NCBI RefSeq assembly: GCF_900115365.1
Contig: NZ_FOWD01000002.1
Location: 1 to 64,000, forward strand
Length of the DNA: 64,000 bases
Reading direction: 5' to 3'
DNA from: Anaerocolumna aminovalerica
GTDB lineage: Bacteria; Bacillota; Clostridia; Lachnospirales; Lachnospiraceae
Of this stretch, positions 1 to 64,000 are shown one piece after another. A program made the position numbers and the translations under genes. The notes under the pieces are model-generated. The model saw nothing but the letters and a program-made list of their open reading frames with translations. It searched no databases and was not told where the DNA came from. Positions within the stretch are counted from its first letter, which is position 1. Each line of letters begins with the position of its first letter.

Positions 1-182
1 AAAGATACGGACAATGATTTTTGAGGAAGTGTTAAAAGAAAGTGAATAATATCTGTAAAGGATAACTTCCTCGTTCTTGAAAATGCTGAATTGTTTGCTC
101 TGTGTTGTTCAATAAACTCATTAGAAGTAAGAAGAGTATTCATTTCTTGAAAAAAATCCTTTAAGTTATTACGAATAGACAT
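1..182 (-). CDS. IS4-like transposase, N-terminal part, runs off left edge
   Basis: An open frame enters from the left edge and starts at the ATG at 180-182, preceded by a strong GGAGGG ribosome binding site. The visible 60 residues begin MSIRNNLKDFFQEMNTL and include RTRKLSFTD followed by a hydrophobic stretch. This resembles the N-terminus of IS4-family DDE transposases, where a similar RKL-F-D block precedes the catalytic domain. The catalytic triad lies outside the window, so the family call rests on this short region only. It sits next to ICE-derived genes, which fits an insertion into an old integrative element. Whether the element is intact cannot be judged. Confidence 0.55.
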   Translation of the reverse strand, partial: MSIRNNLKDFFQEMNTLLTSNEFIEQHRANNSAFSRTRKLSFTDIIHFLLTLPQKSLSVS

Positions 183-194
183 AAAAATCCCTCC

Positions 195-230
195 AAAATT
201 TAATAGATAAAATGTATCTAATAAAATTTT
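195..230. repeat. imperfect inverted repeat in front of the transposase
   Basis: AAAATTTAATAGATA (195-209) is matched by an imperfect inverted copy at 215-230. It lies just upstream of the transposase ribosome binding site, so it may be part of the insertion sequence end or its promoter region. Confidence 0.4.
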
Positions 231-273
231 GAAGGGAACATTTGTTTGTCAATTCGCATTTTAACCAAAACAC

Positions 274-576
274 CTATAAATAAATATACAATATGACGGT
301 AGTGTCCTTAAGTTGACGACATTGGGTATCCGCCACAGGATTCACAAGTTCCACTTCTGCGTTGTAATCAAACTCTTTCAGCGGAATCGCAGCAGGAATA
401 CTGACTTGAATCATGCAGCCCTGACCTTTTGATTTCAAATCATAGGTGCGTTCCTTAATTTCGTCTGATACCGTTCCGTCCTCATTCTGGATATGAACCT
501 CACGACGGAGAGCAGAGAACTTCAACATACCAAAGGTTGCGTCCTTGTCAATTACAATTCCATTTGCTAATCTCAT
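274..576 (-). pseudogene. DUF961 (YdcP-type) ICE protein, C-terminus replaced
   Basis: The first ~83 residues (MRLANGIVIDKDATFG..., through NPVADT) closely follow the DUF961/YdcP proteins encoded near one end of Tn916-type integrative conjugative elements (Orf22/Orf23 position). After that the sequence changes to an unrelated 17-residue tail ending at 274, where family members continue with a conserved tryptophan-containing segment. I read this as a gene cut by a rearrangement, probably the insertion at the left edge. It lies 20 bases after the intact DUF961 gene at 597-911 on the same strand, the order found in the element. The function of DUF961 proteins is not established; they are conjugation-module accessory proteins. 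Confidence 0.75.
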
Positions 577-596
577 AGAATAATCCCTCTCTTTCC

Positions 597-911
597 TTAT
601 GCTTTTACCAAATCGTCGGCATGCAAAATATAATTCGTGAAACCACGAGTGCCTATTTTATAGCCCTCTGCGGTAATGCGTGGGTTAAGCAGTTTTACCT
701 TTTCTTCAAAGTCAAAATGCTTTTCGCCTGCTTCTGCCGGAAGAATCACAAGAATATCGTCTGCTCTCTGAATATCCGAGTACAGGTTAAAGCTACGTGA
801 CAGCAAGGTCATTTTCCCGTTGATTCTTCGCTGTGCTACTTTGTTTTCTCCGGCAAATTCCAGACTGCCGAATGTCTTTTCCATGTTTGGGATAACAAAT
901 TTCAATTCCAT
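597..911 (-). CDS. DUF961 (YdcP-type) ICE accessory protein
   Basis: 104 residues, MELKFVIPNMEKTFGSLEF..., ending in a NYILHADDLVKA tail. This matches the other DUF961 member of Tn916-like elements (Orf23 type), with the TFGSLEF and SFNLYSDIQ blocks. It is full length for the family. With the broken gene downstream it forms the first two genes of a conjugation module, but the next expected gene (an FtsK/TcpA-like coupling ATPase) is absent: the locus runs into transposase sequence instead. It is therefore a remnant of a conjugative transposon, not a working one. Confidence 0.8.
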   Translation of the reverse strand: MELKFVIPNMEKTFGSLEFAGENKVAQRRINGKMTLLSRSFNLYSDIQRADDILVILPAEAGEKHFDFEEKVKLLNPRITAEGYKIGTRGFTNYILHADDLVKA

Positions 912-1156
912 ATGTTTTACCTTTCCTTTCTCAAAATGGTAACTGGTTCATCAGAGTTATGTCCTCATTCTGCTTTACAGAATATACCTGTCTGCCTGTG
1001 CTTTATCAAGGGCAAGCGTTGTGCTTTCGCACCCTTGATAAAATCCCATTCAAACAGGTAATTAGCAATCAAGCAGAATAAGGGATATTTCCATCAGCTT
1101 TAACTGACTGAATTTCCACAGAATGATATGCGGAGGGGAACGGGATCGTACTTGTT

Positions 1157-1705
1157 TCAATGCTTACACAGCCTTTCCAATGAAATACTGCTTTTCACTT
1201 CATTTCCCCATATATCCCATCCAGCCGTTTCCTGTCTGGCAAACAGTTCAATACGGGGCAAATCTCCTACAAGCTCAATAATCTTTTCCCTTATAATATC
1301 AGGCTTCTTACTATGCCGTTCTAATGGACTGACAATAAGCTGGTGTACCTTTTTTGAAACTCTTTTTGGATGACCTTTCACACCCAACAGACATATTTCA
1401 ACATTGGAACGTGTCCAGTAGCCAAGCCCAAAAAAGAAACCATTACCTGATTTATTTTGTTTTACCCATACAAAAGCAACTGTTTTATAAGTAAATCCCC
1501 ATGACCTCATTACTGTTAATGCTTCTGGAAGTTGGGGAAATGTCGTCCATAAAAACAAAATACTATCATTATGGCTTATGGAGCTAACAGGAAGATTACA
1601 AATATCCTCAATCGGCATCGTGAGGTAATGATTTTCCGCAACTCCCTGCCCCTTGCTTTGGCGGTATTGCCACGGCGGATCGGCGTAAATTATGTTATAT
1701 TTCAA
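1157..1705 (-). CDS. MT-A70 family adenine-specific DNA methyltransferase
   Basis: The N-terminus reads NIIYADPPWQYR, with the DPPW catalytic motif of MT-A70/N6-adenine methyltransferases at about residues 9-12. Further conserved blocks are the FLWTTFPQLPEAL and GLGYWTRSNVE segments and the C-terminal RIELFAR. At about 182 residues it is the usual size for phage- and ICE-borne members. I prefer the TTG start at 1705 because AAAGGAG lies 8 bases upstream; an in-frame ATG 18 bases further up lacks such a site. Its neighbours are ICE remnants, so it was probably acquired with that element. It may act as an orphan DNA methylase; no restriction gene is visible. Confidence 0.82.
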   Translation of the reverse strand: MKYNIIYADPPWQYRQSKGQGVAENHYLTMPIEDICNLPVSSISHNDSILFLWTTFPQLPEALTVMRSWGFTYKTVAFVWVKQNKSGNGFFFGLGYWTRSNVEICLLGVKGHPKRVSKKVHQLIVSPLERHSKKPDIIREKIIELVGDLPRIELFARQETAGWDIWGNEVKSSISLERLCKH

Positions 1706-1891
1706 TGTTTCATCTCCTTTCATATAGACAAGAAAAAGGCACTCATTTCTGAACGCCTAAAAAGAGTATCATTTTCACGATACCTCTATATTAAAAAGCT
1801 CTCTCTAAAGGGCAAAAAAAAAGACGCTCCACTTTAGGAACGTCAAAATCTCATACTTAGTTTATAATATATACTTGCTTTTACAAACTGG

Positions 1892-2074
1892 TCACCAGTG
1901 GCAGGTGCTATAACCAATGGATAGAAATATTGGTTTATCTTCTTCCTTAGCCTTTGCAAAAGCTTCTTCTCTCCATGGATACCAATCTACTGGGTTATAT
2001 GCATGCTGTAATAGGTATGGTGATTTTTCATTTATCAGCTTATTAGCTTTTTCATTTATTTTTTCTTTTGGCAT
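1892..2074 (-). pseudogene. YyaL / DUF255 thioredoxin-domain protein, N-terminal fragment
   Basis: The frame matches the start of the large DUF255 (YyaL, SPATA20-like) proteins: [21 protein letters not shown] then [14 protein letters not shown]. Full-length members exceed 600 residues; this one stops after about 60. A TGA falls where the second cysteine of the CHWC thioredoxin motif should be, and the downstream codons no longer match the family, so this is a truncation rather than a recoded selenocysteine. A good ribosome binding site (GGGGAG) supports the ATG at 2074. It is one of several decayed genes in the first 3 kb. Confidence 0.8.
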
Positions 2075-2340
2075 ATTATCACGCTCCCCTTCATTCATTT
2101 TTTATCTTTATTACTATACCCGAAAAAGCTATGAGATATAATCCCATAGCTTTTATTTTTGAGGATAATTTTTTATGAGTTTACTGCTTCATAATTTAAA
2201 AGTAATAAATATAGTAGTTATGCCCATAACCTGTTGTACATTAAATAAATAAGGCTGTATTCAAAATATACCATTATTTTAAATTGATTCAGTATTTATA
2301 CAATTTACTTATATCCGAACTAGACAATATATCTACGTTA

Positions 2341-2437
2341 TTAATCCCACCATTTCATTTCAAGTAACATATCTATCTTGTCTTTATCAAATCTTTCTTT
2401 TATATGTTTTGCAGGATTTCCTCCTATAACAGTATAG
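2341..2437 (-). pseudogene. xenobiotic (Vat/CatB-type) acetyltransferase, C-terminal fragment
   Basis: Minus-strand reading gives TVIGGNPAKHIKERFDKDKI followed by DMLLEMKWWD and a stop at 2341. The VIGGNPAK motif and the terminal KWWD are hallmarks of hexapeptide-repeat xenobiotic acetyltransferases (streptogramin Vat and chloramphenicol CatB families). Only about 32 codons remain. Just upstream a ribosome binding site and an ATG (GGAGGACAAGATG) are still present in another frame, as if the middle of the gene had been deleted. The rest of 2099-2691 shows nothing I can assign. Confidence 0.7.
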
Positions 2438-2691
2438 TATTATTCATCTTGTCCTCCTAAATTTAAGTTTTTATTTATTCCTTAACTTAGGTCACACTGC
2501 CACATTCCTAAACTTTCTAATTCTCTTTAACATTACAAGACACTTCCTTAAATTTTATTATTTCATATATATATGAGAATCTGCGTTAAATATTTAGACA
2601 TAAATAATTGAATTAATAACTTGCTCTCTTTATTTTTCATGTTCACATGAGATTATAACACAAATACTTTAATATATTCTTTTCCATTATA

Positions 2692-3054
2692 CTACTCTTC
2701 TGAAGGAATTGTATCTAGACCTTGCTTTATAGCCGAGTTTTGCCCATAGTCTATTGACCGTATTGAAAAATCAATTCCAGTTACTTGATAGCCTATTCCC
2801 GTGAACCTTTCAGCATATATTCCAGGTCCACACCCTATATCAAGAAGTAACGGGTAACTTGAGGGGGGTACTATTTCTTTTATCCATGCAACGGATTTTT
2901 CTATAAACTTTAATTTTCTGCTTGCACCTTCAAATTCGGGGTCAAGGTGTGCTTTGAGCATTTGTTTGGAAATGTATTCATCATTCCAAAATGCAACCTC
3001 TGTGTTTTTATAAAGAGCAGGTCTTTCTAAAATTTTAGTCATAGCATTGAACAT
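2692..3054 (-). pseudogene. class I SAM-dependent methyltransferase, N-terminal half
   Basis: The sequence contains the SAM-binding glycine motif LLDIGCGPGIYAERF and the preceding block FWNDEYISKQMLKAHLDPE seen in a clostridial methyltransferase family of roughly 250 residues. Homology runs through the IKQGLD segment after motif I and then stops: ten codons later the frame ends at 2692. About half of the protein, including the substrate part, is missing. AAGGAG 8 bases before the ATG at 3054 marks the start. It is most likely inactive. Confidence 0.7.
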
Positions 3055-3087
3055 AATCATTTCTCCTTCCATAACTGGCCAAAATAA

Positions 3088-3113
3088 AAAGCCGTAGATT
3101 TTACTCTACGGCT
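3088..3113 (-). terminator. rho-independent terminator after 3347-4375
   Basis: The 9-bp stem AGCCGTAGA / TCTACGGCT has a 6-base loop and is followed on the minus strand by a run of T. It lies downstream of the minus-strand gene ending at 3347. Confidence 0.75.
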
Positions 3114-3346
3114 AATCTTCCTAAGGTAAAGAAAGGTTAAGAGTAAAACAAAATCAAACATTAGGTACAAAAACTAAACTGTTTAAAACAGTTAGAATTT
3201 AACCTATTGAATTGATTTCATCTACTCTTTTCCAGTCATACTCAAGTCACTGATTTTATGACATCTGGTATGCCGGACTTCCATCACCTTTTCTATTAAA
3301 TTATATTCTTATATTACATTGCATAATAATTACTGTCAACAACGAT

Positions 3347-4375
3347 TTAATATATACATGCCCTATCCGCCAATGCCTCAATTAAGCATACGCGGAAAGT
3401 CAGGTCGTTAATCTGATTTTTATGGCTTCTCCAATTGTCTTCCAGACTCATACCAGAGTATCCGGACCAGTAAACAAATGCTTTTTTATCATACTTTTCT
3501 AAAAAGAATCCATGGTTCTCTTTAAGGTATGACAAAAGACTTTCAAAATGCTTCCTAAAAGGTGATTTATCATAAAGCATCCCCATACGAGCTATCAGTT
3601 CATAGAAGCTTAGCCAATGAAATGCAAATTTCTTTTCTATCTTAAATAAGTCATTATTATATTCATAAGCTATATTGCCACCTGGAGCAATTAATTGGGA
3701 TTTATATTTTATATATATAGGCTTTATGGGCAGCCATTTATATAATTTATTAAAAGCTTCCATTATCATAGCTATGTTTTTATCGTTCCTCCAAGAGTAT
3801 GTAAATGCAAGTATTCTTAAATGGTATATGATAGGTAAGTATTTTCCCTCAACGAATATCTGCTTATCTTTATATGGAATTGCAATATCAGTTAAATCAT
3901 GAGCTTCATAAATAAATCGAAAGGCTTGTAATGCTACTTCTATCCATTGTTTCATAAAATCATAATCTTCTAACCCAGCTTGTGCAAAAAGACTTGCCTT
4001 AATATTACCGGCACCAAAGATTTCCGCTGCCTTACCAGTACATTCTTTTTCCCATCCTTCTAAAAGTAATACATCCAGTGCCTTTTTTAATGGCAGAAAA
4101 CTAAGGTCCAGCCCCAATTCAAGTAAATATCTTACACAGCCTTCATGTGACCATACCTTACTGTTGGAAGGGGGAGTATGAAATCTTGTACCAAAATAGC
4201 CCTCCTTACCTTGCCATTCTAATACTTTCTTAACTGTTGTTTGATTTATGATTTCAGTAAAATAATCAACTTTTTCTGCTTTACTAAGCTTTTCTTCATA
4301 TATTTCTTCTCTAATCCGCATGGCTATAGTTGGGCAAGAATTATTTATTAAATATTCCAGTGTTTTATCCTTCAT
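3347..4375 (-). CDS. hypothetical protein, possible alpha/alpha-toroid fold
   Basis: A 342-residue protein with no signal peptide, rich in Trp, Tyr and Leu. I do not recognise a named family with certainty. The N-terminal pattern (hypothetical leucine-rich helices, then LEWQGKEGYFGTRFH and WSHEGCVRYLLELGLD) recalls the helical repeats of prenyltransferase/terpene-cyclase-like toroids that occur in clostridial proteins of unknown function. No DXDD or comparable catalytic motif is visible. The ATG at 4375 has a GGAG site (AGGAGAAG). It stands alone between brnQ and the remnants, and is followed by its own terminator. Confidence 0.6.
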   Translation of the reverse strand: MKDKTLEYLINNSCPTIAMRIREEIYEEKLSKAEKVDYFTEIINQTTVKKVLEWQGKEGYFGTRFHTPPSNSKVWSHEGCVRYLLELGLDLSFLPLKKALDVLLLEGWEKECTGKAAEIFGAGNIKASLFAQAGLEDYDFMKQWIEVALQAFRFIYEAHDLTDIAIPYKDKQIFVEGKYLPIIYHLRILAFTYSWRNDKNIAMIMEAFNKLYKWLPIKPIYIKYKSQLIAPGGNIAYEYNNDLFKIEKKFAFHWLSFYELIARMGMLYDKSPFRKHFESLLSYLKENHGFFLEKYDKKAFVYWSGYSGMSLEDNWRSHKNQINDLTFRVCLIEALADRACIY

Positions 4376-4483
4376 AAAACTTCTCCTATAGGATTTATTA
4401 TTATATAAGTTCTTTTTACATACCAGATTAACGTTTTAGACTTACCCTTTTATTAATTAGATTACTTGTTTTTTTAGAAGATA

Positions 4484-5833
4484 CTATGCTTTTTTTGCAC
4501 GAACTCCCCATATAATCAACCCAATAAGAAACCCACAAAATGCCGGTACTATCCAACCAAATCCATAATCAAATCCGGGCAAATATAAATGAGCGAATTT
4601 AACAATCTGTTTTACCACCATATTACCTCCCATAGCTTCAGGCAGAGCTTTACAAAAATCAGGTATTGCCGCAACAATTGTAAATCCCGTTGTCCATTTA
4701 TAAATATCCCTTTGCTTATGAATAAATGGCGCTAATAAAGACAATACAATCAAAGTGATTGCCAGTGGATAGAGAAACATTAATACCGGTATCGATAGCT
4801 GAATTATATTGTTTAATCCAAAATTTGCAATTATAAAAGAAAAAATTGTAAATACTACTGCATATTTTTTATAAGAGATGGTTTTTGGAAACATGGTACT
4901 AAACATTTCAGAGCATGAAGTTATTAGTCCGATAGAGGTTTTTAAACACGCAATTCCAACAATAGCCGCAAGTAATACTTTACCTACAGAGCCAAAATAA
5001 TGATTGCTGACCATGGATAAAATAATTCCTCCGTTTTCAGCACTGCCTAAACTTCCTAAGCTTGTAGCTCCCATATATGCTAATGAGGCATATATAACTG
5101 CCATGCCAATAACACCAACCAATCCTGATTTGCAGGTTTCAATGGCAACAGAACGTGAATCTTTAATTCCAAACTTCTTTATGTTAGAAATAATAATAAT
5201 AGCAAAAGCTAGAGAGGCTAATGCATCCATTGTGTTATACCCGTCTAATAGCCCGGTAAACAGCGGTTTTGCAATATAATCTCCCTGTGGCGGATAAGGA
5301 CTTATCTGTCCCATCGGTTTTACAAAGGTTGCAATTAACAAAATAGACAAAAGAACTAAAAAAACAGGAGTAAGGTATCTCCCTACCCAATCTAAAATCC
5401 TCCCTGGCCGCAGGGAAAAATATAAAGTCAGAGCAAAAAAGATAAAGGAAAAAATAAATAATCCCAACTTTAAATTTTCTTCTCCAATAAACGGATGCAT
5501 TCCTACTTCAAATGCAACTGTAGCAGTACGTGGAATAGCAAACAATGGTCCAATGGTCAAATATAATAAGCAAGTAAATACAATTGAATATAATGAACTA
5601 ACGGGCCTGCCCATATCATATAAACTTTCACTTTCCGAAAGGGCTGATGCAATAATACCTAACACAGGCAGTCCCACCCCTGTAATTAGAAATCCAATAG
5701 TAGCCAGTGGCATATTATTCCCGGCTGCCTGGCCCATTTTCACCGGAAAAATCAAGTTACCTGCACCAAAAAATAATCCAAATAGTAACGAACCTATTAG
5801 TATGTTTTGCTTATAATTTAGTCTTTCTTTCAA
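4484..5833 (-). CDS. brnQ: branched-chain amino acid carrier BrnQ (LIVCS family)
   Basis: A 449-residue polytopic membrane protein with about 12 hydrophobic segments. The N-terminal LLFGLFFGAGNLIFPVKMGQ block and the GVGLPVLGI segment are typical of the LIVCS family, sodium-coupled importers of leucine, isoleucine and valine. It starts at the TTG at 5833, which follows AAGGAGG at proper spacing; no upstream ATG is available. It is monocistronic in this window. The leader (5834-6017) shows no T-box hallmarks that I can see. The length is normal for the family. Confidence 0.92.
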   Translation of the reverse strand: MKERLNYKQNILIGSLLFGLFFGAGNLIFPVKMGQAAGNNMPLATIGFLITGVGLPVLGIIASALSESESLYDMGRPVSSLYSIVFTCLLYLTIGPLFAIPRTATVAFEVGMHPFIGEENLKLGLFIFSFIFFALTLYFSLRPGRILDWVGRYLTPVFLVLLSILLIATFVKPMGQISPYPPQGDYIAKPLFTGLLDGYNTMDALASLAFAIIIISNIKKFGIKDSRSVAIETCKSGLVGVIGMAVIYASLAYMGATSLGSLGSAENGGIILSMVSNHYFGSVGKVLLAAIVGIACLKTSIGLITSCSEMFSTMFPKTISYKKYAVVFTIFSFIIANFGLNNIIQLSIPVLMFLYPLAITLIVLSLLAPFIHKQRDIYKWTTGFTIVAAIPDFCKALPEAMGGNMVVKQIVKFAHLYLPGFDYGFGWIVPAFCGFLIGLIIWGVRAKKA

Positions 5834-6017
5834 AAGTAGTCCTCCTTGAACTTTTGGTATTTTTGTAATTGTGTTCGTCGCAAAACTAATTATACCACTA
5901 ATGACATTACTTCGGAATCCGTAATTTAAATTTCCAAGTAAAAAGATAGGGCTGTTTCCAGCTTACTAACCAGTTTAGTCTTAAAACATGTAACCAATCA
6001 GTTCCTCTTGTACTTAA

Positions 6018-6057
6018 AAAAATGCCCTTAATATACAATACTGTACACAAAGGGCAT
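6018..6057 (-). terminator. terminator after 6093-6353
   Basis: ATGCCCTT (6022-6029) pairs with AAGGGCAT (6050-6057), and the minus-strand copy continues into a run of seven T. Confidence 0.8.
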
Positions 6058-6092
6058 AAAAGAAATCTACTGGTGGATTTTCTCAAATTTAT

Positions 6093-6353
6093 TTAGTAAA
6101 GAGTTGGAACTGGATAACACGCAACTTGATCAATAAATCTGGGATCAAATCCATAAAATGTCCAGAAACTTCCAGTCCATCTATATCCAGATACTGCACC
6201 ATACTCTACACTTGTAGGATAGAACCAGAAGGGTCTTCCATTTATAGGCCATACATACGTATATGAGTACATACAGTCAATAATATAAGAATTTCTTGGT
6301 TTTCGTGGAATAGTTGCAGGGGGTGGGCTGCCGGGAGGTCCGTATTGACTCAT
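6093..6353 (-). CDS. small conserved hypothetical protein
   Basis: 86 residues. A proline-rich start (GPPGSPPPATIPRKP) is followed by an aromatic-rich core with PFWFYPTSVEYGAVSGYRW and TFYGFDPRFID. Similar short aromatic proteins occur in clostridia, often in several copies, and none has a known function. There is no signal peptide or membrane segment. It has its own terminator, so it is probably a single transcription unit. Confidence 0.65.
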   Translation of the reverse strand: MSQYGPPGSPPPATIPRKPRNSYIIDCMYSYTYVWPINGRPFWFYPTSVEYGAVSGYRWTGSFWTFYGFDPRFIDQVACYPVPTLY

Positions 6354-6467
6354 ACAATTTATTCCTTAAATGCTTTTGTAATATAGTATGATAAAATACC
6401 TCCTATAGTTCATATAGATTCTATGTTACCATTCAAATATATATTAATTTGTATGTAACAAGGAAAA

Positions 6468-7253
6468 TTATAGAAATATTTCTGGCTCATGCCTTGTTAT
6501 ACTAAATTTATCAATTAGACCTTGGGTAAACTGAATAAATGATTCTTGATTTATAGCCTTTGCATTAGCAGGACATCTTTTTACACATCTGCAACATTTA
6601 ATACACTTAGTTGCGTCAACGACTCTAAAGTTCACAAGATCAACAGCACCCTTAGGGCAATGAGTTGCACATATTCCGCAATTAATGCATTTATCATTTG
6701 TTTCTGGTGCAACAGGTTGTTGATACTTTCTTTCCTTATATGGATAATTTCCTTTGACAATAAGTTTTTCTATCTTACCATGAGCATTTATATTTATTAA
6801 TTTATCTTTTATTTTCATTCCAAACTCCCGGGCAGACTTTAAGTCATCTTCATCCGGTCTTCCGGCAGCTAACTTTCCAGTATAGGAATGCTCACCAATA
6901 AAGGCTCCTGCTGCAATACCAATAAATCCATTCCCTTCAAAAATATCTTCTAACTCTAAAAGAGCATCTTCATAATCACGGTTTCCATATACAACGAGAA
7001 AAACTGCTTTGGTATGATTTCCCTTTACATTTACAAAATATTCTGTTAAAAATTCCGGAACCCTCCCAGCATAAACAGGAACTCCAATAATTACTACCTC
7101 ATCATTATGAAAGCTAAGTTCTTTTTGCCTGTCCCCCGGTAATGTAATATTGTACTCCTTTACCGGCTCTCCGATACCATATGCTATTTCTTTCACAATC
7201 TTAGCTGTTGTGTCAGTTGCACTTAAATAAAGTAAATTTAATTGCTTATCCAT
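6468..7253 (-). CDS. EFR1-type flavodoxin / 2x[4Fe-4S] ferredoxin protein
   Basis: The N-terminal half (about residues 1-150) is a flavodoxin-like domain with the LLYLSATDTTAKIV phosphate-loop region and IIGVPVYAGRVPE. The C-terminal half carries two 4Fe-4S motifs, CINCGICATHCPKG and CIKCCRCVKRCPAN. This architecture is the EFR1 family of anaerobes, thought to pass electrons between ferredoxin clusters and FMN. I place the start at the ATG at 7253 because GGGAGG lies directly upstream; an upstream in-frame ATG at 7304 has no such site. It is a cytoplasmic redox protein with unknown partners. Confidence 0.88.
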   Translation of the reverse strand: MDKQLNLLYLSATDTTAKIVKEIAYGIGEPVKEYNITLPGDRQKELSFHNDEVVIIGVPVYAGRVPEFLTEYFVNVKGNHTKAVFLVVYGNRDYEDALLELEDIFEGNGFIGIAAGAFIGEHSYTGKLAAGRPDEDDLKSAREFGMKIKDKLININAHGKIEKLIVKGNYPYKERKYQQPVAPETNDKCINCGICATHCPKGAVDLVNFRVVDATKCIKCCRCVKRCPANAKAINQESFIQFTQGLIDKFSITRHEPEIFL

Positions 7254-7523
7254 AAAATTCCTCCCATATGAATCTTCATTAATATTGTGATACCCCTTAG
7301 GCACCGTGGCTGGGAGTTGTTGTTATACTTTTTCTGGTTTCAGAATTATCCTTAGTCCTGCTCCCAACATAAGCATTTATGAATATGATAATTATACTAC
7401 AGAGAATATAAAAATACACTTAATTCTCTATCCTAATACATAGAACATATCCATGTGAAATCCTTCCCTTCATATCTTAAATGAAATTACTCTCTATCCT
7501 TCTGCTAAAATACAAAAACAATA

Positions 7524-7560
7524 TAAAAACTGCCCCTGTTTTCCCTTCGGGCAGTTTTTC
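7524..7560 (-). terminator. terminator after L,D-transpeptidase gene
   Basis: AAAACTGCCC (7526-7535) and GGGCAGTTTT (7549-7558) form the stem, followed on the minus strand by a T-rich stretch. Confidence 0.85.
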
Positions 7561-7569
7561 AGCATCTCT

Positions 7570-8964
7570 TTATTCTTCATAACAAATAATTGGAGTTCCC
7601 TCTTCGATATATTCAAAAATAATTTTAGCCAAATGTTTCGGAGCGTTTACACATCCATGGGAACCTCTTCTCTTATAAATATCTCCTCCAAAAGAATATC
7701 TCCAGCTTGCATCATGCAACCCTATATTTCCATAAAAAGGCATCCAATAAGTTACTTTTGCCTCATAACCCGGTCCCCTTAAAGTTGCTCCTTTTATTTT
7801 ATAGTTCAACATAAATGTTCCAAGCTTTGTGGAATTACCTTTACTTGGATTTCCCGTGACTACCGGGCCCTGAATTATCATTTTCCCATCTTTATAAAAC
7901 CAAACATGCTGTCTGGTTATGTTGATTTCTACATATGTATTACCAATATCGTTTTTCTCCCTGGAAAAAGCCTTCTGCGAATATTGGGGTTCTTTTTCAA
8001 TACTTTCACCTTGTTTTATATGCCCTAGCAAGGCTTCTGTCTCCTTGGCCTTATTAATTTTCCAGCCGTAAATTCCGCCTTTAACTTCCACTATTTTTCC
8101 GGTAGAAGTTTTAAAGTCTCGTGTAACACCGATGGTATCATATTTTTTACCCAAAGCCTGCACATATTTCATTACCTCTGCTTCATCTATTACTACTTCC
8201 AACTCTTCGTCCACTGTTAACCATTTATTTATTATATTTCCCGTCAGTACTTCATTTTCACTTCCAAATAAATATGTGATTTTTGCTTTTACATATTTAT
8301 CTAATAACTTCCTGGTTTCCATAGCCTTCTGGGAATTTATAGTGTACTTTGGATTTACGTAACATTGCTTTTCATCTAAATCTATTTTTGTTACTCCTGT
8401 CAATATTCCAGTTTTAATAGTTTTCACTAATTTAACCTTATCTGTCTTATTTCCATACCGTTCTTTAACCATTAAATAGGAGCCATTTGAATACTTAAAG
8501 CCTACGTTTTTTGGCTCAATTATTTTTTTATTTAAGCATTCTAATTCATTTATTTTACTTTTTAATTCTTCAGTATTATAAACAAATAGATCATTTACAT
8601 TATACTTTTGTTCTTTAAATAAAGAAGGGAACCATCCCAGTGAGCTTTGCATGGAATAGATCTTGGACACACTATTCTTTTTATTGTACCGTAATCCTAT
8701 ATCTGCCCCTTTTATTTTTTCCGTTTCATCATTTCGTTCAAGTAGCATTAATTCATAATCATGGGTATAACGCTCAAATATTTCTTCTATATCATCATAT
8801 GCTTTTAAGGAGACATCCGCCCCGTTTATTACTGTTCGAAAGAAAAAATGATTTATAAAATACAATGAAATTATCAAATAAATAAGCGCAATGGAAGCTA
8901 TTATAATAACAACCTTTTCTACAACCTGCCTTTTGAAGAAACCTTTTATTTTAATATTTTTCAT
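7570..8964 (-). CDS. membrane-anchored L,D-transpeptidase (YkuD) with PG-binding domain
   Basis: 464 residues. There is one N-terminal transmembrane helix (about 17-40), a long extracellular region resembling the PG_binding_4/VanW-associated domain (about 60-330), and a C-terminal YkuD domain. The catalytic signature SHGCVNAP near residue 440 carries the nucleophilic Cys, with the upstream IGLHDASWRYSFGG segment supplying the conserved His. Such enzymes make 3-3 cross-links in peptidoglycan or attach proteins to it on the outer face of the membrane. It is a single-gene unit with its own terminator; the length is typical of clostridial members. Confidence 0.9.
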   Translation of the reverse strand: MKNIKIKGFFKRQVVEKVVIIIASIALIYLIISLYFINHFFFRTVINGADVSLKAYDDIEEIFERYTHDYELMLLERNDETEKIKGADIGLRYNKKNSVSKIYSMQSSLGWFPSLFKEQKYNVNDLFVYNTEELKSKINELECLNKKIIEPKNVGFKYSNGSYLMVKERYGNKTDKVKLVKTIKTGILTGVTKIDLDEKQCYVNPKYTINSQKAMETRKLLDKYVKAKITYLFGSENEVLTGNIINKWLTVDEELEVVIDEAEVMKYVQALGKKYDTIGVTRDFKTSTGKIVEVKGGIYGWKINKAKETEALLGHIKQGESIEKEPQYSQKAFSREKNDIGNTYVEINITRQHVWFYKDGKMIIQGPVVTGNPSKGNSTKLGTFMLNYKIKGATLRGPGYEAKVTYWMPFYGNIGLHDASWRYSFGGDIYKRRGSHGCVNAPKHLAKIIFEYIEEGTPIICYEE

Positions 8965-9149
8965 GGCGTTATACCTTTCATATAGAAAAACATACTAACT
9001 AAATAATAATATGTTCCAATATATGATATTAAAACTAATATACAGATAAGACATCTTCTTTCTTAATCTTTCTAAGTAAATTGTAAATTAATTTACTGAA
9101 ATGTATCAGTTTTTGCAATAGCCCATGGAGTTCTTTAAAAAAATATAAT

Positions 9150-9378
9150 AAACTGTCATCCTGAGCTGTTTATGTGAGGAATCTTTGAGCTTAAATAAGC
9201 CTGAATTTTCCCAAAGCCCGGATTCTTCCCCAGAATTCAGCAGAAACAATTATAAATTCTTGACCGAATTACGCCGAAGCTCAACGAACTGTATGGATCG
9301 GGAACTCCATACAGTTCTAAAAGCAGTGCTTAATTTATATTTCGGCTATATTGACTTATTCCCAGAATGACAGTTTTT
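9150..9378. repeat. MITE-like palindromic element with ~10-bp terminal inverted repeats
   Basis: The region 8965-9439 has no gene. It contains a 229-bp block bounded by AAACTGTCAT (9150-9159) and its exact reverse complement ATGACAGTTT (9367-9376). Inside is a perfect 12-bp hairpin, GAACTGTATGGA (9286-9297) with TCCATACAGTTC (9306-9317). The left end (GTCATCCTGAGC, then GGAATCTT) resembles the dispersed GTCATNCTGAGC repeats seen in many bacterial genomes and in the shorter element at 13684-13731. Confidence 0.6.
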
Positions 9379-9439
9379 TAAAAGTTTATTCAGTTTTCAA
9401 AAGTAGTTATTATCTCCACATAAATCATTCATTATAAGA

Positions 9440-10624
9440 TTATTTATTACTTTCAACATATATGTTATAAATATCTTCTTCACCTAATACTTTTATGCCT
9501 CCAATAGTTCTATTGCCAAAGAAAGTACATTTTACAGCCATTTCCCGCATTTCCTCTTCTGTGGCCTTTCTTCCGATTAATTCCGGTATGTTAATTGGCA
9601 TTCCCAAGGAACAGAAATAGTCTGTAGTAACCTCTATGGCAGCTAAAGCAGTTTCTTTCGGATTCTCATAGTTTAGATTTAAGTTCCATACATTCACACC
9701 AAACCGTGCAAACCGCATAACATCTTCTTTATATACATACCTTGCCCAGGCACCCCATATTGCAGCCAAACCTGCGCCATGTGCCACATCATATTTACCG
9801 CTTAATTCATGTTCCATTTGGTGTACTGCCCAGTCTCCCTTACGTCCAAGGCCGGTGAGAGTATTATGAGACAAACTTCCTGCCCAAAGAATCTCTGAAC
9901 GTGCCTCATAATTCTCAGGCTCTTTCATACATACAGCCCCATATTGAATTGTAGTACGCAACACTGCTTCTGCAATTCTATCTGTCATTTCATTGATTCC
10001 CCCCGGTGAAAAATAGCGATCCATAGTATGCATCATAATATCAACAACACCGCAGGCAGTCTGATATGGTGGTAAAGTATAAAGCAGTTCCGGATTTAAT
10101 AATGTAAAACGCGGACGGTTAAATTCACAATTATAACCTTTCTTTAACCATCCTTCCTCATTGGTAATAACACTGCTTGCACTTGTTTCTGTTCCGGTTG
10201 CAGCTAAAGTTATAATATTACAATGAGGAAGCGCAGTTTTTGGCACAGCCTTTCCTTCATATATCTCCCATACATCACCTTCATAAGGAACTCCTAAAGC
10301 AATTGCTTTAGCGGAATCTATAGCAGAGCCTCCCCCTACTCCAAGAATAAAATCAACGCCTGTTTTCCGGCAAAGTTCTATACCTTCTCTTACTAAGGAA
10401 AGACGTGGATTCGGCTGGGCTCCCCCTAACATAACGTAATCCATATTTTCTTTCCGTAAAGAAGCTTCCACACGGTCAAGAAGTCCGCTTTTCTTTGCAC
10501 TGCTGCCGCCGTAATGTATTAATACTTTCTTACCGCCCCATTTCTTTATTTCAGAACCTACTCTCTGCTCTGCATCTTTCTCAAAAATAACTTTTGTGGG
10601 TGAATAGAATTCAAATTTGTTCAT
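9440..10624 (-). CDS. iron-containing alcohol dehydrogenase (butanol dehydrogenase/YqhD type)
   Basis: 394 residues. The N-terminal nucleotide-binding half has VLIHYGGSSAKKSGLL and the GVGGGSAIDSAKAIA loop. The metal site is formed by VVDIMMHTMDRYF (Asp and His) and by the later histidines in VHQMEHELSGKYDVAHGAG. This is the Fe-ADH family, closest in pattern to NAD(P)H-dependent butanol dehydrogenases and YqhD, which reduce aldehydes to alcohols in fermentation. It is followed by the MITE-like block rather than a clear terminator. It probably consumes reducing power alongside AdhE, but the substrate cannot be read from the sequence. Confidence 0.9.
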   Translation of the reverse strand: MNKFEFYSPTKVIFEKDAEQRVGSEIKKWGGKKVLIHYGGSSAKKSGLLDRVEASLRKENMDYVMLGGAQPNPRLSLVREGIELCRKTGVDFILGVGGGSAIDSAKAIALGVPYEGDVWEIYEGKAVPKTALPHCNIITLAATGTETSASSVITNEEGWLKKGYNCEFNRPRFTLLNPELLYTLPPYQTACGVVDIMMHTMDRYFSPGGINEMTDRIAEAVLRTTIQYGAVCMKEPENYEARSEILWAGSLSHNTLTGLGRKGDWAVHQMEHELSGKYDVAHGAGLAAIWGAWARYVYKEDVMRFARFGVNVWNLNLNYENPKETALAAIEVTTDYFCSLGMPINIPELIGRKATEEEMREMAVKCTFFGNRTIGGIKVLGEEDIYNIYVESNK

Positions 10625-10861
10625 TGTAATCCTCCTTTGAGTTTAATATTGATATTGGATAGAAATGTAGATAAAAAATCTCATAAAACTGTATATATCA
10701 AAGGGTGTAAACAGGCTTCACCTTTCTTCTGGATTTTTTATACATTTCTTTACTCGTCATAGTATAAAGTGTTCTATATGTATTCATATTTTATAAGCAT
10801 TTCTTAACATATATGTATTATACTATTATAATAACATATAACGTGAAAATATAGTAACGAA

Positions 10862-10909
10862 AAAGCCACAATCTTTTTAAGAAATATGAATTCTATAAAG
10901 ATTGTGACT
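10862..10909 (-). terminator. terminator after YgfK-like gene
   Basis: AGCCACAATCTTT (10864-10876) pairs with AAAGATTGTGACT (10897-10909); the minus strand continues with TTTTTCG. Confidence 0.8.
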
Positions 10910-10919
10910 AATTTTGTTC

Positions 10920-12635
10920 TTATTTATTTTCAAGTAAATACGAATAATCTTTTATTAATGACTGCAATATCATGTCAATTTGCTTGCCTTCTGAAGATTT
11001 TTCTGCTTTTGCATCATAAACATACTCGATGCCATCTTCATTTCGAACTTGATATTTGTGTTCTCCTAATGATAGAAAACCTGCATTTTCAGAATTATTA
11101 TATTCTTCTGAATCAGCAAATATGGTTGGCTTATTAAAATATGGGAATCCCCCTCTTGTACAGAAGGTATGGCAGTTATCACATTCATTGCACCTGCTTT
11201 CAATGTGTACAATCTGGTATGGAGCATCAAAACGGTCATCATATAATTTAATGTTGGCACGGTTTGGACATACATCCACACATAAACCACAATTTACTTT
11301 AAAACAGTCATAGCAAGGGAGCGTATCTTCCAGTATTCTTCCGTCCCCTTTATTTTTGTAATTTACATCTGATTTTGCAGCCTCTGCCAATTCCTTTATA
11401 CCATCTATATCAAGCCGGTCAAATGAGAAATTCTCGTTTTTTAACTTACCAACAATATCTTTTATATTAATGTATCCCCGTGGTTTTAAAAGTATGGTGG
11501 AAAATGTTACAGGAGCAATACCTGTTCTTATTACAAAAACTATATTGTTCTTATCAATCCCTCCTGATAAGGAAATAGGAATGTTGCCTTCAAAACTTTC
11601 CGCGAATTTAGCTGCTATACCAAGGGCAATAGCATAAAGAGGTTTTCCTGATAAATACATTGTTTTGCCAGGTAACACATCTCTGCGGTTATCAACTGCC
11701 AATGTATTGGTTAACTTGATTCCAACCCTTACTCCGTTTTCCTTACCTAATTGTTTCAATTCCGAAATAATATCAACTGCCTTATCATATTTTAGGTCAC
11801 TGTCAAAGTCTTCTCTTTTGATAATTACTTCATCATATCCTAAATTATCCAAGATTTCTCTTACATAATCATATCCTAACAAAGTTGGATTACATTTAAT
11901 AAAAGTATTTATTTTTTTATTGGTAATCAAATGGGTACCAATATCAATAATTTCTTCCGGTTTACATCCATGAAGTGTGGATACCGTAACTAAATTTGTA
12001 ATATTAGAAGATATTTTGCTAATGTCTTCAGATTTAAATCTCTTAAATTCATGAATATTATTTTTTAATACAACAATACATTCCTTAAAAGTTTCGGTAT
12101 CCTTTGCCTCTTTCATATCATCGATAAATTCCGATACTTTCTTAGATTGAATTCCCTGTAAGTCATATCCCACACTTATGTTAAACGCAAAATCTTTTAT
12201 ATCCGATATACCCAATTCAATTGCCATAACCTGTAACAGTACGGAAGCTTTGATATATTCACTTTTGGCTTCTTCTATTGATAATTCCGTTGACCATTCC
12301 ACGTTATAACCTACGTTTCTTGCATCAATACATGGCTTCTTAATAATCTCCTGCATTTGCTTACCATCTATGATTTGAACCGTTTTCAGTTCAAAAAATC
12401 TGGAGCCTGTTATATAAGCCGATAATATATTCTGTGCTAATTGTGTATGAGGCCCTGCCGCTGGCCCTATTGGAGTTCTTAAGTACTCACCGTTAAAATT
12501 CATTTCCAAACTTTCATTGCCTGGTTTATAAAAAAACTTCTCTTCTATTTCAAATATTTTTCCTTTTGTATAGTAGTCTTTTAAAGTTATGTCAAGGAGA
12601 CTTTCAAAAGAAAGTATTCTCATGGTATCGCTCAT
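10920..12635 (-). CDS. YgfK-like protein lacking the central flavin/NAD(P)-binding module
   Basis: 571 residues. Residues ~1-430 match the N-terminal dihydroorotate/dihydropyrimidine-dehydrogenase-like barrel of YgfK (motifs TPIGPAAGPHTQLAQN, FELKTVQI, STLHGCKPEEI, TFIKCNPTLLGYDYVREIL). Then, at DTLPCYDCF, it passes straight into the YgfK C-terminal ferredoxin part: CGLCVDVCPNRANI and CNECDNCHTFC. E. coli YgfK (~1030 residues) has about 450 residues of FAD/NAD(P)-binding reductase between these points. The join is clean and in frame. YgfK belongs to anaerobic purine/urate gene sets; its exact reaction is unsettled and the annotation as selenate reductase is doubtful. I chose the ATG at 12635 (AAAGGTG upstream) over a GTG nine bases earlier. 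It is a single gene with a leader hairpin and a terminator. Confidence 0.85.
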   Translation of the reverse strand: MSDTMRILSFESLLDITLKDYYTKGKIFEIEEKFFYKPGNESLEMNFNGEYLRTPIGPAAGPHTQLAQNILSAYITGSRFFELKTVQIIDGKQMQEIIKKPCIDARNVGYNVEWSTELSIEEAKSEYIKASVLLQVMAIELGISDIKDFAFNISVGYDLQGIQSKKVSEFIDDMKEAKDTETFKECIVVLKNNIHEFKRFKSEDISKISSNITNLVTVSTLHGCKPEEIIDIGTHLITNKKINTFIKCNPTLLGYDYVREILDNLGYDEVIIKREDFDSDLKYDKAVDIISELKQLGKENGVRVGIKLTNTLAVDNRRDVLPGKTMYLSGKPLYAIALGIAAKFAESFEGNIPISLSGGIDKNNIVFVIRTGIAPVTFSTILLKPRGYINIKDIVGKLKNENFSFDRLDIDGIKELAEAAKSDVNYKNKGDGRILEDTLPCYDCFKVNCGLCVDVCPNRANIKLYDDRFDAPYQIVHIESRCNECDNCHTFCTRGGFPYFNKPTIFADSEEYNNSENAGFLSLGEHKYQVRNEDGIEYVYDAKAEKSSEGKQIDMILQSLIKDYSYLLENK

Positions 12636-12738
12636 TTTGATCACCTTTCATTTTAAGTAAAATTTTATATATTCTTATCTAAAAAACAAGAAAGCGTTTG
12701 CTGCATTTTACAGGTTGCAGCATCCTATAAAATAAAAA

Positions 12739-12763
12739 ATGCTACCGATCTTATCGATAGCAT
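12739..12763 (-). terminator. terminator-like hairpin in the leader of the YgfK-like gene
   Basis: ATGCTACCGAT (12739-12749) pairs with ATCGATAGCAT (12753-12763) with one mismatch; the minus strand then reads into a run of six T. No minus-strand gene lies upstream, so it would terminate the leader of the YgfK-like gene about 100 bases before its start (possible attenuation). A second hairpin, TGCTGC / GCAGCA at about 12699-12722, follows. Confidence 0.5.
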
Positions 12764-12894
12764 CCCCAAATATTAATATTTCATTTATATTACTATCATT
12801 ACTTACTACAATAACTTGTATACTAGGATATAATAAAAATACTAAAATAGCAAGTATTTTATTGATAAAAATTCTTAATTACGCCTTTGCAGAA

Positions 12895-13017
12895 TGTCCT
12901 GTCACCGCGCTGAACATTTCCTATGCATAGCCTAGAGAGCAGTAACACCACTGCATAGGAACAAGGTTTTCAGAGCGTTTCACAAATGCGCAGTAGCACT
13001 GTGGATAAATTAGGACA
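12895..13017. repeat. nested palindromic element in a gene-free region
   Basis: The 611-base gap between 12636 and 13255 holds no gene. TTCCTATGCA (12918-12927) is mirrored exactly by TGCATAGGAA (12952-12961); around it lie weaker arms (GCGCTGAAC against TTCAGAGCG) and an outer pair TGTCCT (12895-12900) / AGGACA (13012-13017). Further short dyads follow to about 13160. The block is visibly less AT-rich than its surroundings. It could be an old MITE or a structured RNA. Confidence 0.5.
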
Positions 13018-13255
13018 AGTGCTTCTCCCTCCGCCTCAATAAAAAAGGCATCGGAGCTTTCGGTTGCTTTGCAAAATCACTTAAAGTGGCTTCATCCACA
13101 ACTTTTTCATTAGCTTAACTGCTGCGGGGGATGGTTTGCATCGGCTACCCTTTCTGATTTAAGTAACAATTTCTTCTATCTAATGAACAAAAAATTCATT
13201 TCCATATATTAAAGATTATCAAAATTGGAAATAATACAACAAAGGTGGTGATTAA

Positions 13256-13597
13256 ATGGATCAGGAAATAAACAATTACAAAGTAATAGAAAAAAATCTG
13301 GACTACTTTATCGAAAAACACGGTGAAATATATGATGCCTATGAAAACTTTGGAAAATTAGTTCACGAAAAAGGCGGCCCTTTGGATGAGAAAACAAGAT
13401 GGTTAATTAAAGTGGCACTATCAACAGAATGTCAAAACGAATTTTCCTTAAGAACACATATCCTGAAAGCATTAAAAGGCGGATGTACAAGAGATGAGAT
13501 CGAACACTCTATTCTTTTAGTAGCTCCAACAGCAGGATTTCCTAAAACAATGAGAGGTTTACTAATAGCAAGAGAAGTCCTAAAAGGTGAGAAATAA
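13256..13597 (+). CDS. carboxymuconolactone decarboxylase (CMD/AhpD-like) family protein
   Basis: 113 residues with the CMD helical pattern: a leader helix, GPLDEKTRWLIKVALSTEC, then the HILKALKGGCTRDEIEHSILL segment. In AhpD-like members this region carries a CxxC redox pair plus His; here a single Cys (in STEC) and the His of RTHILKAL remain, so the peroxidase-type CxxC is missing. The start ATG follows AAAGGTGG. Family members act as small hydroperoxide reductases or decarboxylases; this single-Cys form cannot be assigned a reaction. It stands alone on the plus strand. Confidence 0.8.
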   Translation: MDQEINNYKVIEKNLDYFIEKHGEIYDAYENFGKLVHEKGGPLDEKTRWLIKVALSTECQNEFSLRTHILKALKGGCTRDEIEHSILLVAPTAGFPKTMRGLLIAREVLKGEK

Positions 13598-13683
13598 CTA
13601 TCATATAAAGAACTTAGCATATCCTTTGCTGAAAATTTATCCTATCCTATTATAAAGGATTACTGTAAAACTATCACGCTGAA

Positions 13684-13731
13684 CCAGAAAGGCGAAGAAT
13701 CTTCTATTATTGAGACTCTTCGCCTTTCTGG
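13684..13731. repeat. 15-bp perfect hairpin repeat, GTCAT...GAAGA type
   Basis: CCAGAAAGGCGAAGA (13684-13698) and TCTTCGCCTTTCTGG (13717-13731) are perfect complements. There is no T-run on either side, so it is not a standard terminator. Flanking text on the minus strand reads GTCATTCTAAGCC, like the end of the element at 9150-9378. It occupies the 302-base gap between 13597 and 13900, which otherwise holds nothing I can identify. Confidence 0.55.
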
Positions 13732-13899
13732 CTTAGAATGACATGACAGAATAATATAATGTTCGGGATCACATAATAATTCATCATGCAAAAAGGCCAT
13801 TATGGTTCAGAATATTATAGGATTCAAAAACCATCACTAAATTTAGAATATCTTCATAATTGAATATATATATGATTCAGAATATCATGTGCATTATTA

Positions 13900-15303
13900 T
13901 TATTTATTGGTTCTCTTATAATATAAAAAGCCAGCTATACAAACTATAAAGCATGTGATCATGAAAATAATTACATAGAACGGATTTGTTACAATACCAC
14001 CTGTAAATATAATCAGAGATCCCAGTATGGCAAATATCGGGCATATCATTCCCTTAAAAAAGCTGTCTACTATTTTGTCTTTCCACATCTTAATTACTTT
14101 AATATATAATACAATATAGCAGGTATAGCTAAATACTACCGATATTTCACTGACATCTGAATTTCTTAATATTCCGGTTTTTTGTGTTAAATAATGAAGT
14201 ACTAACCAGATAACAGCAGTAACATAAGAAATAAAACAGGAGCTGAGGGATAGCCCCACCTTAGGCTGTATCTCTGCGATTTTCTCAGAATTGGGAATCA
14301 TATTCTTACTTGCCAGGGCCTGAGGCATTCTTAAACCTCCCAAGATTACACCATTAACCACACCTAAAACAGAAATAATTACGAATATTACTATAATTTT
14401 AGATCCATTGCTTCCCAATATTAATTCACCGGCTTTATTTACGGCGTTATTACCGGTAGACATAAGATATTCTGTTCCCAGCATATTGCTAAGTCCTAGA
14501 AAATACATCAAGTATACACCCAACACAACCAAAGGGCCAATAACAAGGGCAAGAGACATGTTCTTTTTTGGATTCTTAACTTCATTGGTAATGCTGGTTG
14601 CAATAGTCCAGCCATCATAGGAATATGCAATAGGTGTTAAAGCAGCCACCCATCTTAACCCTACTTTACTTTTTTCAATGATTTCTATACCCGCCGGAAT
14701 TTCAGGATTGGAAGCACCCCAGAACAATCCAATAATAGCCAACCCTATTAAAGGAATCAGCTTAAGTATGGTTGATGCATTTTGAAAATATCCTCCTACT
14801 TTAACTGATATTATATTAAGGGCATATATCATGGTCATAAGCAGGAATCCTAATATGATCTGTGCTTCAAGACCTGCCTCTATATTAAACAGTGAAAAAA
14901 TATAAAGGCTGGCTACCCATGAAACTACTGCAGTTACGGATGGAAAATAGATAAACGTTTGAAACCACCCAAATCCACATGCAACTCTTTTAGATATAAA
15001 ATCTTCATAATATCCTACAAAACCTCCATTTTTCTTTGTTCTAACTGAGAATTCTATGAGAGTGAGGCTTCCAAATATAATACTGAATGCTCCGATACAG
15101 AATACCAAAGCTCCTAACTTTGCATCTCCTCCAGTATAGATTAATACATCATCACTTTTAAAAAATATGCCGGAACCAATAACGATTCCAATAATCATTG
15201 TAGTTGCTGTAAGTAAACCATAATTCGCCTTTGCTTCCTTCCGGTCTTGTTGGCTTTCGGCATTGATGTTACTGTTCCTTTTATGTTCTCTTGCTTTTTC
15301 CAT
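13900..15303 (-). CDS. APC-family amino acid permease
   Basis: 467 residues with ~12 hydrophobic segments after a polar N-terminal tail of about 25 residues (HKRNSNINAESQQDRKEAK). The first helix carries the APC signature TTMIIGIVIGSGIFFKSDD, where the GSGIF loop binds the amino acid backbone. The overall pattern resembles the LAT-like/SteT branch (exchangers of neutral amino acids such as serine and threonine). The exact substrate cannot be read. The ATG at 15303 has AAGGAG upstream. Downstream bases to 13732 carry only the hairpin repeat. Confidence 0.87.
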   Translation of the reverse strand: MEKAREHKRNSNINAESQQDRKEAKANYGLLTATTMIIGIVIGSGIFFKSDDVLIYTGGDAKLGALVFCIGAFSIIFGSLTLIEFSVRTKKNGGFVGYYEDFISKRVACGFGWFQTFIYFPSVTAVVSWVASLYIFSLFNIEAGLEAQIILGFLLMTMIYALNIISVKVGGYFQNASTILKLIPLIGLAIIGLFWGASNPEIPAGIEIIEKSKVGLRWVAALTPIAYSYDGWTIATSITNEVKNPKKNMSLALVIGPLVVLGVYLMYFLGLSNMLGTEYLMSTGNNAVNKAGELILGSNGSKIIVIFVIISVLGVVNGVILGGLRMPQALASKNMIPNSEKIAEIQPKVGLSLSSCFISYVTAVIWLVLHYLTQKTGILRNSDVSEISVVFSYTCYIVLYIKVIKMWKDKIVDSFFKGMICPIFAILGSLIIFTGGIVTNPFYVIIFMITCFIVCIAGFLYYKRTNK

Positions 15304-15361
15304 ATAGTCTCCTTGTTGGCCTTATTTACTATTTCATATGTCCTTTTCTTATAATTTAGAA

Positions 15362-15412
15362 TATAAAAGCCCCCTTTTCCTCTCTTAAGACAAGAGACGA
15401 AAAGGAGGCTTT
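15362..15412 (-). terminator. terminator after FtsW/RodA-like gene
   Basis: AAAGCCCCCTTTTC (15366-15379) against GAAAAGGAGGCTTT (15399-15412) with an additional CTCT/AGAG inner pair; the minus strand then reads TTTTATATT. Confidence 0.8.
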
Positions 15413-15501
15413 CCACTACTATTCCTTTTCAATATCTTTTTCTTATTACCTGATATAATATAGATGGAAATGCAGTTTGTCAATCATATCTTTAATATTT
15501 T

Positions 15502-16881
15502 TTATCCTTTTAAATTAATAATCAGCTTCCCGTTTTCATAGGAAATAAATGAGCCATCCTTAACATATGGCTGACCGCCATCCTGAACAACATCCCCGGT
15601 TCGAAATACAGAAAGCATGATACCGATTAATCCGGCATTCAACAACAATGCCGATCTCCCATAGGATACCAAAGGTAAGGACAATTGTGTTAATAAGCCA
15701 TATCCAAGATTACCAGCAATGTAAGAAACAGTCTGCATTACAAAAATCAGCAGAATGGATAGAGAGACCAGAAAACCCAGTACACTTCGCTGCTTGGATA
15801 CATACTTAAAGCCTAAAATTGAAAATACAATAAATAAAAGTGTAATACCTATGAACACAATCCATCCATAGTTATGTATTAATAAGGTAAGTATTTGGTC
15901 TGTATCAATTCCTGGCATTAATAACACAGTACTTTCATATTGCTGTGGAATTGTCCCCTTACCTATAAATACCGCACCGGATATGAGATCACGTATAACT
16001 GTAGTCTGATATCCTCTTGGATCGGATGAAGGATCCAGCAGTATTGTAAGCCGCTGGAGCCGGTAAGGCTGAAGCAGAAATATAGATATCATTGAGATGG
16101 CCCCTAAAGCCGCGGGAATGAGAACCATAAGCAAACCAGTTTTTTTACTGCCCCCAAACCATCCTCTTCTTACTGTTACGAATAATAGAATAAATGCGGA
16201 AAAAGTATAAAATACAAAACCGGTAATAGACGGAACCAGTAATAATATAATTCCGTAGGGTACATAACCTATTACACAAAGAAGTAATCCTTTGGTTCCT
16301 TTATTTCTCATTGAATAAATAAGTAGTGAATAGGTAAGAGGAAATATTAGGGCTAAATAGGACAGGCTGACTGCAAATCCGGCAAAGGCAAACCAGGCTC
16401 TTCCATTTACTTCGGGACCTAAAGCAAGACCAACCATACTAAGTAATAAAATCAAAGAATAACCTGCCTTTGGATATTTTGCCAGGGTTGTAAAATCCAG
16501 AAAATAAGCCGCAAAAAATATTGCTATAGCAATAATATGGGGAACAATACTGAAGTTCCTTAAAGATGCCTCAGAACTATCAATAAAATATCTTGCCCCG
16601 GTTCCCACCAACATTAAAGTAACCGTCAGCAAAATCAGTATCCATTGAGGCTTAGGCTTATATGTCTTATCAAGTTCCAGCCCCACACTGACCGGGTCAC
16701 CCATTTGCAGGATTGCCTTTTCAGTTGCTGTCTCTTCCTCTTCTCCTTCCGATAGATAATAATCACGTTGGTCACAAAGATGATCTTCTATCTCCTTCGC
16801 TATACCAGGATGTGCTTTTTTCCATCTCACTTGTTCACATACGGTTGTGCTATATCTTGTAATTTCATCAGATGAGGGCAA
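15502..16881 (-). CDS. FtsW/RodA/SpoVE family protein with N-terminal permease-prefix-like domain
   Basis: About 459 residues. The first ~80 are cytoplasmic (KKAHPGIAKEIEDHLCDQRD and EKAILQMGDPVSVGLELD), the pattern of the small prefix domain that often goes with PadR-controlled membrane proteins. Then come about ten membrane segments of the SEDS family (glycan polymerase/lipid II-handling), with a C-terminal LPLVSYGRSALLLN close to the SEDS motif P-x-SYGG. It overlaps the upstream padR gene: GGAGGTG sits inside the 3' end of padR, so the start is probably the TTG at 16881 (or the GTG at 16884); an ATG at 16896 would precede its own ribosome site. Likely role: an accessory cell-wall polymerase repressed by its PadR partner. 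Confidence 0.85.
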   Translation of the reverse strand: MPSSDEITRYSTTVCEQVRWKKAHPGIAKEIEDHLCDQRDYYLSEGEEEETATEKAILQMGDPVSVGLELDKTYKPKPQWILILLTVTLMLVGTGARYFIDSSEASLRNFSIVPHIIAIAIFFAAYFLDFTTLAKYPKAGYSLILLLSMVGLALGPEVNGRAWFAFAGFAVSLSYLALIFPLTYSLLIYSMRNKGTKGLLLCVIGYVPYGIILLLVPSITGFVFYTFSAFILLFVTVRRGWFGGSKKTGLLMVLIPAALGAISMISIFLLQPYRLQRLTILLDPSSDPRGYQTTVIRDLISGAVFIGKGTIPQQYESTVLLMPGIDTDQILTLLIHNYGWIVFIGITLLFIVFSILGFKYVSKQRSVLGFLVSLSILLIFVMQTVSYIAGNLGYGLLTQLSLPLVSYGRSALLLNAGLIGIMLSVFRTGDVVQDGGQPYVKDGSFISYENGKLIINLKG

Positions 16882-17212
16882 CACTAACACCTCCATTCAA
16901 CACCTTATTCACTGCAGCAGTATACTCCATCCATTCCTGTTGCTTCCCTTTTAAAAGCTTTCTGCCCTTAGAGGTTAAGTGGTAATACTTTCGAATCTTG
17001 GCTCCCTCTGCTTTTTCCTCGTAAGCCTCCACCATTCCTTCCTTCTCCAGATTGTGAAGAATTGGATATAAGGTACCGGCTTTCAGATGAAAAGTATCAT
17101 CGGATTTCTTTGCGAGAGTCTCAATCATCTGATACCCGTACATATCCTGTTCTTCAAGTAATTTCAGGATAAGAGTTGTTGTACTGCCTGTAATCAAGCT
17201 TTTATCAATCAC
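16868..17212 (-). CDS. PadR family transcriptional regulator
   Basis: 114 residues with the PadR winged helix: LILKLLEEQDMYGYQMIETLA, then FHLKAGTLYPILHNLEKEGMV, and the wing with KIRKYYHLTSKGRKLL. It starts at a GTG at 17212 behind AAAGGAGG. It is cotranscribed and slightly overlapping with the SEDS-family gene, the usual arrangement of a PadR repressor with the membrane protein it controls. Two AT-rich dyads directly upstream are likely operators, so it probably represses itself. The inducing signal is unknown, though PadR pairs of this kind often answer to envelope-active compounds. Confidence 0.9.
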   Translation of the reverse strand: MIDKSLITGSTTTLILKLLEEQDMYGYQMIETLAKKSDDTFHLKAGTLYPILHNLEKEGMVEAYEEKAEGAKIRKYYHLTSKGRKLLKGKQQEWMEYTAAVNKVLNGGVSVALI

Positions 17213-17230
17213 AGTATATTGTCCTCCTTT

Positions 17231-17279
17231 ATATATAGATTATCTATATATGTCATTATATATAGTTAATCTATATATG
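17231..17279 (-). promoter_or_regulatory. tandem dyads, probable PadR operators
   Basis: ATATATAGAT (17231-17240) with TATCTATATAT (17241-17251) forms one palindrome; a near copy follows at 17257-17279 (TATATATAG, 5-base gap, CTATATAT). They lie directly upstream of padR. Beyond them, 17285-17731 holds no gene or clear signal. Confidence 0.6.
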
Positions 17280-17731
17280 TCAATATTTTTATTTTGAGTT
17301 TATAACCTGAATTGACTTCATTGAAAGTATCATTTTAATAATTTCATTTGCATTTAATTTAAAGATTGCATTTTATATGATAATCTTTTCCTTTATATTA
17401 GTAAGTATTTCTCTTTTATCAGGCCAAATCAAGTGTAGATTAGCTTCGAAAGACGAAACGGAGAAATAAATATTTGCTCAAAAGCAGGCATTTTAAAATA
17501 ATTATTGCTTTCAAGAAATTGAGCTGTTAAACTGGACATAGAAAGGTTTCCCCTTTGTCATTGTTTGGAGTGGATTACTTAAATTTTAACAAAGTTGAAG
17601 TCTTTTTCTATACAATTAATTAACTTATAAGATGAAATATAAATATAAAATAAGTAACTATACAGCGTGAAACGCCGTTGCGAATTATCATGAATAATTC
17701 AAGTTAAATTTGGAATTGTAGGGTGAGATTA

Positions 17732-18223
17732 ATGAAAAAAAGATGGTTATTTATAGGTCTTTTTATAGTAATAACATTGATAGTATTTTATTTTTTTAAG
17801 CCTAATTATTTTAAACTTGATATTGAAGAAAAATGGAACGACCTTTATATTGCATTCGTTGAATTTGATATAAAAGATGGCGAGCCAACAATAAAGTATA
17901 CTAATTATTCCGTGGAAATAAATGATGTACGGTATGATTATATAAAAGAAATCGTGGAAGAACAAAAACTTTATCATAACATAAAAGGAGTTTTTGATAA
18001 AGATAGAGAAGAAAAAGATATTTCATGGCAAATTCAAATATACACAAATATGACATACCTTTTTATTACATCAAATGGAAATGTTAGATTTAATAGATAT
18101 ACAAAAGATATAAGTGAAAATACAAAACATGAGGACGTGACGTTATATAGTTTGGGAAGAAATAAAGTTGATAGAGCAGAGGCTATCAAAAAGAGTATTT
18201 TAGAAATAGTTCAGGAGAATTGA
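17732..18223 (+). CDS. hypothetical membrane-anchored protein
   Basis: 163 residues: one N-terminal transmembrane helix (about residues 4-22, LFIGLFIVITLIVFYFF region) followed by a ~140-residue extracytoplasmic domain rich in charged and aromatic residues. No lipobox is seen. I do not recognise the family. The ATG at 17732 follows AGGGTG at good spacing and is preferred to a GTG nine bases earlier. It stands alone on the plus strand and ends in a hairpin terminator. The flanking 17285-17722 is empty, so it may be a recent arrival, but nothing shows this directly. Confidence 0.6.
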   Translation: MKKRWLFIGLFIVITLIVFYFFKPNYFKLDIEEKWNDLYIAFVEFDIKDGEPTIKYTNYSVEINDVRYDYIKEIVEEQKLYHNIKGVFDKDREEKDISWQIQIYTNMTYLFITSNGNVRFNRYTKDISENTKHEDVTLYSLGRNKVDRAEAIKKSILEIVQEN

Positions 18224-18264
18224 GACTCTTTTGCTTTCTGCAAATTAATCTTTATTCGGTACTC

Positions 18265-18292
18265 ATAGGAGGGATAAATACTACCCTCCTAT
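18265..18292. terminator. bidirectional terminator between 17732-18223 and dhaM
   Basis: ATAGGAGGG (18265-18273) pairs with CCCTCCTAT (18284-18292); T-rich sequence follows on the plus strand. It may serve both converging units. Confidence 0.7.
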
Positions 18293-18348
18293 TTATTATT
18301 CTTCTTCGTATGACTTGCATAGAATCTGAAAACTTTGCATCGTTACGG

Positions 18349-18741
18349 TTATTGGGGCATTTTTACTATACTTAAGGATTTTAATTCTTCTTTGATCTCA
18401 GTAAGTGACTTATTGAGGCTGCATTCAATGGCTGCTGTAATTGTTCCCTCCACTAAAGCAGTATCAAGGATTTCCACCTTTTCTCTCATTTCTTCTGAGA
18501 GGCATTCTAAGGCTATATCCGCACTCATATAAGCACTACCGATGTCAAAAAGGACAAGAACTCCATCTTGTGTATACACTTTATTTATGGCAGTGATTAT
18601 CTTTTCTGCATCTGTACCCAATCGTCCATCATTAGTCCCTCCCGCTGCTGCAATGGATACGTCTGTTGCCATTTGCCCTGCCAATTCTTTTAATCCTTCT
18701 GCTATTTTTTCACTATGAGATACGATTACCAGTCCTACCAT
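18349..18741 (-). CDS. dhaM: dihydroxyacetone kinase phosphoryl donor subunit DhaM
   Basis: 130 residues forming a single mannose-type EIIA domain. The phosphorylated histidine is His9 in GLVIVSHSEKIAEG; the GGTNDGRLGTD and LFDIGSAYMSAD segments are typical. DhaM takes phosphate from the PTS (EI/HPr) and passes it to ADP bound on DhaL, so the kinase uses PEP rather than ATP. Unlike the E. coli protein, there are no fused HPr/EI-like domains, as is usual in Firmicutes. It is the last gene of the glpF-glpK-glpP-dhaK-dhaL-dhaM series. Confidence 0.93.
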   Translation of the reverse strand: MVGLVIVSHSEKIAEGLKELAGQMATDVSIAAAGGTNDGRLGTDAEKIITAINKVYTQDGVLVLFDIGSAYMSADIALECLSEEMREKVEILDTALVEGTITAAIECSLNKSLTEIKEELKSLSIVKMPQ

Positions 18742-18885
18742 ATTTTTTCTCCTAGTTATGTATTTTTACCAAGGTGATTATAGTATCATCTGCTATACCA
18801 TTATGATAAATTTTCATGAAACTAATATTTTTAAAATTGCCTAACATTACCTTATAATGATTTACCTTATAGGAATAATATTACT

Positions 18886-19518
18886 CTACACATTTATTTC
18901 TTCATATATAGTTTTAAAAATAAGTGCACTTGAAGTGGCTCCTGCATCCTGATGACCAATGCTGCGTTCTGCCAGATAGCTTGCCCTGCCCTTACGGGCA
19001 ATAATAGCTTTTGTATGTTCCACTCCTTTGTAAGCAGCATCTACTGCTTCTTTTAATGCTTCTTTGGAAGATAACCCAAGTTGAATGGCCTTGCTTAAAG
19101 CGTAAAGTGCCGGTTCTATGGCATCTACCATGGTTTTATCCTCTAATACAGCCTTTCCTCTCATTTTAATTCCATCTAAAGCTGCTGTTAACATCTTTTC
19201 AAAATCAATGACATCTATTTCTTCTTTGCTGCCTGCCTCCAGTCCGGCTTTCATAAAAGCGGTTCCATATAAGGGGCCTGAAGCACCACCCACATTAGAA
19301 ACTAAAGTCATTCCCGTCTTTTTTAGAATGTCTCCTATATTGTTACCGGCATCCTCCTTTAGTTTTTCTCTAACTGCATGAAACCCTTTACTCATATTAA
19401 GACCATGGTCTCCGTCTCCTATAACCGCGTCCAGTTCTGTCAGATACAGCTTATTTTCTTCGATTCTATCTGCTATTTTATTGATTATCTCAATGACCTT
19501 TGCTCTGTTGATACTCAT
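18886..19518 (-). CDS. dhaL: dihydroxyacetone kinase ADP-binding subunit DhaL
   Basis: 210 residues. The metal/nucleotide site AVIGDGDHGLNMSKGF holds the three aspartates that chelate Mg-ADP; VGGASGPLYGTAF and the C-terminal GRASYLAERSIGHQDAGATS match the family end to end. DhaL carries the ADP that is rephosphorylated by DhaM and hands the phosphate to dihydroxyacetone held by DhaK. The start ATG at 19518 uses the GAGGT site supplied by the hairpin repeat at 19521-19555. Confidence 0.95.
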   Translation of the reverse strand: MSINRAKVIEIINKIADRIEENKLYLTELDAVIGDGDHGLNMSKGFHAVREKLKEDAGNNIGDILKKTGMTLVSNVGGASGPLYGTAFMKAGLEAGSKEEIDVIDFEKMLTAALDGIKMRGKAVLEDKTMVDAIEPALYALSKAIQLGLSSKEALKEAVDAAYKGVEHTKAIIARKGRASYLAERSIGHQDAGATSSALIFKTIYEEINV

Positions 19519-19520
19519 GT

Positions 19521-19555
19521 TTACCTCGATTCAGGCGCTTTAGCGCCATTAATAA
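19521..19555 (-). repeat. hairpin-SD repeat, copy 1 (in front of dhaL)
   Basis: The perfect dyad GGCGCTTTAGCGCC (19534-19547) is followed on the minus strand by a short spacer and GAGGT, which is the ribosome binding site of dhaL. It belongs to a six-member family, all on the minus strand, at 27931, 30780, 43000, 51854 and 56655. Confidence 0.8.
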
Positions 19556-19593
19556 CGGCAGAAATCTTAAGAAACCCTATCTTCTTTAGCAGA

Positions 19594-20592
19594 CTATAAA
19601 GATTTAAAAGCCGGTGTATCTGCAGTTGCATCTAACAATGTTTTTAACTCTTTATCCAATTTTAAAATACTAACAGAACATCCTGCCATTTCAAGAGAAG
19701 TCATGAATTCGCCAACCAGTGTCTTATATACTTTTATACCTTTTTCCCAAAGGATTTCATTGACTTTTTTATTTACAATATATAATTCCATTAAAGGAGT
19801 GGAGGCCAGGCCGTTCACCATAACGGCTACTTCTTCACCATCTTTTAATTTCAGATCCTCTAAGATTTTACAAACTAAGTGTTCTGTAACTTCATCTGCG
19901 GTTTTTAAAGTATCTTTGTGGGTTCCCGGTTCTCCATGAATACCCATGCCGATTTCCATTTCATTTTCGCCCAATGTAAAGTTTGCTTTTCCGGCTGCCG
20001 GTACAATACAAGGAGTTAAAGCCATACCCATACTTCTTACATTATCTATTACTTTCTGGGCAGTTTCTTTTACTTCTTCCAAAGTTGCACCTGTTTCAGC
20101 CTTTGCCCCTGCAATTTTATGTACAAATACAGTTCCTGCAATTCCACGCCTTCCTGCAGTGTATGTACTATTTTCTACAGCAACATCATCATTTACCACA
20201 ACATAGTCTACTTTAATCAGTTCCATTTCTGCCATTTCTTTTGCCATTTCAAAGTTCATTATATCTCCGGTGTAATTCTTTACAATCAGAAGAACCCCTG
20301 CTCCGCCGTCTACTGCCTTAATAGCTTCATATATAGGATCCGGAGTGGGTGATGTAAATACATCTCCTGCAACTGCCCCGTCTAACATACCTTTTCCTAC
20401 ATACCCCCCATGAGATGGTTCATGTCCGCTTCCGCCGCCGCTTACCAAAGCTACTTTCCCTGTTATCGGTGAATTCTTTCTTACCAACACATTAAATTCC
20501 TTTAATTTCCTAACATATTCGGGATGTGCCAATACGATACCTTCTATCATTTCTTCAACTACATTTTCCGGTTGATTGATTAATTTTTTCAA
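19594..20592 (-). CDS. dhaK: dihydroxyacetone kinase substrate-binding subunit DhaK
   Basis: 332 residues. Family blocks include VALVSGGGSGHEPSHGGYVG near residues 48-67, TGDIMNFEMA, and MGIHGEPGTHKDT, which contains the histidine that binds dihydroxyacetone covalently as a hemiaminal. It starts at a TTG (20592) preceded by AAAGGGGG; no ATG is suitably placed. It forms the PTS-type kinase with DhaL and DhaM and delivers dihydroxyacetone phosphate to glycolysis. No glycerol dehydrogenase is visible in the window, so the source of dihydroxyacetone is unknown. Confidence 0.95.
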   Translation of the reverse strand: MKKLINQPENVVEEMIEGIVLAHPEYVRKLKEFNVLVRKNSPITGKVALVSGGGSGHEPSHGGYVGKGMLDGAVAGDVFTSPTPDPIYEAIKAVDGGAGVLLIVKNYTGDIMNFEMAKEMAEMELIKVDYVVVNDDVAVENSTYTAGRRGIAGTVFVHKIAGAKAETGATLEEVKETAQKVIDNVRSMGMALTPCIVPAAGKANFTLGENEMEIGMGIHGEPGTHKDTLKTADEVTEHLVCKILEDLKLKDGEEVAVMVNGLASTPLMELYIVNKKVNEILWEKGIKVYKTLVGEFMTSLEMAGCSVSILKLDKELKTLLDATADTPAFKSL

Positions 20593-20642
20593 TGTGATTG
20601 CCCCCTTTGTCTATTTTACATTTTGTATGCCAAATATATATG

Positions 20643-21209
20643 TTACATATACCAGACTTCTTCACAACTGGTGGATATTGCTGTTGCTCCTGCCTTTAAG
20701 CTTTGCATAACATCTTCCTTGTCCATAATTAAACCGCCTGTGATAATCGGTACTTTTGTTTCTCCAACTATCTTTTTTGTAATCTTAGGCATAATGCCCG
20801 GTAAAATCTCAACAGCATTAGGATGCATGTCTTCAATGGAACTGATACCGGTTTCTAAGGACAAATGATCCAGCATAAACAGCCTTTGGATTACAAACAT
20901 ATTTATATTTTTGGAGGCTTTAACAAGGGTTGTTTTCGTTGTAATAATGCCATCCGGTTTAATATTATCGTGAATATATTGCAAAGCCAGTGCATCTCTT
21001 GAAAACCCGTCAATTAAATCTACATGTACATAGGATAATTTTCCTGAGTTTCTTACCCTTTCAATATACGATTTTATATTAAAAATATCCGATTTTAATA
21101 TAAAAATAACCTCACAGGGAGACTTTATGGCATTTTCTAACTGATTGCTGTCTTTAATTGCCGCAATAATTGGATTTATTTGCAGCCTGTGATAGAACTC
21201 ATTCTTCAT
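20643..21209 (-). CDS. glpP: glycerol-3-phosphate responsive antiterminator GlpP
   Basis: 188 residues with the GlpP pattern: NPIIAAIKDSNQLENAI, IFILKSDIFNIKSYIERV, VHVDLIDGFSRD, and the C-terminal PIITGGLIMDKEDVMQSLKA. GlpP binds glycerol-3-phosphate and then leader mRNA, letting polymerase read through a terminator. A matching terminator is present in the glpF leader at 23791-23840. The gene sits between glpK and dhaK, so the same signal may extend to the dha genes. The ATG at 21209 follows GGGGGAG. Confidence 0.92.
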   Translation of the reverse strand: MKNEFYHRLQINPIIAAIKDSNQLENAIKSPCEVIFILKSDIFNIKSYIERVRNSGKLSYVHVDLIDGFSRDALALQYIHDNIKPDGIITTKTTLVKASKNINMFVIQRLFMLDHLSLETGISSIEDMHPNAVEILPGIMPKITKKIVGETKVPIITGGLIMDKEDVMQSLKAGATAISTSCEEVWYM

Positions 21210-21341
21210 GTAATCTCCCCCTGTTATAGATGATTTGTTTCACCTTAATATTTTTTATTCTATTACCAGTTTTCTAATTAATTGAGAAATTCCTAAACAA
21301 GTGATAACTAATTCACTGCTCTGCCCTCATAGATAAATTGA

Positions 21342-21388
21342 CTTTCGAGAGTATGGAATGAAATAATATTATTCTATACTCTCGAAGG
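21342..21388. repeat. 18-bp inverted repeat between glpK and glpP
   Basis: CTTTCGAGAGTATGGAAT (21342-21359) and ATTCTATACTCTCGAAGG (21371-21388) form a long stem (two mismatches) with an 11-base loop. No T-run follows on either strand. It may set glpK mRNA stability or a processing point rather than act as a terminator. Confidence 0.6.
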
Positions 21389-21428
21389 TGTGCATAACTA
21401 TATCAGGCAAAGGGTCTATTTCTTCAAT

Positions 21429-22925
<1,497 letters not shown>

Positions 22926-22966
22926 TTACTCCTCCATTTTTCTTAATATTTTTAGTAGGTGTTCTT

Positions 22967-23671
22967 TTAGAAAATTAATGTGTATAACAGACCTCCAAGT
23001 AAGCCCCCAATGATTGGTCCAACTACTGGTATCCATGCATAGCCCCAATCAGAACCACCCTTTCCGGCAATAGGAAGAATTGCATGAGCAATACGAGGTC
23101 CTAAATCTCTTGCAGGATTAATTGCATATCCGGTTGGTCCGCCTAAGGAGAGACCAATGATTAAGATTAATAAACCAACTGCGAACGTTCCAAAACCATC
23201 TGCCATCTTAGTTTCCCCAAGACCAAGGATGCCAAATACTAACATGAACGTACCAACGATTTCTGTAATTAAGTTAGCACCAACATTTCTGATTGCCGGT
23301 GCAGTACAGAATACCCCAAGTTTTGTAGCCTTATCTTCAGTTTCTTTCCAGTGAGCAAGATATGAAAGCCATACTAAAGCAGCACCTACAATTGCACCGA
23401 TAAATTGAGCCGCAATATATGCTGGTACTTTACCCCAGGCAAAATTACCTATAGCTGCCAATGCTATAGTTAAAGCCGGATTAAAATGACCCCCGCTAAT
23501 TGGCCCAAAAATCCAAGCTGCAGTTGCAACTGCTACTGCCCATGCCATAGTTACTACTATCCATCCCCCATCTTTTGCCTTACTTTTGTTAAGCGCTACA
23601 CCCGCTACAACACCATCACCCAATAAAATCAGGGTAGCTGTTCCAAGAAGTTCTGCTAAAAAAGTTGACAT
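22967..23671 (-). CDS. glpF: glycerol facilitator GlpF (MIP/aquaporin family)
   Basis: 234 residues with six membrane helices and the two pore NPA motifs, SGGHFNPALTIAL and YAINPARDLGPR. The Asp after the second NPA-Arg (RDLGPR) is the mark of glycerol-conducting aquaglyceroporins rather than pure water channels. It lets glycerol diffuse in for GlpK. It is the first gene of the unit, and the leader carries a terminator suited to GlpP control. Confidence 0.94.
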   Translation of the reverse strand: MSTFLAELLGTATLILLGDGVVAGVALNKSKAKDGGWIVVTMAWAVAVATAAWIFGPISGGHFNPALTIALAAIGNFAWGKVPAYIAAQFIGAIVGAALVWLSYLAHWKETEDKATKLGVFCTAPAIRNVGANLITEIVGTFMLVFGILGLGETKMADGFGTFAVGLLILIIGLSLGGPTGYAINPARDLGPRIAHAILPIAGKGGSDWGYAWIPVVGPIIGGLLGGLLYTLIF

Positions 23672-23790
23672 AAATACCTCCTATTATATATTATTTTTTA
23701 TAATTAAATCTATGTACAAGCCTTTGCACATAGACATAATTTCATAAAAAAACTTATCAACAAAATATTTGTTTATTTTTATCGAAAAAT

Positions 23791-23840
23791 CGCAAAAAGC
23801 CACTATTATAAAGAGTGTCTGCTCTTTATAATAATGGCTT
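23791..23840 (-). terminator. leader terminator of the glpFK unit (GlpP target)
   Basis: AGCCACTATTATAAAGAG (23798-23815) pairs with CTCTTTATAATA-A-TGGCTT (23822-23840), and on the minus strand the stem is followed by TTTTTGCG and more T. It lies 120 bases before the glpF start. The only gene further upstream is divergent (24091-24291, plus strand), so the terminator must act on the glpF leader itself. The rest of 23841-24090 shows only AT-rich promoter-like sequence, including a TATAAT at 23883-23888 on the minus strand. Confidence 0.75.
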
Positions 23841-24090
23841 CTCTTTTCTCCGCCTCAATATGAATTCTTTTCTTACTAGTCCATTATATTCGAAACATGT
23901 CTATAAAATACCTCTGAATGGACAAACAATTAATTTTTCAACGTTAGTTTTTTATTAGTTTTTTTAACTTATATTAGAACCACTAATTAACATTTTTAAT
24001 AAGGATTTTCTATTATAAAATTGATAGATAAAGACATACTATATTCTATAACTAATGATTTTAAACAAAAATACAGAAAGGGATGGTTAT

Positions 24091-24291
24091 ATGGAAAATT
24101 ATTTAAATCACCCGGAAGTACCAATCGGTTTAGGAATGGCTTTAGCAAAGAATCCTGCCGCAATGAACCATTTTTCTAATCTGGATGTTGAGGGTAAGAG
24201 ACGGATTATTGAGCAAACCCACTCCGTTCGTTCCAAAGATGAAATGGACTCTCTTGTATCACATATTACAGATGGAAACAGTTTTCGATAA
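24091..24291 (+). CDS. small conserved hypothetical protein
   Basis: 66 residues, starting MENYLNHPEVPIGLGMAL, with a central AAMNHFSNLDVEGKRRIIEQ helix region. Short proteins with PIGLGMALAxNPxAM at the start are common in Firmicutes and have no known function. The ATG at 24091 follows AAAGGGATGG; an upstream in-frame ATG (24055) has no ribosome site. It is cytoplasmic and ends in a strong terminator. Confidence 0.75.
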   Translation: MENYLNHPEVPIGLGMALAKNPAAMNHFSNLDVEGKRRIIEQTHSVRSKDEMDSLVSHITDGNSFR

Positions 24292-24331
24292 AAAACAAAT
24301 GACCATAATCTAATGAATTCCTTGATTGATA

Positions 24332-24380
24332 GAAATAAATGAGATATACTTGTTTACAAGTTTATCTCATTTATTTTTAT
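24332..24380 (+). terminator. terminator after 24091-24291
   Basis: A perfect 14-bp stem, AAATAAATGAGATA (24332-24345) with TATCTCATTTATTT (24362-24375), runs into TTTTATT on the plus strand. Confidence 0.85.
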
Positions 24381-24394
24381 TAAAGGAGCCGGCT

Positions 24395-24904
24395 ATGAAA
24401 GAAATAAATTCCATGTATCCTTCTGATAAGAAGGAGTGTTATTCATTAATACATTCACAATTAAAATCCATTTTGGAAGACGAACCACATGTCATTCCAA
24501 ACTTAAGTAATACTTCTGCCCTTCTAAATGAAGCTTTAACAGATATAAATTGGGTAGGATTTTATCTTATGCATAATAATGAATTACTTTTAGGGCCTTT
24601 TCAGGGTAAAATTGCATGTGTACATATAGCAATTGGTAAAGGTGTATGCGGAACTGCAGTTTTAAAAGACGAAACCCAATTAGTACCGGATGTTCATCAG
24701 TTTCCCGGGCATATTGCCTGTGACAGTGCCTCAAGATCAGAAATCGTAATTCCCATTCATAGTGATGGAAGGATTGTTGGTGTATTGGATATAGACAGCC
24801 CTGTTACGGAAAGATTTGATGAAGAGGATAAAGAAGGATTGGAAGAAGTTGTTAGAATATTAGAAACAGGCTGTAGTTGGAAGGGTTCTATTTTTTTTGA
24901 TTAA
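24395..24904 (+). CDS. free methionine-(R)-sulfoxide reductase (GAF-domain fRMsr)
   Basis: 169 residues forming one GAF domain. The start of the core reads LNEALTDINWVGFYL; the redox cysteines lie in GKIACVHIAIGKGVCGTA and in GHIACDSASRSEIV, the three positions used by fRMsr (MsrC). The substrate region VVGVLDIDSP closes the domain. It reduces the free R-epimer of methionine sulfoxide with thioredoxin as donor. I place the start at the ATG at 24395 behind AAAGGAG; the longer frame reaches back through the preceding terminator and is not used. Confidence 0.9.
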   Translation: MKEINSMYPSDKKECYSLIHSQLKSILEDEPHVIPNLSNTSALLNEALTDINWVGFYLMHNNELLLGPFQGKIACVHIAIGKGVCGTAVLKDETQLVPDVHQFPGHIACDSASRSEIVIPIHSDGRIVGVLDIDSPVTERFDEEDKEGLEEVVRILETGCSWKGSIFFD

Positions 24905-24972
24905 AAGCCTGAAATAATTCAGGTTAAGGTGGATAAGAGTAATAGGACAAATAATTCTAATCTAGCAACTTT

Positions 24973-25158
24973 TTATGTTTCAGAGAAATATTTTTTGAGA
25001 ACAACTAACTTTTCAATAATTAGATTTTTGAGTGATATGGGTTGTATGGATAAAATATTTTCACCGTAACCTATAAAGTAGTTTGTAATAAAAGATTCCT
25101 CTCCTTTGTTATAAAAGCCTCGAATAAAATATTGACCGTTTTCTAAGTAAAGTTTCAT
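24973..25158 (-). pseudogene. WYL-domain transcriptional regulator, C-terminal fragment
   Basis: 61 residues: MKLYLENGQYFIRGFYNKGE... IQPISLKNLIIEKL. The PISLKNLIIEKL end resembles the C-termini of HTH-WYL regulators (YafY-like), which are about 300 residues long. The helix-turn-helix and most of the WYL domain are missing. The break falls at about 25155, exactly where the oppositely oriented peptidase E gene also loses its start, so one deletion removed both 5' ends. Confidence 0.55.
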
Positions 25159-25748
25159 CTTTCAAAGATGTAGCCAATATATTCGCAGACTTTGAAAAAA
25201 ACCTGAATGGTAAAACCGTAACTTTTATACCTACCGCAAGCGTAGTAGAAAAGGTTGTCTTTTATATAGACGCGGGAAAAAAAGCACTTGAGAAATTAGG
25301 TCTAATTATTGATGAGTTAGAAATATCCACAGCTACCACTGATCAAATAAGTGCCAAATTAAAAGGTAACGATTTTATCTATGTAACAGGTGGCAATACT
25401 TTTTACCTGTTGCAAGAGCTAAAAAGAACCGGAGCAGATAAAATAATTATCGAGGAAGTAAATGCAGGCAAACTCTATATCGGAGAATCTGTAGGGGCAA
25501 TAGTTACAGCAGCGAACATTGAATATGTAAAGGGAATGGATAGCGTTAAAAAAGCCCCGGACTTGGTAGATTTTAAAGCTTTAAGCTTAGTGGAGTTTTA
25601 CACAGTACCCCATTATACCAATCCGCCTTTTAAGAAAATTGCTCAGAAAATAATAGATAGCTATTCTTCCACTTTGAATTTATCTCCCATTAGTAATAAC
25701 GACGCTATACTGGTTAATAACAACGAAGTTAAAACCGTAAGGAATTAA
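25155..25748 (+). pseudogene. peptidase E (S51, class I glutamine-amidotransferase-like), 5' end missing
   Basis: The frame is open from about 25155 and reads SSFKDVANIFADFEKNLNGK, TFIPTASVVEKVVFY, then YVTGGNTFYLLQEL and the nucleophile elbow IGESVGAIV. This is the peptidase E/YgaJ pattern from about residue 8 onward; only the first strand (usually MKKLFLAS) and the start codon are gone. An internal ATG at 25410 would make a useless 112-residue fragment. The C-terminus is complete. The lost start coincides with the junction to the WYL fragment, so the gene is probably dead. Confidence 0.75.
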
Positions 25749-25817
25749 ACTTTAAAGTTTCCTTAGAAATGGGAGAATGTTAGATATGTGGGTGAAATGT
25801 CGAAACAGGAAAAAGAA

Positions 25818-25870
25818 AGTGCCGCAACCCTGCCAAAAATATGGTATCTATGCGGGTTTGCGGCATTTTA
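25818..25870. terminator. bidirectional terminator
   Basis: GTGCCGCAA then CCTGC (from 25820) pairs with GCGGGTTTGCGGCA (25852-25865), with T-rich flanks on both strands. It separates the peptidase E remnant and the chemoreceptor gene, which converge. Confidence 0.75.
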
Positions 25871-25905
25871 CACTGCTTTGTAAACTTTACAATGGGTAAC
25901 CTATA

Positions 25906-27903
25906 CTAATAATGGAATCTCTTAATAATTGTTTGCAAGCTTTGGGCTAGAACTGCCAACTCCTCACTGGCATTTGCAATTTCATTCATGGATTGCGTCT
26001 GAACTTCCATAGCTGAGGAGGCTTCTTCTGATGAGGCGGAATTCTCTTCTGCAATGGCAGAAAGATTTTGTAAGGAATCCAGAATTTGATTTTTCATCTT
26101 ATCCATTTCTTCTCCAGAAATCCTTAATTGCTCAGCGGTATGAATAACAACCTTCATAGCAGCATCGGTTAAAACAAACTCCTCTTTACTGTGTTTAACA
26201 CTTATATTTTGTTCTTCAACAATGGAGGATACTCTTTCAACTGAATTTACAGCATTCATTGAATTCTTGTGTAATTCTAAAACAATATTTTCAATTGATT
26301 TTGCTGAATTGGCAGACTGTTCTGCTAATTTTCTAATTTCCTCAGCTACCACTGCAAATCCTTTACCTGCCTCTCCTGCTCTGGCAGCTTCTATAGCAGC
26401 ATTTAACGCTAACAAATTCGTTTCTTCTGCAATGGAATCGATAACATTACTTGCTTCACTAATTTTAAGAGAACTTTCATTGGTTAATTGTATTACCCGG
26501 TATATTTCTTTTGTTTCGTTGCTACATTCTTCTGTTATTTTCAGCAATTTCTCAATTTCACTAATACCTTGGTTTACTGCAATTGAAACCTTTCCTGCCT
26601 CTTCATTTAAAGCGACAGCTTTCTCATAATTACTGCTGATTACATCTCCTAATAGAATGGCTTTGGCAGATCCATCTTCCGTATTTTCTGCCTGCCAAGA
26701 AGCTCCATTAGCGATTTCCTCTACTGTTTTTGTTACTTCATCAATAGCTGTAGCTGCATTTTGTGATGTTGCTGTTAACTCTTCCGATGAAGCAGTTACT
26801 TGTTCAGATACAATATTAACTTCCGATATTATTCTTCTGAAATTACTTATAATACCTTCTACTGCATTTGCAAAGATTCCTATTTCATCTTTTTTCTTTA
26901 GAAGTTTTTTAGGAACTTCTTTCGTTATGTCCAATTGAGAGATTAATTTTAAATGTACTGCTACTTCTACAATAGGTGTGGTAAAAGACTTACCAATTAA
27001 ATAAGTGAATAGGATACTTACTATTAATGTAATAATAATTATAATTCCATTGGTGCGAACTAAACCAGGAATACTTTTTAAAACTTCATCCTGATTAGCA
27101 GTAAGCACCATAATCCATTCCGTATTTGGCACAGAAGAATATCCAAAATACACTTTTTCGCCTTCTAAAGTATATTCACTAGTTCCTGATTTTTCCTGAA
27201 TGATCTGTTTCGTAGCGAATGCTTCTGATTGTTTACTTTCATCTTCCTTGGCTAAATTAATAGCATTGTATTGGCTAAGAACCTTATTCCGATCGGTATG
27301 GGCAATTATGGTTCCCTCTGTATTTATCAAATAAGAACTTCCCTTTTCACCATATTTGATATCATCGGTAATATCACTTAAGGTATTACCGTCTCTTCGG
27401 CCTAATAAAGCACCTACCACATTACCCTCATATTCAATTGGGGTGGCAAATATTAAAATTACCGTATTGGATTTAAAGTCAACAGAAAAGCTTAATATTT
27501 TTTCTTCTCCTTGCAATGCTTTTCTTAAAGGATCTGATTCTTGTATTTGAGTTGTGGTTCCACTGGAATACTTAACTTTTCCATCGGGTTCCATTACTCC
27601 CAAATCATGAAATTCCGTTGATTCCAATTGATCACTTAAAATGCGTTTTTGTTTTTTCCAATCCATATCTTGAATATCATCAAGGGAAGCTATGGTTTCT
27701 AACACCTGTGTTTCTTTTTCCATTCTGCTGTAAGTGGTGTTGGCGGCTTCTTTTGATAAAGCAACCAGGGATTTTTTTGCCTCTTCAGTTACAGTATTTA
27801 TACCTAGGAGTATACTAATAATTCCAATGGCCGAGGATGATATTAATATTAGAATGGAAAACCAAATTATAAGTTTTGTTTTAATTGATTTCATCATTTG
27901 CAT
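25906..27903 (-). CDS. methyl-accepting chemotaxis protein with Cache sensor
   Basis: 665 residues. There is a first membrane helix (about 9-31), an extracellular Cache-type sensor (about 35-280, with the [20 protein letters not shown] block), a second helix (about 285-308), a HAMP linker, and a long cytoplasmic signalling domain. The hairpin tip reads [20 protein letters not shown] and is well conserved. The C-terminus has a second heptad region rich in SSEEASSAM. No other chemotaxis gene is nearby. I prefer the ATG at 27903 (AAGGTG upstream) to a GTG at 27915. A hairpin-SD repeat lies 28 bases upstream. Confidence 0.92.
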
Positions 27904-27930
27904 AATCACCTTCACAGTATATGTAATGCA

Positions 27931-27960
27931 TAACCTTGATTCTGGCGCTATAGCGTCTTT
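27931..27960 (-). repeat. hairpin-SD repeat, copy 2 (in front of chemoreceptor gene)
   Basis: GGCGCTATAGCGTC at 27944-27957 is the dyad; the minus strand continues with an AAGGT followed by TATG, opening a short frame that overlaps the true start of the chemoreceptor gene. This is the most divergent copy of the family. Confidence 0.65.
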
Positions 27961-27984
27961 TCATTCTGTAATGTAAAGCACTTT

Positions 27985-28020
27985 AGAGGCTGTTACATAC
28001 TTTAACATGTAGCAGCCTCT
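27985..28020. terminator. hairpin between lsrF and chemoreceptor gene
   Basis: AGAGGCTGTTACAT (27985-27998) pairs with ATGTAGCAGCCTCT (28007-28020), one mismatch. It lies downstream of lsrF and upstream of the chemoreceptor gene and probably ends lsr transcription. Confidence 0.6.
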
Positions 28021-28059
28021 TATTTTGCTTATAAAATAATTTTGTTAAATTATTATACC

Positions 28060-28220
28060 AGGGCTGTTTGAAAAATCATTGCCCCAATCTGTATGCCCCA
28101 CTTTGCGGTATATTTGCCCCAAATTCGGTTGGCGTAGCCCACTACGCCGCCCTTATTCGGAACAAATCTCCCACAAAGTGTGACACACACCTTGGAATAA
28201 GCATTTTTCAAACACACCCT
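28060..28220. mobile_element. 161-bp MITE-like palindrome ending on the lsrF stop codon
   Basis: The ends are inverted copies: AGGGCTGTTTGAAAAATCA on the left and, read inward from 28220, AGGGTGTGTTTGAAAAATGC. The centre holds GGCGTAGCCCACTACGCC and the flanks CCCACTTTGCGG / CCCACAAAGTG also pair. No reading frame of use is inside. The right end overlaps lsrF: the TAG at 28219-28221 takes two bases from the element. Size, terminal repeats and lack of coding suggest a non-autonomous transposon remnant. Confidence 0.65.
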
Positions 28221-29103
28221 AGTTATTCTTTTTCATATCCAAGAAGTATTCGTAAGCTTCTTTGTCAGTAGCATTTTTATGCACAATCATGCCAACTGCT
28301 CCAGCCATAGCTGCTGGATCAAGACTCTGGAATATGTTACGTCCCATGTCAATACCTGCTGCACCTTCAGAAATTGCACGATAACACATCGTTAACGCTT
28401 CATTTTCCGGTAATTTTTTTCCGCCGGCAACTACTATAGGTACCGGGCAAGCCGCAGTAATTTCTTCAAAGTCTTCACAATAATATGTTTTCACAATATG
28501 TGCACCTAATTCAGGCAGTATACGGGTTGCTAATTTAAAGAAACGGCCGGTACGTTCCATTTGTTTTCCAACTGCAACAACACCCATTGTTGGAATCCCA
28601 TATTTTATACCTGCATCTACTGTTTTACACAGATTATCTAAACTTTCTTTTTCACCATCTGCACCAACAAAGGTTTGAACCGCCATACAAGCCGCATTCA
28701 TACGAACAGCATCTTCAATACTTACACCAATTACTTCATGGCTTAAATCATCTTTCAGTATAGAGGAACCGCAGCTAACACGTAAAGCTACTGCTTTACC
28801 GGTGCTGGGTGATATACAGGTACGAAGTGCTCCCCGGGTAGCCATTAATACATCTATATGGTCAAGTACCGGTGGAATTACTAAATCCAGCCTTTCAAGT
28901 CCTGCGGTGGATCCCATAAAGTATCCATGATCGAAAGCAAGCATAACAGTACGGCCGCTTTCCGGATTAAAGATACTTGACAAACGGGTTTTCATACCCC
29001 AATCTACATCTGCCATTCCTTTTACATAAAATCCCCCTTGCTTAGCAAAAGGTTTATCAACATGGTAGTCCTTTGCAACTTTTAAACCATCTACATCTGC
29101 CAT
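28219..29103 (-). CDS. lsrF: 3-hydroxy-5-phosphooxypentane-2,4-dione thiolase LsrF
   Basis: 294 residues, class I aldolase fold. Close agreement with E. coli LsrF throughout: IFNPESGRTVMLAFDHGYF near residues 45-63, IPTMGVVAVGKQM, the Schiff-base lysine in HIVKTYYCEDF, VPIVVAGGKKLPENEAL and GIDMGRNIFQS. LsrF transfers an acetyl group from the phosphorylated AI-2 breakdown product to CoA, giving dihydroxyacetone phosphate and acetyl-CoA. It is 494 bases from lsrB, unlike the tight enteric operon, and its stop codon is formed at the edge of a MITE-like element. Confidence 0.92.
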   Translation of the reverse strand: MADVDGLKVAKDYHVDKPFAKQGGFYVKGMADVDWGMKTRLSSIFNPESGRTVMLAFDHGYFMGSTAGLERLDLVIPPVLDHIDVLMATRGALRTCISPSTGKAVALRVSCGSSILKDDLSHEVIGVSIEDAVRMNAACMAVQTFVGADGEKESLDNLCKTVDAGIKYGIPTMGVVAVGKQMERTGRFFKLATRILPELGAHIVKTYYCEDFEEITAACPVPIVVAGGKKLPENEALTMCYRAISEGAAGIDMGRNIFQSLDPAAMAGAVGMIVHKNATDKEAYEYFLDMKKNN

Positions 29104-29351
29104 ATTATTTTCCTCCTTAATTTATATTACAAAAAGAATATATCTTTATGTTTTCATAATTTACAATTTCAGTATAACCTTTCGGTTTAATTTGTTCTTC
29201 TTCCAATTTTCATTAATATCTTTTCTACCTTATTTTACTGTTAACTTTAAGATTTTCTAATTATTATTGCCAAAATTAATTCTTACTGTTGTTTTAAAAT
29301 TAAATTTATCTTAATAACTTAATGAAGCTTTATGAAAGATTCTAACTTTTT

Positions 29352-29435
29352 AAAACCTCCAAAAAATCAGTATAGAAAAAACTATATTACAAGCTAAAAT
29401 ATATGAGCTTTTGCCTGATTTTTTGGAAAGGTTTT
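29352..29435 (-). ncRNA. possible three-way-junction element upstream of lsrF
   Basis: The 494-base gap before lsrF holds no gene. An outer stem, AAAACCT (29352-29358) with AGGTTTT (29429-29435) and CAAAAAATCAG (29360-29370) with CTGATTTTTTG (29415-29425), encloses two small hairpins: TATAG-A6-CTATA at about 29371-29386 and AGCT...AGCT at 29392-29408. It may be a terminator for lsrB or a leader structure for lsrF. It is AT-rich, so chance pairing is possible. Confidence 0.4.
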
Positions 29436-29597
29436 AATGAGGGATTAATATTAATAACATCCTTCCTGTTTGTTTCAATAAAAGAAGTTTCCCAGTAAGT
29501 AATTCCAATATGAAATAAGTTTAAACCTGTATTGGAAATACTTAAAAAGTTACATTAAAATACTTTACAATAATTAAAATGCACCTTCACATTTCAA

Positions 29598-30728
29598 TCA
29601 AAAATCGTAATTATCCATGTTATTAATATCAAATACGGTTCTTTCAGGCAGTAATACAACGCCGGAATCATCTGCTGTATACGCTTTCGGATCTAATACT
29701 GTATTAGGCATAACCTCTACTGTACCGATTTCAGGAATATCAATCTTGTCCCCGACTTTAAATGTATTGCCGGCTGCTAACCAATAAGCAAGATAGGTTC
29801 CCATAGCACCTTGTATTTGGCAATCCCATAATCCCCATCTTTCAATGATACCTGCACGGCAGTAATCTTTCATGGAGTTTGGAGCTGCAAAGCCTGTAAT
29901 AACAACATCTTTAGAAGTTAAACCAAGGTTTTGTGCTGCCTGTGCCTGACCTGGTAAAGCAGTTGAGTCATTACAAATGATAGCTGTAATATCCGGATGT
30001 GCAGTTAATATTGATTCACCAACAGAAATTGCCTTTTCAGCATCTTGTTCGCTGTAATAATTATTGGGTGCTACATTGGTCCAGTTAGGGTATTTTTCTT
30101 TAATATAAGCTTCACCTGCTACCTGCCATGAGTTCTGGTCAGCAACTGTAGCTTGTGAATAATGCCAAGCATATGTAATTCCTTCTGCATTTGGATCTTC
30201 CATGCCTTCTGCTGCCATATCAACTAACATCTGTCCTAATTGTTCCGGAGTTCCCTGTGAAACCATTAAAGAACGTGCATCACCACTAACATCAGAGTCC
30301 CAGGTAACAACTGCAAGTCCTGCCTCTTTTGCTTTCTTCATTGCTGCATCCAATCCTGTTGCATCAACGGAAGATACACATACACCATTTGATCCTTGAG
30401 AAATTGCATTGTTAATAATGGCTACCTGGTTAGCTACAGAAGCTTCCGGATTACCGTCATATTTAACAGAATATCCACCCACTTTTTTTGCATATTCCTG
30501 AGCCCCAACATTTGCAGATTCAAAGAATGCATTACCTGATAACTTTGGAACGAATGTAACTGAAATATCACCTGATTTAGTTTCTTCGCCTCCGCTTGAT
30601 TTTGTGTCTGCATTGGTTTCTTGTGAACTTGTTTCCTTTCCGGCACCTGATTCCTTCTTACCACATGCACTTAATAATGTTGCAGCCATAGCCGCACAGA
30701 TCAGAACACTTAGTAATCTTTTTTTCAT
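29598..30728 (-). CDS. lsrB: autoinducer-2 binding lipoprotein LsrB
   Basis: 376 residues. A lipoprotein signal ends at Cys22 (TLLSAC), then a Ser/Glu/Lys-rich linker to about residue 52, then a periplasmic-binding-protein fold. Ligand-site residues of LsrB are recognisable: Lys in FVPKLSG, Asp in VVTWDSDV, Asp-Gln in VADQNSW, and Pro in STALPGQAQ. The end, VLLPERTVFDINNMDNYDF, is almost the enteric one. The two residues after that Pro are Gly-Gln where enteric LsrB has Ala-Ala, as I recall it, so the pocket differs slightly. It lies at the cell surface and feeds LsrACD. Confidence 0.92.
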   Translation of the reverse strand: MKKRLLSVLICAAMAATLLSACGKKESGAGKETSSQETNADTKSSGGEETKSGDISVTFVPKLSGNAFFESANVGAQEYAKKVGGYSVKYDGNPEASVANQVAIINNAISQGSNGVCVSSVDATGLDAAMKKAKEAGLAVVTWDSDVSGDARSLMVSQGTPEQLGQMLVDMAAEGMEDPNAEGITYAWHYSQATVADQNSWQVAGEAYIKEKYPNWTNVAPNNYYSEQDAEKAISVGESILTAHPDITAIICNDSTALPGQAQAAQNLGLTSKDVVITGFAAPNSMKDYCRAGIIERWGLWDCQIQGAMGTYLAYWLAAGNTFKVGDKIDIPEIGTVEVMPNTVLDPKAYTADDSGVVLLPERTVFDINNMDNYDF

Positions 30729-30779
30729 CCCTTTTCCTCCTCAATACATAATATAGTTTTTATTATTATAAAAATATAA

Positions 30780-30810
30780 TAACCCAGGTTCCGGTGCTTT
30801 AGCACCATGG
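30780..30810 (-). repeat. hairpin-SD repeat, copy 3 (between lsrD and lsrB)
   Basis: The perfect dyad GGTGCTTTAGCACC (30793-30806) lies in the gap between lsrD and lsrB. Here the following segment is CTGGGTT, and the real lsrB ribosome site (GAGGAGG) lies about 40 bases further on, so this copy does not supply the start signal. Confidence 0.75.
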
Positions 30811-30817
30811 CATCATA

Positions 30818-31822
30818 CTATGCCCTTTTCAATAATTTATTCACCTTTCTCATTAACCCCTGATTACAGGAAATCGTTCTGGCAGCAACTGCCACTACTA
30901 ACAGTAATCCAATGGGAATGTCCAAATATTGTGTAGGTAAACCTGCCATAACTAAACCAAATCTCATAATACCAATTACAATAGCCGCCAAAGCGGTTCC
31001 GATAACTCCTCCTTTTCCTCCTAAATTGGAGGTTCCGCCAAGAACAACGGCAGTTATAATTGGAAGGGTTAATTCTTTACCTAAATCAGCCCTTGCAGAT
31101 CCAAGATAACTTGTTAATACAATACCTGCTGCTGAAGCACTCATACCGGATAAAATGTAGGTACTCATAATAATTAATTTGGTTTTAATACCGGAATATA
31201 TGGCGGCATTTCTATTAATTCCGCATAAAAATACATACCTGCCATACTTCGTTTTATGTAAAAGAACATAACTAAGCACAATTAGAACTATAAAAATAAT
31301 AACCTGATTGGGTATTCCAAGTATGCTACCGGAAGCTAATTTAATAAAGGAACTTGGGAATCCGCTTATCCCTTCAAAAGCACTTGAGGAGGATAAGTTT
31401 ACTACTGCAAGGGCTAATCCCGAATATAAGAACTGCCCTCCTAGTGTAACAACCATAGCCTGAACTCCGGTAAAAGCTACCAAAAACCCGCTTATTGCAC
31501 CGCAAAGTCCTCCTAATAAGATTGCAACAAATACAGCTGCCCATATATTTAATCCTGCATCCTGCCACAATACCCCCAGGGTGATAGAGGTTAATCCAAC
31601 GATAGAGCCGGCTTGAATATCCATTCCCCCTGTTATCAGTACAAAAGTAACAAATAAAGATATAATACATATGGATATAAAGTCGTTAATACTTCCAAGT
31701 AAAACTTTTGCCTGCAAAAACTTTGGATTCAGCAAACCAAATATGATAATTTCCGTGAGCAGTATTAAAACCAGTGCACTCTCCCAACGAAACAATTTAT
31801 TCTTCCATACTTTTTTATTCAT
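30818..31822 (-). CDS. lsrD: autoinducer-2 ABC transporter permease LsrD
   Basis: About 334 residues with some ten hydrophobic segments of the RbsC/BPD_transp_2 family. Typical blocks are ISLFVTFVLITGGMDIQAG, TLGGQFLYSGLALAV and VVLGGTSNLGGKGG. It pairs with LsrC to form the membrane channel. The gene overlaps the end of lsrC: the GGGAGG inside the lsrC 3' end precedes an ATG at 31822 (a GTG nine bases earlier is less well placed), which implies translational coupling. Assignment as LsrD rather than LsrC rests on gene order. Confidence 0.88.
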   Translation of the reverse strand: MNKKVWKNKLFRWESALVLILLTEIIIFGLLNPKFLQAKVLLGSINDFISICIISLFVTFVLITGGMDIQAGSIVGLTSITLGVLWQDAGLNIWAAVFVAILLGGLCGAISGFLVAFTGVQAMVVTLGGQFLYSGLALAVVNLSSSSAFEGISGFPSSFIKLASGSILGIPNQVIIFIVLIVLSYVLLHKTKYGRYVFLCGINRNAAIYSGIKTKLIIMSTYILSGMSASAAGIVLTSYLGSARADLGKELTLPIITAVVLGGTSNLGGKGGVIGTALAAIVIGIMRFGLVMAGLPTQYLDIPIGLLLVVAVAARTISCNQGLMRKVNKLLKRA

Positions 31823-32828
31823 TGCTTCCACCTCCCACCTCTTCTAAAGTTCTTGCTGATAGTCGTTTCCTTCGGGCCTTTTCAGCTAAGCGTCTCTGAA
31901 TTAAGGAGTCTGCAACTACAATCACAATAAGCAATATACCTGTTATTGTATTATCATAGTCTGATGAAAATTGTAAAAATACTAATACACGGCTAATAGA
32001 TGACATAATAACAGACCCTATTGCTGCGCCAATTACCGTTCCTACCCCTCCTGTTAAGCTAATACCTCCTAACACACATGCTGCAATTGCTTTCATTTCA
32101 TATCCGTTCCCTGCAGTAGGTGTTACAAAACCAACCCGGCTCACATACATAAGACCTGCTAAAGCGGCAAATATTCCGCTTGTTATGTAGGCAGCTACTT
32201 TGGTTCCTTCAACAGGAATTCCAATTAAAGTTGCTCCTGACACATTATCTCCCACCGCCGCAAAATATTTTCCTCTTTTCGTCTTAGAAAGTATCAGATG
32301 TACTACTGCTGTTAAAACTATAACCCCCAACAGAAAATAAGTTAAAGTTCCCATAAAAGTAGCTTGTGATAATGATTTAAAATCAAATGGAACATTTTCC
32401 ACCCATTTTCCGTTGGTATACACATATATAGACCCTCTGACCACACCATTTACACCCAAAGTCATTATAATAGAAGGAACTTTAAATACCGTAACGCCTA
32501 TTCCATTTATGACACCTATTATTACTCCCACTGCTACAGCTGCAGCAATTGCTATTCCCCATGAACTTCCGTTTCTTAATAGAGTTGCAGATACTGCCGC
32601 AGATAATCCTAAAGTGGCACCAATGGAAACATCAATCTCACCGCTGAGTATTACAAATGCAATACCCACAGCCATAAGAATATAAACAACACTGCCGTTA
32701 AAGGTTAAGAAAAGATTCTTCGTTTGTAAAAATGCCGGATTCACTGCTCCAACAATTAAAAACATAGCAATTAGAAACGCGAGGGAGGAAATTTCTCTGG
32801 CTTTAAAAATCCTATTCACCAATTTCAT
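31815..32828 (-). CDS. lsrC: autoinducer-2 ABC transporter permease LsrC
   Basis: About 337 residues, polytopic, RbsC-type. Landmarks are VGIAFVILSGEIDVSIGATLG, TLGVNGVVRGSIYV and CVLGGISLTGGVGTVIGAAIG. The start is taken as the ATG at 32828, eight bases after GGAGGG; the longer frame from 32855 lacks a ribosome site and would deepen the overlap with lsrA. The gene lies between lsrA and lsrD as in known lsr operons. The C-terminal tail is unusually basic (RRLAEKARRKRLS). Confidence 0.88.
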   Translation of the reverse strand: MKLVNRIFKAREISSLAFLIAMFLIVGAVNPAFLQTKNLFLTFNGSVVYILMAVGIAFVILSGEIDVSIGATLGLSAAVSATLLRNGSSWGIAIAAAVAVGVIIGVINGIGVTVFKVPSIIMTLGVNGVVRGSIYVYTNGKWVENVPFDFKSLSQATFMGTLTYFLLGVIVLTAVVHLILSKTKRGKYFAAVGDNVSGATLIGIPVEGTKVAAYITSGIFAALAGLMYVSRVGFVTPTAGNGYEMKAIAACVLGGISLTGGVGTVIGAAIGSVIMSSISRVLVFLQFSSDYDNTITGILLIVIVVADSLIQRRLAEKARRKRLSARTLEEVGGGSNE

Positions 32829-34344
32829 GATCGTTACCCTCCTCGTATACTCCAAATGAAGCAGCAGTCAGATTATCCAAAGTAATCTTTTTCTTATTAA
32901 ACCGATGGTTAATTCTTCCCTGATACATAGTAACCACCCGGTCACTTAGTTCAACAATTTCTTCAAAATCAGAAGAAATTAATAATACTGCCACTCCTTG
33001 TTTCTTTAATTGATTAATGATTGCATATACATCACATCTGGCACCTGCATCAATACCTCTTGTAGGTTCATCCAGTATTACAACCTTTGGTGATGTTGAA
33101 AGCACTCTTGCTATAACCGCTTTTTGCTGGTTACCACCGGATAGCGAACCCATAATTTGATCCTGTCCGGTTACTTTTATTCTAAAATCCTTTATATATT
33201 TATCTGCTAAATTCTTTTCTGCATTGGTATTTAGAAAGAACTTACTGCTATTTCTAAGAAAGGCAGAAGATATATTAATTCCAACTTCTCCGGTTTTAAA
33301 TATTCCATTCAGATATCTGTCCTCCGGAACATAATTTAATCCTTTATCTAACACCTGCCTGGTGGAAAGACCTGTTATATCTTTACCATCTAAAAGTACA
33401 TTACCGGATTTCACTTCGTCCATTCCAAAGACCGTGGTGGCAAATTCTGTTCTGCCTGCACCTACTACACCGGCTACCCCTAGAATTTCACCGGGATAAA
33501 CTTCTAAGTCGATATCCCTGAATCCATATCCGCTTAAACTTTTTACCTCAAGTACCGGTTCTAACTTCGAATATTCTATCTCATCTTCTGATTTTTCAGT
33601 ATTCTTAATCTTAGCCTCAGAAGGAAGCAAGCCTTTTATTAAATCCTCTTTGGTAAAATTAGTAACCAGTCCCTTTAGGGTAATCATTCCATCCCGCATA
33701 ATAGCAACATGGGTAGCTATCTCAAAAACTTCTGTAAGCCGATGGGTTATGTAAAATATGCATATTCCCTTTTTCTTTAAGTCTTCAATTAATTGGAATA
33801 AAGATTTTATTTCATTAAAAGTTAACGATGAAGTAGGTTCGTCTAATATAAGAATATTTGCATTTCGTAACAATCCTCTTACTATTTCAACCAGCTGCTG
33901 TTCTGCAATGGATAATGTATTGGCTTTTCTGTCCAATCTGATCTCCCATCCTAGCTGACTCATAATATCCACAATTCTGGTATGTAATTCTTTCTTTTTA
34001 TCAGTAAACCCTATGGCAATATTTTCTTCTACTGACATATTTGGAAATAACATTGGTTCCTGAGGTACTAAATAAATGCCATGGGCTAAAGCAACAGAAG
34101 GTTTTGACATATTTACTTTTTCACCGTTAAGGTAAATAGTTCCCCCATCCGGTTGATAAATTCCCATAATAATCTTCATCAACGTGCTTTTTCCTGCTCC
34201 ATTTCCACCAATTAAGGCTATTACTTCTCCTGAATGAACATCTAAATCAATTCCTTTTAACACGGAATTGGAAGAAAAGCATTTACAAATACCCCGGATT
34301 GATATCATCCCATTGCTAATAGGTGGTTCCCCAATTGTTCCCAT
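32812..34344 (-). CDS. lsrA: autoinducer-2 ABC transporter ATPase LsrA
   Basis: 510 residues with two tandem nucleotide-binding domains, as in RbsA. The first has Walker A GGNGAGKST (residues 46-54) and Walker B ILILDEPTSSLT; the second has the degenerate GVVGAGRTE loop and a signature LSGGNQQKAVIARVL, followed by VVILDEPTRGIDAGA. It powers uptake of AI-2 through LsrCD from LsrB. It is the first gene of the minus-strand operon, with GGAGGAGG before the ATG at 34344 and a good promoter ~100 bases upstream. Confidence 0.92.
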   Translation of the reverse strand: MGTIGEPPISNGMISIRGICKCFSSNSVLKGIDLDVHSGEVIALIGGNGAGKSTLMKIIMGIYQPDGGTIYLNGEKVNMSKPSVALAHGIYLVPQEPMLFPNMSVEENIAIGFTDKKKELHTRIVDIMSQLGWEIRLDRKANTLSIAEQQLVEIVRGLLRNANILILDEPTSSLTFNEIKSLFQLIEDLKKKGICIFYITHRLTEVFEIATHVAIMRDGMITLKGLVTNFTKEDLIKGLLPSEAKIKNTEKSEDEIEYSKLEPVLEVKSLSGYGFRDIDLEVYPGEILGVAGVVGAGRTEFATTVFGMDEVKSGNVLLDGKDITGLSTRQVLDKGLNYVPEDRYLNGIFKTGEVGINISSAFLRNSSKFFLNTNAEKNLADKYIKDFRIKVTGQDQIMGSLSGGNQQKAVIARVLSTSPKVVILDEPTRGIDAGARCDVYAIINQLKKQGVAVLLISSDFEEIVELSDRVVTMYQGRINHRFNKKKITLDNLTAASFGVYEEGNDHEIGE

Positions 34345-34439
34345 TTTGCCTCCTCCTATCTACTTGCTAAAACAATTTATACATTAAAAAACCGTTACAT
34401 TTGTTTGGCTATGTATATTTTGTTTGCTATTACGTCTCA

Positions 34440-34468
34440 ATAATAATCCATTTTAAATCCATTGTCAA
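34440..34468 (-). promoter_or_regulatory. sigma-A promoter of lsrACDB
   Basis: On the minus strand TTGACA (34463-34468) and TATTAT (34440-34445) are separated by 17 bases. It points toward lsrA. Confidence 0.75.
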
Positions 34469-34489
34469 TATATAATATAACATTTTTGA

Positions 34490-34532
34490 TTAATAATTTT
34501 GAAATAACATCAATGTTTATTGTGATTATTAA
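34490..34532. promoter_or_regulatory. dyad next to the lsrA promoter, candidate LsrR operator
   Basis: TTAATAAT (34490-34497) and ATTATTAA (34525-34532) flank a second inner dyad (AATAACAT / ATGTTTATT). It begins 22 bases upstream of the lsrA -35 box, a sensible place for a SorC-family regulator. The rest of the 424-base divergent region is AT-rich without further signal. Confidence 0.5.
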
Positions 34533-34639
34533 TAATTGCCGCAATCCCTTCTTATATTATGTTATACAAATTAAATAACACTTTTTCTCATAGCGGGAAC
34601 TTTTACTGTTATTTTGTTTTTAATGTTTATAGTTTATTA

Positions 34640-34668
34640 TTGACATTTTATTTGCATACTGATATACT
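34640..34668 (+). promoter_or_regulatory. sigma-A promoter of lsrR-lsrK-cupin
   Basis: TTGACA (34640-34645), a 17-base spacer and TATACT (34663-34668) on the plus strand, about 100 bases before lsrR. Confidence 0.8.
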
Positions 34669-34680
34669 GTATTTGTAAGT

Positions 34681-34711
34681 TATCAAATGTTTAGCATCAT
34701 AACTTTTGATA
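34681..34711. promoter_or_regulatory. dyad at the lsrR transcription start, candidate autorepression site
   Basis: TATCAAA (34681-34687) and TTTGATA (34705-34711) form an inverted repeat just past the expected start point of the lsrR promoter. Its position would suit autorepression by LsrR. Confidence 0.45.
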
Positions 34712-34768
34712 TTGTAAATTTGTTTCAAGTTACTTTTTTATAACTAAATAAGTAGTGGGAGATTCTAT

Positions 34769-35698
34769 ATGGATAAAATGGAAAAAGAATTCGAAGAAAT
34801 ACTAATGGCCAAGGTCGCTTGGTATTATTACATGGAAGATATGACCCAGCAAAACATTGCAGAACATCTGGGCATGTCCCGTATGAGGGTTATTAAGCTT
34901 TTAGAAAAAGCCAGGAAAACCGGTATTGTACAATTTCAAATACGTTCCAATCAAAGTAAAAGATTAAATTTAGAGCGTGAATTAGTCCAAAAATTTAATT
35001 TAAAAGATACTTATATAGTACCAACAAATCCAAATAAAGACGAAATCAATGAGACCATAGCAAAAGGTGCCGCTATGTATATAGGTAATCGAATAACCGA
35101 CAATTGCTTTATTAACTTCGGTTATGGGGATACACCATCAAGAACTTTAAATCATTTAGCATCCAATGTGGACTGCGCTGTATCCTATGTATCCTTAACA
35201 GGAGGAGTACACTACTATTTACCAAATGCCCAATCTAATATATTCAGCGCTAAACTTTATTTAATGCCATCGCCCTTAATTGCTTCATCGCAAGAAATGG
35301 CCGAAGCCATTAAGAATGAGACTTCCATACAAGAAATTTCAAATATGACAAAGTTGGCAAGTATGACAATCGTAGGAATTGGTGCAATGAATGATAATGC
35401 AACTATTATTAAATCCGGCATACTAAGCCAGAATGATTTCCTTTTATTGAGCATGAAGGGAGCTGTAGGTGACATACTTTCTCATTTCATAGATAAGGAT
35501 GGAAACCTGATAGAAAACGAATATGAATCCCGATTAATCAGCACATCATTACCTACCATAAAGGAACTTGATAATGTAATAGGCGTTGCGGCAGGAGAAA
35601 ATAAAATACCCGCAATCAGAGCCGCATTAAAGGGCGGTTATATAGATGTACTTATTACAGATGAAGATACTGCTCGAAACTTAATAGAACAAAATTAA
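34769..35698 (+). CDS. lsrR: LsrR-like SorC/DeoR-family transcriptional regulator
   Basis: 309 residues. The N-terminal helix-turn-helix reads MTQQNIAEHLGMSRMRVIKL (about residues 25-44); the rest is the sugar-binding SorC domain with FGYGDTPSRTLN, VSLTGGVHYYLP, MKGAVGDILSHFIDKDG and the end AALKGGYIDVLITDEDTARNL. The similarity to E. coli LsrR is strong along the whole length. LsrR represses the lsr genes until phospho-AI-2 binds. It is transcribed away from lsrACDB and followed 86 bases later by lsrK, so kinase and sensor are made together. Confidence 0.9.
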   Translation: MDKMEKEFEEILMAKVAWYYYMEDMTQQNIAEHLGMSRMRVIKLLEKARKTGIVQFQIRSNQSKRLNLERELVQKFNLKDTYIVPTNPNKDEINETIAKGAAMYIGNRITDNCFINFGYGDTPSRTLNHLASNVDCAVSYVSLTGGVHYYLPNAQSNIFSAKLYLMPSPLIASSQEMAEAIKNETSIQEISNMTKLASMTIVGIGAMNDNATIIKSGILSQNDFLLLSMKGAVGDILSHFIDKDGNLIENEYESRLISTSLPTIKELDNVIGVAAGENKIPAIRAALKGGYIDVLITDEDTARNLIEQN

Positions 35699-35784
35699 CA
35701 ACTTGGGGAAAACGTGATTCTTGTAATTCTGACAAATTATAAATCTGTTAAATATAATGTTAATTATGATTAGGAGGTATATAT

Positions 35785-37353
35785 ATGGGTAGTAGCAAAT
35801 ATTTAATGGCCATTGACGCCGGTACAGGAAGTGTCAGGGCGGTAATATTTGATACGGATGGTAATCAAGTAGCTGTATCCGCCAGAGAATGGGAACATAA
35901 AGAAGATCCCCGTTTTCCGGGTTCTATGGATTTTGACTGGGTTTACAATTGGCAGCTTACTTCCTCCTGTATCAAAGAAGCGATTGGGCAATGGGGCATT
36001 CATCCTCAGGACATTGCAGCCATATCCACAACTTGTATGAGAGAAGGCATTGTTTTATATGACAAGGACGGAAATGAAATATGGGCATGTGCTAATGTAG
36101 ATGCCCGTTCTAATGATGAAGTTATTGAATTAATCAATAAATCCTCTGCTTTAGAGCAGGATATTTATAAAGTATCCGGCCAGACATTCGCACTGGGTGC
36201 TCTTCCCCGTATCCTTTGGGTCAAGAACAAGATGCCTGAGATTTATGAGAAAACTGCTACGGTAACAATGTTCAATGATTGGTTGATTTTTAAACTGACA
36301 GGAGTTTTATCTGCAGAGCCCAGTAATGGTTGTACAACTGGTATTTTTGATTTGAAAAGCAGAATGTGGGATACATCCATTGCTGAAAAATGCGGTTTGC
36401 GAACAGATATTTTCCCTAAAGTTTACGAAAGCAGCTCCATTGTAGCTTATGTAACTAAGGAGGCTGCTGCTGAAACCGGATTAACGGAAGGGATTCCTGT
36501 AGTTGCCGGTGGCGGAGATGCGCAACTTGGCAGTATTGGAGTAGGTGTTGTGTCACCAAACCAAGCTGCTGTTTTCGGGGGAAGTTTCTGGCAATATGAA
36601 TTTAATACTGATAATGTAAAAACAGATGACCAGTGCCGTGTAAGGGTTAATTGTCATGCAATACCCAGGCTCTGGCAATATGAGGCCTTAGCCTTTTATC
36701 CGGGCTTGATTATGCGTTGGTACAGAGATGGATTTTGCCAGTTAGAAAAACAAAAAGCTTTAGAAACCGGAAAAGATGCTTATGAATTTATGAATGAAGA
36801 GGCAGTAAAGATTCCGGCAGGTTCTTATGGTATGCTATGTACCTTTTCAGATGTTATGAATTACATATGTTGGAAACATGCTGCACCTGGATTTACCAAT
36901 TTTCAGATAAATCCTGAAAAATTCAACCGTTTCACTTTTTACCGGGCAATTATGGAGAATGCTGCAATGGTGACAAAAGGCAACATGGATTTAGTATCCC
37001 AGCTTACCGGAGTGAAACCATCTGAAATCATCTTTGCATCCGGTGCTTCTAAAAGCACCTTATGGTGTCAGATCGTGGCTGATGTTTTAGGCTTGCCGGT
37101 ACATGTTCCGAAAGTAAAGGAAGCCACTGCCCTTGGAGCGGCTATATTAGCAGGCATTGGTGTTGGAATTTATGAAGATGTGGAAACCGCAGCCAAAAGA
37201 ATCGTTAAAATAGAGAATACATATCATCCTAATGAGGAAAATCATGCAATATACAATCATTTGTATACGAACTGGAGGGAAATATATTCTGCGCAGCTTT
37301 CTCTTAGTGACAGAAAGTTAACTAAGCATATGTGGAATGCTCCGGGAGTATAA
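35785..37353 (+). CDS. lsrK: autoinducer-2 kinase LsrK
   Basis: 522 residues, FGGY family. Motifs: LMAIDAGTGSVRAVIFD at the N-terminus, CMREGIVLYDKDGNEIWACA, TMFNDWLIFKLTG, VAGGGDAQLGSIGVG, FASGASKSTLWCQIVADV, and the C-terminal MWNAPG ending seen in LsrK. It phosphorylates AI-2 (as DPD) after uptake, trapping it and producing the inducer of LsrR. The start ATG has AGGAGG upstream. The near full-length match separates it from xylulose or glycerol kinases; the true glycerol kinase is at 21429. Confidence 0.92.
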   Translation: MGSSKYLMAIDAGTGSVRAVIFDTDGNQVAVSAREWEHKEDPRFPGSMDFDWVYNWQLTSSCIKEAIGQWGIHPQDIAAISTTCMREGIVLYDKDGNEIWACANVDARSNDEVIELINKSSALEQDIYKVSGQTFALGALPRILWVKNKMPEIYEKTATVTMFNDWLIFKLTGVLSAEPSNGCTTGIFDLKSRMWDTSIAEKCGLRTDIFPKVYESSSIVAYVTKEAAAETGLTEGIPVVAGGGDAQLGSIGVGVVSPNQAAVFGGSFWQYEFNTDNVKTDDQCRVRVNCHAIPRLWQYEALAFYPGLIMRWYRDGFCQLEKQKALETGKDAYEFMNEEAVKIPAGSYGMLCTFSDVMNYICWKHAAPGFTNFQINPEKFNRFTFYRAIMENAAMVTKGNMDLVSQLTGVKPSEIIFASGASKSTLWCQIVADVLGLPVHVPKVKEATALGAAILAGIGVGIYEDVETAAKRIVKIENTYHPNEENHAIYNHLYTNWREIYSAQLSLSDRKLTKHMWNAPGV

Positions 37354-37442
37354 CAGACATAAAAATCAAACCAGATTCCCAACTAAAAATTAAACTTTCA
37401 TACCGGGAATTCTAGTTGTATCTAATTGAAGGAGGAGAATAA

Positions 37443-37781
37443 ATGTTTATTATTGATGAAAAAGATAGGGAATACCGCTTTGGTGATAGCGGACCAAAAT
37501 ATTTGATGAAAGGGCCACGTTCGAATTTTGCAGTTGTGCAATTTCAGGCCGGTCAGGATTTTAAAGCACATTACCACAATGTAATGGAAGAAAACTTTTT
37601 TATATTAGAGGGAGAAGTTGATATCTTTGTGGATGGTGTAAAGCATACGGTGAAAAAAGGGCAGTTAATACATATTGAGCCTAATGAGGTTCATTATGTA
37701 GTTAATAACTCCAATTCTGTTGTCAAAATGATATCTACTCTTGCACCTTATATGGATGCAGATAAAGTAGAAATTGATTAG
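37443..37781 (+). CDS. cupin-domain protein in the lsr locus (possible LsrG substitute)
   Basis: 112 residues forming a single cupin barrel. Cupin motif 1 is FKAHYHNVMEENFFILEGEV (His, His, Glu metal ligands; about residues 39-58) and motif 2 is GQLIHIEPNEVHYVVNN (His). It follows lsrK by 89 bases on the same strand and ends at a terminator, so it is probably the third gene of the lsrRK unit. LsrG, the antibiotic-monooxygenase-fold isomerase that normally acts between LsrK and LsrF, is not found anywhere in the window. A metal cupin could do such an isomerisation; this is inference. Confidence 0.82.
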   Translation: MFIIDEKDREYRFGDSGPKYLMKGPRSNFAVVQFQAGQDFKAHYHNVMEENFFILEGEVDIFVDGVKHTVKKGQLIHIEPNEVHYVVNNSNSVVKMISTLAPYMDADKVEID

Positions 37782-37801
37782 ACCTTCATAAAAAACCTTT
37801 T

Positions 37802-37867
37802 AAAGGGGCGGCTGCATATAAATTATTCCTGTCACAGATAATAATTTAATATGCAGCCGTCCCTTTT
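37802..37867. terminator. bidirectional terminator between the cupin gene and fbp
   Basis: AAAGGGGCGGCTGCATAT (from 37802) and ATATGCAGCCGTCCCTTT (to 37866) form a long stem with one mismatch, extended inward by ATTATT / AATAAT. T-rich flanks occur on both sides; the two genes converge on it. Confidence 0.85.
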
Positions 37868-37898
37868 ACACCTGTTGAAATATGTACCAAAATTGGTA

Positions 37899-39848
37899 CT
37901 AATTTTTTTCCTTAATAGTTCCGTCTTTATACGCTTTTAATAATTCTTCTAGGCTTTCAATCTTTTCTGCAATCCTTTTCCCCACATCAGTTTTTGCCAC
38001 TGTAACCCGCTCTTTCATTATCTCTACAGACATAATCTTAGGGGTATTGTCTCTGATGATCCCGTTCTGATCATTTTGAAAAGGTTTATGTTCCGCCAAA
38101 CTTAACTGCTTGGAATTATATATTAAAGTATATCCGGCAATTCCTGTTTTTGGCTGATAAGCTTTGGATATTCCACCATCAATAAAGAATAATTTTCCGT
38201 TTGCCTTTACAGGCTTTTCACCTTTTATAATTTTAACAGGTACATGGCCGTTAATAATATGCCCTGATTTTGAATCAAGTCCGAATTCTTCCAATATCAT
38301 ATTACAGACATCTTCATCTAAACTCACTCTGTAATAGGGATCCAAGTTTTCTTCCGAAGGTTCTTTTTCAAGAATGAAATAATTCTCAAAAGCCGCCATT
38401 TTACTTTTCCCAAACAAAGGAGACTTTGGACCGCACCACAGATACCACATAAAGTCAGTTGCCTCTTTCTTATCCGGTGAATTCAGAGGAAGATTATAAG
38501 CATTGTAAGCTAATTGGGTTATATAATCTAAATATTCTTTTCCTTTATAGAATTTCTCACCGATTTTAACCCGCGCAAATGTTCCGTTGTTTTCCATAGG
38601 TATACATCCGTGATATAACAGGTTATTATTAATGCACTTATAAACCCCTCCATTAGAATAAAGGAATTTTACATGTTTTTCCAATAATCTGCTGCGGGAA
38701 AAAGAGGCTGCAAGGGTACGGATCAAAACTTCTTCTTCATCCGTTAACTTCAACGGCGCTTCAGGAGATATGGTAGGAAAATTTTTATCTACCAACTCAT
38801 AGGTGCTGCCATTTAACTCAATGGTTCCGTTTTCATAATTAATTTTTTCCAATACATTTCTTTCATCCATTCCGTATTCCGGATGCTCTTTTATTAACTG
38901 ACCCTCTAATTTAAACTGAATAACCGTAATGGCTTTATGCATTTTCGCCGCCAGTTGTACATCAACATAATCATATTTATTTTCGTCCAGAATATGAGGT
39001 AAAAATCTTTCACAAGGATCCTCTTTATAAGTCTCCAGCGCGAAAATAGAAAGCGCTCTTAAATTAATACCATAACCGTCTTCCAATAAATCAAAGGTAT
39101 TGTAACTGACTCCCATTCGAATTACGTTAGCTATGCAGGCTAAATTTCCCGATGCTGCTCCCATCCAGGATATATCATGATTTCCCCATTCAATATCCAC
39201 ATCATGAAAGTTAATTAATTCATTCATAATAATGTCAGGCCGGGGACCTCTGTCGTATACATCACCAATAATATGCAGGTTGTCAATACTAAGATGCTGT
39301 ATCAGAACACAGATTTTACATATGAATTTTTCAGCCATTCCTGCATCAATAATGGAATGTATAATTTTACTGTAATAGCTTTTCTTATTTATATCCAGAT
39401 GATCGCCATGCAATAATTCATCAATGATATAGGCAAAATCAGCCGGCATCTTTTTTCTTACTTTTGATCTGGTATATTTTCTTGATACTTCTTTACAGAC
39501 TTGCACCAAACGGTACATAGTCACTTTACACCAGTCTTCAAAATTATCCGTTTGACACTTGATATTCTCAATCTCTTCTTCCGGATAGTAAATTAATGTA
39601 GCTAATTGACTGCATTCTTCATCAGATATGGAATTCTCAAATATATTATCAATCTTTGCTCTTATCATACCGGATGCACTTTTAAGCAAATGTAAAAAAG
39701 GTTCGTATTCTCCGTGAAGGTCACTAAAGAAATATTCTGTCCCCTTTGGCAAGCACTGAATTGCCTTTAGGTTGATGATCTCACTGGCTGCAGAGCCAAT
39801 GGTGGGATACTCAACGGACAGTAACTCCAGATATTTTTGATCAAACAT
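37899..39848 (-). CDS. fbp: fructose-1,6-bisphosphatase, class III
   Basis: 649 residues, the size of the Firmicute class III enzyme. The metallophosphatase motifs are FFSDLHGEYEPF near residue 41, HIIGDVYDRGPRPDIIM, and WGNHDISWMGAASG, which supply the metal-binding Asp, His and Asn. The C-terminal GHIINGHVPVKIIKGE contains the last histidines. It hydrolyses fructose-1,6-bisphosphate in gluconeogenesis, suggesting the cell can grow on carbon entering below that point, such as glycerol or amino acids. The ATG at 39848 has GGGAG upstream. Confidence 0.95.
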   Translation of the reverse strand: MFDQKYLELLSVEYPTIGSAASEIINLKAIQCLPKGTEYFFSDLHGEYEPFLHLLKSASGMIRAKIDNIFENSISDEECSQLATLIYYPEEEIENIKCQTDNFEDWCKVTMYRLVQVCKEVSRKYTRSKVRKKMPADFAYIIDELLHGDHLDINKKSYYSKIIHSIIDAGMAEKFICKICVLIQHLSIDNLHIIGDVYDRGPRPDIIMNELINFHDVDIEWGNHDISWMGAASGNLACIANVIRMGVSYNTFDLLEDGYGINLRALSIFALETYKEDPCERFLPHILDENKYDYVDVQLAAKMHKAITVIQFKLEGQLIKEHPEYGMDERNVLEKINYENGTIELNGSTYELVDKNFPTISPEAPLKLTDEEEVLIRTLAASFSRSRLLEKHVKFLYSNGGVYKCINNNLLYHGCIPMENNGTFARVKIGEKFYKGKEYLDYITQLAYNAYNLPLNSPDKKEATDFMWYLWCGPKSPLFGKSKMAAFENYFILEKEPSEENLDPYYRVSLDEDVCNMILEEFGLDSKSGHIINGHVPVKIIKGEKPVKANGKLFFIDGGISKAYQPKTGIAGYTLIYNSKQLSLAEHKPFQNDQNGIIRDNTPKIMSVEIMKERVTVAKTDVGKRIAEKIESLEELLKAYKDGTIKEKN

Positions 39849-39948
39849 ACAAATACTCCCATCTTTACGCCTTGCGTATTTTAATATTTTAGGTTTCTTA
39901 TTTTACTTCGTCAGCTTTTATGTAAGTTATCTACAATTTTTATTCTTA

Positions 39949-40635
39949 CTACCCCAAAAGGAAGTTTTCATTAATGGAAACAATCTCTCCCTGCTTCTTA
40001 TATATGCTTTTTTCAGGAACATAGCCTCTTACCATGGATAAAGGATATACATGTGCGCACTTTCCTACCACGGTGCCCGGATTCAACACACTATTACAGC
40101 CTACTTCTACATTGTCTCCAAGCATAGCTCCCATTTTTTTTAATCCGGTTTTTATCTTTTCACCCTTATAATTTATAGTCACTAATGTTTTGTCTGATTT
40201 AACATTAGATGTAATGGCGCCTGCCCCCATATGTGCTTTGTATCCTAAGATGGAATCTCCAACATAATTATAATGTGGTACCTGTACTTTATTAAATAGA
40301 ATTACATTCTTTAGTTCTGTAGAGTTACCTACAACCGCTCCTTCGCCGATAATGGCATTGCCCCGTATAAATGCACAATGACGTATCTCAGCATCTTTTC
40401 CAATAATGGCAGGTCCGTTAATATAAGCAGTTGGCGCCACTTTAGCTGTTTTTGCAATCCATATATTCTCCCCTGCTTTATCATATTCTTCCTCCGAAAG
40501 CTGATTGCCAAGAGATATTATGAACTCTCCGATCTTTGATAAAACCTCCCAGGGATATGTAACTCCATTAAATATTTCTTTTGCTATTGTTTGGGTGGTA
40601 TCATACATATTACTAATTTGCATATCATTATACAT
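39949..40635 (-). CDS. left-handed beta-helix (hexapeptide) protein, GlmU C-terminal-like
   Basis: 228 residues. After an N-terminal helical stretch (~60 residues) comes a hexapeptide-repeat region: AYINGPAIIGKDAEIRHCAF, GNAIIGEGAVVGNSTELK, then HMGAGAITSNVKSDKT and VGCNSVLNPGTVVGKC. This is the acyltransferase-like beta-helix of GlmU, without its uridylyltransferase domain. Such proteins are commonly labelled UDP-N-acetylglucosamine pyrophosphorylase in this group, although that half is missing. A sugar-nucleotide or cell-wall role is possible but unproved. The start follows GGAAGG, and a good promoter lies about 35 bases upstream. Confidence 0.8.
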   Translation of the reverse strand: MYNDMQISNMYDTTQTIAKEIFNGVTYPWEVLSKIGEFIISLGNQLSEEEYDKAGENIWIAKTAKVAPTAYINGPAIIGKDAEIRHCAFIRGNAIIGEGAVVGNSTELKNVILFNKVQVPHYNYVGDSILGYKAHMGAGAITSNVKSDKTLVTINYKGEKIKTGLKKMGAMLGDNVEVGCNSVLNPGTVVGKCAHVYPLSMVRGYVPEKSIYKKQGEIVSINENFLLG

Positions 40636-40666
40636 ATTTTTTACCTTCCTGCATTTTTATATTTAT

Positions 40667-40695
40667 ATAATATTCGCAAACCTTTAAACTGTCAA
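40667..40695 (-). promoter_or_regulatory. sigma-A promoter of the beta-helix protein gene
   Basis: On the minus strand TTGACA (40690-40695), a 17-base spacer and TATTAT (40667-40672). The topB terminator hairpin lies immediately upstream. Confidence 0.75.
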
Positions 40696-40700
40696 CAAAA

Positions 40701-40729
40701 TATCAGGTGGTGTCTGGCACCACCTGATA
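40701..40729 (-). terminator. terminator after topB
   Basis: A perfect 12-bp stem TATCAGGTGGTG (40701-40712) / CACCACCTGATA (40718-40729) with a 5-base loop, followed by TTTTG on the minus strand. Confidence 0.75.
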
Positions 40730-40854
40730 TATGTGAAATTTAATAATAAATCAGCTCTCAGATTTTACATCAGAAAACAGTATCTCAATACTTAATTTTC
40801 ATAACCAAAATTACAAAGCAGGCTTAGATGTATCAGGAAATTCAATCGACCAGT

Positions 40855-42966
40855 TTATTTATAGTTTTTCGCTGTTTCATTAAAATATTGCAATAATATA
40901 CTCTGATTATTTAATCCTTTCACTCCATTAGTCATTCGACTTACGAAACCTTCCAGCTTCTCCATGTATTCTTCATTGGTAATGCTGCCTTCCGCAACAT
41001 AAGTCAGTCCCTTTTCCCAGCTTGCTGTTAATTCCGCATTCAATAAGGACTTGATAGAGCAGTTCACCACATCATAGATCATTTCTCCTAACTGGGTGGG
41101 GGTAACTATCTGGGTTTTCTTATTCAGATTCAAATAATCAATTTTCATTAATTTATTCAGAATCTCCGCACGTGTTGCACTGGTACCAATGCCGCTTCCC
41201 TTAATTTGTGCACGTAATTCCTCATCTTCTATAAGCTGGCCCGCATTCTCCATGGCCAGTATTAAAGAACCGGAATTATAGCGTTTTGGCGGGGCTGTTT
41301 CCCCTTCCTTTATAGTCATAGCTTTCAGGGATAAGAGCATACCTTTTTTCAGTCCCTTAATAACTTCAAAGAAACCTGTATCAAAACTTTCTTCCTCTTC
41401 TTCTCCCTGATTGTCTTTATTTTCTGTATTCTCCTTAGAAGTCTTTTGATTCGCATCACTGGAATTATTCTTTTTAAAGGAATGGTTTATCACTTTCAAA
41501 TACCCTTCATCCACCAATACTTTAAAGGAGGAGAAAAAACATTCACTTTTTATTTTAGTAGTCAAACTGATCTTTTGATAAACTGCCGGAGGATAGAATA
41601 TGCTTAAAAATCTGCGAACGATAGTTTCATAGACTTTCCCACTGGTTGCTGATAACGTGTTTAAATTATTAAATCCCTGTCCTGTAGGTATAATGGCATA
41701 ATGATCGGTTATTTGCTTATCGTTTACATATCTGGTCTTGGCAATATTTTTATAAGTGCCTTTCTCAAGAATCTCAGCAGCATATTCCTTTCCATGAATG
41801 TATCCCCGCAATCCTCCGATATTTTTATGTATTTCTTTACTTACTGCGGTAGATAATACCCTGGCATCTGTTCTTGGGTAAGTAACCAGCTTCTTCTCAT
41901 AAAGCTCCTGTGTAATTTTTAAGGTTTCATCGGGGCTGATTTTAAATAATTTGGAACATTCATTTTGAAGTTCGGCAAGATTATAAAGCAAAGGAGGATT
42001 CTTATTCTCCTTTTTCTTTTCTATACTGACAATTTCTGCTTGAAGCTGTTCTTCTTCTGAAATTGTGTCTGTTAAACTTGTTTTCCCGTTTTCATTTTGT
42101 TCTATTAGATTTGGTTCTCTATTAATCAGCTGCCTGATTAACTCTTCTGCATCTTTACGCTCTTTGAACCCATTCTCCTTATATAATAAGGGGGAGTTAA
42201 AGTATTTAGAACCTTCTATTGCTCTGAATTCACCATCAAAAGTTCTGCCGGAAGCATCCAAAGTACTTAAAACCCTATAAAAGGGAGTTTTAACAAATGC
42301 CCGTATTTCCCGCTCTCTTCTAACTACCATTCCCAGAACACAAGTCATAACACGGCCTACTGAAATAGCAGAACGTTTACCGTTTCCTAAATAATTATTA
42401 ATGTTATAACCGTATTTTAAAGTCAGTATCCGGGAAAAATTAATTCCCATCAGATAATCTTCTTTTGCCCGTAAATAAGCAGCATCCGATAAATTATCAT
42501 AAGCATTTAAAGGCTTTGCTTCCCTGATTCCTCTTAAAATCTCTTCTTCTGTCTGAGAGTCAATCCATACACGCCTTTTATCTTTATCTGCAGGTACTCC
42601 TGCCATCTGATCCACCAATCGGTAGATATATTCTCCTTCTCTTCCTGAGTCAGTACACACATATATACGATCCACATCAGGTCGGTTTAATAAGGCTTTC
42701 ACTATATTAAATTGTTTGCTTACATTGGGAATCACTTCGTAGCGAAAGGTTTTTGGCAGAAAAGGCAGGGTTTCTACCGTCCACTTTTTTAAAGCAGGGT
42801 CATAACTTTCCGGATAGCTCATAGTTACAAGATGACCTACACACCAGGTTACAATTGATGTATCCGATTCCATATATCCATCCTGTTTCTTAAAATTATC
42901 CTTAAGTGCCTTGGCAAATTCCTGTGCTACACTGGGTTTTTCCGAGATGTATAAACTTTTAGACAT
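40855..42966 (-). CDS. topB: DNA topoisomerase III
   Basis: 703 residues, type IA. The Toprim domain begins LYISEKPSVAQEFAKAL and contains YVCTDSGREGEYIYRLVDQ (DxD metal site). The catalytic tyrosine is in KKLVTYPRTDARVLS, and GIGTSATRAEILNKL marks domain III. No C-terminal zinc ribbons are present, as in the TopB class. An acidic insert (KENTENKDNQGEEEEE) lies near residue 510. It decatenates DNA; chromosomal and ICE forms both exist, and the neighbours suggest the chromosomal one. There is no good ribosome site: the start overlaps the stop of a 12-codon leader frame (42959-42997). Confidence 0.93.
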   Translation of the reverse strand: MSKSLYISEKPSVAQEFAKALKDNFKKQDGYMESDTSIVTWCVGHLVTMSYPESYDPALKKWTVETLPFLPKTFRYEVIPNVSKQFNIVKALLNRPDVDRIYVCTDSGREGEYIYRLVDQMAGVPADKDKRRVWIDSQTEEEILRGIREAKPLNAYDNLSDAAYLRAKEDYLMGINFSRILTLKYGYNINNYLGNGKRSAISVGRVMTCVLGMVVRREREIRAFVKTPFYRVLSTLDASGRTFDGEFRAIEGSKYFNSPLLYKENGFKERKDAEELIRQLINREPNLIEQNENGKTSLTDTISEEEQLQAEIVSIEKKKENKNPPLLYNLAELQNECSKLFKISPDETLKITQELYEKKLVTYPRTDARVLSTAVSKEIHKNIGGLRGYIHGKEYAAEILEKGTYKNIAKTRYVNDKQITDHYAIIPTGQGFNNLNTLSATSGKVYETIVRRFLSIFYPPAVYQKISLTTKIKSECFFSSFKVLVDEGYLKVINHSFKKNNSSDANQKTSKENTENKDNQGEEEEESFDTGFFEVIKGLKKGMLLSLKAMTIKEGETAPPKRYNSGSLILAMENAGQLIEDEELRAQIKGSGIGTSATRAEILNKLMKIDYLNLNKKTQIVTPTQLGEMIYDVVNCSIKSLLNAELTASWEKGLTYVAEGSITNEEYMEKLEGFVSRMTNGVKGLNNQSILLQYFNETAKNYK

Positions 42967-42997
42967 GTATCTTATCCAACTTTCTCTTAACTTTCAT
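42959..42997 (-). CDS. possible 12-codon leader peptide coupled to topB
   Basis: A short frame MKVKRKLDKIHV starts at the ATG at 42997, placed right behind the hairpin-SD repeat (AGGTTAAAATG). Its TAA overlaps the topB start (ATGTCTAA, sharing bases). topB itself lacks a clear ribosome site, so topB translation may depend on termination of this frame. Evidence is positional only. Confidence 0.35.
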   Translation of the reverse strand: MKVKRKLDKIHV

Positions 42998-42999
42998 TT

Positions 43000-43030
43000 T
43001 AACCTGGATTCTGGTGCTTTAGCACTTTGG
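43000..43030 (-). repeat. hairpin-SD repeat, copy 4 (in front of topB)
   Basis: GGTGCTTTAGCACT (43013-43026) is the dyad with one end mismatch; on the minus strand it is followed by CCAGGTTAAAATG. The rest of the 395-base gap up to 43361 holds a second hairpin and a partial copy of the dyad near 43107, but no gene. Confidence 0.7.
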
Positions 43031-43035
43031 ATAAA

Positions 43036-43063
43036 GTAATTTGTGCGAACCAGCACAAATTAC
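43036..43063. repeat. perfect 11-bp inverted repeat upstream of topB
   Basis: GTAATTTGTGC (43036-43046) and GCACAAATTAC (43053-43063) with a 6-base gap, directly next to the hairpin-SD repeat. Confidence 0.6.
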
Positions 43064-43361
43064 CGGTTAAAAAACATTGCTTTTTCATCCAAATTTCCAT
43101 CTGAGGGCTTTAGCACACATAAAGCCAGGATATTAAAAATCGCTTTTTATTTTTTCACCTAATTCTCTAATAATTTACTCCTTATATCATAGCATAACTC
43201 TTTCGTTTTTAAAAGTGCTCCATTTATTAAAATAGAGTAATAAATCTTTCTGAACAATAGGGATTTAAGAAAGTGATACATGACTAATAGTATATTTTAC
43301 TGTACTTTTTTCGCTATATTGTATATAATTATTGTAAATATAATACGATAAGGAGTTCAGT

Positions 43362-44246
43362 ATGAGTGAATTCGAATTATTTAGCGACTCATCTTGCGAT
43401 GCACCCCAAGAATTAATTAAAGAACAAAACATTACATTAGTCCCTTTTTATGTCACATTTGATCAGGAAAATTATTTTAAAGAAAATACAGAAATAAGTA
43501 ATGAAAAATTTTACAATATATTAACCTCTCAGAATGTGTTTCCAAAAACTTCATTGCCTTCCGTTCAAGATTATATAAATCATTTTGAACCGGCCATTCA
43601 AAGAGGTCATGATGTGCTGTGTCTATGCCTGACACAAAAATTCAGCGGATCTTATCAATCTGCTGTAAATGCAAAATCAATTTTAGAAGAAAAATATCCG
43701 GAAGCTAAAATCCATATATTAGACTCCATTCAGGCAACTGCCGGTCAAGGCATTGTATTGCTTCAATTAGCTTATATGAGAAATGCCGGTTACTCTATTG
43801 AGGATACCGTAAAGCGTTTTCATGAAATAAAAGACACTTCAAGAATCATGTTTACCGTTGATACCTTAGAATATCTGGCCAAAGGCGGGCGGATAGGCAA
43901 AGTAGCCTCTCTAGCCGGGACCCTGTTAAATATAAAACCAATGATTCAGTTACATGACGGCGAATTAATTCCCTACTCCAATATAAGAGGACGCAAGAAA
44001 GCACTTCAAAAAATATTGTTCATGACAGAAGAGTATTTTAAAGAGACTGGCGAAAAGTATGAGGATTATGATTTTTGTCTTGCTAATGCCACAACAGAAG
44101 AAGATACCCTTTATGTACAAGGACTACTAGAAGAATTAATCGGCCGTAAAGTTACCTACCCTATCTTTCAAATTGGTGTAACCATTGGAACAAATACCGG
44201 ACCTGGCGCTGTAGGAGTATGTTTTGTTAAAAAATATAATGCCTAA
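43362..44246 (+). CDS. DegV family fatty-acid-binding protein
   Basis: 294 residues. DegV marks are the N-terminal ELFSDSSCDAPQELI, KTSLPSVQDYINHF, CLCLTQKFSGSYQSA (Ser that contacts the fatty acid carboxylate), LEYLAKGGRIGKV and the terminal TNTGPGAVGVCF. DegV (FakB-like) proteins hold a fatty acid while the kinase FakA phosphorylates it for phospholipid synthesis; no fakA is visible here. It heads a plus-strand group with the LUD-domain gene 21 bases on. Confidence 0.92.
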   Translation: MSEFELFSDSSCDAPQELIKEQNITLVPFYVTFDQENYFKENTEISNEKFYNILTSQNVFPKTSLPSVQDYINHFEPAIQRGHDVLCLCLTQKFSGSYQSAVNAKSILEEKYPEAKIHILDSIQATAGQGIVLLQLAYMRNAGYSIEDTVKRFHEIKDTSRIMFTVDTLEYLAKGGRIGKVASLAGTLLNIKPMIQLHDGELIPYSNIRGRKKALQKILFMTEEYFKETGEKYEDYDFCLANATTEEDTLYVQGLLEELIGRKVTYPIFQIGVTIGTNTGPGAVGVCFVKKYNA

Positions 44247-44267
44247 AAAATAGTAGGAGGAGTGTTC

Positions 44268-44903
44268 ATGTTACCGAAGAAACAAAACTATGAGAACTTA
44301 GCTGACAGTCTTATAGAAAAATTCAATCTGCGTGGTATAGAAGGTTACTATTGTGAAAACAAAGAAGAAGCACTAATGATGGCGAAACGGTTCTTAACAC
44401 CAGGCTGTTCCGTTTCCTGGGGCGGCTCCGAAACCTTAATAGAAATAGGGCTTATACAAGAGTTTGAAGCTTCCGATTACATACTATATGACAGATCTTC
44501 TGCAAAAACACAGGAAGAAAGAGATGCTATGTATGGCAAAATAGTAACTTGTGATTACTTCTTTATGAGCTCCAATGCCATTACTTTGGATGGTCAGCTG
44601 ATTAATATTGATGGCAGCGGCAATCGGGTCGCCTGTCTTATTGCAGGTCCTCAGAATGTAATTATAGTTGCCGGTATGAATAAAATAGTAACCGATGTAA
44701 ACACTGGTATTGAACGTGTTAGAAATATGGCAACACCGCCAAATGCTGTGCGTTTGAATAAACATACGCCATGTGCGGAACTGGGCAGATGTTCCAATTG
44801 CCTGACAGAAGACTGCCTTTGTTGCCAGATTGTAATAACCAGAAAATCCAGAATTCCGGGAAGAATCAAGGTAATACTGGTTGGTGAAGAACTTGGATAT
44901 TAA
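44268..44903 (+). CDS. LUD-domain (LutC/DUF162-like) protein
   Basis: 211 residues. The LUD domain includes GCSVSWGGSETLIEIGL, YDRSSAKTQEERDAMY, FMSSNAITLDGQLINIDGSG and GMNKIVTDVNTGIERVRNMA. The C-terminus adds a Cys cluster, CAELGRCSNCLTEDCLCCQI, which could bind a metal or Fe-S cluster. LUD proteins take part in lactate utilisation, but stand-alone members like this one are of unknown role. I choose the ATG at 44268, seven bases after GGAGG, over a GTG six bases earlier. It is cotranscribed with degV and the small membrane protein. Confidence 0.85.
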   Translation: MLPKKQNYENLADSLIEKFNLRGIEGYYCENKEEALMMAKRFLTPGCSVSWGGSETLIEIGLIQEFEASDYILYDRSSAKTQEERDAMYGKIVTCDYFFMSSNAITLDGQLINIDGSGNRVACLIAGPQNVIIVAGMNKIVTDVNTGIERVRNMATPPNAVRLNKHTPCAELGRCSNCLTEDCLCCQIVITRKSRIPGRIKVILVGEELGY

Positions 44904-44927
44904 TAAATTTGTGCAAGGAGGATTCTT

Positions 44928-45098
44928 ATGTGTAAGGGAAAAAACAACGCTCTTGTAGAGCAATCAGGTTCATCTCTTAATATTGATGTAACCAAAATTG
45001 TAAAATATGTTTGCATTGCAGGTGTGCTGATTGTAAGCATCGTATTTGGAACCATGTGTTATTTAAAAATTATGAACAAAGATAGAGAACTGGACTAA
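44928..45098 (+). CDS. small single-pass membrane protein (56 residues)
   Basis: An ATG at 44928 behind AAGGAGG opens a 56-codon frame: a polar start (MCKGKNNALVEQSGSS), then one transmembrane helix (about residues 27-48, IVKYVCIAGVLIVSIVFG region) and a basic/acidic tail. It lies 24 bases after the LUD-domain gene and before a terminator, so it is the last gene of the degV unit. I know no family for it. The excellent ribosome site and clean membrane helix make it likely to be real. Confidence 0.65.
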   Translation: MCKGKNNALVEQSGSSLNIDVTKIVKYVCIAGVLIVSIVFGTMCYLKIMNKDRELD

Positions 45099-45124
45099 AT
45101 AATACTTATCTTTTAAAGAGACTG

Positions 45125-45178
45125 GACCTTCTAAAGTATGGAAAATCTGTATTAATACATGCTTTTGAAGGTCTTTTC
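45125..45178 (+). terminator. terminator of the degV unit
   Basis: GACCTTC with following AAG (45125 on) pairs with CTTTTGAAGGTC (to 45172), then TTTTCATTT on the plus strand. Confidence 0.75.
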
Positions 45179-45224
45179 ATTTATTTCAAAGAAGGGAATC
45201 GTAAATGGACGTTTCTGAAAATAG

Positions 45225-45383
45225 CATGAAGGTTATGATGAATTATTCGCAAGGGATTACCAATCCATTATGGAATTGACCAATGGGTTCTTCTACAAAG
45301 ATGGTATAGGATATAACGTAGACTTTTTAACAAAAGAAGCTACGGGATTTCCCTTTGAATTTTACATTGTTGTTACCGAATAA
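45225..45383 (+). pseudogene. unidentified protein fragment, C-terminal ~52 codons
   Basis: Between the degV terminator and glyA an open frame reads HEGYDELFARDYQSIMEL, NGFFYKDGIGYNVDF, then FPFEFYIVVTE and a stop at 45383. A TAG precedes it directly and there is no start with a ribosome site. Residue use looks protein-like, so I take it as the tail of a decayed gene that I cannot name. The rest of 45099-45474 holds only the two terminators. Confidence 0.35.
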
Positions 45384-45413
45384 TACAGGAAAAACAGCTT
45401 TACACAAAATTAA

Positions 45414-45443
45414 GTTGTTGCATAACCTAAGTTATGCAACAAC
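45414..45443 (-). terminator. terminator after glyA
   Basis: A perfect 13-bp stem GTTGTTGCATAAC (45414-45426) / GTTATGCAACAAC (45431-45443) with a 4-base loop; on the minus strand a T-rich stretch follows. Confidence 0.8.
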
Positions 45444-45474
45444 TCAGTATAAACGATAGTACAAAGTATCTCTA

Positions 45475-46713
45475 TTAATACAATGGATATTTATCCGTTA
45501 ATGTCTTAACCAATTCCATTGCTTTCGTTTTATTTGACTCAACATCTTCAATTAACAGGGCAATTGCTTCTGCAATTACATCCATATCCGCTGTATTCAT
45601 TCCTCTTGTAGTAACAGCAGGTGTTCCAAGTCTGATACCGCTTGTTACATTTGGAGATGCCGGATCATTTGGAATAGTATTTTTATTACATGTAATATTG
45701 GCAGCTTCCAATAGTTTTTCTGCATCTTTTCCGGTAACATCTTTATTTGTAAGATCTACTAACATAAGATGATTATCTGTACCACCGGATACAATTTTAA
45801 ATCCTCTATCCATTAAACCTTTGCACAATGCCTGTGCATTATCAATAATTCTTCCTGCATAATCTTTAAAGCCTGGATCCAATGCTTCTTTAAAACAAAC
45901 TGCTTTTGCAGCAATTACATGCATTAATGGGCCCCCTTGAATTCCTGGGAAGATGGATTTATTCAGCTTATGTTCCGTGGCAAATTCTTCACTGGACAGG
46001 ATCATACCGCCTCTTGGTCCTCTTAATGTTTTATGAGTTGTAGTGGTTACCACATGAGCGTATGGTATGGGACTTTCATGATAGCCTGCTGCAACCAAAC
46101 CTGCAATGTGTGCCATATCAACCATTAGAAAGGCACCAACTTCATCAGCTACTTCTCTGAATTTCTTAAAATCAATTTTTCTTCCATAAGCACTGGCACC
46201 GGCAATGATCATCTTTGGTTTACATTCATGGGCAATTCTTCTTAGTTCATCATAATCAATAAAGCCTTCATCATTCACACCATAAGGAACGATATTATAA
46301 TAAGTACCTGACATATTCACCGGACTGCCGTGTGTTAAATGTCCCCCATGTGCTAAATTCATACCCAGTACTGTTTCACCTGGTTTTACTAATGCAAAAT
46401 ATACCGCCATATTAGCCTGGGCGCCAGAATGGGGCTGCACATTTGCATAAGTACATCCAAATAATTTCTTGGCACGTTGGATAGCTAAATTTTCAGCAAT
46501 ATCAACATATTCACATCCGCCGTAATATCTCTTTCCCGGATATCCCTCTGCATATTTATTCGTTAAGGGGCTTCCCATAGCTGCCATAACTGCCTTACTT
46601 ACAAAGTTCTCAGATGCAATTAATTCGATATGGTCATTTTGTCTTCCTATTTCCTTTTTCATAGCTTCCCCAAGCTCTGGATCAAAAGTTTTAATATCTT
46701 CAAACGAATACAT
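45475..46713 (-). CDS. glyA: serine hydroxymethyltransferase
   Basis: 412 residues. The family runs end to end: [62 protein letters not shown], and the PLP-binding lysine in [16 protein letters not shown]. It converts serine and tetrahydrofolate to glycine and methylene-tetrahydrofolate. It is a single gene with its own terminator. No glycine or folate riboswitch is apparent in the 331-base region upstream, which is shared with divergent adhE. Confidence 0.97.
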
Positions 46714-47005
46714 CTTTCTACCTCCACTGACTTTTTGTTGTATTATAGCATATAAAAGTGAATATTAAAAGTTATATTTCCACAGTATGCTTAATAAGAA
46801 TTCCTTATATATAAATATGCACTATACATAATATATAAACCAAATTTTAACTTCCAAAATTTGTTTCATTAATATGAATAGAAATAATACATTATTGTAT
46901 TATTTATTGGTATTTTTATTTTATCTTTTAACATAATATCAATATGTTTAAAAAAATAACTCTTTACAAGGGCCATTTTATCTGCTATATTTTTATCTGT
47001 ACCAA

Positions 47006-47023
47006 TTGTTAAATTTTTAACAA
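47006..47023 (+). promoter_or_regulatory. Rex operator in front of adhE
   Basis: TTGTTAAATTTTTAACAA is a perfect 18-base palindrome that matches the clostridial Rex consensus (TTGTTAA-N4-TTAACAA). It ends 21 bases before the adhE ATG and just before the AGGAGG site. Rex leaves its sites when NADH/NAD rises, so adhE would be switched on when reducing power builds up. The remainder of 46714-47005 is AT-rich with no other signal I can name. Confidence 0.85.
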
Positions 47024-47044
47024 GCAAATTAGGAGGTTACCAAT

Positions 47045-49669
47045 ATGACAAAAAATACACAGCCTACACCCCAGGAACATGTTGACAATTTAGTAAATAA
47101 TGCTCTTACAGCATTAGATGAACTTTTATTATTAGATCAGGAACAAATCGACAATATTGTCCATGAAATGGCTCTTGCCGGACTGGCAAAGCAACAGGAA
47201 CTTGCAAAAATGGCAATAGAAGAAACTAAGAGAGGTATTTACGAGGATAAAATAACTAAGAATATATTTGCTACTGAATATGTATGGCATTCCATTAAAC
47301 ATCAGAAAACAGTGGGAATAATTGAGGATGTTGAAGAAGAAGATTATATGACCGTTGCTGAGCCGGTTGGTGTGGTAGCTGGTGTAACACCGGTAACAAA
47401 CCCTACTTCCACAACTATGTTCAAATGCCTCACCAGTTTAAAAGGCAGAAATCCTATTATCTTTGGTTTTCATCCAGGAGCTCAAAAGTGTTCCACAGCC
47501 GCCGCAAAAACCTTGTTAGATGCTGCTGTAAAAGCAGGTGCACCAAAGAATTGTATACAATGGGTGGAATATCCATCCTTAGAAGCTACTCAGGCATTAA
47601 TGCTGCACCCTAAGGTTTCCATGATATTAGCTACCGGTGGAGCCGGCATGGTGAAACAAGCTTATTCAGCCGGAAAGCCTGCCCTTGGCGTAGGTCCTGG
47701 TAACGTACCATGTTTTATCGAAAAAACTGCCAATTTAAAACGTGCCGTAACTGATCTGGTTTTATCAAAATCCTTTGATAATGGTATGATATGTGCTTCT
47801 GAACAGGCAGTTATTATAGAAGCCTCTGTTTATACAGAAGTGGTAGGTTTAATGAAGAAAGCGGGATGTTACTTTGCTACCAAGGATGAAATCAAACTTT
47901 TGGAACCGGTAGTCATTAACCCTGAAACCGGTAATGTTAACCCTGCAATTGTAGGTAAGTCTCCAGCTACTATTGCTGCTATGGCAGGTATACAGATTCC
48001 TGCAGAAACTAAAGTATTATGTACCGAGTTAGAGGGGGTTGGCCCTGACCATCCACTGTCTAAGGAAAAATTATCACCGGTTCTTGCTGTCTTAAAGGCA
48101 GAGAATGTTGAGAAAGGTTTCCAATATTGTGAGAAAATGATTGATCTTGGAGGACTTGGCCATTCCTCAGTTATTCATTCTAATAATAATGATGTCATCA
48201 ACGAATTCTCCTCAAGAATGAAAACAGGGCGTATCATCGTAAATTCTCCTTCTACCCATGGTGCAATCGGTGATCTGTATAACACTAATGTTCCTTCTCT
48301 TACTCTGGGCTGCGGTACCTATGGCGGTAACTCAACTACTCATAATGTATCAGCCAGAGATTTAGTAAATTACAAACGGGTAGCTAAGAGGAGGGTTAAT
48401 ATGCAATGGTTTAAGATTCCATGTAAAATATATTTTGAATCTGGTTCCATCTCCTACTTATCTAAGATGCCAGAAATATCAAAAGCATTTATTGTTACTG
48501 ATCCATCCATGACAGAATTAGGTTATGTTAACAAGATACTGTATCAGTTAAGAAAACGCGCCGATTATGTACATTGTGAAATATTTGACCAGGTTGAACC
48601 GGATCCTAGCTTGGAAACCATCTTAAAAGGTGTGGATTCCATGAGAAAATTTAATCCTGATGTCATCATTGCCCTGGGTGGTGGTTCTGCAATTGATGCA
48701 GCAAAGGGTATGTGGCTGTTTTATGAACATCCGGAAGCAGATTTTGAAAATATGTCTCTTAAATTCCTAGACATACGTAAAAGGGCATATAAATTCCCTT
48801 CCCTTGGTAATAAAACTAAATTTGTAGCAATCCCTACCACATCCGGTACAGGATCTGAGGTAACCTCTTTTGCAGTTATCTCCGATAAAAAAGAAAATAA
48901 AAAATATCCTTTGGCAGATTATGAATTAACTCCGGATGTAGCAATTATTGACCCTGATTTTGTTATGACGGTTCCAAAGAAGTCCACTGCCTGGACCGGT
49001 ATGGATGTACTGACTCATGCTATAGAAGCATATGTATCCGTACTTGCTTCCGATTATACAGATGCACTTGCTATTCATGCAATTGATATGGTCTTCCAGT
49101 ACCTAAAAGCTTCCTACGATCAAGGTGCAGCCAACCCTATTGCAAGGGAAAAGATGCATAATGCTTCTACCATGGCAGGTATGGCTTTTACAAACGCTTT
49201 TCTTGGAATAAACCATTCACTTGCCCACAAATTAGGTGGAGAATACCATATTCCTCATGGATGTGCTAATGCTATCCTGCTTCCTCATGTAATTCGCTAT
49301 AACGGTGAAGGATGCCCGACCAAATTTAATTCCTTCCCCAAATATGAAAGTTATATCGTAGGTGATAAAATATTTGTATTAATGAAGAAGCTTGGATTCG
49401 CTCCAAAGGATAATGACGATGCCGTAGAAATGTTGGCCGGGAAAGTAGAGGAGTTGAATAAATACCTTGGAATTCCTGCAACTTTAAAAGAGTATGGTTT
49501 GGATGAAAGCGACTTCCTAAAGAAATTACCGGCTCTTGCTGATCTTGCTTTTGGTGATCAATGTACCACTGCCAATCCAAGACTTCCTTTGGTATCTGAA
49601 CTGGAAGAACTTTATCGAGTTGCTTACTACGGTAAAGGTAAAATTCCAAAAAAATCAGAAGCTAAATAG
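47045..49669 (+). CDS. adhE: bifunctional acetaldehyde-CoA / alcohol dehydrogenase AdhE
   Basis: 874 residues. The N-terminal aldehyde dehydrogenase domain (about 1-430) holds the nucleotide site GVTPVTNPTSTTMFK, the GVGPGNVP loop and the catalytic Cys250 in SFDNGMICASEQAV. After a linker, the Fe-ADH domain (about 455-870) has ALGGGSAIDAAKGM, WTGMDVLTHAIEAYVS and the metal-binding INHSLAHKLGGEYHIPHG. It turns acetyl-CoA into ethanol in two steps and reoxidises two NADH; AdhE forms long helical filaments (spirosomes). It is preceded by the Rex operator and followed 21 bases after its stop by a long palindrome. Confidence 0.97.
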   Translation: MTKNTQPTPQEHVDNLVNNALTALDELLLLDQEQIDNIVHEMALAGLAKQQELAKMAIEETKRGIYEDKITKNIFATEYVWHSIKHQKTVGIIEDVEEEDYMTVAEPVGVVAGVTPVTNPTSTTMFKCLTSLKGRNPIIFGFHPGAQKCSTAAAKTLLDAAVKAGAPKNCIQWVEYPSLEATQALMLHPKVSMILATGGAGMVKQAYSAGKPALGVGPGNVPCFIEKTANLKRAVTDLVLSKSFDNGMICASEQAVIIEASVYTEVVGLMKKAGCYFATKDEIKLLEPVVINPETGNVNPAIVGKSPATIAAMAGIQIPAETKVLCTELEGVGPDHPLSKEKLSPVLAVLKAENVEKGFQYCEKMIDLGGLGHSSVIHSNNNDVINEFSSRMKTGRIIVNSPSTHGAIGDLYNTNVPSLTLGCGTYGGNSTTHNVSARDLVNYKRVAKRRVNMQWFKIPCKIYFESGSISYLSKMPEISKAFIVTDPSMTELGYVNKILYQLRKRADYVHCEIFDQVEPDPSLETILKGVDSMRKFNPDVIIALGGGSAIDAAKGMWLFYEHPEADFENMSLKFLDIRKRAYKFPSLGNKTKFVAIPTTSGTGSEVTSFAVISDKKENKKYPLADYELTPDVAIIDPDFVMTVPKKSTAWTGMDVLTHAIEAYVSVLASDYTDALAIHAIDMVFQYLKASYDQGAANPIAREKMHNASTMAGMAFTNAFLGINHSLAHKLGGEYHIPHGCANAILLPHVIRYNGEGCPTKFNSFPKYESYIVGDKIFVLMKKLGFAPKDNDDAVEMLAGKVEELNKYLGIPATLKEYGLDESDFLKKLPALADLAFGDQCTTANPRLPLVSELEELYRVAYYGKGKIPKKSEAK

Positions 49670-49690
49670 AAATTTATCGCAGTAACGTAC

Positions 49691-49924
49691 GCTTTACCCT
49701 GAAGTTGTGTGAAGAACTCAGATAGTGCTAAATGGGTCTTCGAATGACAATTTATACTATGAAGGATAACGTGATGTATATGATTGATTTTGCTACCTTA
49801 CCCTGTCGGCCGGATTACGCAAAATCAATCACATACATCACGTTATCCTAATTTATTTTGTTGAGGTCATTACGAAAACCCATTTAACCTATCTGAGTTC
49901 TCAATTTACACAGTGAGGCAAAGC
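49691..49924 (+). repeat. long palindrome A, 3' of adhE
   Basis: 234 bases, foldable end to end. The central arms (49763-49793 and 49819-49849) pair almost perfectly around a 25-base loop (49794-49818) that reads TACCTTACCCTG... GGATTAC. Outer arms pair GAACTCAGATAG (from 49714) with CTATCTGAGTTC (to 49900), and the ends GCTTTACC / AGGCAAAGC match. It has the same orientation relative to adhE as palindrome B has to the permease gene. The 811-base region 49670-50480 contains no gene. Confidence 0.8.
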
Positions 49925-50229
49925 TGTTTATGGAATAGTTTTCTTTTATTCCTTCATCTCGTACTATTAGTTTTAACACCTTCAAAAATTTTATTTCTTT
50001 CTACTTAAGTATCAAGTATCTTTTAAAAAGAATTAAAATCCTTATCGAACCCTCCAAAACACAATTTATACATTGAGGTAAAGTTTAGGTAATGAAATTT
50101 GTATTTAATTTAGTACCTTAAAATATAATAATTCATTAAGTATGATCATTAGCTATAAAAACATAAAATTAAGCGTGTACATTTTTCTCATAGCTAAGCT
50201 TCTTAGTTACTATAAATTCGGCAATAACA

Positions 50230-50462
50230 GCTTTGCTTCACAACATAAATTGAACTCAGAAAGTGCTTATAGGTTTCGTAATGACTCTCATAAATTAAAT
50301 TAGGATAACAGGGTGCATAGGATTAATTTTGCGTAATCCGGCCGGCAGGGTAAGGTAGCAAAATTAATCTTATACACCCTGTTATCCTTGAATATATAAA
50401 TTGAGTCATATGAAAGCTTTAATAAGCACTTTCTGAGTTCCCAACAAACAACAGAGCAAAGC
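50230..50462 (-). repeat. long palindrome B, 3' of the permease gene
   Basis: 233 bases, the sister of palindrome A in opposite orientation. Central arms (50302-50332 and 50358-50388) enclose a loop (50333-50357) that differs from A by one base. Outer arms are GAACTCAGAAAGTGC (50252-50266) and GCACTTTCTGAGTTC (50426-50440); ends GCTTTGCT / AGAGCAAAGC. It starts 18 bases after the permease stop codon. A third, single end-like sequence (ATTTATACATTGAGGTAAAG) occurs at about 50070 between them. Confidence 0.8.
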
Positions 50463-50480
50463 GTCCACGACAATTTTTAT

Positions 50481-51851
50481 TTATTCTGCTTTTTTTGGTT
50501 TTTCCCCAAATGAAAGGATTAAGTTTAACAGGATACCCACTACAGCTGCAGATGCAATAGCAGGAAACTCAGCTCCAAACATAGGTATCATGCCGTTAGG
50601 AAAACCAAAACTTCCTCCAAGTCCAATAATTAAAATAATAGCAATAACAGCCAAATTCTTAGCTACAAATAAATCCACTTTCTTTTCCATCATAATTGCA
50701 ATACCTTGAGCACCAATAACTCCAAACAAATAAATAGATAGTCCGCCGATTACAGATGTAGGAATAGAGTAAACGATATTTATTAATGGTGTAAAACATG
50801 AAATAATCATTGTAATGATAGCAGCTGCAATAAGTACCGGAACTGAGAATATTTTAGACAGAGCCATTGCACTGATATTCTCCCCGTAATTTGTTCCTGC
50901 CGGTCCTCCGATAAAGCCGGATACAATATCGCCGATACCATCACCAATTAGGTTAAGGCCTAATTTATTTTCAAGATCATAAATCTTATCAGAACCTTTT
51001 TTCTTTGCTAAGTCTTTTACATAAATATCCAATTGATAAATATGGGCTGTAGATTCAGGTATGGTAGCAATTGCAATGGGCATAATGGCTGCAATAGCAG
51101 CTAAATTAGGCTTTGGCAATGTAAAGACAGGCAAGCTGAATATACCGTCTGCTTCCAGTGTATTAAAGTTAATAAAAGGTATTCCTGTTATGGCGCCAAT
51201 AATTGCAGCAGCAATATAACCTGTAAAAAGGCCAAAAAGTATAGGCAGCTGACTTAATTTACCTTTTAGGTATACAGAATATAAAATAGTTGATAATAAT
51301 GTAATAATTGCAATAATCCATGCCATATTGGTGGCAAGGAATGTATCTCCTTCCGCAACTCCAGAAGGAATGGAATGAGCATTTGCCATGGCGCTTACTG
51401 CCAAAGATAAACCAATAATAATAGAAATACTACCGGTAACCGTTGCCGGAAGTATTTTATCTATTGTTGCTTTACCCGAACGTTTAATAATAATTCCTGC
51501 AATAATAGATACAAATCCTGACATTACAATACCAAACTGAGCAATGGAGATCTTGTCATTCAGTGCATAAGAAGAGAAAGTTTCGGCACCCATAATTGAA
51601 ACAATGGCAGCAATGTAAGAGAAACTGGAACCATAATATAAAGGAATCTTTCTGCCGGTAATTAAAATAAAACATAAAGTTGCCAAACCACTGGCAAAAA
51701 TGGTGGTTGATACATGAAAGCCGGTAAGTAGTGCAACTAAAACAGTAGCCGGAAACATAACTATGATTTGCTGAAGAGCAAACGGGATGAGTTCCAGTAT
51801 AGGCGGCCTCTCATCTGGCAGATAGCCAATAGATTGATTTTTTGTTGACAT
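50481..51851 (-). CDS. uracil/xanthine permease family (NCS2) transporter
   Basis: 456 residues with about 14 membrane segments. NCS2 marks are the TM3 region PLYYGSSFSYIAAI, the TM8 acidic motif ATIPESTAHIYQLD and the TM10 motif GGPAGTNYGENISAMAL. The NYGEN form of the last motif resembles uracil permeases (UraA/PyrP) more than xanthine or urate carriers, so a pyrimidine-like or small oxidised heterocycle is the better guess. It ends the gene series of the molybdenum hydroxylase and probably brings in its substrate. Its ribosome site (GAGGT) is provided by hairpin-SD copy 5, three bases ahead of the start. Confidence 0.87.
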   Translation of the reverse strand: MSTKNQSIGYLPDERPPILELIPFALQQIIVMFPATVLVALLTGFHVSTTIFASGLATLCFILITGRKIPLYYGSSFSYIAAIVSIMGAETFSSYALNDKISIAQFGIVMSGFVSIIAGIIIKRSGKATIDKILPATVTGSISIIIGLSLAVSAMANAHSIPSGVAEGDTFLATNMAWIIAIITLLSTILYSVYLKGKLSQLPILFGLFTGYIAAAIIGAITGIPFINFNTLEADGIFSLPVFTLPKPNLAAIAAIMPIAIATIPESTAHIYQLDIYVKDLAKKKGSDKIYDLENKLGLNLIGDGIGDIVSGFIGGPAGTNYGENISAMALSKIFSVPVLIAAAIITMIISCFTPLINIVYSIPTSVIGGLSIYLFGVIGAQGIAIMMEKKVDLFVAKNLAVIAIILIIGLGGSFGFPNGMIPMFGAEFPAIASAAVVGILLNLILSFGEKPKKAE

Positions 51852-51853
51852 TT

Positions 51854-51890
51854 TAACCTCGATTCCGGTGCTTTAGCACCATTATAATAA
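51854..51890 (-). repeat. hairpin-SD repeat, copy 5 (in front of the permease gene)
   Basis: The perfect dyad GGTGCTTTAGCACC at 51867-51880 is followed on the minus strand by GGAATC and GAGGT, then TTAA and the permease ATG at 51851. Over 35 bases it is identical to copy 6 at 56655-56690. Confidence 0.85.
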
Positions 51891-51943
51891 ATATTTACAA
51901 TTTGAAATTAACGGCTTTTGTATAGAGGTTACATTTAAAAATA

Positions 51944-54274
51944 TCATTGTTTTAGTTTCTTTTCCTTTAATGCTTTTAAAATATCTTCCGAAGTTATGGG
52001 CATTCTGTGAAAGCGTACACCAATTGCATTATAAATGGCATTTGCAATACATGGAGCACCGGGAACCATAAGTGGTTCGCCTACCCCCCTTGCACCGTAA
52101 GGTCCTGTAGGCTCTGCATGTTCAACATACTTAACAATAAGTTCAGGGGCATCATCTGCTGTAGGTATCTTATAATCTACAAAACTCTTATTTAGAACCC
52201 TGCCGTTCTGAAGCTTTAGTTCCTCAAATAATGCCGTACCCAATGCCTGAACCATTGCACCTTCACTTTGTGCTGCAAAAAGTGTTGGATTAATAACCTT
52301 TCCTGCGTCAAAACAGGATACCATCTTAAGCACTTTACATGCACCGGTATCGGTATCTATTTCAATTTCACATCCGTTCATGCCCATAGTCCAAAAGGCT
52401 GCCGGATGATGTTTTGCAATACCGGTTTTCTTATCGGTATTTATGTTATTCTCCAGTGTGAATGATCCTACACCAATTGCAGGACCGCCGTATCCGCTGC
52501 CATCATTAAAAGATACCCCCAATGCAAAATCCGATATTGGAAGTTTTCTTTCCGGATAGATCTTATGTGCAACATATCCATCTCTGAATTCCAGGTCTCT
52601 TTTTACTACGCCCATCTTAATCTGTGCAAGATCAAGCACTTTATCTACCAGATCTTCTGCTGCTAACTTAACTGCATTACCTGCACAATAGGTAGTCCGG
52701 CTTGCAACTGTCTGCCACTCGTAAGGAGTATGGTCCGTGTCACCTGAACAAAAGGTAATCTTATCGGGAGATACAGAAAGCACTTCTGCTGCAATCTGTA
52801 CAAGCACCGTTGCTGCACCCTGACCGATTTCCTGTCCACTGCTCATTAAGAAGAAAGTACCATCTTCATTCATTCGGATTATAGCTGAGGAACCTGCGTT
52901 GGTAGGCATGGAAGGGGATTTCCAGCCTGCGGCAATTCCCTTTGCCCGTATCTTATGAGGACCTGCCGGCTGGCAAGGTTTATCATACTCAATCTCCTTA
53001 ACTACCTGGTCAATACAGTCCATAAGTCCGGCAACATCCATTCTCTCACCCATTCCTGTATATCCGCCAGGTTTTATTCCATTCAGCCTTCTTATTTCTA
53101 CTGGTGAGATTCCAACTTTCTCCGCTATTATATCCATGTTCTGTTCAATGGCAAAATGAATTTCACACATACCAAAACCACGGTATGGACCTCCAACGGG
53201 ATGATTGGTATAAACGCAATAGCTGTCAGTCCAGACATTATCAATATCATAAGGCCCTGCTGATGCCCATCCACCTGCCTTAGTTATATTAACACCGTAT
53301 TCCGTATAAGCCCCCCCATCCCATATAAATTCATTGTGAAGTGCTATAATCTTTCCATCCTTACCAACACCGGCTTTAATTCTGGCATGCATACCCTGAC
53401 GGACATAAGCATTTACGAACTCATCTTCACGGGTATAAAGCAGCTTAACAGGACGCCCTTTACAGCGCTTTGCAAGAGGTATAACAATTCCTTCAAGAGT
53501 GGTTCCGGCCTTAGATCCAAAACCGCCCCCAACAGTAGGTGAGATAACCCGTATTTTATTCAGAGGCATTGCAAATGCAACGGAAAGTGCCTGGCGAACT
53601 GCGTAAGGGGACTGACAGCTTGCCCAAACAGTAAGTTTTCCATCTGTATCATATTTTGCAATTGCTGCATGAGGCTCTAATGGAACATGCTGTACATGAG
53701 GGATATAGAAAGAATTCTCAAATACATAGTCTGCCTCTGCAAATCCTTTCTCTGCATCTCCTTTTCTCAGCACGTAATGGTGAGAGATATTGGTTCCCTT
53801 TTCAGGATAAAATATAGGTGCCACTTTATATGTATGGAGATCCGGGTGAATTAAAGGCGCATCCGGTTTCATGGCATCCACTGCATTGATGACCCCAGGT
53901 AATTCTTCATATTCAACTTTAATAAGATCACAAGCCTGCCTTGCTATTTCCGGGGTATCTGCGGCAACAGCGGCAACTGCCTCACCCATATATTTTGCCG
54001 TATCTCCTATCTTTGCCATAAAATACCTGTCTTCCAGATAAAGTCCTGCACGGTTAGGATATTCATCACCTGTTATTACACATTTTACTCCGGGAAGTTT
54101 TTCTGCTTCTGATGTATCAATGGAAAGAATCCTTGCATGGGCATAAGGACTTCTGACACACCAGGCATAAAGCATTCTGGGAAGGCGTATATCATCAACG
54201 TATTCTGCCTCTCCTGTCACTTTCTTAACAGCATCTTTACGTTCATAAGATTGGCCAACATACTTTAATTCCAT
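51944..54274 (-). CDS. molybdenum hydroxylase (xanthine dehydrogenase family), molybdopterin subunit
   Basis: 776 residues, the normal size. Conserved blocks: the N-terminal a/b hammerhead (KKVTGEAEYVDDIRLP), PTVGGGFGSKAGTTLEG, GPYRGFGMCEIHFAIEQ, SSGQEIGQGAATVL, and the active-site glutamate in GARGVGEPLMVPG. It hydroxylates a C-H bond of a heterocycle with water as oxygen source and passes electrons to the Fe-S and FAD subunits. Whether the substrate is xanthine, a pyrimidine or another ring cannot be read. Its ATG overlaps the stop of the 2Fe-2S gene by one base (TAATG). Confidence 0.92.
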   Translation of the reverse strand: MELKYVGQSYERKDAVKKVTGEAEYVDDIRLPRMLYAWCVRSPYAHARILSIDTSEAEKLPGVKCVITGDEYPNRAGLYLEDRYFMAKIGDTAKYMGEAVAAVAADTPEIARQACDLIKVEYEELPGVINAVDAMKPDAPLIHPDLHTYKVAPIFYPEKGTNISHHYVLRKGDAEKGFAEADYVFENSFYIPHVQHVPLEPHAAIAKYDTDGKLTVWASCQSPYAVRQALSVAFAMPLNKIRVISPTVGGGFGSKAGTTLEGIVIPLAKRCKGRPVKLLYTREDEFVNAYVRQGMHARIKAGVGKDGKIIALHNEFIWDGGAYTEYGVNITKAGGWASAGPYDIDNVWTDSYCVYTNHPVGGPYRGFGMCEIHFAIEQNMDIIAEKVGISPVEIRRLNGIKPGGYTGMGERMDVAGLMDCIDQVVKEIEYDKPCQPAGPHKIRAKGIAAGWKSPSMPTNAGSSAIIRMNEDGTFFLMSSGQEIGQGAATVLVQIAAEVLSVSPDKITFCSGDTDHTPYEWQTVASRTTYCAGNAVKLAAEDLVDKVLDLAQIKMGVVKRDLEFRDGYVAHKIYPERKLPISDFALGVSFNDGSGYGGPAIGVGSFTLENNINTDKKTGIAKHHPAAFWTMGMNGCEIEIDTDTGACKVLKMVSCFDAGKVINPTLFAAQSEGAMVQALGTALFEELKLQNGRVLNKSFVDYKIPTADDAPELIVKYVEHAEPTGPYGARGVGEPLMVPGAPCIANAIYNAIGVRFHRMPITSEDILKALKEKKLKQ

Positions 54275-54753
54275 TACCGTTCACCTCCCCTTAAAACTTT
54301 GGCTGCCTCTTCAATAGCTTCAATAATGCGGACATATCCGGTGCATCTGCAAAGATTTCCGGCAATTGCCGTTTTAATCTCTTCACGGGAAGGATTTGGA
54401 TTCTCCTGTAACAGGGCTGTTCCTGACATAATAAAACCCGGTGTACAGAAACCGCACTGTAAAGCTGAAAGTTCAACAAATTGTTTTTGCAATTCTGATA
54501 ATTCACCATCTTTAGTAATACCTTCAATTGTTGTAATATGCATGCCATCAAGTTCAGGAGCCAGAACCAGGCAGGCATTTAGAGGTTTGCCGTCGGCAAT
54601 AATAGTGCATGCACCGCATTCGCCGGCACCGCAGCCTTCTTTTGTACCTGTAAGACAAAGTTCATCACGTAATATATTTAGCATTGTCTTATTCCCATCA
54701 ACATAAAGTTCAACAGGTTCTTCATTTACATAAAAATTAACTTTATATTTCAT
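54274..54753 (-). CDS. molybdenum hydroxylase, 2x[2Fe-2S] subunit
   Basis: 159 residues. The plant-type ferredoxin cluster is bound by GTKEGCGAGECGACTI and the Cys of NACLVLAP; the second cluster by LQCGFCTPGFIMSG and NLCRCTGYVRII. This is the standard small subunit that wires the molybdenum centre to FAD. The start is the ATG at 54753, eight bases after AAGGAGG; the longer frame from 54783 would overlap the FAD gene without a ribosome site. It sits between the FAD and molybdopterin genes in one transcript. Confidence 0.93.
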   Translation of the reverse strand: MKYKVNFYVNEEPVELYVDGNKTMLNILRDELCLTGTKEGCGAGECGACTIIADGKPLNACLVLAPELDGMHITTIEGITKDGELSELQKQFVELSALQCGFCTPGFIMSGTALLQENPNPSREEIKTAIAGNLCRCTGYVRIIEAIEEAAKVLRGGER

Positions 54754-54766
54754 AGCAAGTACCTCC

Positions 54767-55600
54767 TTATGCCAGCTGTTCAAGGCTGCGTCTTACAGTA
54801 ACTTCCACAACATCAAGACGGTATTCCTTTGATGCCCGGATATCACTGATGGGGGAAACCTCTGTACAAGCATGCTTTGCTGCCTCATCTATTAACTCAG
54901 GTGTCAGTTTCTTTTCCTGTAACAAGCTTTCCGTCTCAGGCAGTCTTATGGGGGTAGGTGCCACTGCACCGAATGCCATCCTATAATTATCGCCAATCTT
55001 AAGTACTGTACCACAGATAGTGGCCAAATCTACTTCCTTACGTCTTGAAATTTTTGTAAAAATACCTTTTGCTCCTTCTATATAGGGAACTTTAACACCG
55101 ACAACAATTTCATCAGGCTTTAAAACCGTCTTCCTTACAAAAGTAATAAATTCTGTAATTGGAATTTCTCGTTTTCCTTCTTTTCCAACTATGCATATAT
55201 TTGCTTCACAGACATATAATGGCGTTCCCGTATCACACAAAGGTGAAGCATTTACAATATTGCCCACTAAAGTTGCACGGTTACGAACCTGTTTACTTCC
55301 TACAGAGTGAGCTGCTTCTGAGAGGAACGGATAATATTTTCTAACGTCTTCATTATCACTGATATCATTCATGGTTACACATGCACCGATATACAGACCT
55401 TCTTCTTTGCTAAAAGTAATCTGGTTAAGCCCCGGAATATGCTTAATATCAATAACAAACTCCGGTGCAATAAGACGTTCGCGAAGCTGGATTACTATAT
55501 CTGTTCCGCCGTTTAAGAGAACAGAACGTCCTTCGTGCTCACAACGAAGTGCAACCGCTTCTTCTACTGTTTCCGGCCTCAAATATTGAAATTCTTTCAT
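54767..55600 (-). CDS. molybdenum hydroxylase, FAD-binding subunit
   Basis: 277 residues with the PCMH-type FAD fold: SVLLNGGTDIVIQLRE near residues 26-41, VRNRATLVGNIVNASPLCDT, SRRKEVDLATI, and the C-terminal domain GAVAPTPIRLPETE and DIRASKEYRLDVV. It accepts electrons from the 2Fe-2S subunit and passes them to NAD+ or another acceptor. It is the first of the three hydroxylase genes (order FAD, Fe-S, Mo) and is split from the cyclase gene by a 180-base palindrome. Confidence 0.93.
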   Translation of the reverse strand: MKEFQYLRPETVEEAVALRCEHEGRSVLLNGGTDIVIQLRERLIAPEFVIDIKHIPGLNQITFSKEEGLYIGACVTMNDISDNEDVRKYYPFLSEAAHSVGSKQVRNRATLVGNIVNASPLCDTGTPLYVCEANICIVGKEGKREIPITEFITFVRKTVLKPDEIVVGVKVPYIEGAKGIFTKISRRKEVDLATICGTVLKIGDNYRMAFGAVAPTPIRLPETESLLQEKKLTPELIDEAAKHACTEVSPISDIRASKEYRLDVVEVTVRRSLEQLA

Positions 55601-55632
55601 TGGCCCCTCCTAACAGTTCATATAGATTTAAC

Positions 55633-55811
55633 AAAAAAGGCTGTCACCAAAACCGCTAAAAAAGTCATCTCTTTGTTATTCTGAACATTAATCAGCCAAG
55701 CTGTAAAATGTATAATTCAAAAGGAATTTTAATACAAAATAACAAGTTTAAAATAATGAACTTTTTCAGCCTTCTCACTTAGAATGTCTAAGTTATGGTA
55801 CAGCCTTTTTT
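55633..55811. mobile_element. 179-bp MITE-like palindrome inside the hydroxylase operon
   Basis: AAAAAAGGCTGT (55633-55644) is exactly mirrored by ACAGCCTTTTTT (55800-55811). A second layer pairs GCTAAAAAAGT with ACTTTTTCAGC, and a small hairpin ACTTAGA-ATG-TCTAAGT lies at 55777-55793. No coding sequence is inside. It lies between the cyclase and FAD-subunit genes and could also act as a partial terminator within the operon. Confidence 0.65.
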
Positions 55812-55851
55812 CTCTAGTATTTAATTTATAATGTTATGTAATTATATCTTT

Positions 55852-56652
55852 TTAAGCATCTTCAAAACCATCAAATGCAACGATTCTGGCTATGCAGCTT
55901 TCTCCGTCAACCAATTTCCAAGGAAAACATCCGATTACAAGGCGCTTGTTACTAAGTTTGTCAATTTCGCCCCCAAGACATTCAGCGTGTATGGCTTCAT
56001 ATGGCTTACGAAATAGTTCAATATGCATTGCCTGATAGCGATCCGGCCAAGGATATACTTCATTCAGGCTCTTTCCGTAGCGTTCCTTGAACAACTCATC
56101 ACATTTTACTGCTTCCATAGGTTCCCAGTCACGGATCTTCGTATTCATTGGGTGGTCTGCACTGCCGCAGTCAACACCAATCCAGCGAAGCTTTTTATCA
56201 CGGACCCACTGTACAAAATCAAGGCTGGGGCCGGGATGTCGAAGCATATAACGTCTCTCGTCCGCTTCCGGCTGATCCCATCCATATTTGTGATAACCTG
56301 TGTTTATAATAAGAATATCCCCTTCTCTTACTTCAACTCTCTTCTCAATATCTTCCGGTGTATAGATTCCAAAATCCTCAGCCTGATCCGATAAATCCAC
56401 AACCACACCAGGATGGCAGAGTTTTGTAAGTTCAAGGGATGCCATATCACGTCCTGCCGTATCAAAATGAAGAGGACCGTCAAGATGTGTACCTACATGG
56501 TTACTATGGGTTATTAACTGTCCGTTGGCACCATTAGGAGCAAGACGTTTAAAGAATTTCATCTGCAGCGGCTCATAGGTAGGCCACGGGGGTGTATTAA
56601 TTCCAATAGGAATTGAAAGTTCGTATATTGTTATATCTGACCATTTACTCAT
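55852..56652 (-). CDS. cyclase family protein (PF04199, kynurenine formamidase-like)
   Basis: 266 residues. The metal-binding signature is HSNHVGTHLDGPLHFDTAGRD, with the HxGTHxD and PxHF parts intact, and the later GVDCGSADHPM and HIELFRKPYEAIHAECLGGE blocks fit the family. Members are Mn/Zn hydrolases that open cyclic amides or cut formamides (isatin hydrolase, kynurenine formamidase). Beside a molybdenum hydroxylase and a carbamoyltransferase-like trio, opening of an oxidised N-heterocycle is a natural role. Its ribosome site comes from hairpin-SD copy 6. Confidence 0.85.
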   Translation of the reverse strand: MSKWSDITIYELSIPIGINTPPWPTYEPLQMKFFKRLAPNGANGQLITHSNHVGTHLDGPLHFDTAGRDMASLELTKLCHPGVVVDLSDQAEDFGIYTPEDIEKRVEVREGDILIINTGYHKYGWDQPEADERRYMLRHPGPSLDFVQWVRDKKLRWIGVDCGSADHPMNTKIRDWEPMEAVKCDELFKERYGKSLNEVYPWPDRYQAMHIELFRKPYEAIHAECLGGEIDKLSNKRLVIGCFPWKLVDGESCIARIVAFDGFEDA

Positions 56653-56654
56653 AT

Positions 56655-56690
56655 TAACCTCGATTCCGGTGCTTTAGCACCATTATAATA
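56655..56690 (-). repeat. hairpin-SD repeat, copy 6 (in front of the cyclase gene)
   Basis: The dyad GGTGCTTTAGCACC lies at 56668-56681; the minus strand continues through GGAATC and GAGGT to the cyclase ATG at 56652. Sequence is identical to copy 5 except at the flanks. Confidence 0.85.
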
Positions 56691-56780
56691 ATCATATATT
56701 TAACCGAATATCCTTTACCCGGTTATATTTTAGGTCCGCAATAAATAGAGAAATTAAAGTAACATTTACAGCGTTTACTA

Positions 56781-58205
56781 TCAAGACCACTTATTCACAC
56801 ATGCTGCCAGCGCTTTTTTAAAACATGCTTCCGGCGGGTGAACCAGTCCTGCACCAACCTGCCCCACACCTGCTTCCTTATGTGCAATACCTGTATTGAT
56901 AATAGGGCGAATGCCGGTTTCAATTACTTTAAGCAAATCAATGCCGGTAGGTGCTCCGCGGAAATCAAGCCCCGGAATCTTATAAGCAGTACCCTCCCCT
57001 ATTGTTATTTCATACATCTCCATGGTGTAATTCTTTGCATCCGATACCTGGCCTCCAACGAACTGTACAATAGCAGGTGCTGCTGCCATGCAGAATCCTC
57101 CAATTCCTGCTGTCTCAGTAATACAGGAATCTCCTAAGTCATAAGCTTCATCTTCTTCCGTAAATCCCGGAAATAAAAGTCCTTCTACCCTTTCTGCGGG
57201 AGCTGTAAACCACACATCCTTTCCAAGTCCTGCTATTCGGATTCCAAAATCAGTACCGTTACGGCACATGGTAGCTGCTACTGTACAGTATTGAATATCA
57301 AAAATAGGATCCATAGTACATTTACAAGCAGGCATGGATATATTTAAGAAGGTATGATCGTTGCTGTTAATAAAATTAAGGGCTGCTATTTTCTTCTCAT
57401 TGGGCAGATCAGCCTCTAATATAGCTGGGGTAAGTTCACGGAACAATAGTGATGTGCCTGCTTTGTTTCGATTATGTCCTTCGTCCCCCATCTGTAAAAG
57501 CTGAGCTATCATCGTCTTAATATCTATTTCACCTTTTATTTCCATTGCCGCTTTTAAAACCGGATATAAATCTTTTTCTATCCAGCGAAGCCTTGTAAGT
57601 ACTTCTTCATCAAAAGCACCAAAACGAAGAACTTTTCCAAGGCCTTCATTAATAGTACAATAAGCCCGATTACCAAAAGTTTTGTTTTCCAATATCCATA
57701 CAGGCATGGAATATGTTACAACACCAGCCATAGGACCTACCCCATTGTGCATATTGCAGGGAGCAAATGTAATTTTACCGGAAGCTGCAAGCTGCCCGGC
57801 TTCTTCAATATCAGCAGCAAGTCCTTCATATACAAGGCCTCCCAAAACAGCACCTTTTTGAGGTCCGCACATGCGCTCCCATGTAATAGGCGGGCCGGCA
57901 TGAAGTATGGTTTCCTTTGTCATTCCCGGAATTACTTTACCTGCAATTCCAAGCCCTATTATAACCGGTTGCGCTGCAAGAATTCTTCTAAGTGCCTCTT
58001 TATTTGCTTCCTGGATTTTTGAATAAAGTTCCGGATTCTTAAGCTTTCGTAAGTTTGCAGCTGCCTCCTTATCACCGCCTGCTACAGGTTTCCAATCTAT
58101 ATGTATTGCAGGTTTATACTGAATCTTTAAATCATTATAAAAAGATTCAATCCCAAAATTAACAACATGCAGGTCCTTCTGAAATAATGTATTTAATTTA
58201 CTCAT
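56781..58205 (-). CDS. DUF1116 protein, YlbE/AllG-like carbamoyltransferase subunit
   Basis: 474 residues, full length for DUF1116. Family blocks: VDWKPVAGGDK-like HIDWKPVAGGDKEA, LHAGPPITWERMCGPQKGA, FAPCNMHNGVGPMAGVV, DEGHNRNKAGTSLLFREL, and the C-terminal PRINTGIAH-like PIINTGIAHKEAGVGQVGAG. In E. coli, AllG (YlbE) together with AllF (FdrA) and AllH (YlbF) has been reported to be oxamate (oxamic) transcarbamylase, splitting oxalurate into oxamate and carbamoyl phosphate. Here the gene follows FdrA by 12 bases. A different ureido substrate is possible because no allantoin gene is present. Confidence 0.88.
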   Translation of the reverse strand: MSKLNTLFQKDLHVVNFGIESFYNDLKIQYKPAIHIDWKPVAGGDKEAAANLRKLKNPELYSKIQEANKEALRRILAAQPVIIGLGIAGKVIPGMTKETILHAGPPITWERMCGPQKGAVLGGLVYEGLAADIEEAGQLAASGKITFAPCNMHNGVGPMAGVVTYSMPVWILENKTFGNRAYCTINEGLGKVLRFGAFDEEVLTRLRWIEKDLYPVLKAAMEIKGEIDIKTMIAQLLQMGDEGHNRNKAGTSLLFRELTPAILEADLPNEKKIAALNFINSNDHTFLNISMPACKCTMDPIFDIQYCTVAATMCRNGTDFGIRIAGLGKDVWFTAPAERVEGLLFPGFTEEDEAYDLGDSCITETAGIGGFCMAAAPAIVQFVGGQVSDAKNYTMEMYEITIGEGTAYKIPGLDFRGAPTGIDLLKVIETGIRPIINTGIAHKEAGVGQVGAGLVHPPEACFKKALAACVNKWS

Positions 58206-58217
58206 TCCACCACCTCC

Positions 58218-59777
58218 TTACTCCATATTGGCCAGCACACGCTCTACAAAACGGGTTGCCTGAGCATTTGATGGAAGTACTACAGCACCTGCATCTGCCA
58301 ACTGTTTCTGTGTTTTGCTAAGACACTGGGGATCTCCTTCTGTACCACAAACGGCTGCAACCACAAGAAGATGTCTGCCTTCCGCCTCTGCCTCTGCCTT
58401 CGCTGTCTTAACAGCCTCAGCTAAATCCCCTGCCGGATTCTCATGTGAACCATATCCAATTACACAGTCCACCATTATGATTGCACATTCCGAGTCCTTA
58501 CCGTCTGTTATCACCCGTTCTGCACGTAAGGATGGATCAATCATGGGATGAGGTCTTCCTACCGTGAATTCATCATCACCAAAATCAAGAAAAGTATGTT
58601 CACGGCTCTTGCCGTTTCTTGCATCATTCAGCTTATCCTCCGGCTGTAAAGGAATATTGCTGTATATGTGTCCAAGTTTCGAAAGCATAAGTTTCATGGC
58701 TTCATCACAAAGGGTACCTCCTGTATAGAAGCCCCGTACATATTTCTGACTCTTTGCCATCTTAGAAGCATGTTCTTTCGCCAAAGCTTCTGCTTCTGCC
58801 TCCCCCATAGTAAAGGCAACATAATCTTTTACAGCCTCTCCCTTTGAAAGTGCCACTGCCTTATGTGCGGCATCTTCCAAAGATATAGCCGCCGTAAGGC
58901 CAAAAGCCTCGATCTCATCCCTGTCCCCGCCTATAAAGCAAACAACAACGGGTTTTCCTGCCTTTGATGCTAAAGTAAGGATTTCTGAAGCAATCTCTTT
59001 AGCCGGAGGCTTACTGATTAAGGTAATAACATTGGTTTGAGGATCATTAATCAGTGCATCAAGTCCAAATTTCATCATAATGCCCCCGATTTCTTTTTTT
59101 AAGTCACGCCCCCCTGTACCTATTACCTGAGAAATACCTCCTCCTAACTGATCAATAATGGAGGATACTTCCTGTGTACCTGTTCCGGATGCAGCTACAA
59201 TTCCTATGTCCCCTGCCCTTACCACATTGGCAAAAGCAAGGGGTACATGATTAATGATCGCGGTTCCGCAATCAGGCCCCATAACCAATAGCTCCTTCTT
59301 ATATGCACATTCTTTCAATGCACGTTCTTCTTCTATGGTAACATTATCTGAAAAAAGCATTACATTAATATCTCTATCAAGGCAGCTCTGTGCTACATCA
59401 GCCGCATGTTTTCCGGGAACAGAAATAACCGCAAGATTGATATCTGAGTCAATTTTTATAGCACCCTCCAAAGTAGGCGGATGATAATCAGCCTCTTTTG
59501 ATTCCGATTTCTTATTAAGAAGTTGATCTACCTTCTTCTTAGCAGCTTCAAATGCGGTTTCATCATCACAATGTACTGCTACAAAGAAATCATTTGGGGT
59601 AACTTTCTCTAATTCAGGTGTTGCAAGCCCTATATTAACCGCTATCTCACGATTAAGGTCAGTTCCCATACCCACCAGCCCTTCACTAATTCCATTCACT
59701 TTCTTTATGTCTTTGCTGATAAGCATCAATGTTACTGAATCATAATAAGCGTTTTTTCTAATCTCAAGCTTAACCAA
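58218..59777 (-). CDS. fdrA: FdrA/AllF-like acyl-CoA-synthetase-fold protein
   Basis: About 519 residues. The N-terminus (VKLEIRKNAYYDSVTLMLIS) and the VGMGTDLNREI block are typical of FdrA. A succinyl-CoA-synthetase-like CoA domain follows (GIVAASGTGTQEVSSIID, GTGGRDLKKEIGG), then a ligase-like part with VRGFYTGGTLCDEAM and IGRPHPMIDP-like VGRPHPMIDPSLR. The GHAGA phosphohistidine loop of true succinyl-CoA synthetases is not seen, which fits a carbamoyl- rather than acyl-transferring role. I choose the TTG at 59777 (AAGGAG six bases before); the longer frame lacks a ribosome site and reaches into the DUF2877 gap. Confidence 0.88.
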   Translation of the reverse strand: MVKLEIRKNAYYDSVTLMLISKDIKKVNGISEGLVGMGTDLNREIAVNIGLATPELEKVTPNDFFVAVHCDDETAFEAAKKKVDQLLNKKSESKEADYHPPTLEGAIKIDSDINLAVISVPGKHAADVAQSCLDRDINVMLFSDNVTIEEERALKECAYKKELLVMGPDCGTAIINHVPLAFANVVRAGDIGIVAASGTGTQEVSSIIDQLGGGISQVIGTGGRDLKKEIGGIMMKFGLDALINDPQTNVITLISKPPAKEIASEILTLASKAGKPVVVCFIGGDRDEIEAFGLTAAISLEDAAHKAVALSKGEAVKDYVAFTMGEAEAEALAKEHASKMAKSQKYVRGFYTGGTLCDEAMKLMLSKLGHIYSNIPLQPEDKLNDARNGKSREHTFLDFGDDEFTVGRPHPMIDPSLRAERVITDGKDSECAIIMVDCVIGYGSHENPAGDLAEAVKTAKAEAEAEGRHLLVVAAVCGTEGDPQCLSKTQKQLADAGAVVLPSNAQATRFVERVLANME

Positions 59778-59846
59778 AATATTCTCCTTCCTGTTAAAGC
59801 GGATTTTCCAAAGCACAAAATTTAACTTCCTAATCTGCAAAAAGCT

Positions 59847-60755
59847 TTACAATCCGTTTAAATTTACAATTGCCAAGACAACTCCCGTAAGGATATCCGT
59901 ACCGGAGGTAGAACCAAAGTTCAATATACGCTCTGCACTTTTTTCCAATATCTCTGTCTCTGCATCGGAATATATTGTACACAGAAATCCTGTCATGTCC
60001 TGTGATAGAAGTCCCATACCGCACTGTTTTAAAAATGCACCGCTGATTGTATTGGTTCGTTTAGCTGCTTTGTTACCCATGGCATATGTAATTTTATAAA
60101 TTTCTTCACAGTCGTTACCTTTTGCTTTTGTATCAGCAAGAAAGGCTGATATATATCCCAACAGCATATCATCTGATGAAGGGGTAAGTCCGATTCCGCA
60201 GCCTGCCAGTCCTTCCGCATGTTCTCCTGCCTGTATGTCTTTTTTCTTAATAGCTTCATTTAACCCCGGTAATTTTTTCATTATGAACTGGGAATATGGA
60301 TTCTGATACTTTCCCGTAACCAAAGTACTTAAATCAAATTCACAGCCTTTTACCTCAATAAGTTTTTTTAGTAGTTCTACTTTTACACTCAAATCTTTTG
60401 GAACAAACAAGCCTGTATGTTTCCTAAAGGACAGGTCACATTCCAAAGCATCTTCCAAATTTACAATCATATCTGCATTTGGAATAGTAAGTCTGTTACC
60501 GGATGTAATAACATCCATCCCTTCCCTTATACCTGACTTAGTAAATGATAAGTTATCCAAAACCCTGCCAGACATTGGGTATAAGCACCGCATGTCTGAA
60601 AGCAGGGTAAAAAATATATCATTACAGATTAAATTAGCTGCGGTATCAAAAACTGAATGTATTTTGAAAACTTTATCATTAATCAAAAGTACATTCCGAA
60701 GCTTCCCGCAAATATCAACTGCCTTTAGCTCTTTCATACATTTCTGAAATTCCAA
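59847..60755 (-). CDS. DUF2877 protein, YlbF/AllH-like carbamoyltransferase subunit
   Basis: About 300 residues. The DUF2877 signature is GLAGCGIGLTPSSDDMLLGY (about residues 192-211), followed by GNKAAKRTNTISGAFLKQC and a closing FGSTSGTDILTGVVLA. In E. coli this family (AllH) is the third part of oxamate carbamoyltransferase. The start is uncertain: the frame opens with a TTG at 60755 inside a hairpin that also covers the DUF35 stop codon; an ATG at 60737 is the alternative. Neither has a strong ribosome site, so translation is probably coupled to the DUF35 gene. Confidence 0.82.
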   Translation of the reverse strand: MEFQKCMKELKAVDICGKLRNVLLINDKVFKIHSVFDTAANLICNDIFFTLLSDMRCLYPMSGRVLDNLSFTKSGIREGMDVITSGNRLTIPNADMIVNLEDALECDLSFRKHTGLFVPKDLSVKVELLKKLIEVKGCEFDLSTLVTGKYQNPYSQFIMKKLPGLNEAIKKKDIQAGEHAEGLAGCGIGLTPSSDDMLLGYISAFLADTKAKGNDCEEIYKITYAMGNKAAKRTNTISGAFLKQCGMGLLSQDMTGFLCTIYSDAETEILEKSAERILNFGSTSGTDILTGVVLAIVNLNGL

Positions 60756-60777
60756 AAGGCACTAAGCCTTTTGGAAT
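60749..60777. promoter_or_regulatory. 12-bp perfect hairpin over the DUF35 stop / DUF2877 start
   Basis: ATTCCAAAAGGC (60749-60760) and GCCTTTTGGAAT (60766-60777) pair fully; the 5-base loop contains the DUF35 stop codon. It would hide the DUF2877 start unless ribosomes finishing DUF35 open it. Confidence 0.6.
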
Positions 60778-61133
60778 ATGAAACCATGCTGAGGAGCTAC
60801 AACTGTTTCTTTATATAATATTGTTTTTTCTTTCACAATCCCCACTGTGGCAATCAGTTCCATGCCTGACTCAATTCCCTCATCAAACCCTATCTGTCCT
60901 GTGGCACGAACACCGTTTTCAAATTCCACAATACCAAAGTTTAACCAGGGACACATATAACCTTCCGGAAGATTATAAACTCTGGTCCATGTTAAAAGCC
61001 TGCACTTTCCTTCCAGCGGAATCTTCTCAAACTCCCGGCCATCGCAGTCAGGATTCTGACAAACGATGTAACGGGGATGATGTAGCTTTCCGCATTTAGT
61101 GCATTTATAAGTATACATTTGTTCCATTTCCAT
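60762..61133 (-). CDS. DUF35 zinc-ribbon / OB-fold acyl-CoA-associated protein
   Basis: About 123 residues. The N-terminal rubredoxin-like zinc ribbon is YKCTKCGKLHHPRYIVCQNPDC (two CxxC/CxxxxC-type pairs), followed by the OB-fold domain with TWTRVYNLPEGYMCPW and VGIVKEKTIL. DUF35 proteins are obligate partners of thiolase-fold enzymes, for example in BbsAB and in the steroid side-chain aldolase Ltp2-ChsH2. Its partner here is the next gene upstream in the transcript (61221-62417). I take the ATG at 61133 as start, seven bases after AAAGGAG; the longer frame has no such site. Confidence 0.87.
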   Translation of the reverse strand: MEMEQMYTYKCTKCGKLHHPRYIVCQNPDCDGREFEKIPLEGKCRLLTWTRVYNLPEGYMCPWLNFGIVEFENGVRATGQIGFDEGIESGMELIATVGIVKEKTILYKETVVAPQHGFIFQKA

Positions 61134-61220
61134 ATCCATACTCCTTTCACAGGTCGAAGAATACAATACTTTCAACCTCCCCGACAGAATGCCGCTTTGG
61201 GGCATCTCACACTTATCTCC

Positions 61221-62417
61221 TTACTTAGTTGTCAAAACGGTTGATACGACATTGTTGCCAAAACCGCCAAAGTTAACTGCCAAACCTGTTTTTGCACCTT
61301 CCACTTGTCTCTCTCCTGCTTCACCACGAAGCTGACGAACAAGTTCAACAACCTGTGAAACCCCGGTTGCCCCAAGAGGGTGACCCTTCGCTTTTAATCC
61401 CCCTGATGTATTAACCGGTTTCTTTCCAGTAAGTGCTGTTTCACCGTTACGGGCTGCAAGATGACCTTCACCCCGTTTAAAGAAACCAACCTCCTCTGAT
61501 TCTGCAATTTCAAGGATTTGGAATGCATCGTGTAATTCTGCAACATCTATATCTTCAGGGCCAACCCCTGCCATCTCATATGCCATCTTAGCACTTAGCC
61601 TTACCGCCAATAAGTCGGAAGGAACTTCACGGTTAGCAACTACATGGGTATCTGTAGCTGAGCCCATACCTGCAATCTTAACGAATTTCTTATCTCCGAA
61701 GCCAAGAGCATCTTTCTTATCCTCCGCAACTAAAAGAACTGCTGCCGCACCATCGGATACCGGGCACATATCAAATTGACGAAGAGGGTCTGCAACGATA
61801 GGATTCGTAGCATTTATGTATGCCGGATTGGTAATACGCTCTAATACAACGCGGCTATGGATATGTGCACAGGGATTCTTGCATGCATTTGCATGGTTCT
61901 TTACGGAAACAATCGATAAATCTTTGCTTTCAAGACCGTATTTATCCATACAAAGTCTTGTAAACATACCTGCGAATGCAGGTAGCGTAGCACCATATTT
62001 GTACTCGCTTTCAGGATGAAGCATCGTAGCAACAAAGTCCGTACCTTCCCAGCCGGTTACTGCACGCATACCTTCTGCACCAATTATCAGCACACAGTCA
62101 CACATACCGGATGCAATAGCCATAAATCCTAGCTTAATGGCGGAAGCACCGGAGGCAGGACCATTCTCAACTGTCTCTGCCATAGCAGGACGTATATTCA
62201 AGGTGTCAACAACTGCAGATGCAGTACCGCTGATTCGGTTTACCATACCTGCACCCATTGTACCGACAAATACCTGGTCAATAACGTTATTTCTACCTGT
62301 TTTTGCCCCTGCATCATCCATTGCCTGGAGGGCAGCGTCACAGACCATATCCATAAACGGAACTTCAGACTTACCAAATTTGGTGTGCCCAATTCCTACA
62401 ATACCTACACTACGCAT
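61221..62417 (-). CDS. thiolase-superfamily (SCP-x/Ltp-like) protein without the canonical nucleophilic Cys
   Basis: 398 residues with the lipid-transfer/thiolase fold. At the position of the acylated cysteine (usual CASG loop) it reads VENGPASGASAI, so Cys is replaced by Pro. The later catalytic histidines remain: AELHDAFQILE and KAKGHPLGATG; the usual C-terminal Cys-Gly loop is NFGGFGNN. Thiolase-fold proteins lacking the cysteine and paired with DUF35, such as Ltp2, act as aldolases rather than thiolases. A retro-aldol or other C-C cleavage is therefore likelier than thiolysis; the substrate is unknown. The ATG at 62417 follows AAAGGAG. Confidence 0.87.
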   Translation of the reverse strand: MRSVGIVGIGHTKFGKSEVPFMDMVCDAALQAMDDAGAKTGRNNVIDQVFVGTMGAGMVNRISGTASAVVDTLNIRPAMAETVENGPASGASAIKLGFMAIASGMCDCVLIIGAEGMRAVTGWEGTDFVATMLHPESEYKYGATLPAFAGMFTRLCMDKYGLESKDLSIVSVKNHANACKNPCAHIHSRVVLERITNPAYINATNPIVADPLRQFDMCPVSDGAAAVLLVAEDKKDALGFGDKKFVKIAGMGSATDTHVVANREVPSDLLAVRLSAKMAYEMAGVGPEDIDVAELHDAFQILEIAESEEVGFFKRGEGHLAARNGETALTGKKPVNTSGGLKAKGHPLGATGVSQVVELVRQLRGEAGERQVEGAKTGLAVNFGGFGNNVVSTVLTTK

Positions 62418-62434
62418 AACGTTCTCCTTTCAGA

Positions 62435-63097
62435 TCACACTTTAATTTCAGCAGGTTTATGTAACACCTTATTTGCTTCTACAACATCCTCAAATGCAGG
62501 GCGAATACCAACGTTCTTATTTGCTTTATGCTTCTCCCATAACTCACGTGTAAGCACATATGTAGGAACACCCCCTAATTCATGCTGGCATTCAAAGCGA
62601 GGCTCTAATTCATATTCTATCATCCAACGTTTGAATCCGTTAGGGCTCTCAGCTACGATCAAAACCTCATCCTGATCCATAAAGTCAAAATGATATTCCA
62701 TCTTTGCAGCAAAAAGCTGAGCACCAACACGGACACCACGCCTAAGTGTTATTGTATGGTATGACATACCAAGTTTCTCATTTACGAGACGTCCGTTAAC
62801 AATACCTGCGATTTCACCATCAATAGCACCTACAAAGCAGTATTCATCCCTTACTCTGTAACGGTACATTCCAAGAAGTTCTGCATAGATACGCGAAGCA
62901 ACTATGTCATAGAAATCTTTAGGCTGTTTCATTAAGGGCTCGATTGTTTCCATCAATAAAGGAATCTCATCATAAGTTACTTCACGAACCAACATATCCT
63001 CACCTGTAATTAGTGGAATAACCTTTGCTTCATAAGGTTTCATTCCTATTGATGGGGGCCTTAATTTGCCTTCCATCTCATCAATAATGATACCCAT
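62435..63097 (-). CDS. GNAT-like N-acetyltransferase-fold protein
   Basis: 220 residues. The central part (VREVTYDEIPLLMETIEPLM... FVGAIDGEIAGIVNGRLVN... TITLRRGVRVGAQLFAAKME) follows the GNAT pattern of strands and the acetyl-CoA loop, but the usual R/Q-x-x-G-x-G/A motif is blurred (RRGVRVGAQL). It ends with a long charged tail. It is the first gene of the operon, 17 bases before the thiolase-fold gene, and has AGGAGG before its ATG. It may modify or bind a CoA intermediate; I cannot name a close relative. Confidence 0.65.
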   Translation of the reverse strand: MGIIIDEMEGKLRPPSIGMKPYEAKVIPLITGEDMLVREVTYDEIPLLMETIEPLMKQPKDFYDIVASRIYAELLGMYRYRVRDEYCFVGAIDGEIAGIVNGRLVNEKLGMSYHTITLRRGVRVGAQLFAAKMEYHFDFMDQDEVLIVAESPNGFKRWMIEYELEPRFECQHELGGVPTYVLTRELWEKHKANKNVGIRPAFEDVVEANKVLHKPAEIKV

Positions 63098-63155
63098 ACT
63101 AATTTACCTCCTAATTATATAGTTTTTTATAGTTACCCTTATGAAAGGGAGAACC

Positions 63156-63263
63156 TTAACACCCAGTAGTATTATAATTATGGCAAAAACATTCTTTCTG
63201 AATTCTTATATCAGATGCAGGTATGTTGAGATTAGCTGCAATATCCTTACTTTCATGCGGCAT
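63156..63263 (-). CDS. possible 35-residue Cys-containing leader protein
   Basis: In the gap before the operon a frame from the ATG at 63263 gives a polar, helix-like first half (MPHESKDIAANLNIPASDIR) and a Cys-rich end (ECFCHNYNTTGC). It has only a distant GGGAG site, shared with the regulator terminator, and a TATAAT at 63171-63176 lies within it. The protein-like composition suggests a real small gene or the tail of a lost one. Confidence 0.3.
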   Translation of the reverse strand: MPHESKDIAANLNIPASDIRIQKECFCHNYNTTGC

Positions 63264-63272
63264 AAAATATAA

Positions 63273-63310
63273 TAGCTCCCGCTTATAATTAAATTATAAA
63301 CGGGAGCTAG
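63273..63310 (-). terminator. terminator after the MocA/ModE-like gene
   Basis: TAGCTCCCG (63273-63281) and CGGGAGCTA (63301-63309) form the stem with an AT-rich loop; the minus strand continues TTATATTTTA. It separates the regulator from the 11-gene operon. Confidence 0.75.
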
Positions 63311-63347
63311 TTTTCTTTCAACTTGTTTCTAAATGTAATTTGTTCTG

Positions 63348-64000
63348 TCAAATTAACTGCTTTTCCTTAAATATTCTGTCAAATTCCGACTGTGCAAATC
63401 GAATTACCCTATCTTCATATTCAAAATACGCTGATAGAAATTCCACCCCTTTTTCTGTCAGAAGGGTTCTTCCATACCGGCTTCCTCCCTGCCGTCTTTG
63501 AACAATGGTATAACCAAGTTCAAATTCCAGTTTATTTAAAACCTTCCATGCCTTAGTATAAGACATAGACATCAGTTCACATGCTTTATTAACTGACTTG
63601 GTTTCGGTTATCAGGTATAAAAGCAGCTTTGTCCTATTATTAAAAAATACAGATTCTTTCTCAATACTAAGCCCTACCGCTGCCTGCATTAGGGCTCGAT
63701 TATGCTGTTCAAGTAATTTCTGCAATTGTTCATAACTATGTACATCCTGAACCACCCCTTCATCCTCAACCTCAACTTTTACATGATATTCCTTTAATAA
63801 ATGAATGGCACCCTTAAATTCTTCTTCTCCATTATAGTGCAATATGTCAGGAATAACTGATGATGATATGAGTACAGGATAACCTTCTTCCTCTTTATAA
63901 ACCGGGTATGTAACATCACCCTTTGTATCAAGCAGAATTTTCAGAGTTTCTGGGGAAAACATAGGCGAATTAACAGGTGTAATTGCAATATGGCTGCATT
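63348..64000 (-). CDS. MocA-like nucleotidyltransferase fused to ModE/LysR-type HTH, partial
   Basis: The frame is open to the right edge, so the protein is longer than the 204 residues that follow the ATG at 63962. The edge-most part reads IAITPVNSPMFSPETL, the PVDxPxxSPETL motif of MobA/MocA molybdenum-cofactor nucleotidyltransferases, followed by GDVTYPVYKEEEGYPVLIS and VEVEDEGVVQDVHSYEQL, typical of their C-terminal half. After residue ~105 comes a ModE-like winged helix (SVNKACELMSMSYTKAWKVL, VQRRQGGSRYGRTLLTEKG). Cofactor maturation and gene control are thus joined in one protein next to a molybdenum hydroxylase operon, which it probably serves. The nucleotide-binding N-terminus is outside the window. 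Confidence 0.8.
   Translation of the reverse strand, partial: CSHIAITPVNSPMFSPETLKILLDTKGDVTYPVYKEEEGYPVLISSSVIPDILHYNGEEEFKGAIHLLKEYHVKVEVEDEGVVQDVHSYEQLQKLLEQHNRALMQAAVGLSIEKESVFFNNRTKLLLYLITETKSVNKACELMSMSYTKAWKVLNKLEFELGYTIVQRRQGGSRYGRTLLTEKGVEFLSAYFEYEDRVIRFAQSEFDRIFKEKQLI

Follow-up and report, generated by a model that had tools for sequence, protein, structure and literature searches.

The closest described system to the locus reported here is the oxamic transcarbamylase AllFGH of the anaerobic allantoin pathway in Escherichia coli, which has been characterised with oxamate and carbamoyl phosphate (PMC11326118). Homologues of its three subunit genes lie side by side in Anaerocolumna aminovalerica, within an eleven-gene operon that runs on the minus strand from 63097 to 50481 of the 64,000-nucleotide stretch analysed (contig NZ_FOWD01000002.1; hereafter the window). 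AllG (DUF1116; 56781..58205, minus strand; PF06545, 309.9 bits, cut-off 27) is 46% identical to E. coli YlbE, AllF (FdrA; 58218..59840, minus; PRK06091, 495.6 bits, cut-off 433) is 38% identical to E. coli FdrA, and AllH (DUF2877; 59847..60755, minus; PF11392, 79.9 bits, cut-off 25) matches E. coli YlbF weakly (E 4e-7); all three adjacent genes exceed curated cut-offs. An earlier note on this DNA had assigned the trio to phosphorolysis yielding carbamoyl phosphate, a role that is likely by homology to the E. coli enzyme (PMC11326118).

Several features set the locus apart from its E. coli counterpart. A module of about 47 residues, found at the C terminus of AllF in E. coli, has moved to the N terminus of AllG, where residues 10-56 align with E. 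coli FdrA 509-555 at 40% identity; AllF of the window lacks it. The same module is a stand-alone open reading frame (ORF) in 19 of 79 loci, 18 of them clear and one (L039) adjoining a broken AllG frame. Whereas E. coli has allantoin genes and carbamate kinase alongside, here neither is linked to the trio: tblastn with E. coli AllB, AllC, AllD, AllE and YbcF found none in the window at 1e-5, as the earlier note had stated. The only carbamate kinase above the cut-off in this genome (C45:46515-47441, 386 bits, cut-off 358) lies elsewhere and adjoins urate-type genes, which form a cluster of their own.

The operon itself is real. All eleven minus-strand ORFs named in the earlier note are present where it had placed them, and its families were recovered by Pfam or PRK06091 (thiolase, DUF35, DUF2877, FdrA, DUF1116, PF04199, FAD, 2Fe-2S, Mo and NCS2) or, for GNAT, by fold. 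Gaps from the GNAT gene to AllG are 17, 15, 6, 6 and 12 nt, those flanking the cyclase gene 128 and 251 nt; the hydroxylase trio genes overlap one another, and 92 nt separate them from the permease gene. Sigma-70-like sites (42 in the region versus 41.2 in shuffles) and terminator-like sites (12 versus 10.5) occur at shuffle level and are thus by themselves no proof of a single transcript. No Rfam RNA was matched in the window at gathering scores.

To place the operon among its relatives we compared 81 loci, namely the window and the 80 best of 462 AllG relatives, using gene tables from our own ORF caller; some of these loci end at contig ends. The cyclase gene, which follows the trio in most relatives examined, is present in 71 of 81 loci; in 62 of these 71 its distance downstream from AllG is at most 300 nt. 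Genes for AllF, AllG, cyclase, thiolase fold, DUF35, Mo and FAD subunits occur together in 16 of 81 loci, from Bacillota and Spirochaetota, and 12 of these 16 also have the NCS2 permease. Because ORF calling lost some genes (the L046 cyclase appeared in one of two calls, and GNAT was called in 21 loci while tblastn placed it in 22 of the 22 with a thiolase-fold gene), such presence counts are lower bounds. A phylum sample of 398 genomes held AllG in 60, the cyclase in 42 and both in 39; the nine with a close thiolase homologue (at least 68% identity) all had AllG and cyclase. The conserved functional unit postulated in the earlier note is therefore upheld by the recurrent gene set and this co-occurrence. 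Against the refuting condition that the earlier note had set, a gene order not conserved in relatives, the outcome is mixed: order varies, whereas the set of genes is maintained.

We tentatively propose that the operon is catabolic and supplies nitrogen, carbon and energy from a heterocycle containing an N-CO-N unit, most probably uracil or thymine, a reading that falls a little short of an even prospect. The gene set, its conservation, the mutual exclusion described below, the permease motif and the loss of the thiolase Cys are established, whereas the substrate and all of the catalytic steps are inferred. The base would be imported by the permease and uracil hydroxylated to barbiturate by the Mo hydroxylase with oxygen from water. 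The PF04199 hydrolase could then open the ring to an N-acylurea, ureidomalonate, which is oxalurate with one additional carbon, and AllFGH would phosphorolyse this to carbamoyl phosphate and an amide acid, malonamate. The carbamate kinase whose gene lies at another place in the genome may then form ATP, and a cassette of GNAT-fold, Cys-less thiolase-fold and DUF35 proteins might convert the C3 amide acid to acetyl-CoA by CoA transfer followed by malonyl-type decarboxylation. The cassette would thereby replace the class III CoA-transferase, amidase and MmdA-like genes that accompany the core in some relatives.

The permease (50481..51851, minus; PF00860, 210.8 bits) carries a Glu-Asn NAT motif of the type NYGEN (NYGENISAMALSK), and the same Glu-Asn pair is found in all 42 readable core permeases (43 in total); the Glu also occurs in 2 of 9 proteins of the other NCS2 cluster. 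Uracil permeases are the nearest matches among solved structures (E 1.8e-56), so the uracil-type permease suggested earlier gains support, although the protein scores 267.7 bits against the uracil permease equivalog model, below its cut-off of 477. In UapA, exchange of Gln for Glu at the corresponding place is reported to allow uracil among other bases, and the Glu is not confined to uracil transporters (PMC5972032).

The hydroxylase comprises a Mo-cofactor subunit of the XDH family (51944..54274, minus; MoCoBD_1, MoCoBD_2 and Ald_Xan_dh_C), a 2Fe-2S subunit (54274..54783, minus; Fer2_2 109.6 bits, Fer2 26.5 bits) and an FAD subunit (54767..55600, minus; FAD_binding_5 160 bits, CO_deh_flav_C 77 bits). 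The trio stays below the XDH equivalog cut-offs (models XdhA, 557 of 780 bits; XdhB, 213 of 310; XdhC, 190 of 217), and the Mo subunit, which falls short of the cut-off in all NCBIfam models listed, matches 4-hydroxybenzoyl-CoA reductase, CO dehydrogenase, quinoline oxidoreductase and XDH alike. Neither this homology nor the active-site columns, examined for an XDH residue, were decisive for the substrate. A twelfth gene upstream on the same strand (63348..64000, reaching 64274 by contig extension) encodes a MobA-like NTP transferase (PF12804, 58.6 bits) with a LysR/ModE-like HTH (HTH_1, 25.7 bits, slightly below the cut-off of 26.6). It occupies the same place in one of 80 loci by tblastn (L003) and is a probable Mo-cofactor gene or regulator. 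The inverted repeat between it and the operon (63264..63318, no strand assigned; folding z -6.6) overlaps a promoter-like TTGAAA-17-TATAAT and has a counterpart in L003.

The predicted cyclic imide or amide hydrolase (55852..56652, minus; PF04199, 121.4 bits, cut-off 23.1) finds isatin hydrolases as its top Foldseek matches (E 1.3e-13), with about 16-20% identity in structural matches; isatin hydrolase is itself an amidase that opens a ring, which favours the proposed role. The protein has the fold and HxGTHxD motif of isatin hydrolase and kynurenine formamidase, but forms part of a distinct subfamily, strongly conserved and linked to AllFG, in which SNHxGTHxDG is unvaried across 26 aligned rows. 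Against the arylformamidase equivalog model it scores 48.1 bits, below the cut-off of 223. PF09663, the AtzD-type barbiturase family, has no match in the genome; the 14 controls gave no match either.

The same architecture could instead serve another ring, such as a purine fragment, hydantoin, a cyanurate- or biuret-type compound or a substituted pyrimidine, with the CoA enzymes processing the remainder. The non-specific homology of the Mo subunit would suit this explanation, as would the variation of deaminase-like amidohydrolases and permeases among relatives and the biuret genes that adjoin AllFGH in nitrifiers (PMC12625717). Five gut loci (L009, L010, L013-L015), which tell against the uracil model, have deaminase-like amidohydrolases along with AllFGH and cyclase, and a Mo hydroxylase is missing from the DNA examined there. 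However, the core permease cluster has the uracil-type motif throughout and the urate-type genes of this genome stand in a separate cluster, and we regard another ring as unlikely, if a serious contender.

Evidence on the fate of the carbon skeleton comes from what accompanies the core in relatives. The cassette is present in 23 of 81 loci and a class III CoA-transferase in 28, with both in none (Fisher p 1.2e-5, uncorrected for kinship); tblastn without ORF calling gave 22 and 28 of 80, again with no overlap. A quick tree of the 80 of 81 AllG rows with at least 350 aa implies at least five switches between the two, and both are missing from 30 of 81 loci, or from 13 of the 49 having at least 4 kb on each side. 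Since the two never share a locus and have switched repeatedly, they may handle one intermediate. No class III CoA-transferase was matched in the A. aminovalerica genome, and controls matched in 5 of 14. Amidases (15 of 81 loci), nitrilase-family and MmdA-like (4 of 81) representatives adjoin the core in relatives, and the Pfam scan found no amidase gene in the window operon. Functions of the CoA-transferase, amidase, carbamate kinase, MmdA-like and PucR clusters were read from one or two representatives each, with scans confined to clustered ORFs. The nearest models to one CoA-transferase representative are dicarboxylate CoA-transferases; combined with the neighbouring amidase and MmdA-like genes, this lends support to the uracil-barbiturate-ureidomalonate model of the earlier note. 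The best NCBIfam model, CoA:oxalate CoA-transferase (405.6 bits, below its cut-off of 522), fits oxalate and malonate equally well.

That model, together with the oxamate and carbamoyl phosphate on which E. coli AllFGH was characterised (PMC11326118), is in keeping with a trio that retains the E. coli substrate. Oxalurate would then be the cyclase product, and parabanate, or some other imidazolidine that the hydroxylase forms, a conceivable precursor; AllFGH would form oxamate and carbamoyl phosphate, and those relatives that have the CoA-transferase would continue by amidase and oxalate CoA-transfer. We consider this distinctly unlikely, as no Mo hydroxylase is known to make parabanate, and a C2 diacid would give no obvious use for the thiolase-fold/DUF35 cassette or the MmdA-like genes. 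E. coli AllC, AllD and AllE were moreover unmatched in the 80 loci by tblastn at 1e-15, and AllB was matched at 24-25% in 2 of 80.

In the cassette, the 220-aa GNAT-fold protein (62435..63097, minus; model pLDDT 86) has no Pfam family at E<=1, and the best sequence relative sought in the PDB reached E 0.24; its model matches PatZ by Foldseek (E 1.3e-8), and GNAT acetyltransferases make up most of the top 50 rows. The DUF35 protein (60762..61205, minus; zf-ChsH2, 23.5 bits, cut-off 23.2), predicted by homology to be a zinc ribbon with an OB fold, has a BbsA-like body and matches the DUF35 protein of the 6esq complex (E 1.9e-8); its true start may be further inside the ORF. The thiolase-fold protein (61221..62417, minus; thiolase domains) bears the motifs ENGPASG, HDAF, GHP and NFGGFGNN. 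At the position of the nucleophilic Cys (CASG in aligned solved thiolases) all 23 homologues have Pro, and in all 23 HDAF replaces the aldolase motif YDHF/YDCY (motifs from PMC12329534).

The pairing of thiolase fold and DUF35 recalls the archaeal thiolase-DUF35-HMGCS, BbsAB, PhlABC and Ltp2/Sal-DUF35 complexes, and the pair could accordingly act on a longer carbon chain, either as a C-C cleaving thiolase or as a retro-aldolase of the Ltp2/Sal type. Such cleavage would also accord with the distribution of a gene of the 3-hydroxyacyl-CoA dehydrogenase family, which 4 of 23 cassette loci but 0 of 28 CoA-transferase loci contain (p 0.035, likewise uncorrected for kinship). In contrast to those complexes, however, the cassette has Pro for Cys, HDAF, and a GNAT-fold protein as its third gene; because the Cys and the aldolase Tyr are missing, thiolysis and retro-aldol cleavage are disfavoured and this explanation is improbable. 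The cutting of the carbon chain that the earlier note assigned to the DUF35/thiolase pair is not supported as thiolysis. Within the proposed pyrimidine route, malonyl-type decarboxylation by the thiolase-fold protein is a guess; amide-to-thioester exchange by the GNAT protein is estimated to be uphill, and we know of no precedent. Of two other Cys-less thiolase folds, slow malonyl-CoA decarboxylation is reported for TbSLP and none for Sal (PMC12329534).

That the modules are unrelated and adjacent through chance or shared mobility is largely refuted and scarcely credible: lineages differ in gene order, the cassette is patchy (no thiolase-fold gene in 15 same-family genomes) and AllG is missing from all four same-family genomes of another sample, but one set of modules is found in varied combinations with a common core in different phyla, and the close thiolase homologue keeps company with AllG and cyclase in nine of nine.

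If the pyrimidine reading is true, AllFGH-like enzymes would have a second, wider role, accounting for many FdrA, DUF1116 and DUF2877 genes currently interpreted by analogy to allantoin. It would also add an ATP-yielding route of pyrimidine use and offer for study both a novel enzyme of ring opening and a thiolase-DUF35 complex that lacks the Cys. Clostridium ragsdalei P11 and C. magnum DSM 2767 are among the carriers and, as named strains, make the proposal directly testable. No description of the gene set or pathway was found in the openly licensed papers searched.

More speculatively, the locus might exemplify a hitherto unreported oxidative pyrimidine pathway of anaerobes from several phyla, which would recover the nitrogen and carbon of the ring as carbamoyl phosphate and acetyl-CoA, with a new PF04199 barbiturase-type hydrolase, a four-module AllFGH and, in the present branch, a new GNAT/Cys-less-thiolase/DUF35 complex that takes malonamate to acetyl-CoA without a CoA-transferase or separate amidase, a possible but rather doubtful extension. 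Barbiturate and ureidomalonate are predicted intermediates in common with the described oxidative pyrimidine pathway (uracil dehydrogenase, barbiturase, ureidomalonase). That pathway, however, uses an AtzD-family barbiturase and hydrolysis to urea, where a PF04199 hydrolase and phosphorolysis to carbamoyl phosphate are predicted here. A. aminovalerica also appears to carry a separate urate cluster of the YgeW/YqeA type. The reductive urate pathway with YgeW/YqeA, as described in PMC12507026, likewise serves anaerobes to turn the ureido group of a ring into carbamoyl phosphate, but differs from the route proposed here in both carbamoyltransferase family and ring chemistry.

The operon comprises eleven minus-strand ORFs, identified by ORF calls and domain searches of the window, which run from 63097 to 50481 and encode, in order, GNAT-fold, thiolase-fold and DUF35 proteins (here termed the cassette), AllH, AllF and AllG, a PF04199 hydrolase (the cyclase), three subunits (FAD, 2Fe-2S and Mo) of a molybdenum hydroxylase, and an NCS2 permease. 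Spacing among the first six genes is 6 to 17 nt, widening to 128 and 251 nt on the two sides of the cyclase gene. Upstream on the same strand, a gene encoding a MobA-like NTP transferase that also contains a LysR/ModE-like HTH extends past the window to 64274, within a contig of 250,714 bases and a genome of 4.62 Mb whose completeness is given as 99.86%.

A contig scan for AllG gave 462 relatives, the best 80 of which were kept to make, with the window, 81 loci. By ORF calls over these 81 loci, the cyclase is present in 71, AllF in 75 and the Mo subunit in 42, while the cassette is represented by thiolase-fold and DUF35 genes in 23 each and by GNAT genes in 21; tblastn over the 80 relatives gives 71, 77 and 41 for the first three and 22 for each cassette gene. 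The end of AllG lies less than 300 nt from the start of the cyclase in 62 of the 71 loci carrying both, and the GNAT, thiolase-fold and DUF35 genes adjoin one another in 20 of 23 loci (ORF calls). Sixteen of the 81 loci, from Bacillota, Spirochaetota and one unclassified bin, combine AllF, AllG, cyclase, thiolase-fold, DUF35, Mo and FAD genes, and 12 of these also carry an NCS2 permease. Gene order varies between the lineages carrying the set, being AllH-AllF-AllG-cyclase-GNAT-thiolase-DUF35-FAD-FeS-Mo-permease in Clostridium ragsdalei, C. magnum and C. thailandense, and FAD-FeS-Mo-AllF-AllG-cyclase-GNAT-thiolase-DUF35 in a Spirochaetales bin (L035). AllFG also accompany the cassette in a Holophagaceae bin (L032) and a Hyphomicrobiales bin (L046), where no hydroxylase genes were found within the locus DNA examined.

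Among 398 genomes sampled across the phylum, AllG is present in 60 and the cyclase (E<=1e-30) in 42, 39 of which have AllG; the cyclase is missing from 21 of the 60 AllG genomes, so AllG has further contexts. Nine of the 398 encode a close thiolase homologue (identity of 68% or more, with the next match down at 43%), all nine together with AllG and the cyclase, and eight with AllG and the homologue on the same contig. At this threshold, a class sample of 391 genomes yields the homologue in the window's own genome only, and it is therefore rare and patchy in that class.

In 28 of the 81 loci a class III CoA-transferase, from a cluster of which one representative was scanned (PF02515, 453 bits), is encoded near the core genes; none of these loci is among the 23 carrying the thiolase-fold gene. 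The Fisher p for this mutual exclusion is 1.2e-5 over all 81 loci and 2.5e-5 over the 49 that extend 4 kb or more to each side, both uncorrected for kinship, and tblastn agrees (thiolase fold in 22 of 80, CoA-transferase in 28 of 80, both together in 0). Neither gene is found in 30 of 81 loci, or 13 of the 49, and at least five changes between the two states are needed on a quickly built tree of 80 AllG rows. Amidase-family genes occur in 9 of 28 loci with the CoA-transferase versus 1 of 23 with the thiolase-fold gene (p 0.015), an MmdA-like carboxyltransferase in 4 of 81 and a nitrilase-family hydrolase in 3 of 81 (scanned representatives). The window's genome gave no match to the class III CoA-transferase, in a search positive for 5 of 14 control genomes. 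From this pattern, we read the cassette and the CoA-transferase as two ways of handling a shared intermediate, either an acid or an amide.

The thiolase-fold protein is unlikely to be a conventional thiolase by its motifs: all 23 homologues carry ENGPASG at the nucleophile position, with Pro replacing Cys, and retain HDAF, the histidine of GHP, and NFGGFGNN. YDHF and YDCY are the corresponding motifs of the aldolases Ltp2 and Sal, and Sal likewise is without the nucleophilic Cys (PMC12329534); their Tyr is His in the window-type protein. Slow malonyl-CoA decarboxylation is reported for TbSLP, a Cys-less relative, and Sal is reported to show none (PMC12329534); from the motifs, our guess would favour a malonyl-type decarboxylation here. 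Structure comparison of the predicted model gives the partner protein a clear GNAT fold, and its role is therefore likely to be acyl transfer to or from CoA. Within PF04199, the cyclase falls in a separate, conserved subfamily (the 25 other aligned rows share 61-93% identity with the window protein). Its model (pLDDT 78, two segments <50) has as its closest fold isatin hydrolase, a ring-opening amidase. By score the protein is far from arylformamidase.

The pathway may proceed as follows. Uracil would be oxidised to barbiturate, whose ring would be opened to give ureidomalonate, and AllFGH would convert this to carbamoyl phosphate and malonamate, the E. coli precedent being oxalurate to carbamoyl phosphate and oxamate (PMC11326118). 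The next steps would fall to an amidase, a dicarboxylate CoA-transferase and an MmdA-like decarboxylase in some relatives, and to the GNAT, thiolase-fold and DUF35 proteins in the window's branch. With regard to the substrate, the NAT motif has Glu-Asn in all 42 readable core permeases (43 in all, one a fragment), while a separate NCS2 cluster (c18, n=9) has Gln-Asn or Ala-Asn in seven and Glu-Asn in two. In UapA, Gln to Glu at the same position is described as making the transporter promiscuous, with uracil among the compounds it accepts (PMC5972032), and the three best solved-structure matches of the window permease are all uracil permeases. Mo-subunit homology does not decide the choice of substrate, and the resemblance of the CoA-transferase to the CoA:oxalate type makes an oxalurate/oxamate version of the pathway a possible alternative. 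The uracil model, predicted at every step, would assign a task to most of the recurring accessory families; it leaves unexplained the deaminase-like loci without hydroxylase and the 30 loci with neither module. These deaminase-like loci (L009, L010 and L013-L015, of Lachnospiraceae and Flavonifractor type) have AllFGH and a cyclase that is 83-88% identical to the window's, and carry deaminase-like amidohydrolases and other permeases; no Mo hydroxylase was found within the locus DNA examined, and they are perhaps an alternative entry to the same ring.

What appears to be the greater part of a reductive urate gene cluster lies on another contig of the same genome (C45:35205-47444); it includes carbamate kinase and genes resembling HyuA, YgfK, SsnA, YgeX, YgeY and YgeW, all named by eye except the hydantoinase family and carbamate kinase. 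A lone gene at 10920-12644 of the window encodes a 574-aa protein that by eye resembles the N-terminal part of the C45 YgfK-like protein.

The DNA separating the HTH gene from the operon contains a hairpin with a 17-bp stem (63264-63318, folding z -6.6). The AllG rows closest to the window's in the quick tree come from Bacillota; among them is L003, a Herbinix (Lachnospiraceae) bin, which has at the same place (1255-1301) a 23-bp perfect inverted repeat, in which the stem sequence differs and pairing is kept. Both sites carry TTGAAA-17-TATAAT with the -10 within the first arm, the L003 site having been identified by eye. The region has no excess of promoter-like sites (42 versus 41.2 in shuffles), and the case therefore rests on the L003 match. 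The repeat is possibly a promoter nested in a terminator, an arrangement that would keep the operon insulated from the gene upstream. Of the 81 loci, 26 have genes for PucR-type regulators (one representative scanned). Elsewhere in the window (28219-37353), genes for a DeoC/LacD-family aldolase, a sugar-binding protein, a transporter, a regulator and an FGGY kinase resemble, in our reading, the lsr (autoinducer-2 uptake) operon.

No description of the pathway or gene set was found in the literature searched. AllFGH is reported to adjoin biuret genes in nitrifiers, where it is interpreted as degrading oxalurate (PMC12625717), and the trio was earlier proposed as candidates for oxamate carbamoyltransferase (PMC3364942). 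AllF and AllG of the window are clearly homologous to the E. coli subunits, and AllH is a weak, family-level match. Residues 10-56 of the window AllG (56781-58205) align with the C-terminal 47 residues of E. coli FdrA (AllF) at 40% identity. This module of ~47 residues is matched in 79 of 80 loci, L061 being without a match; it is fused to the N-terminus of AllG in 60 of the 79 and is a small ORF of its own, placed between AllF and AllG, in 19, including L028 and L040 (18 are clear, and the L039 ORF adjoins a broken AllG frame). Since it sits either fused or stand-alone between AllF and AllG, it seems to be a fourth module of the enzyme, movable and located where AllF meets AllG, and the abstract and discussion of PMC11326118 make no mention of it. 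In E. coli AllFGH the module forms the C-terminus of AllF, whereas in the window it forms the N-terminus of AllG.
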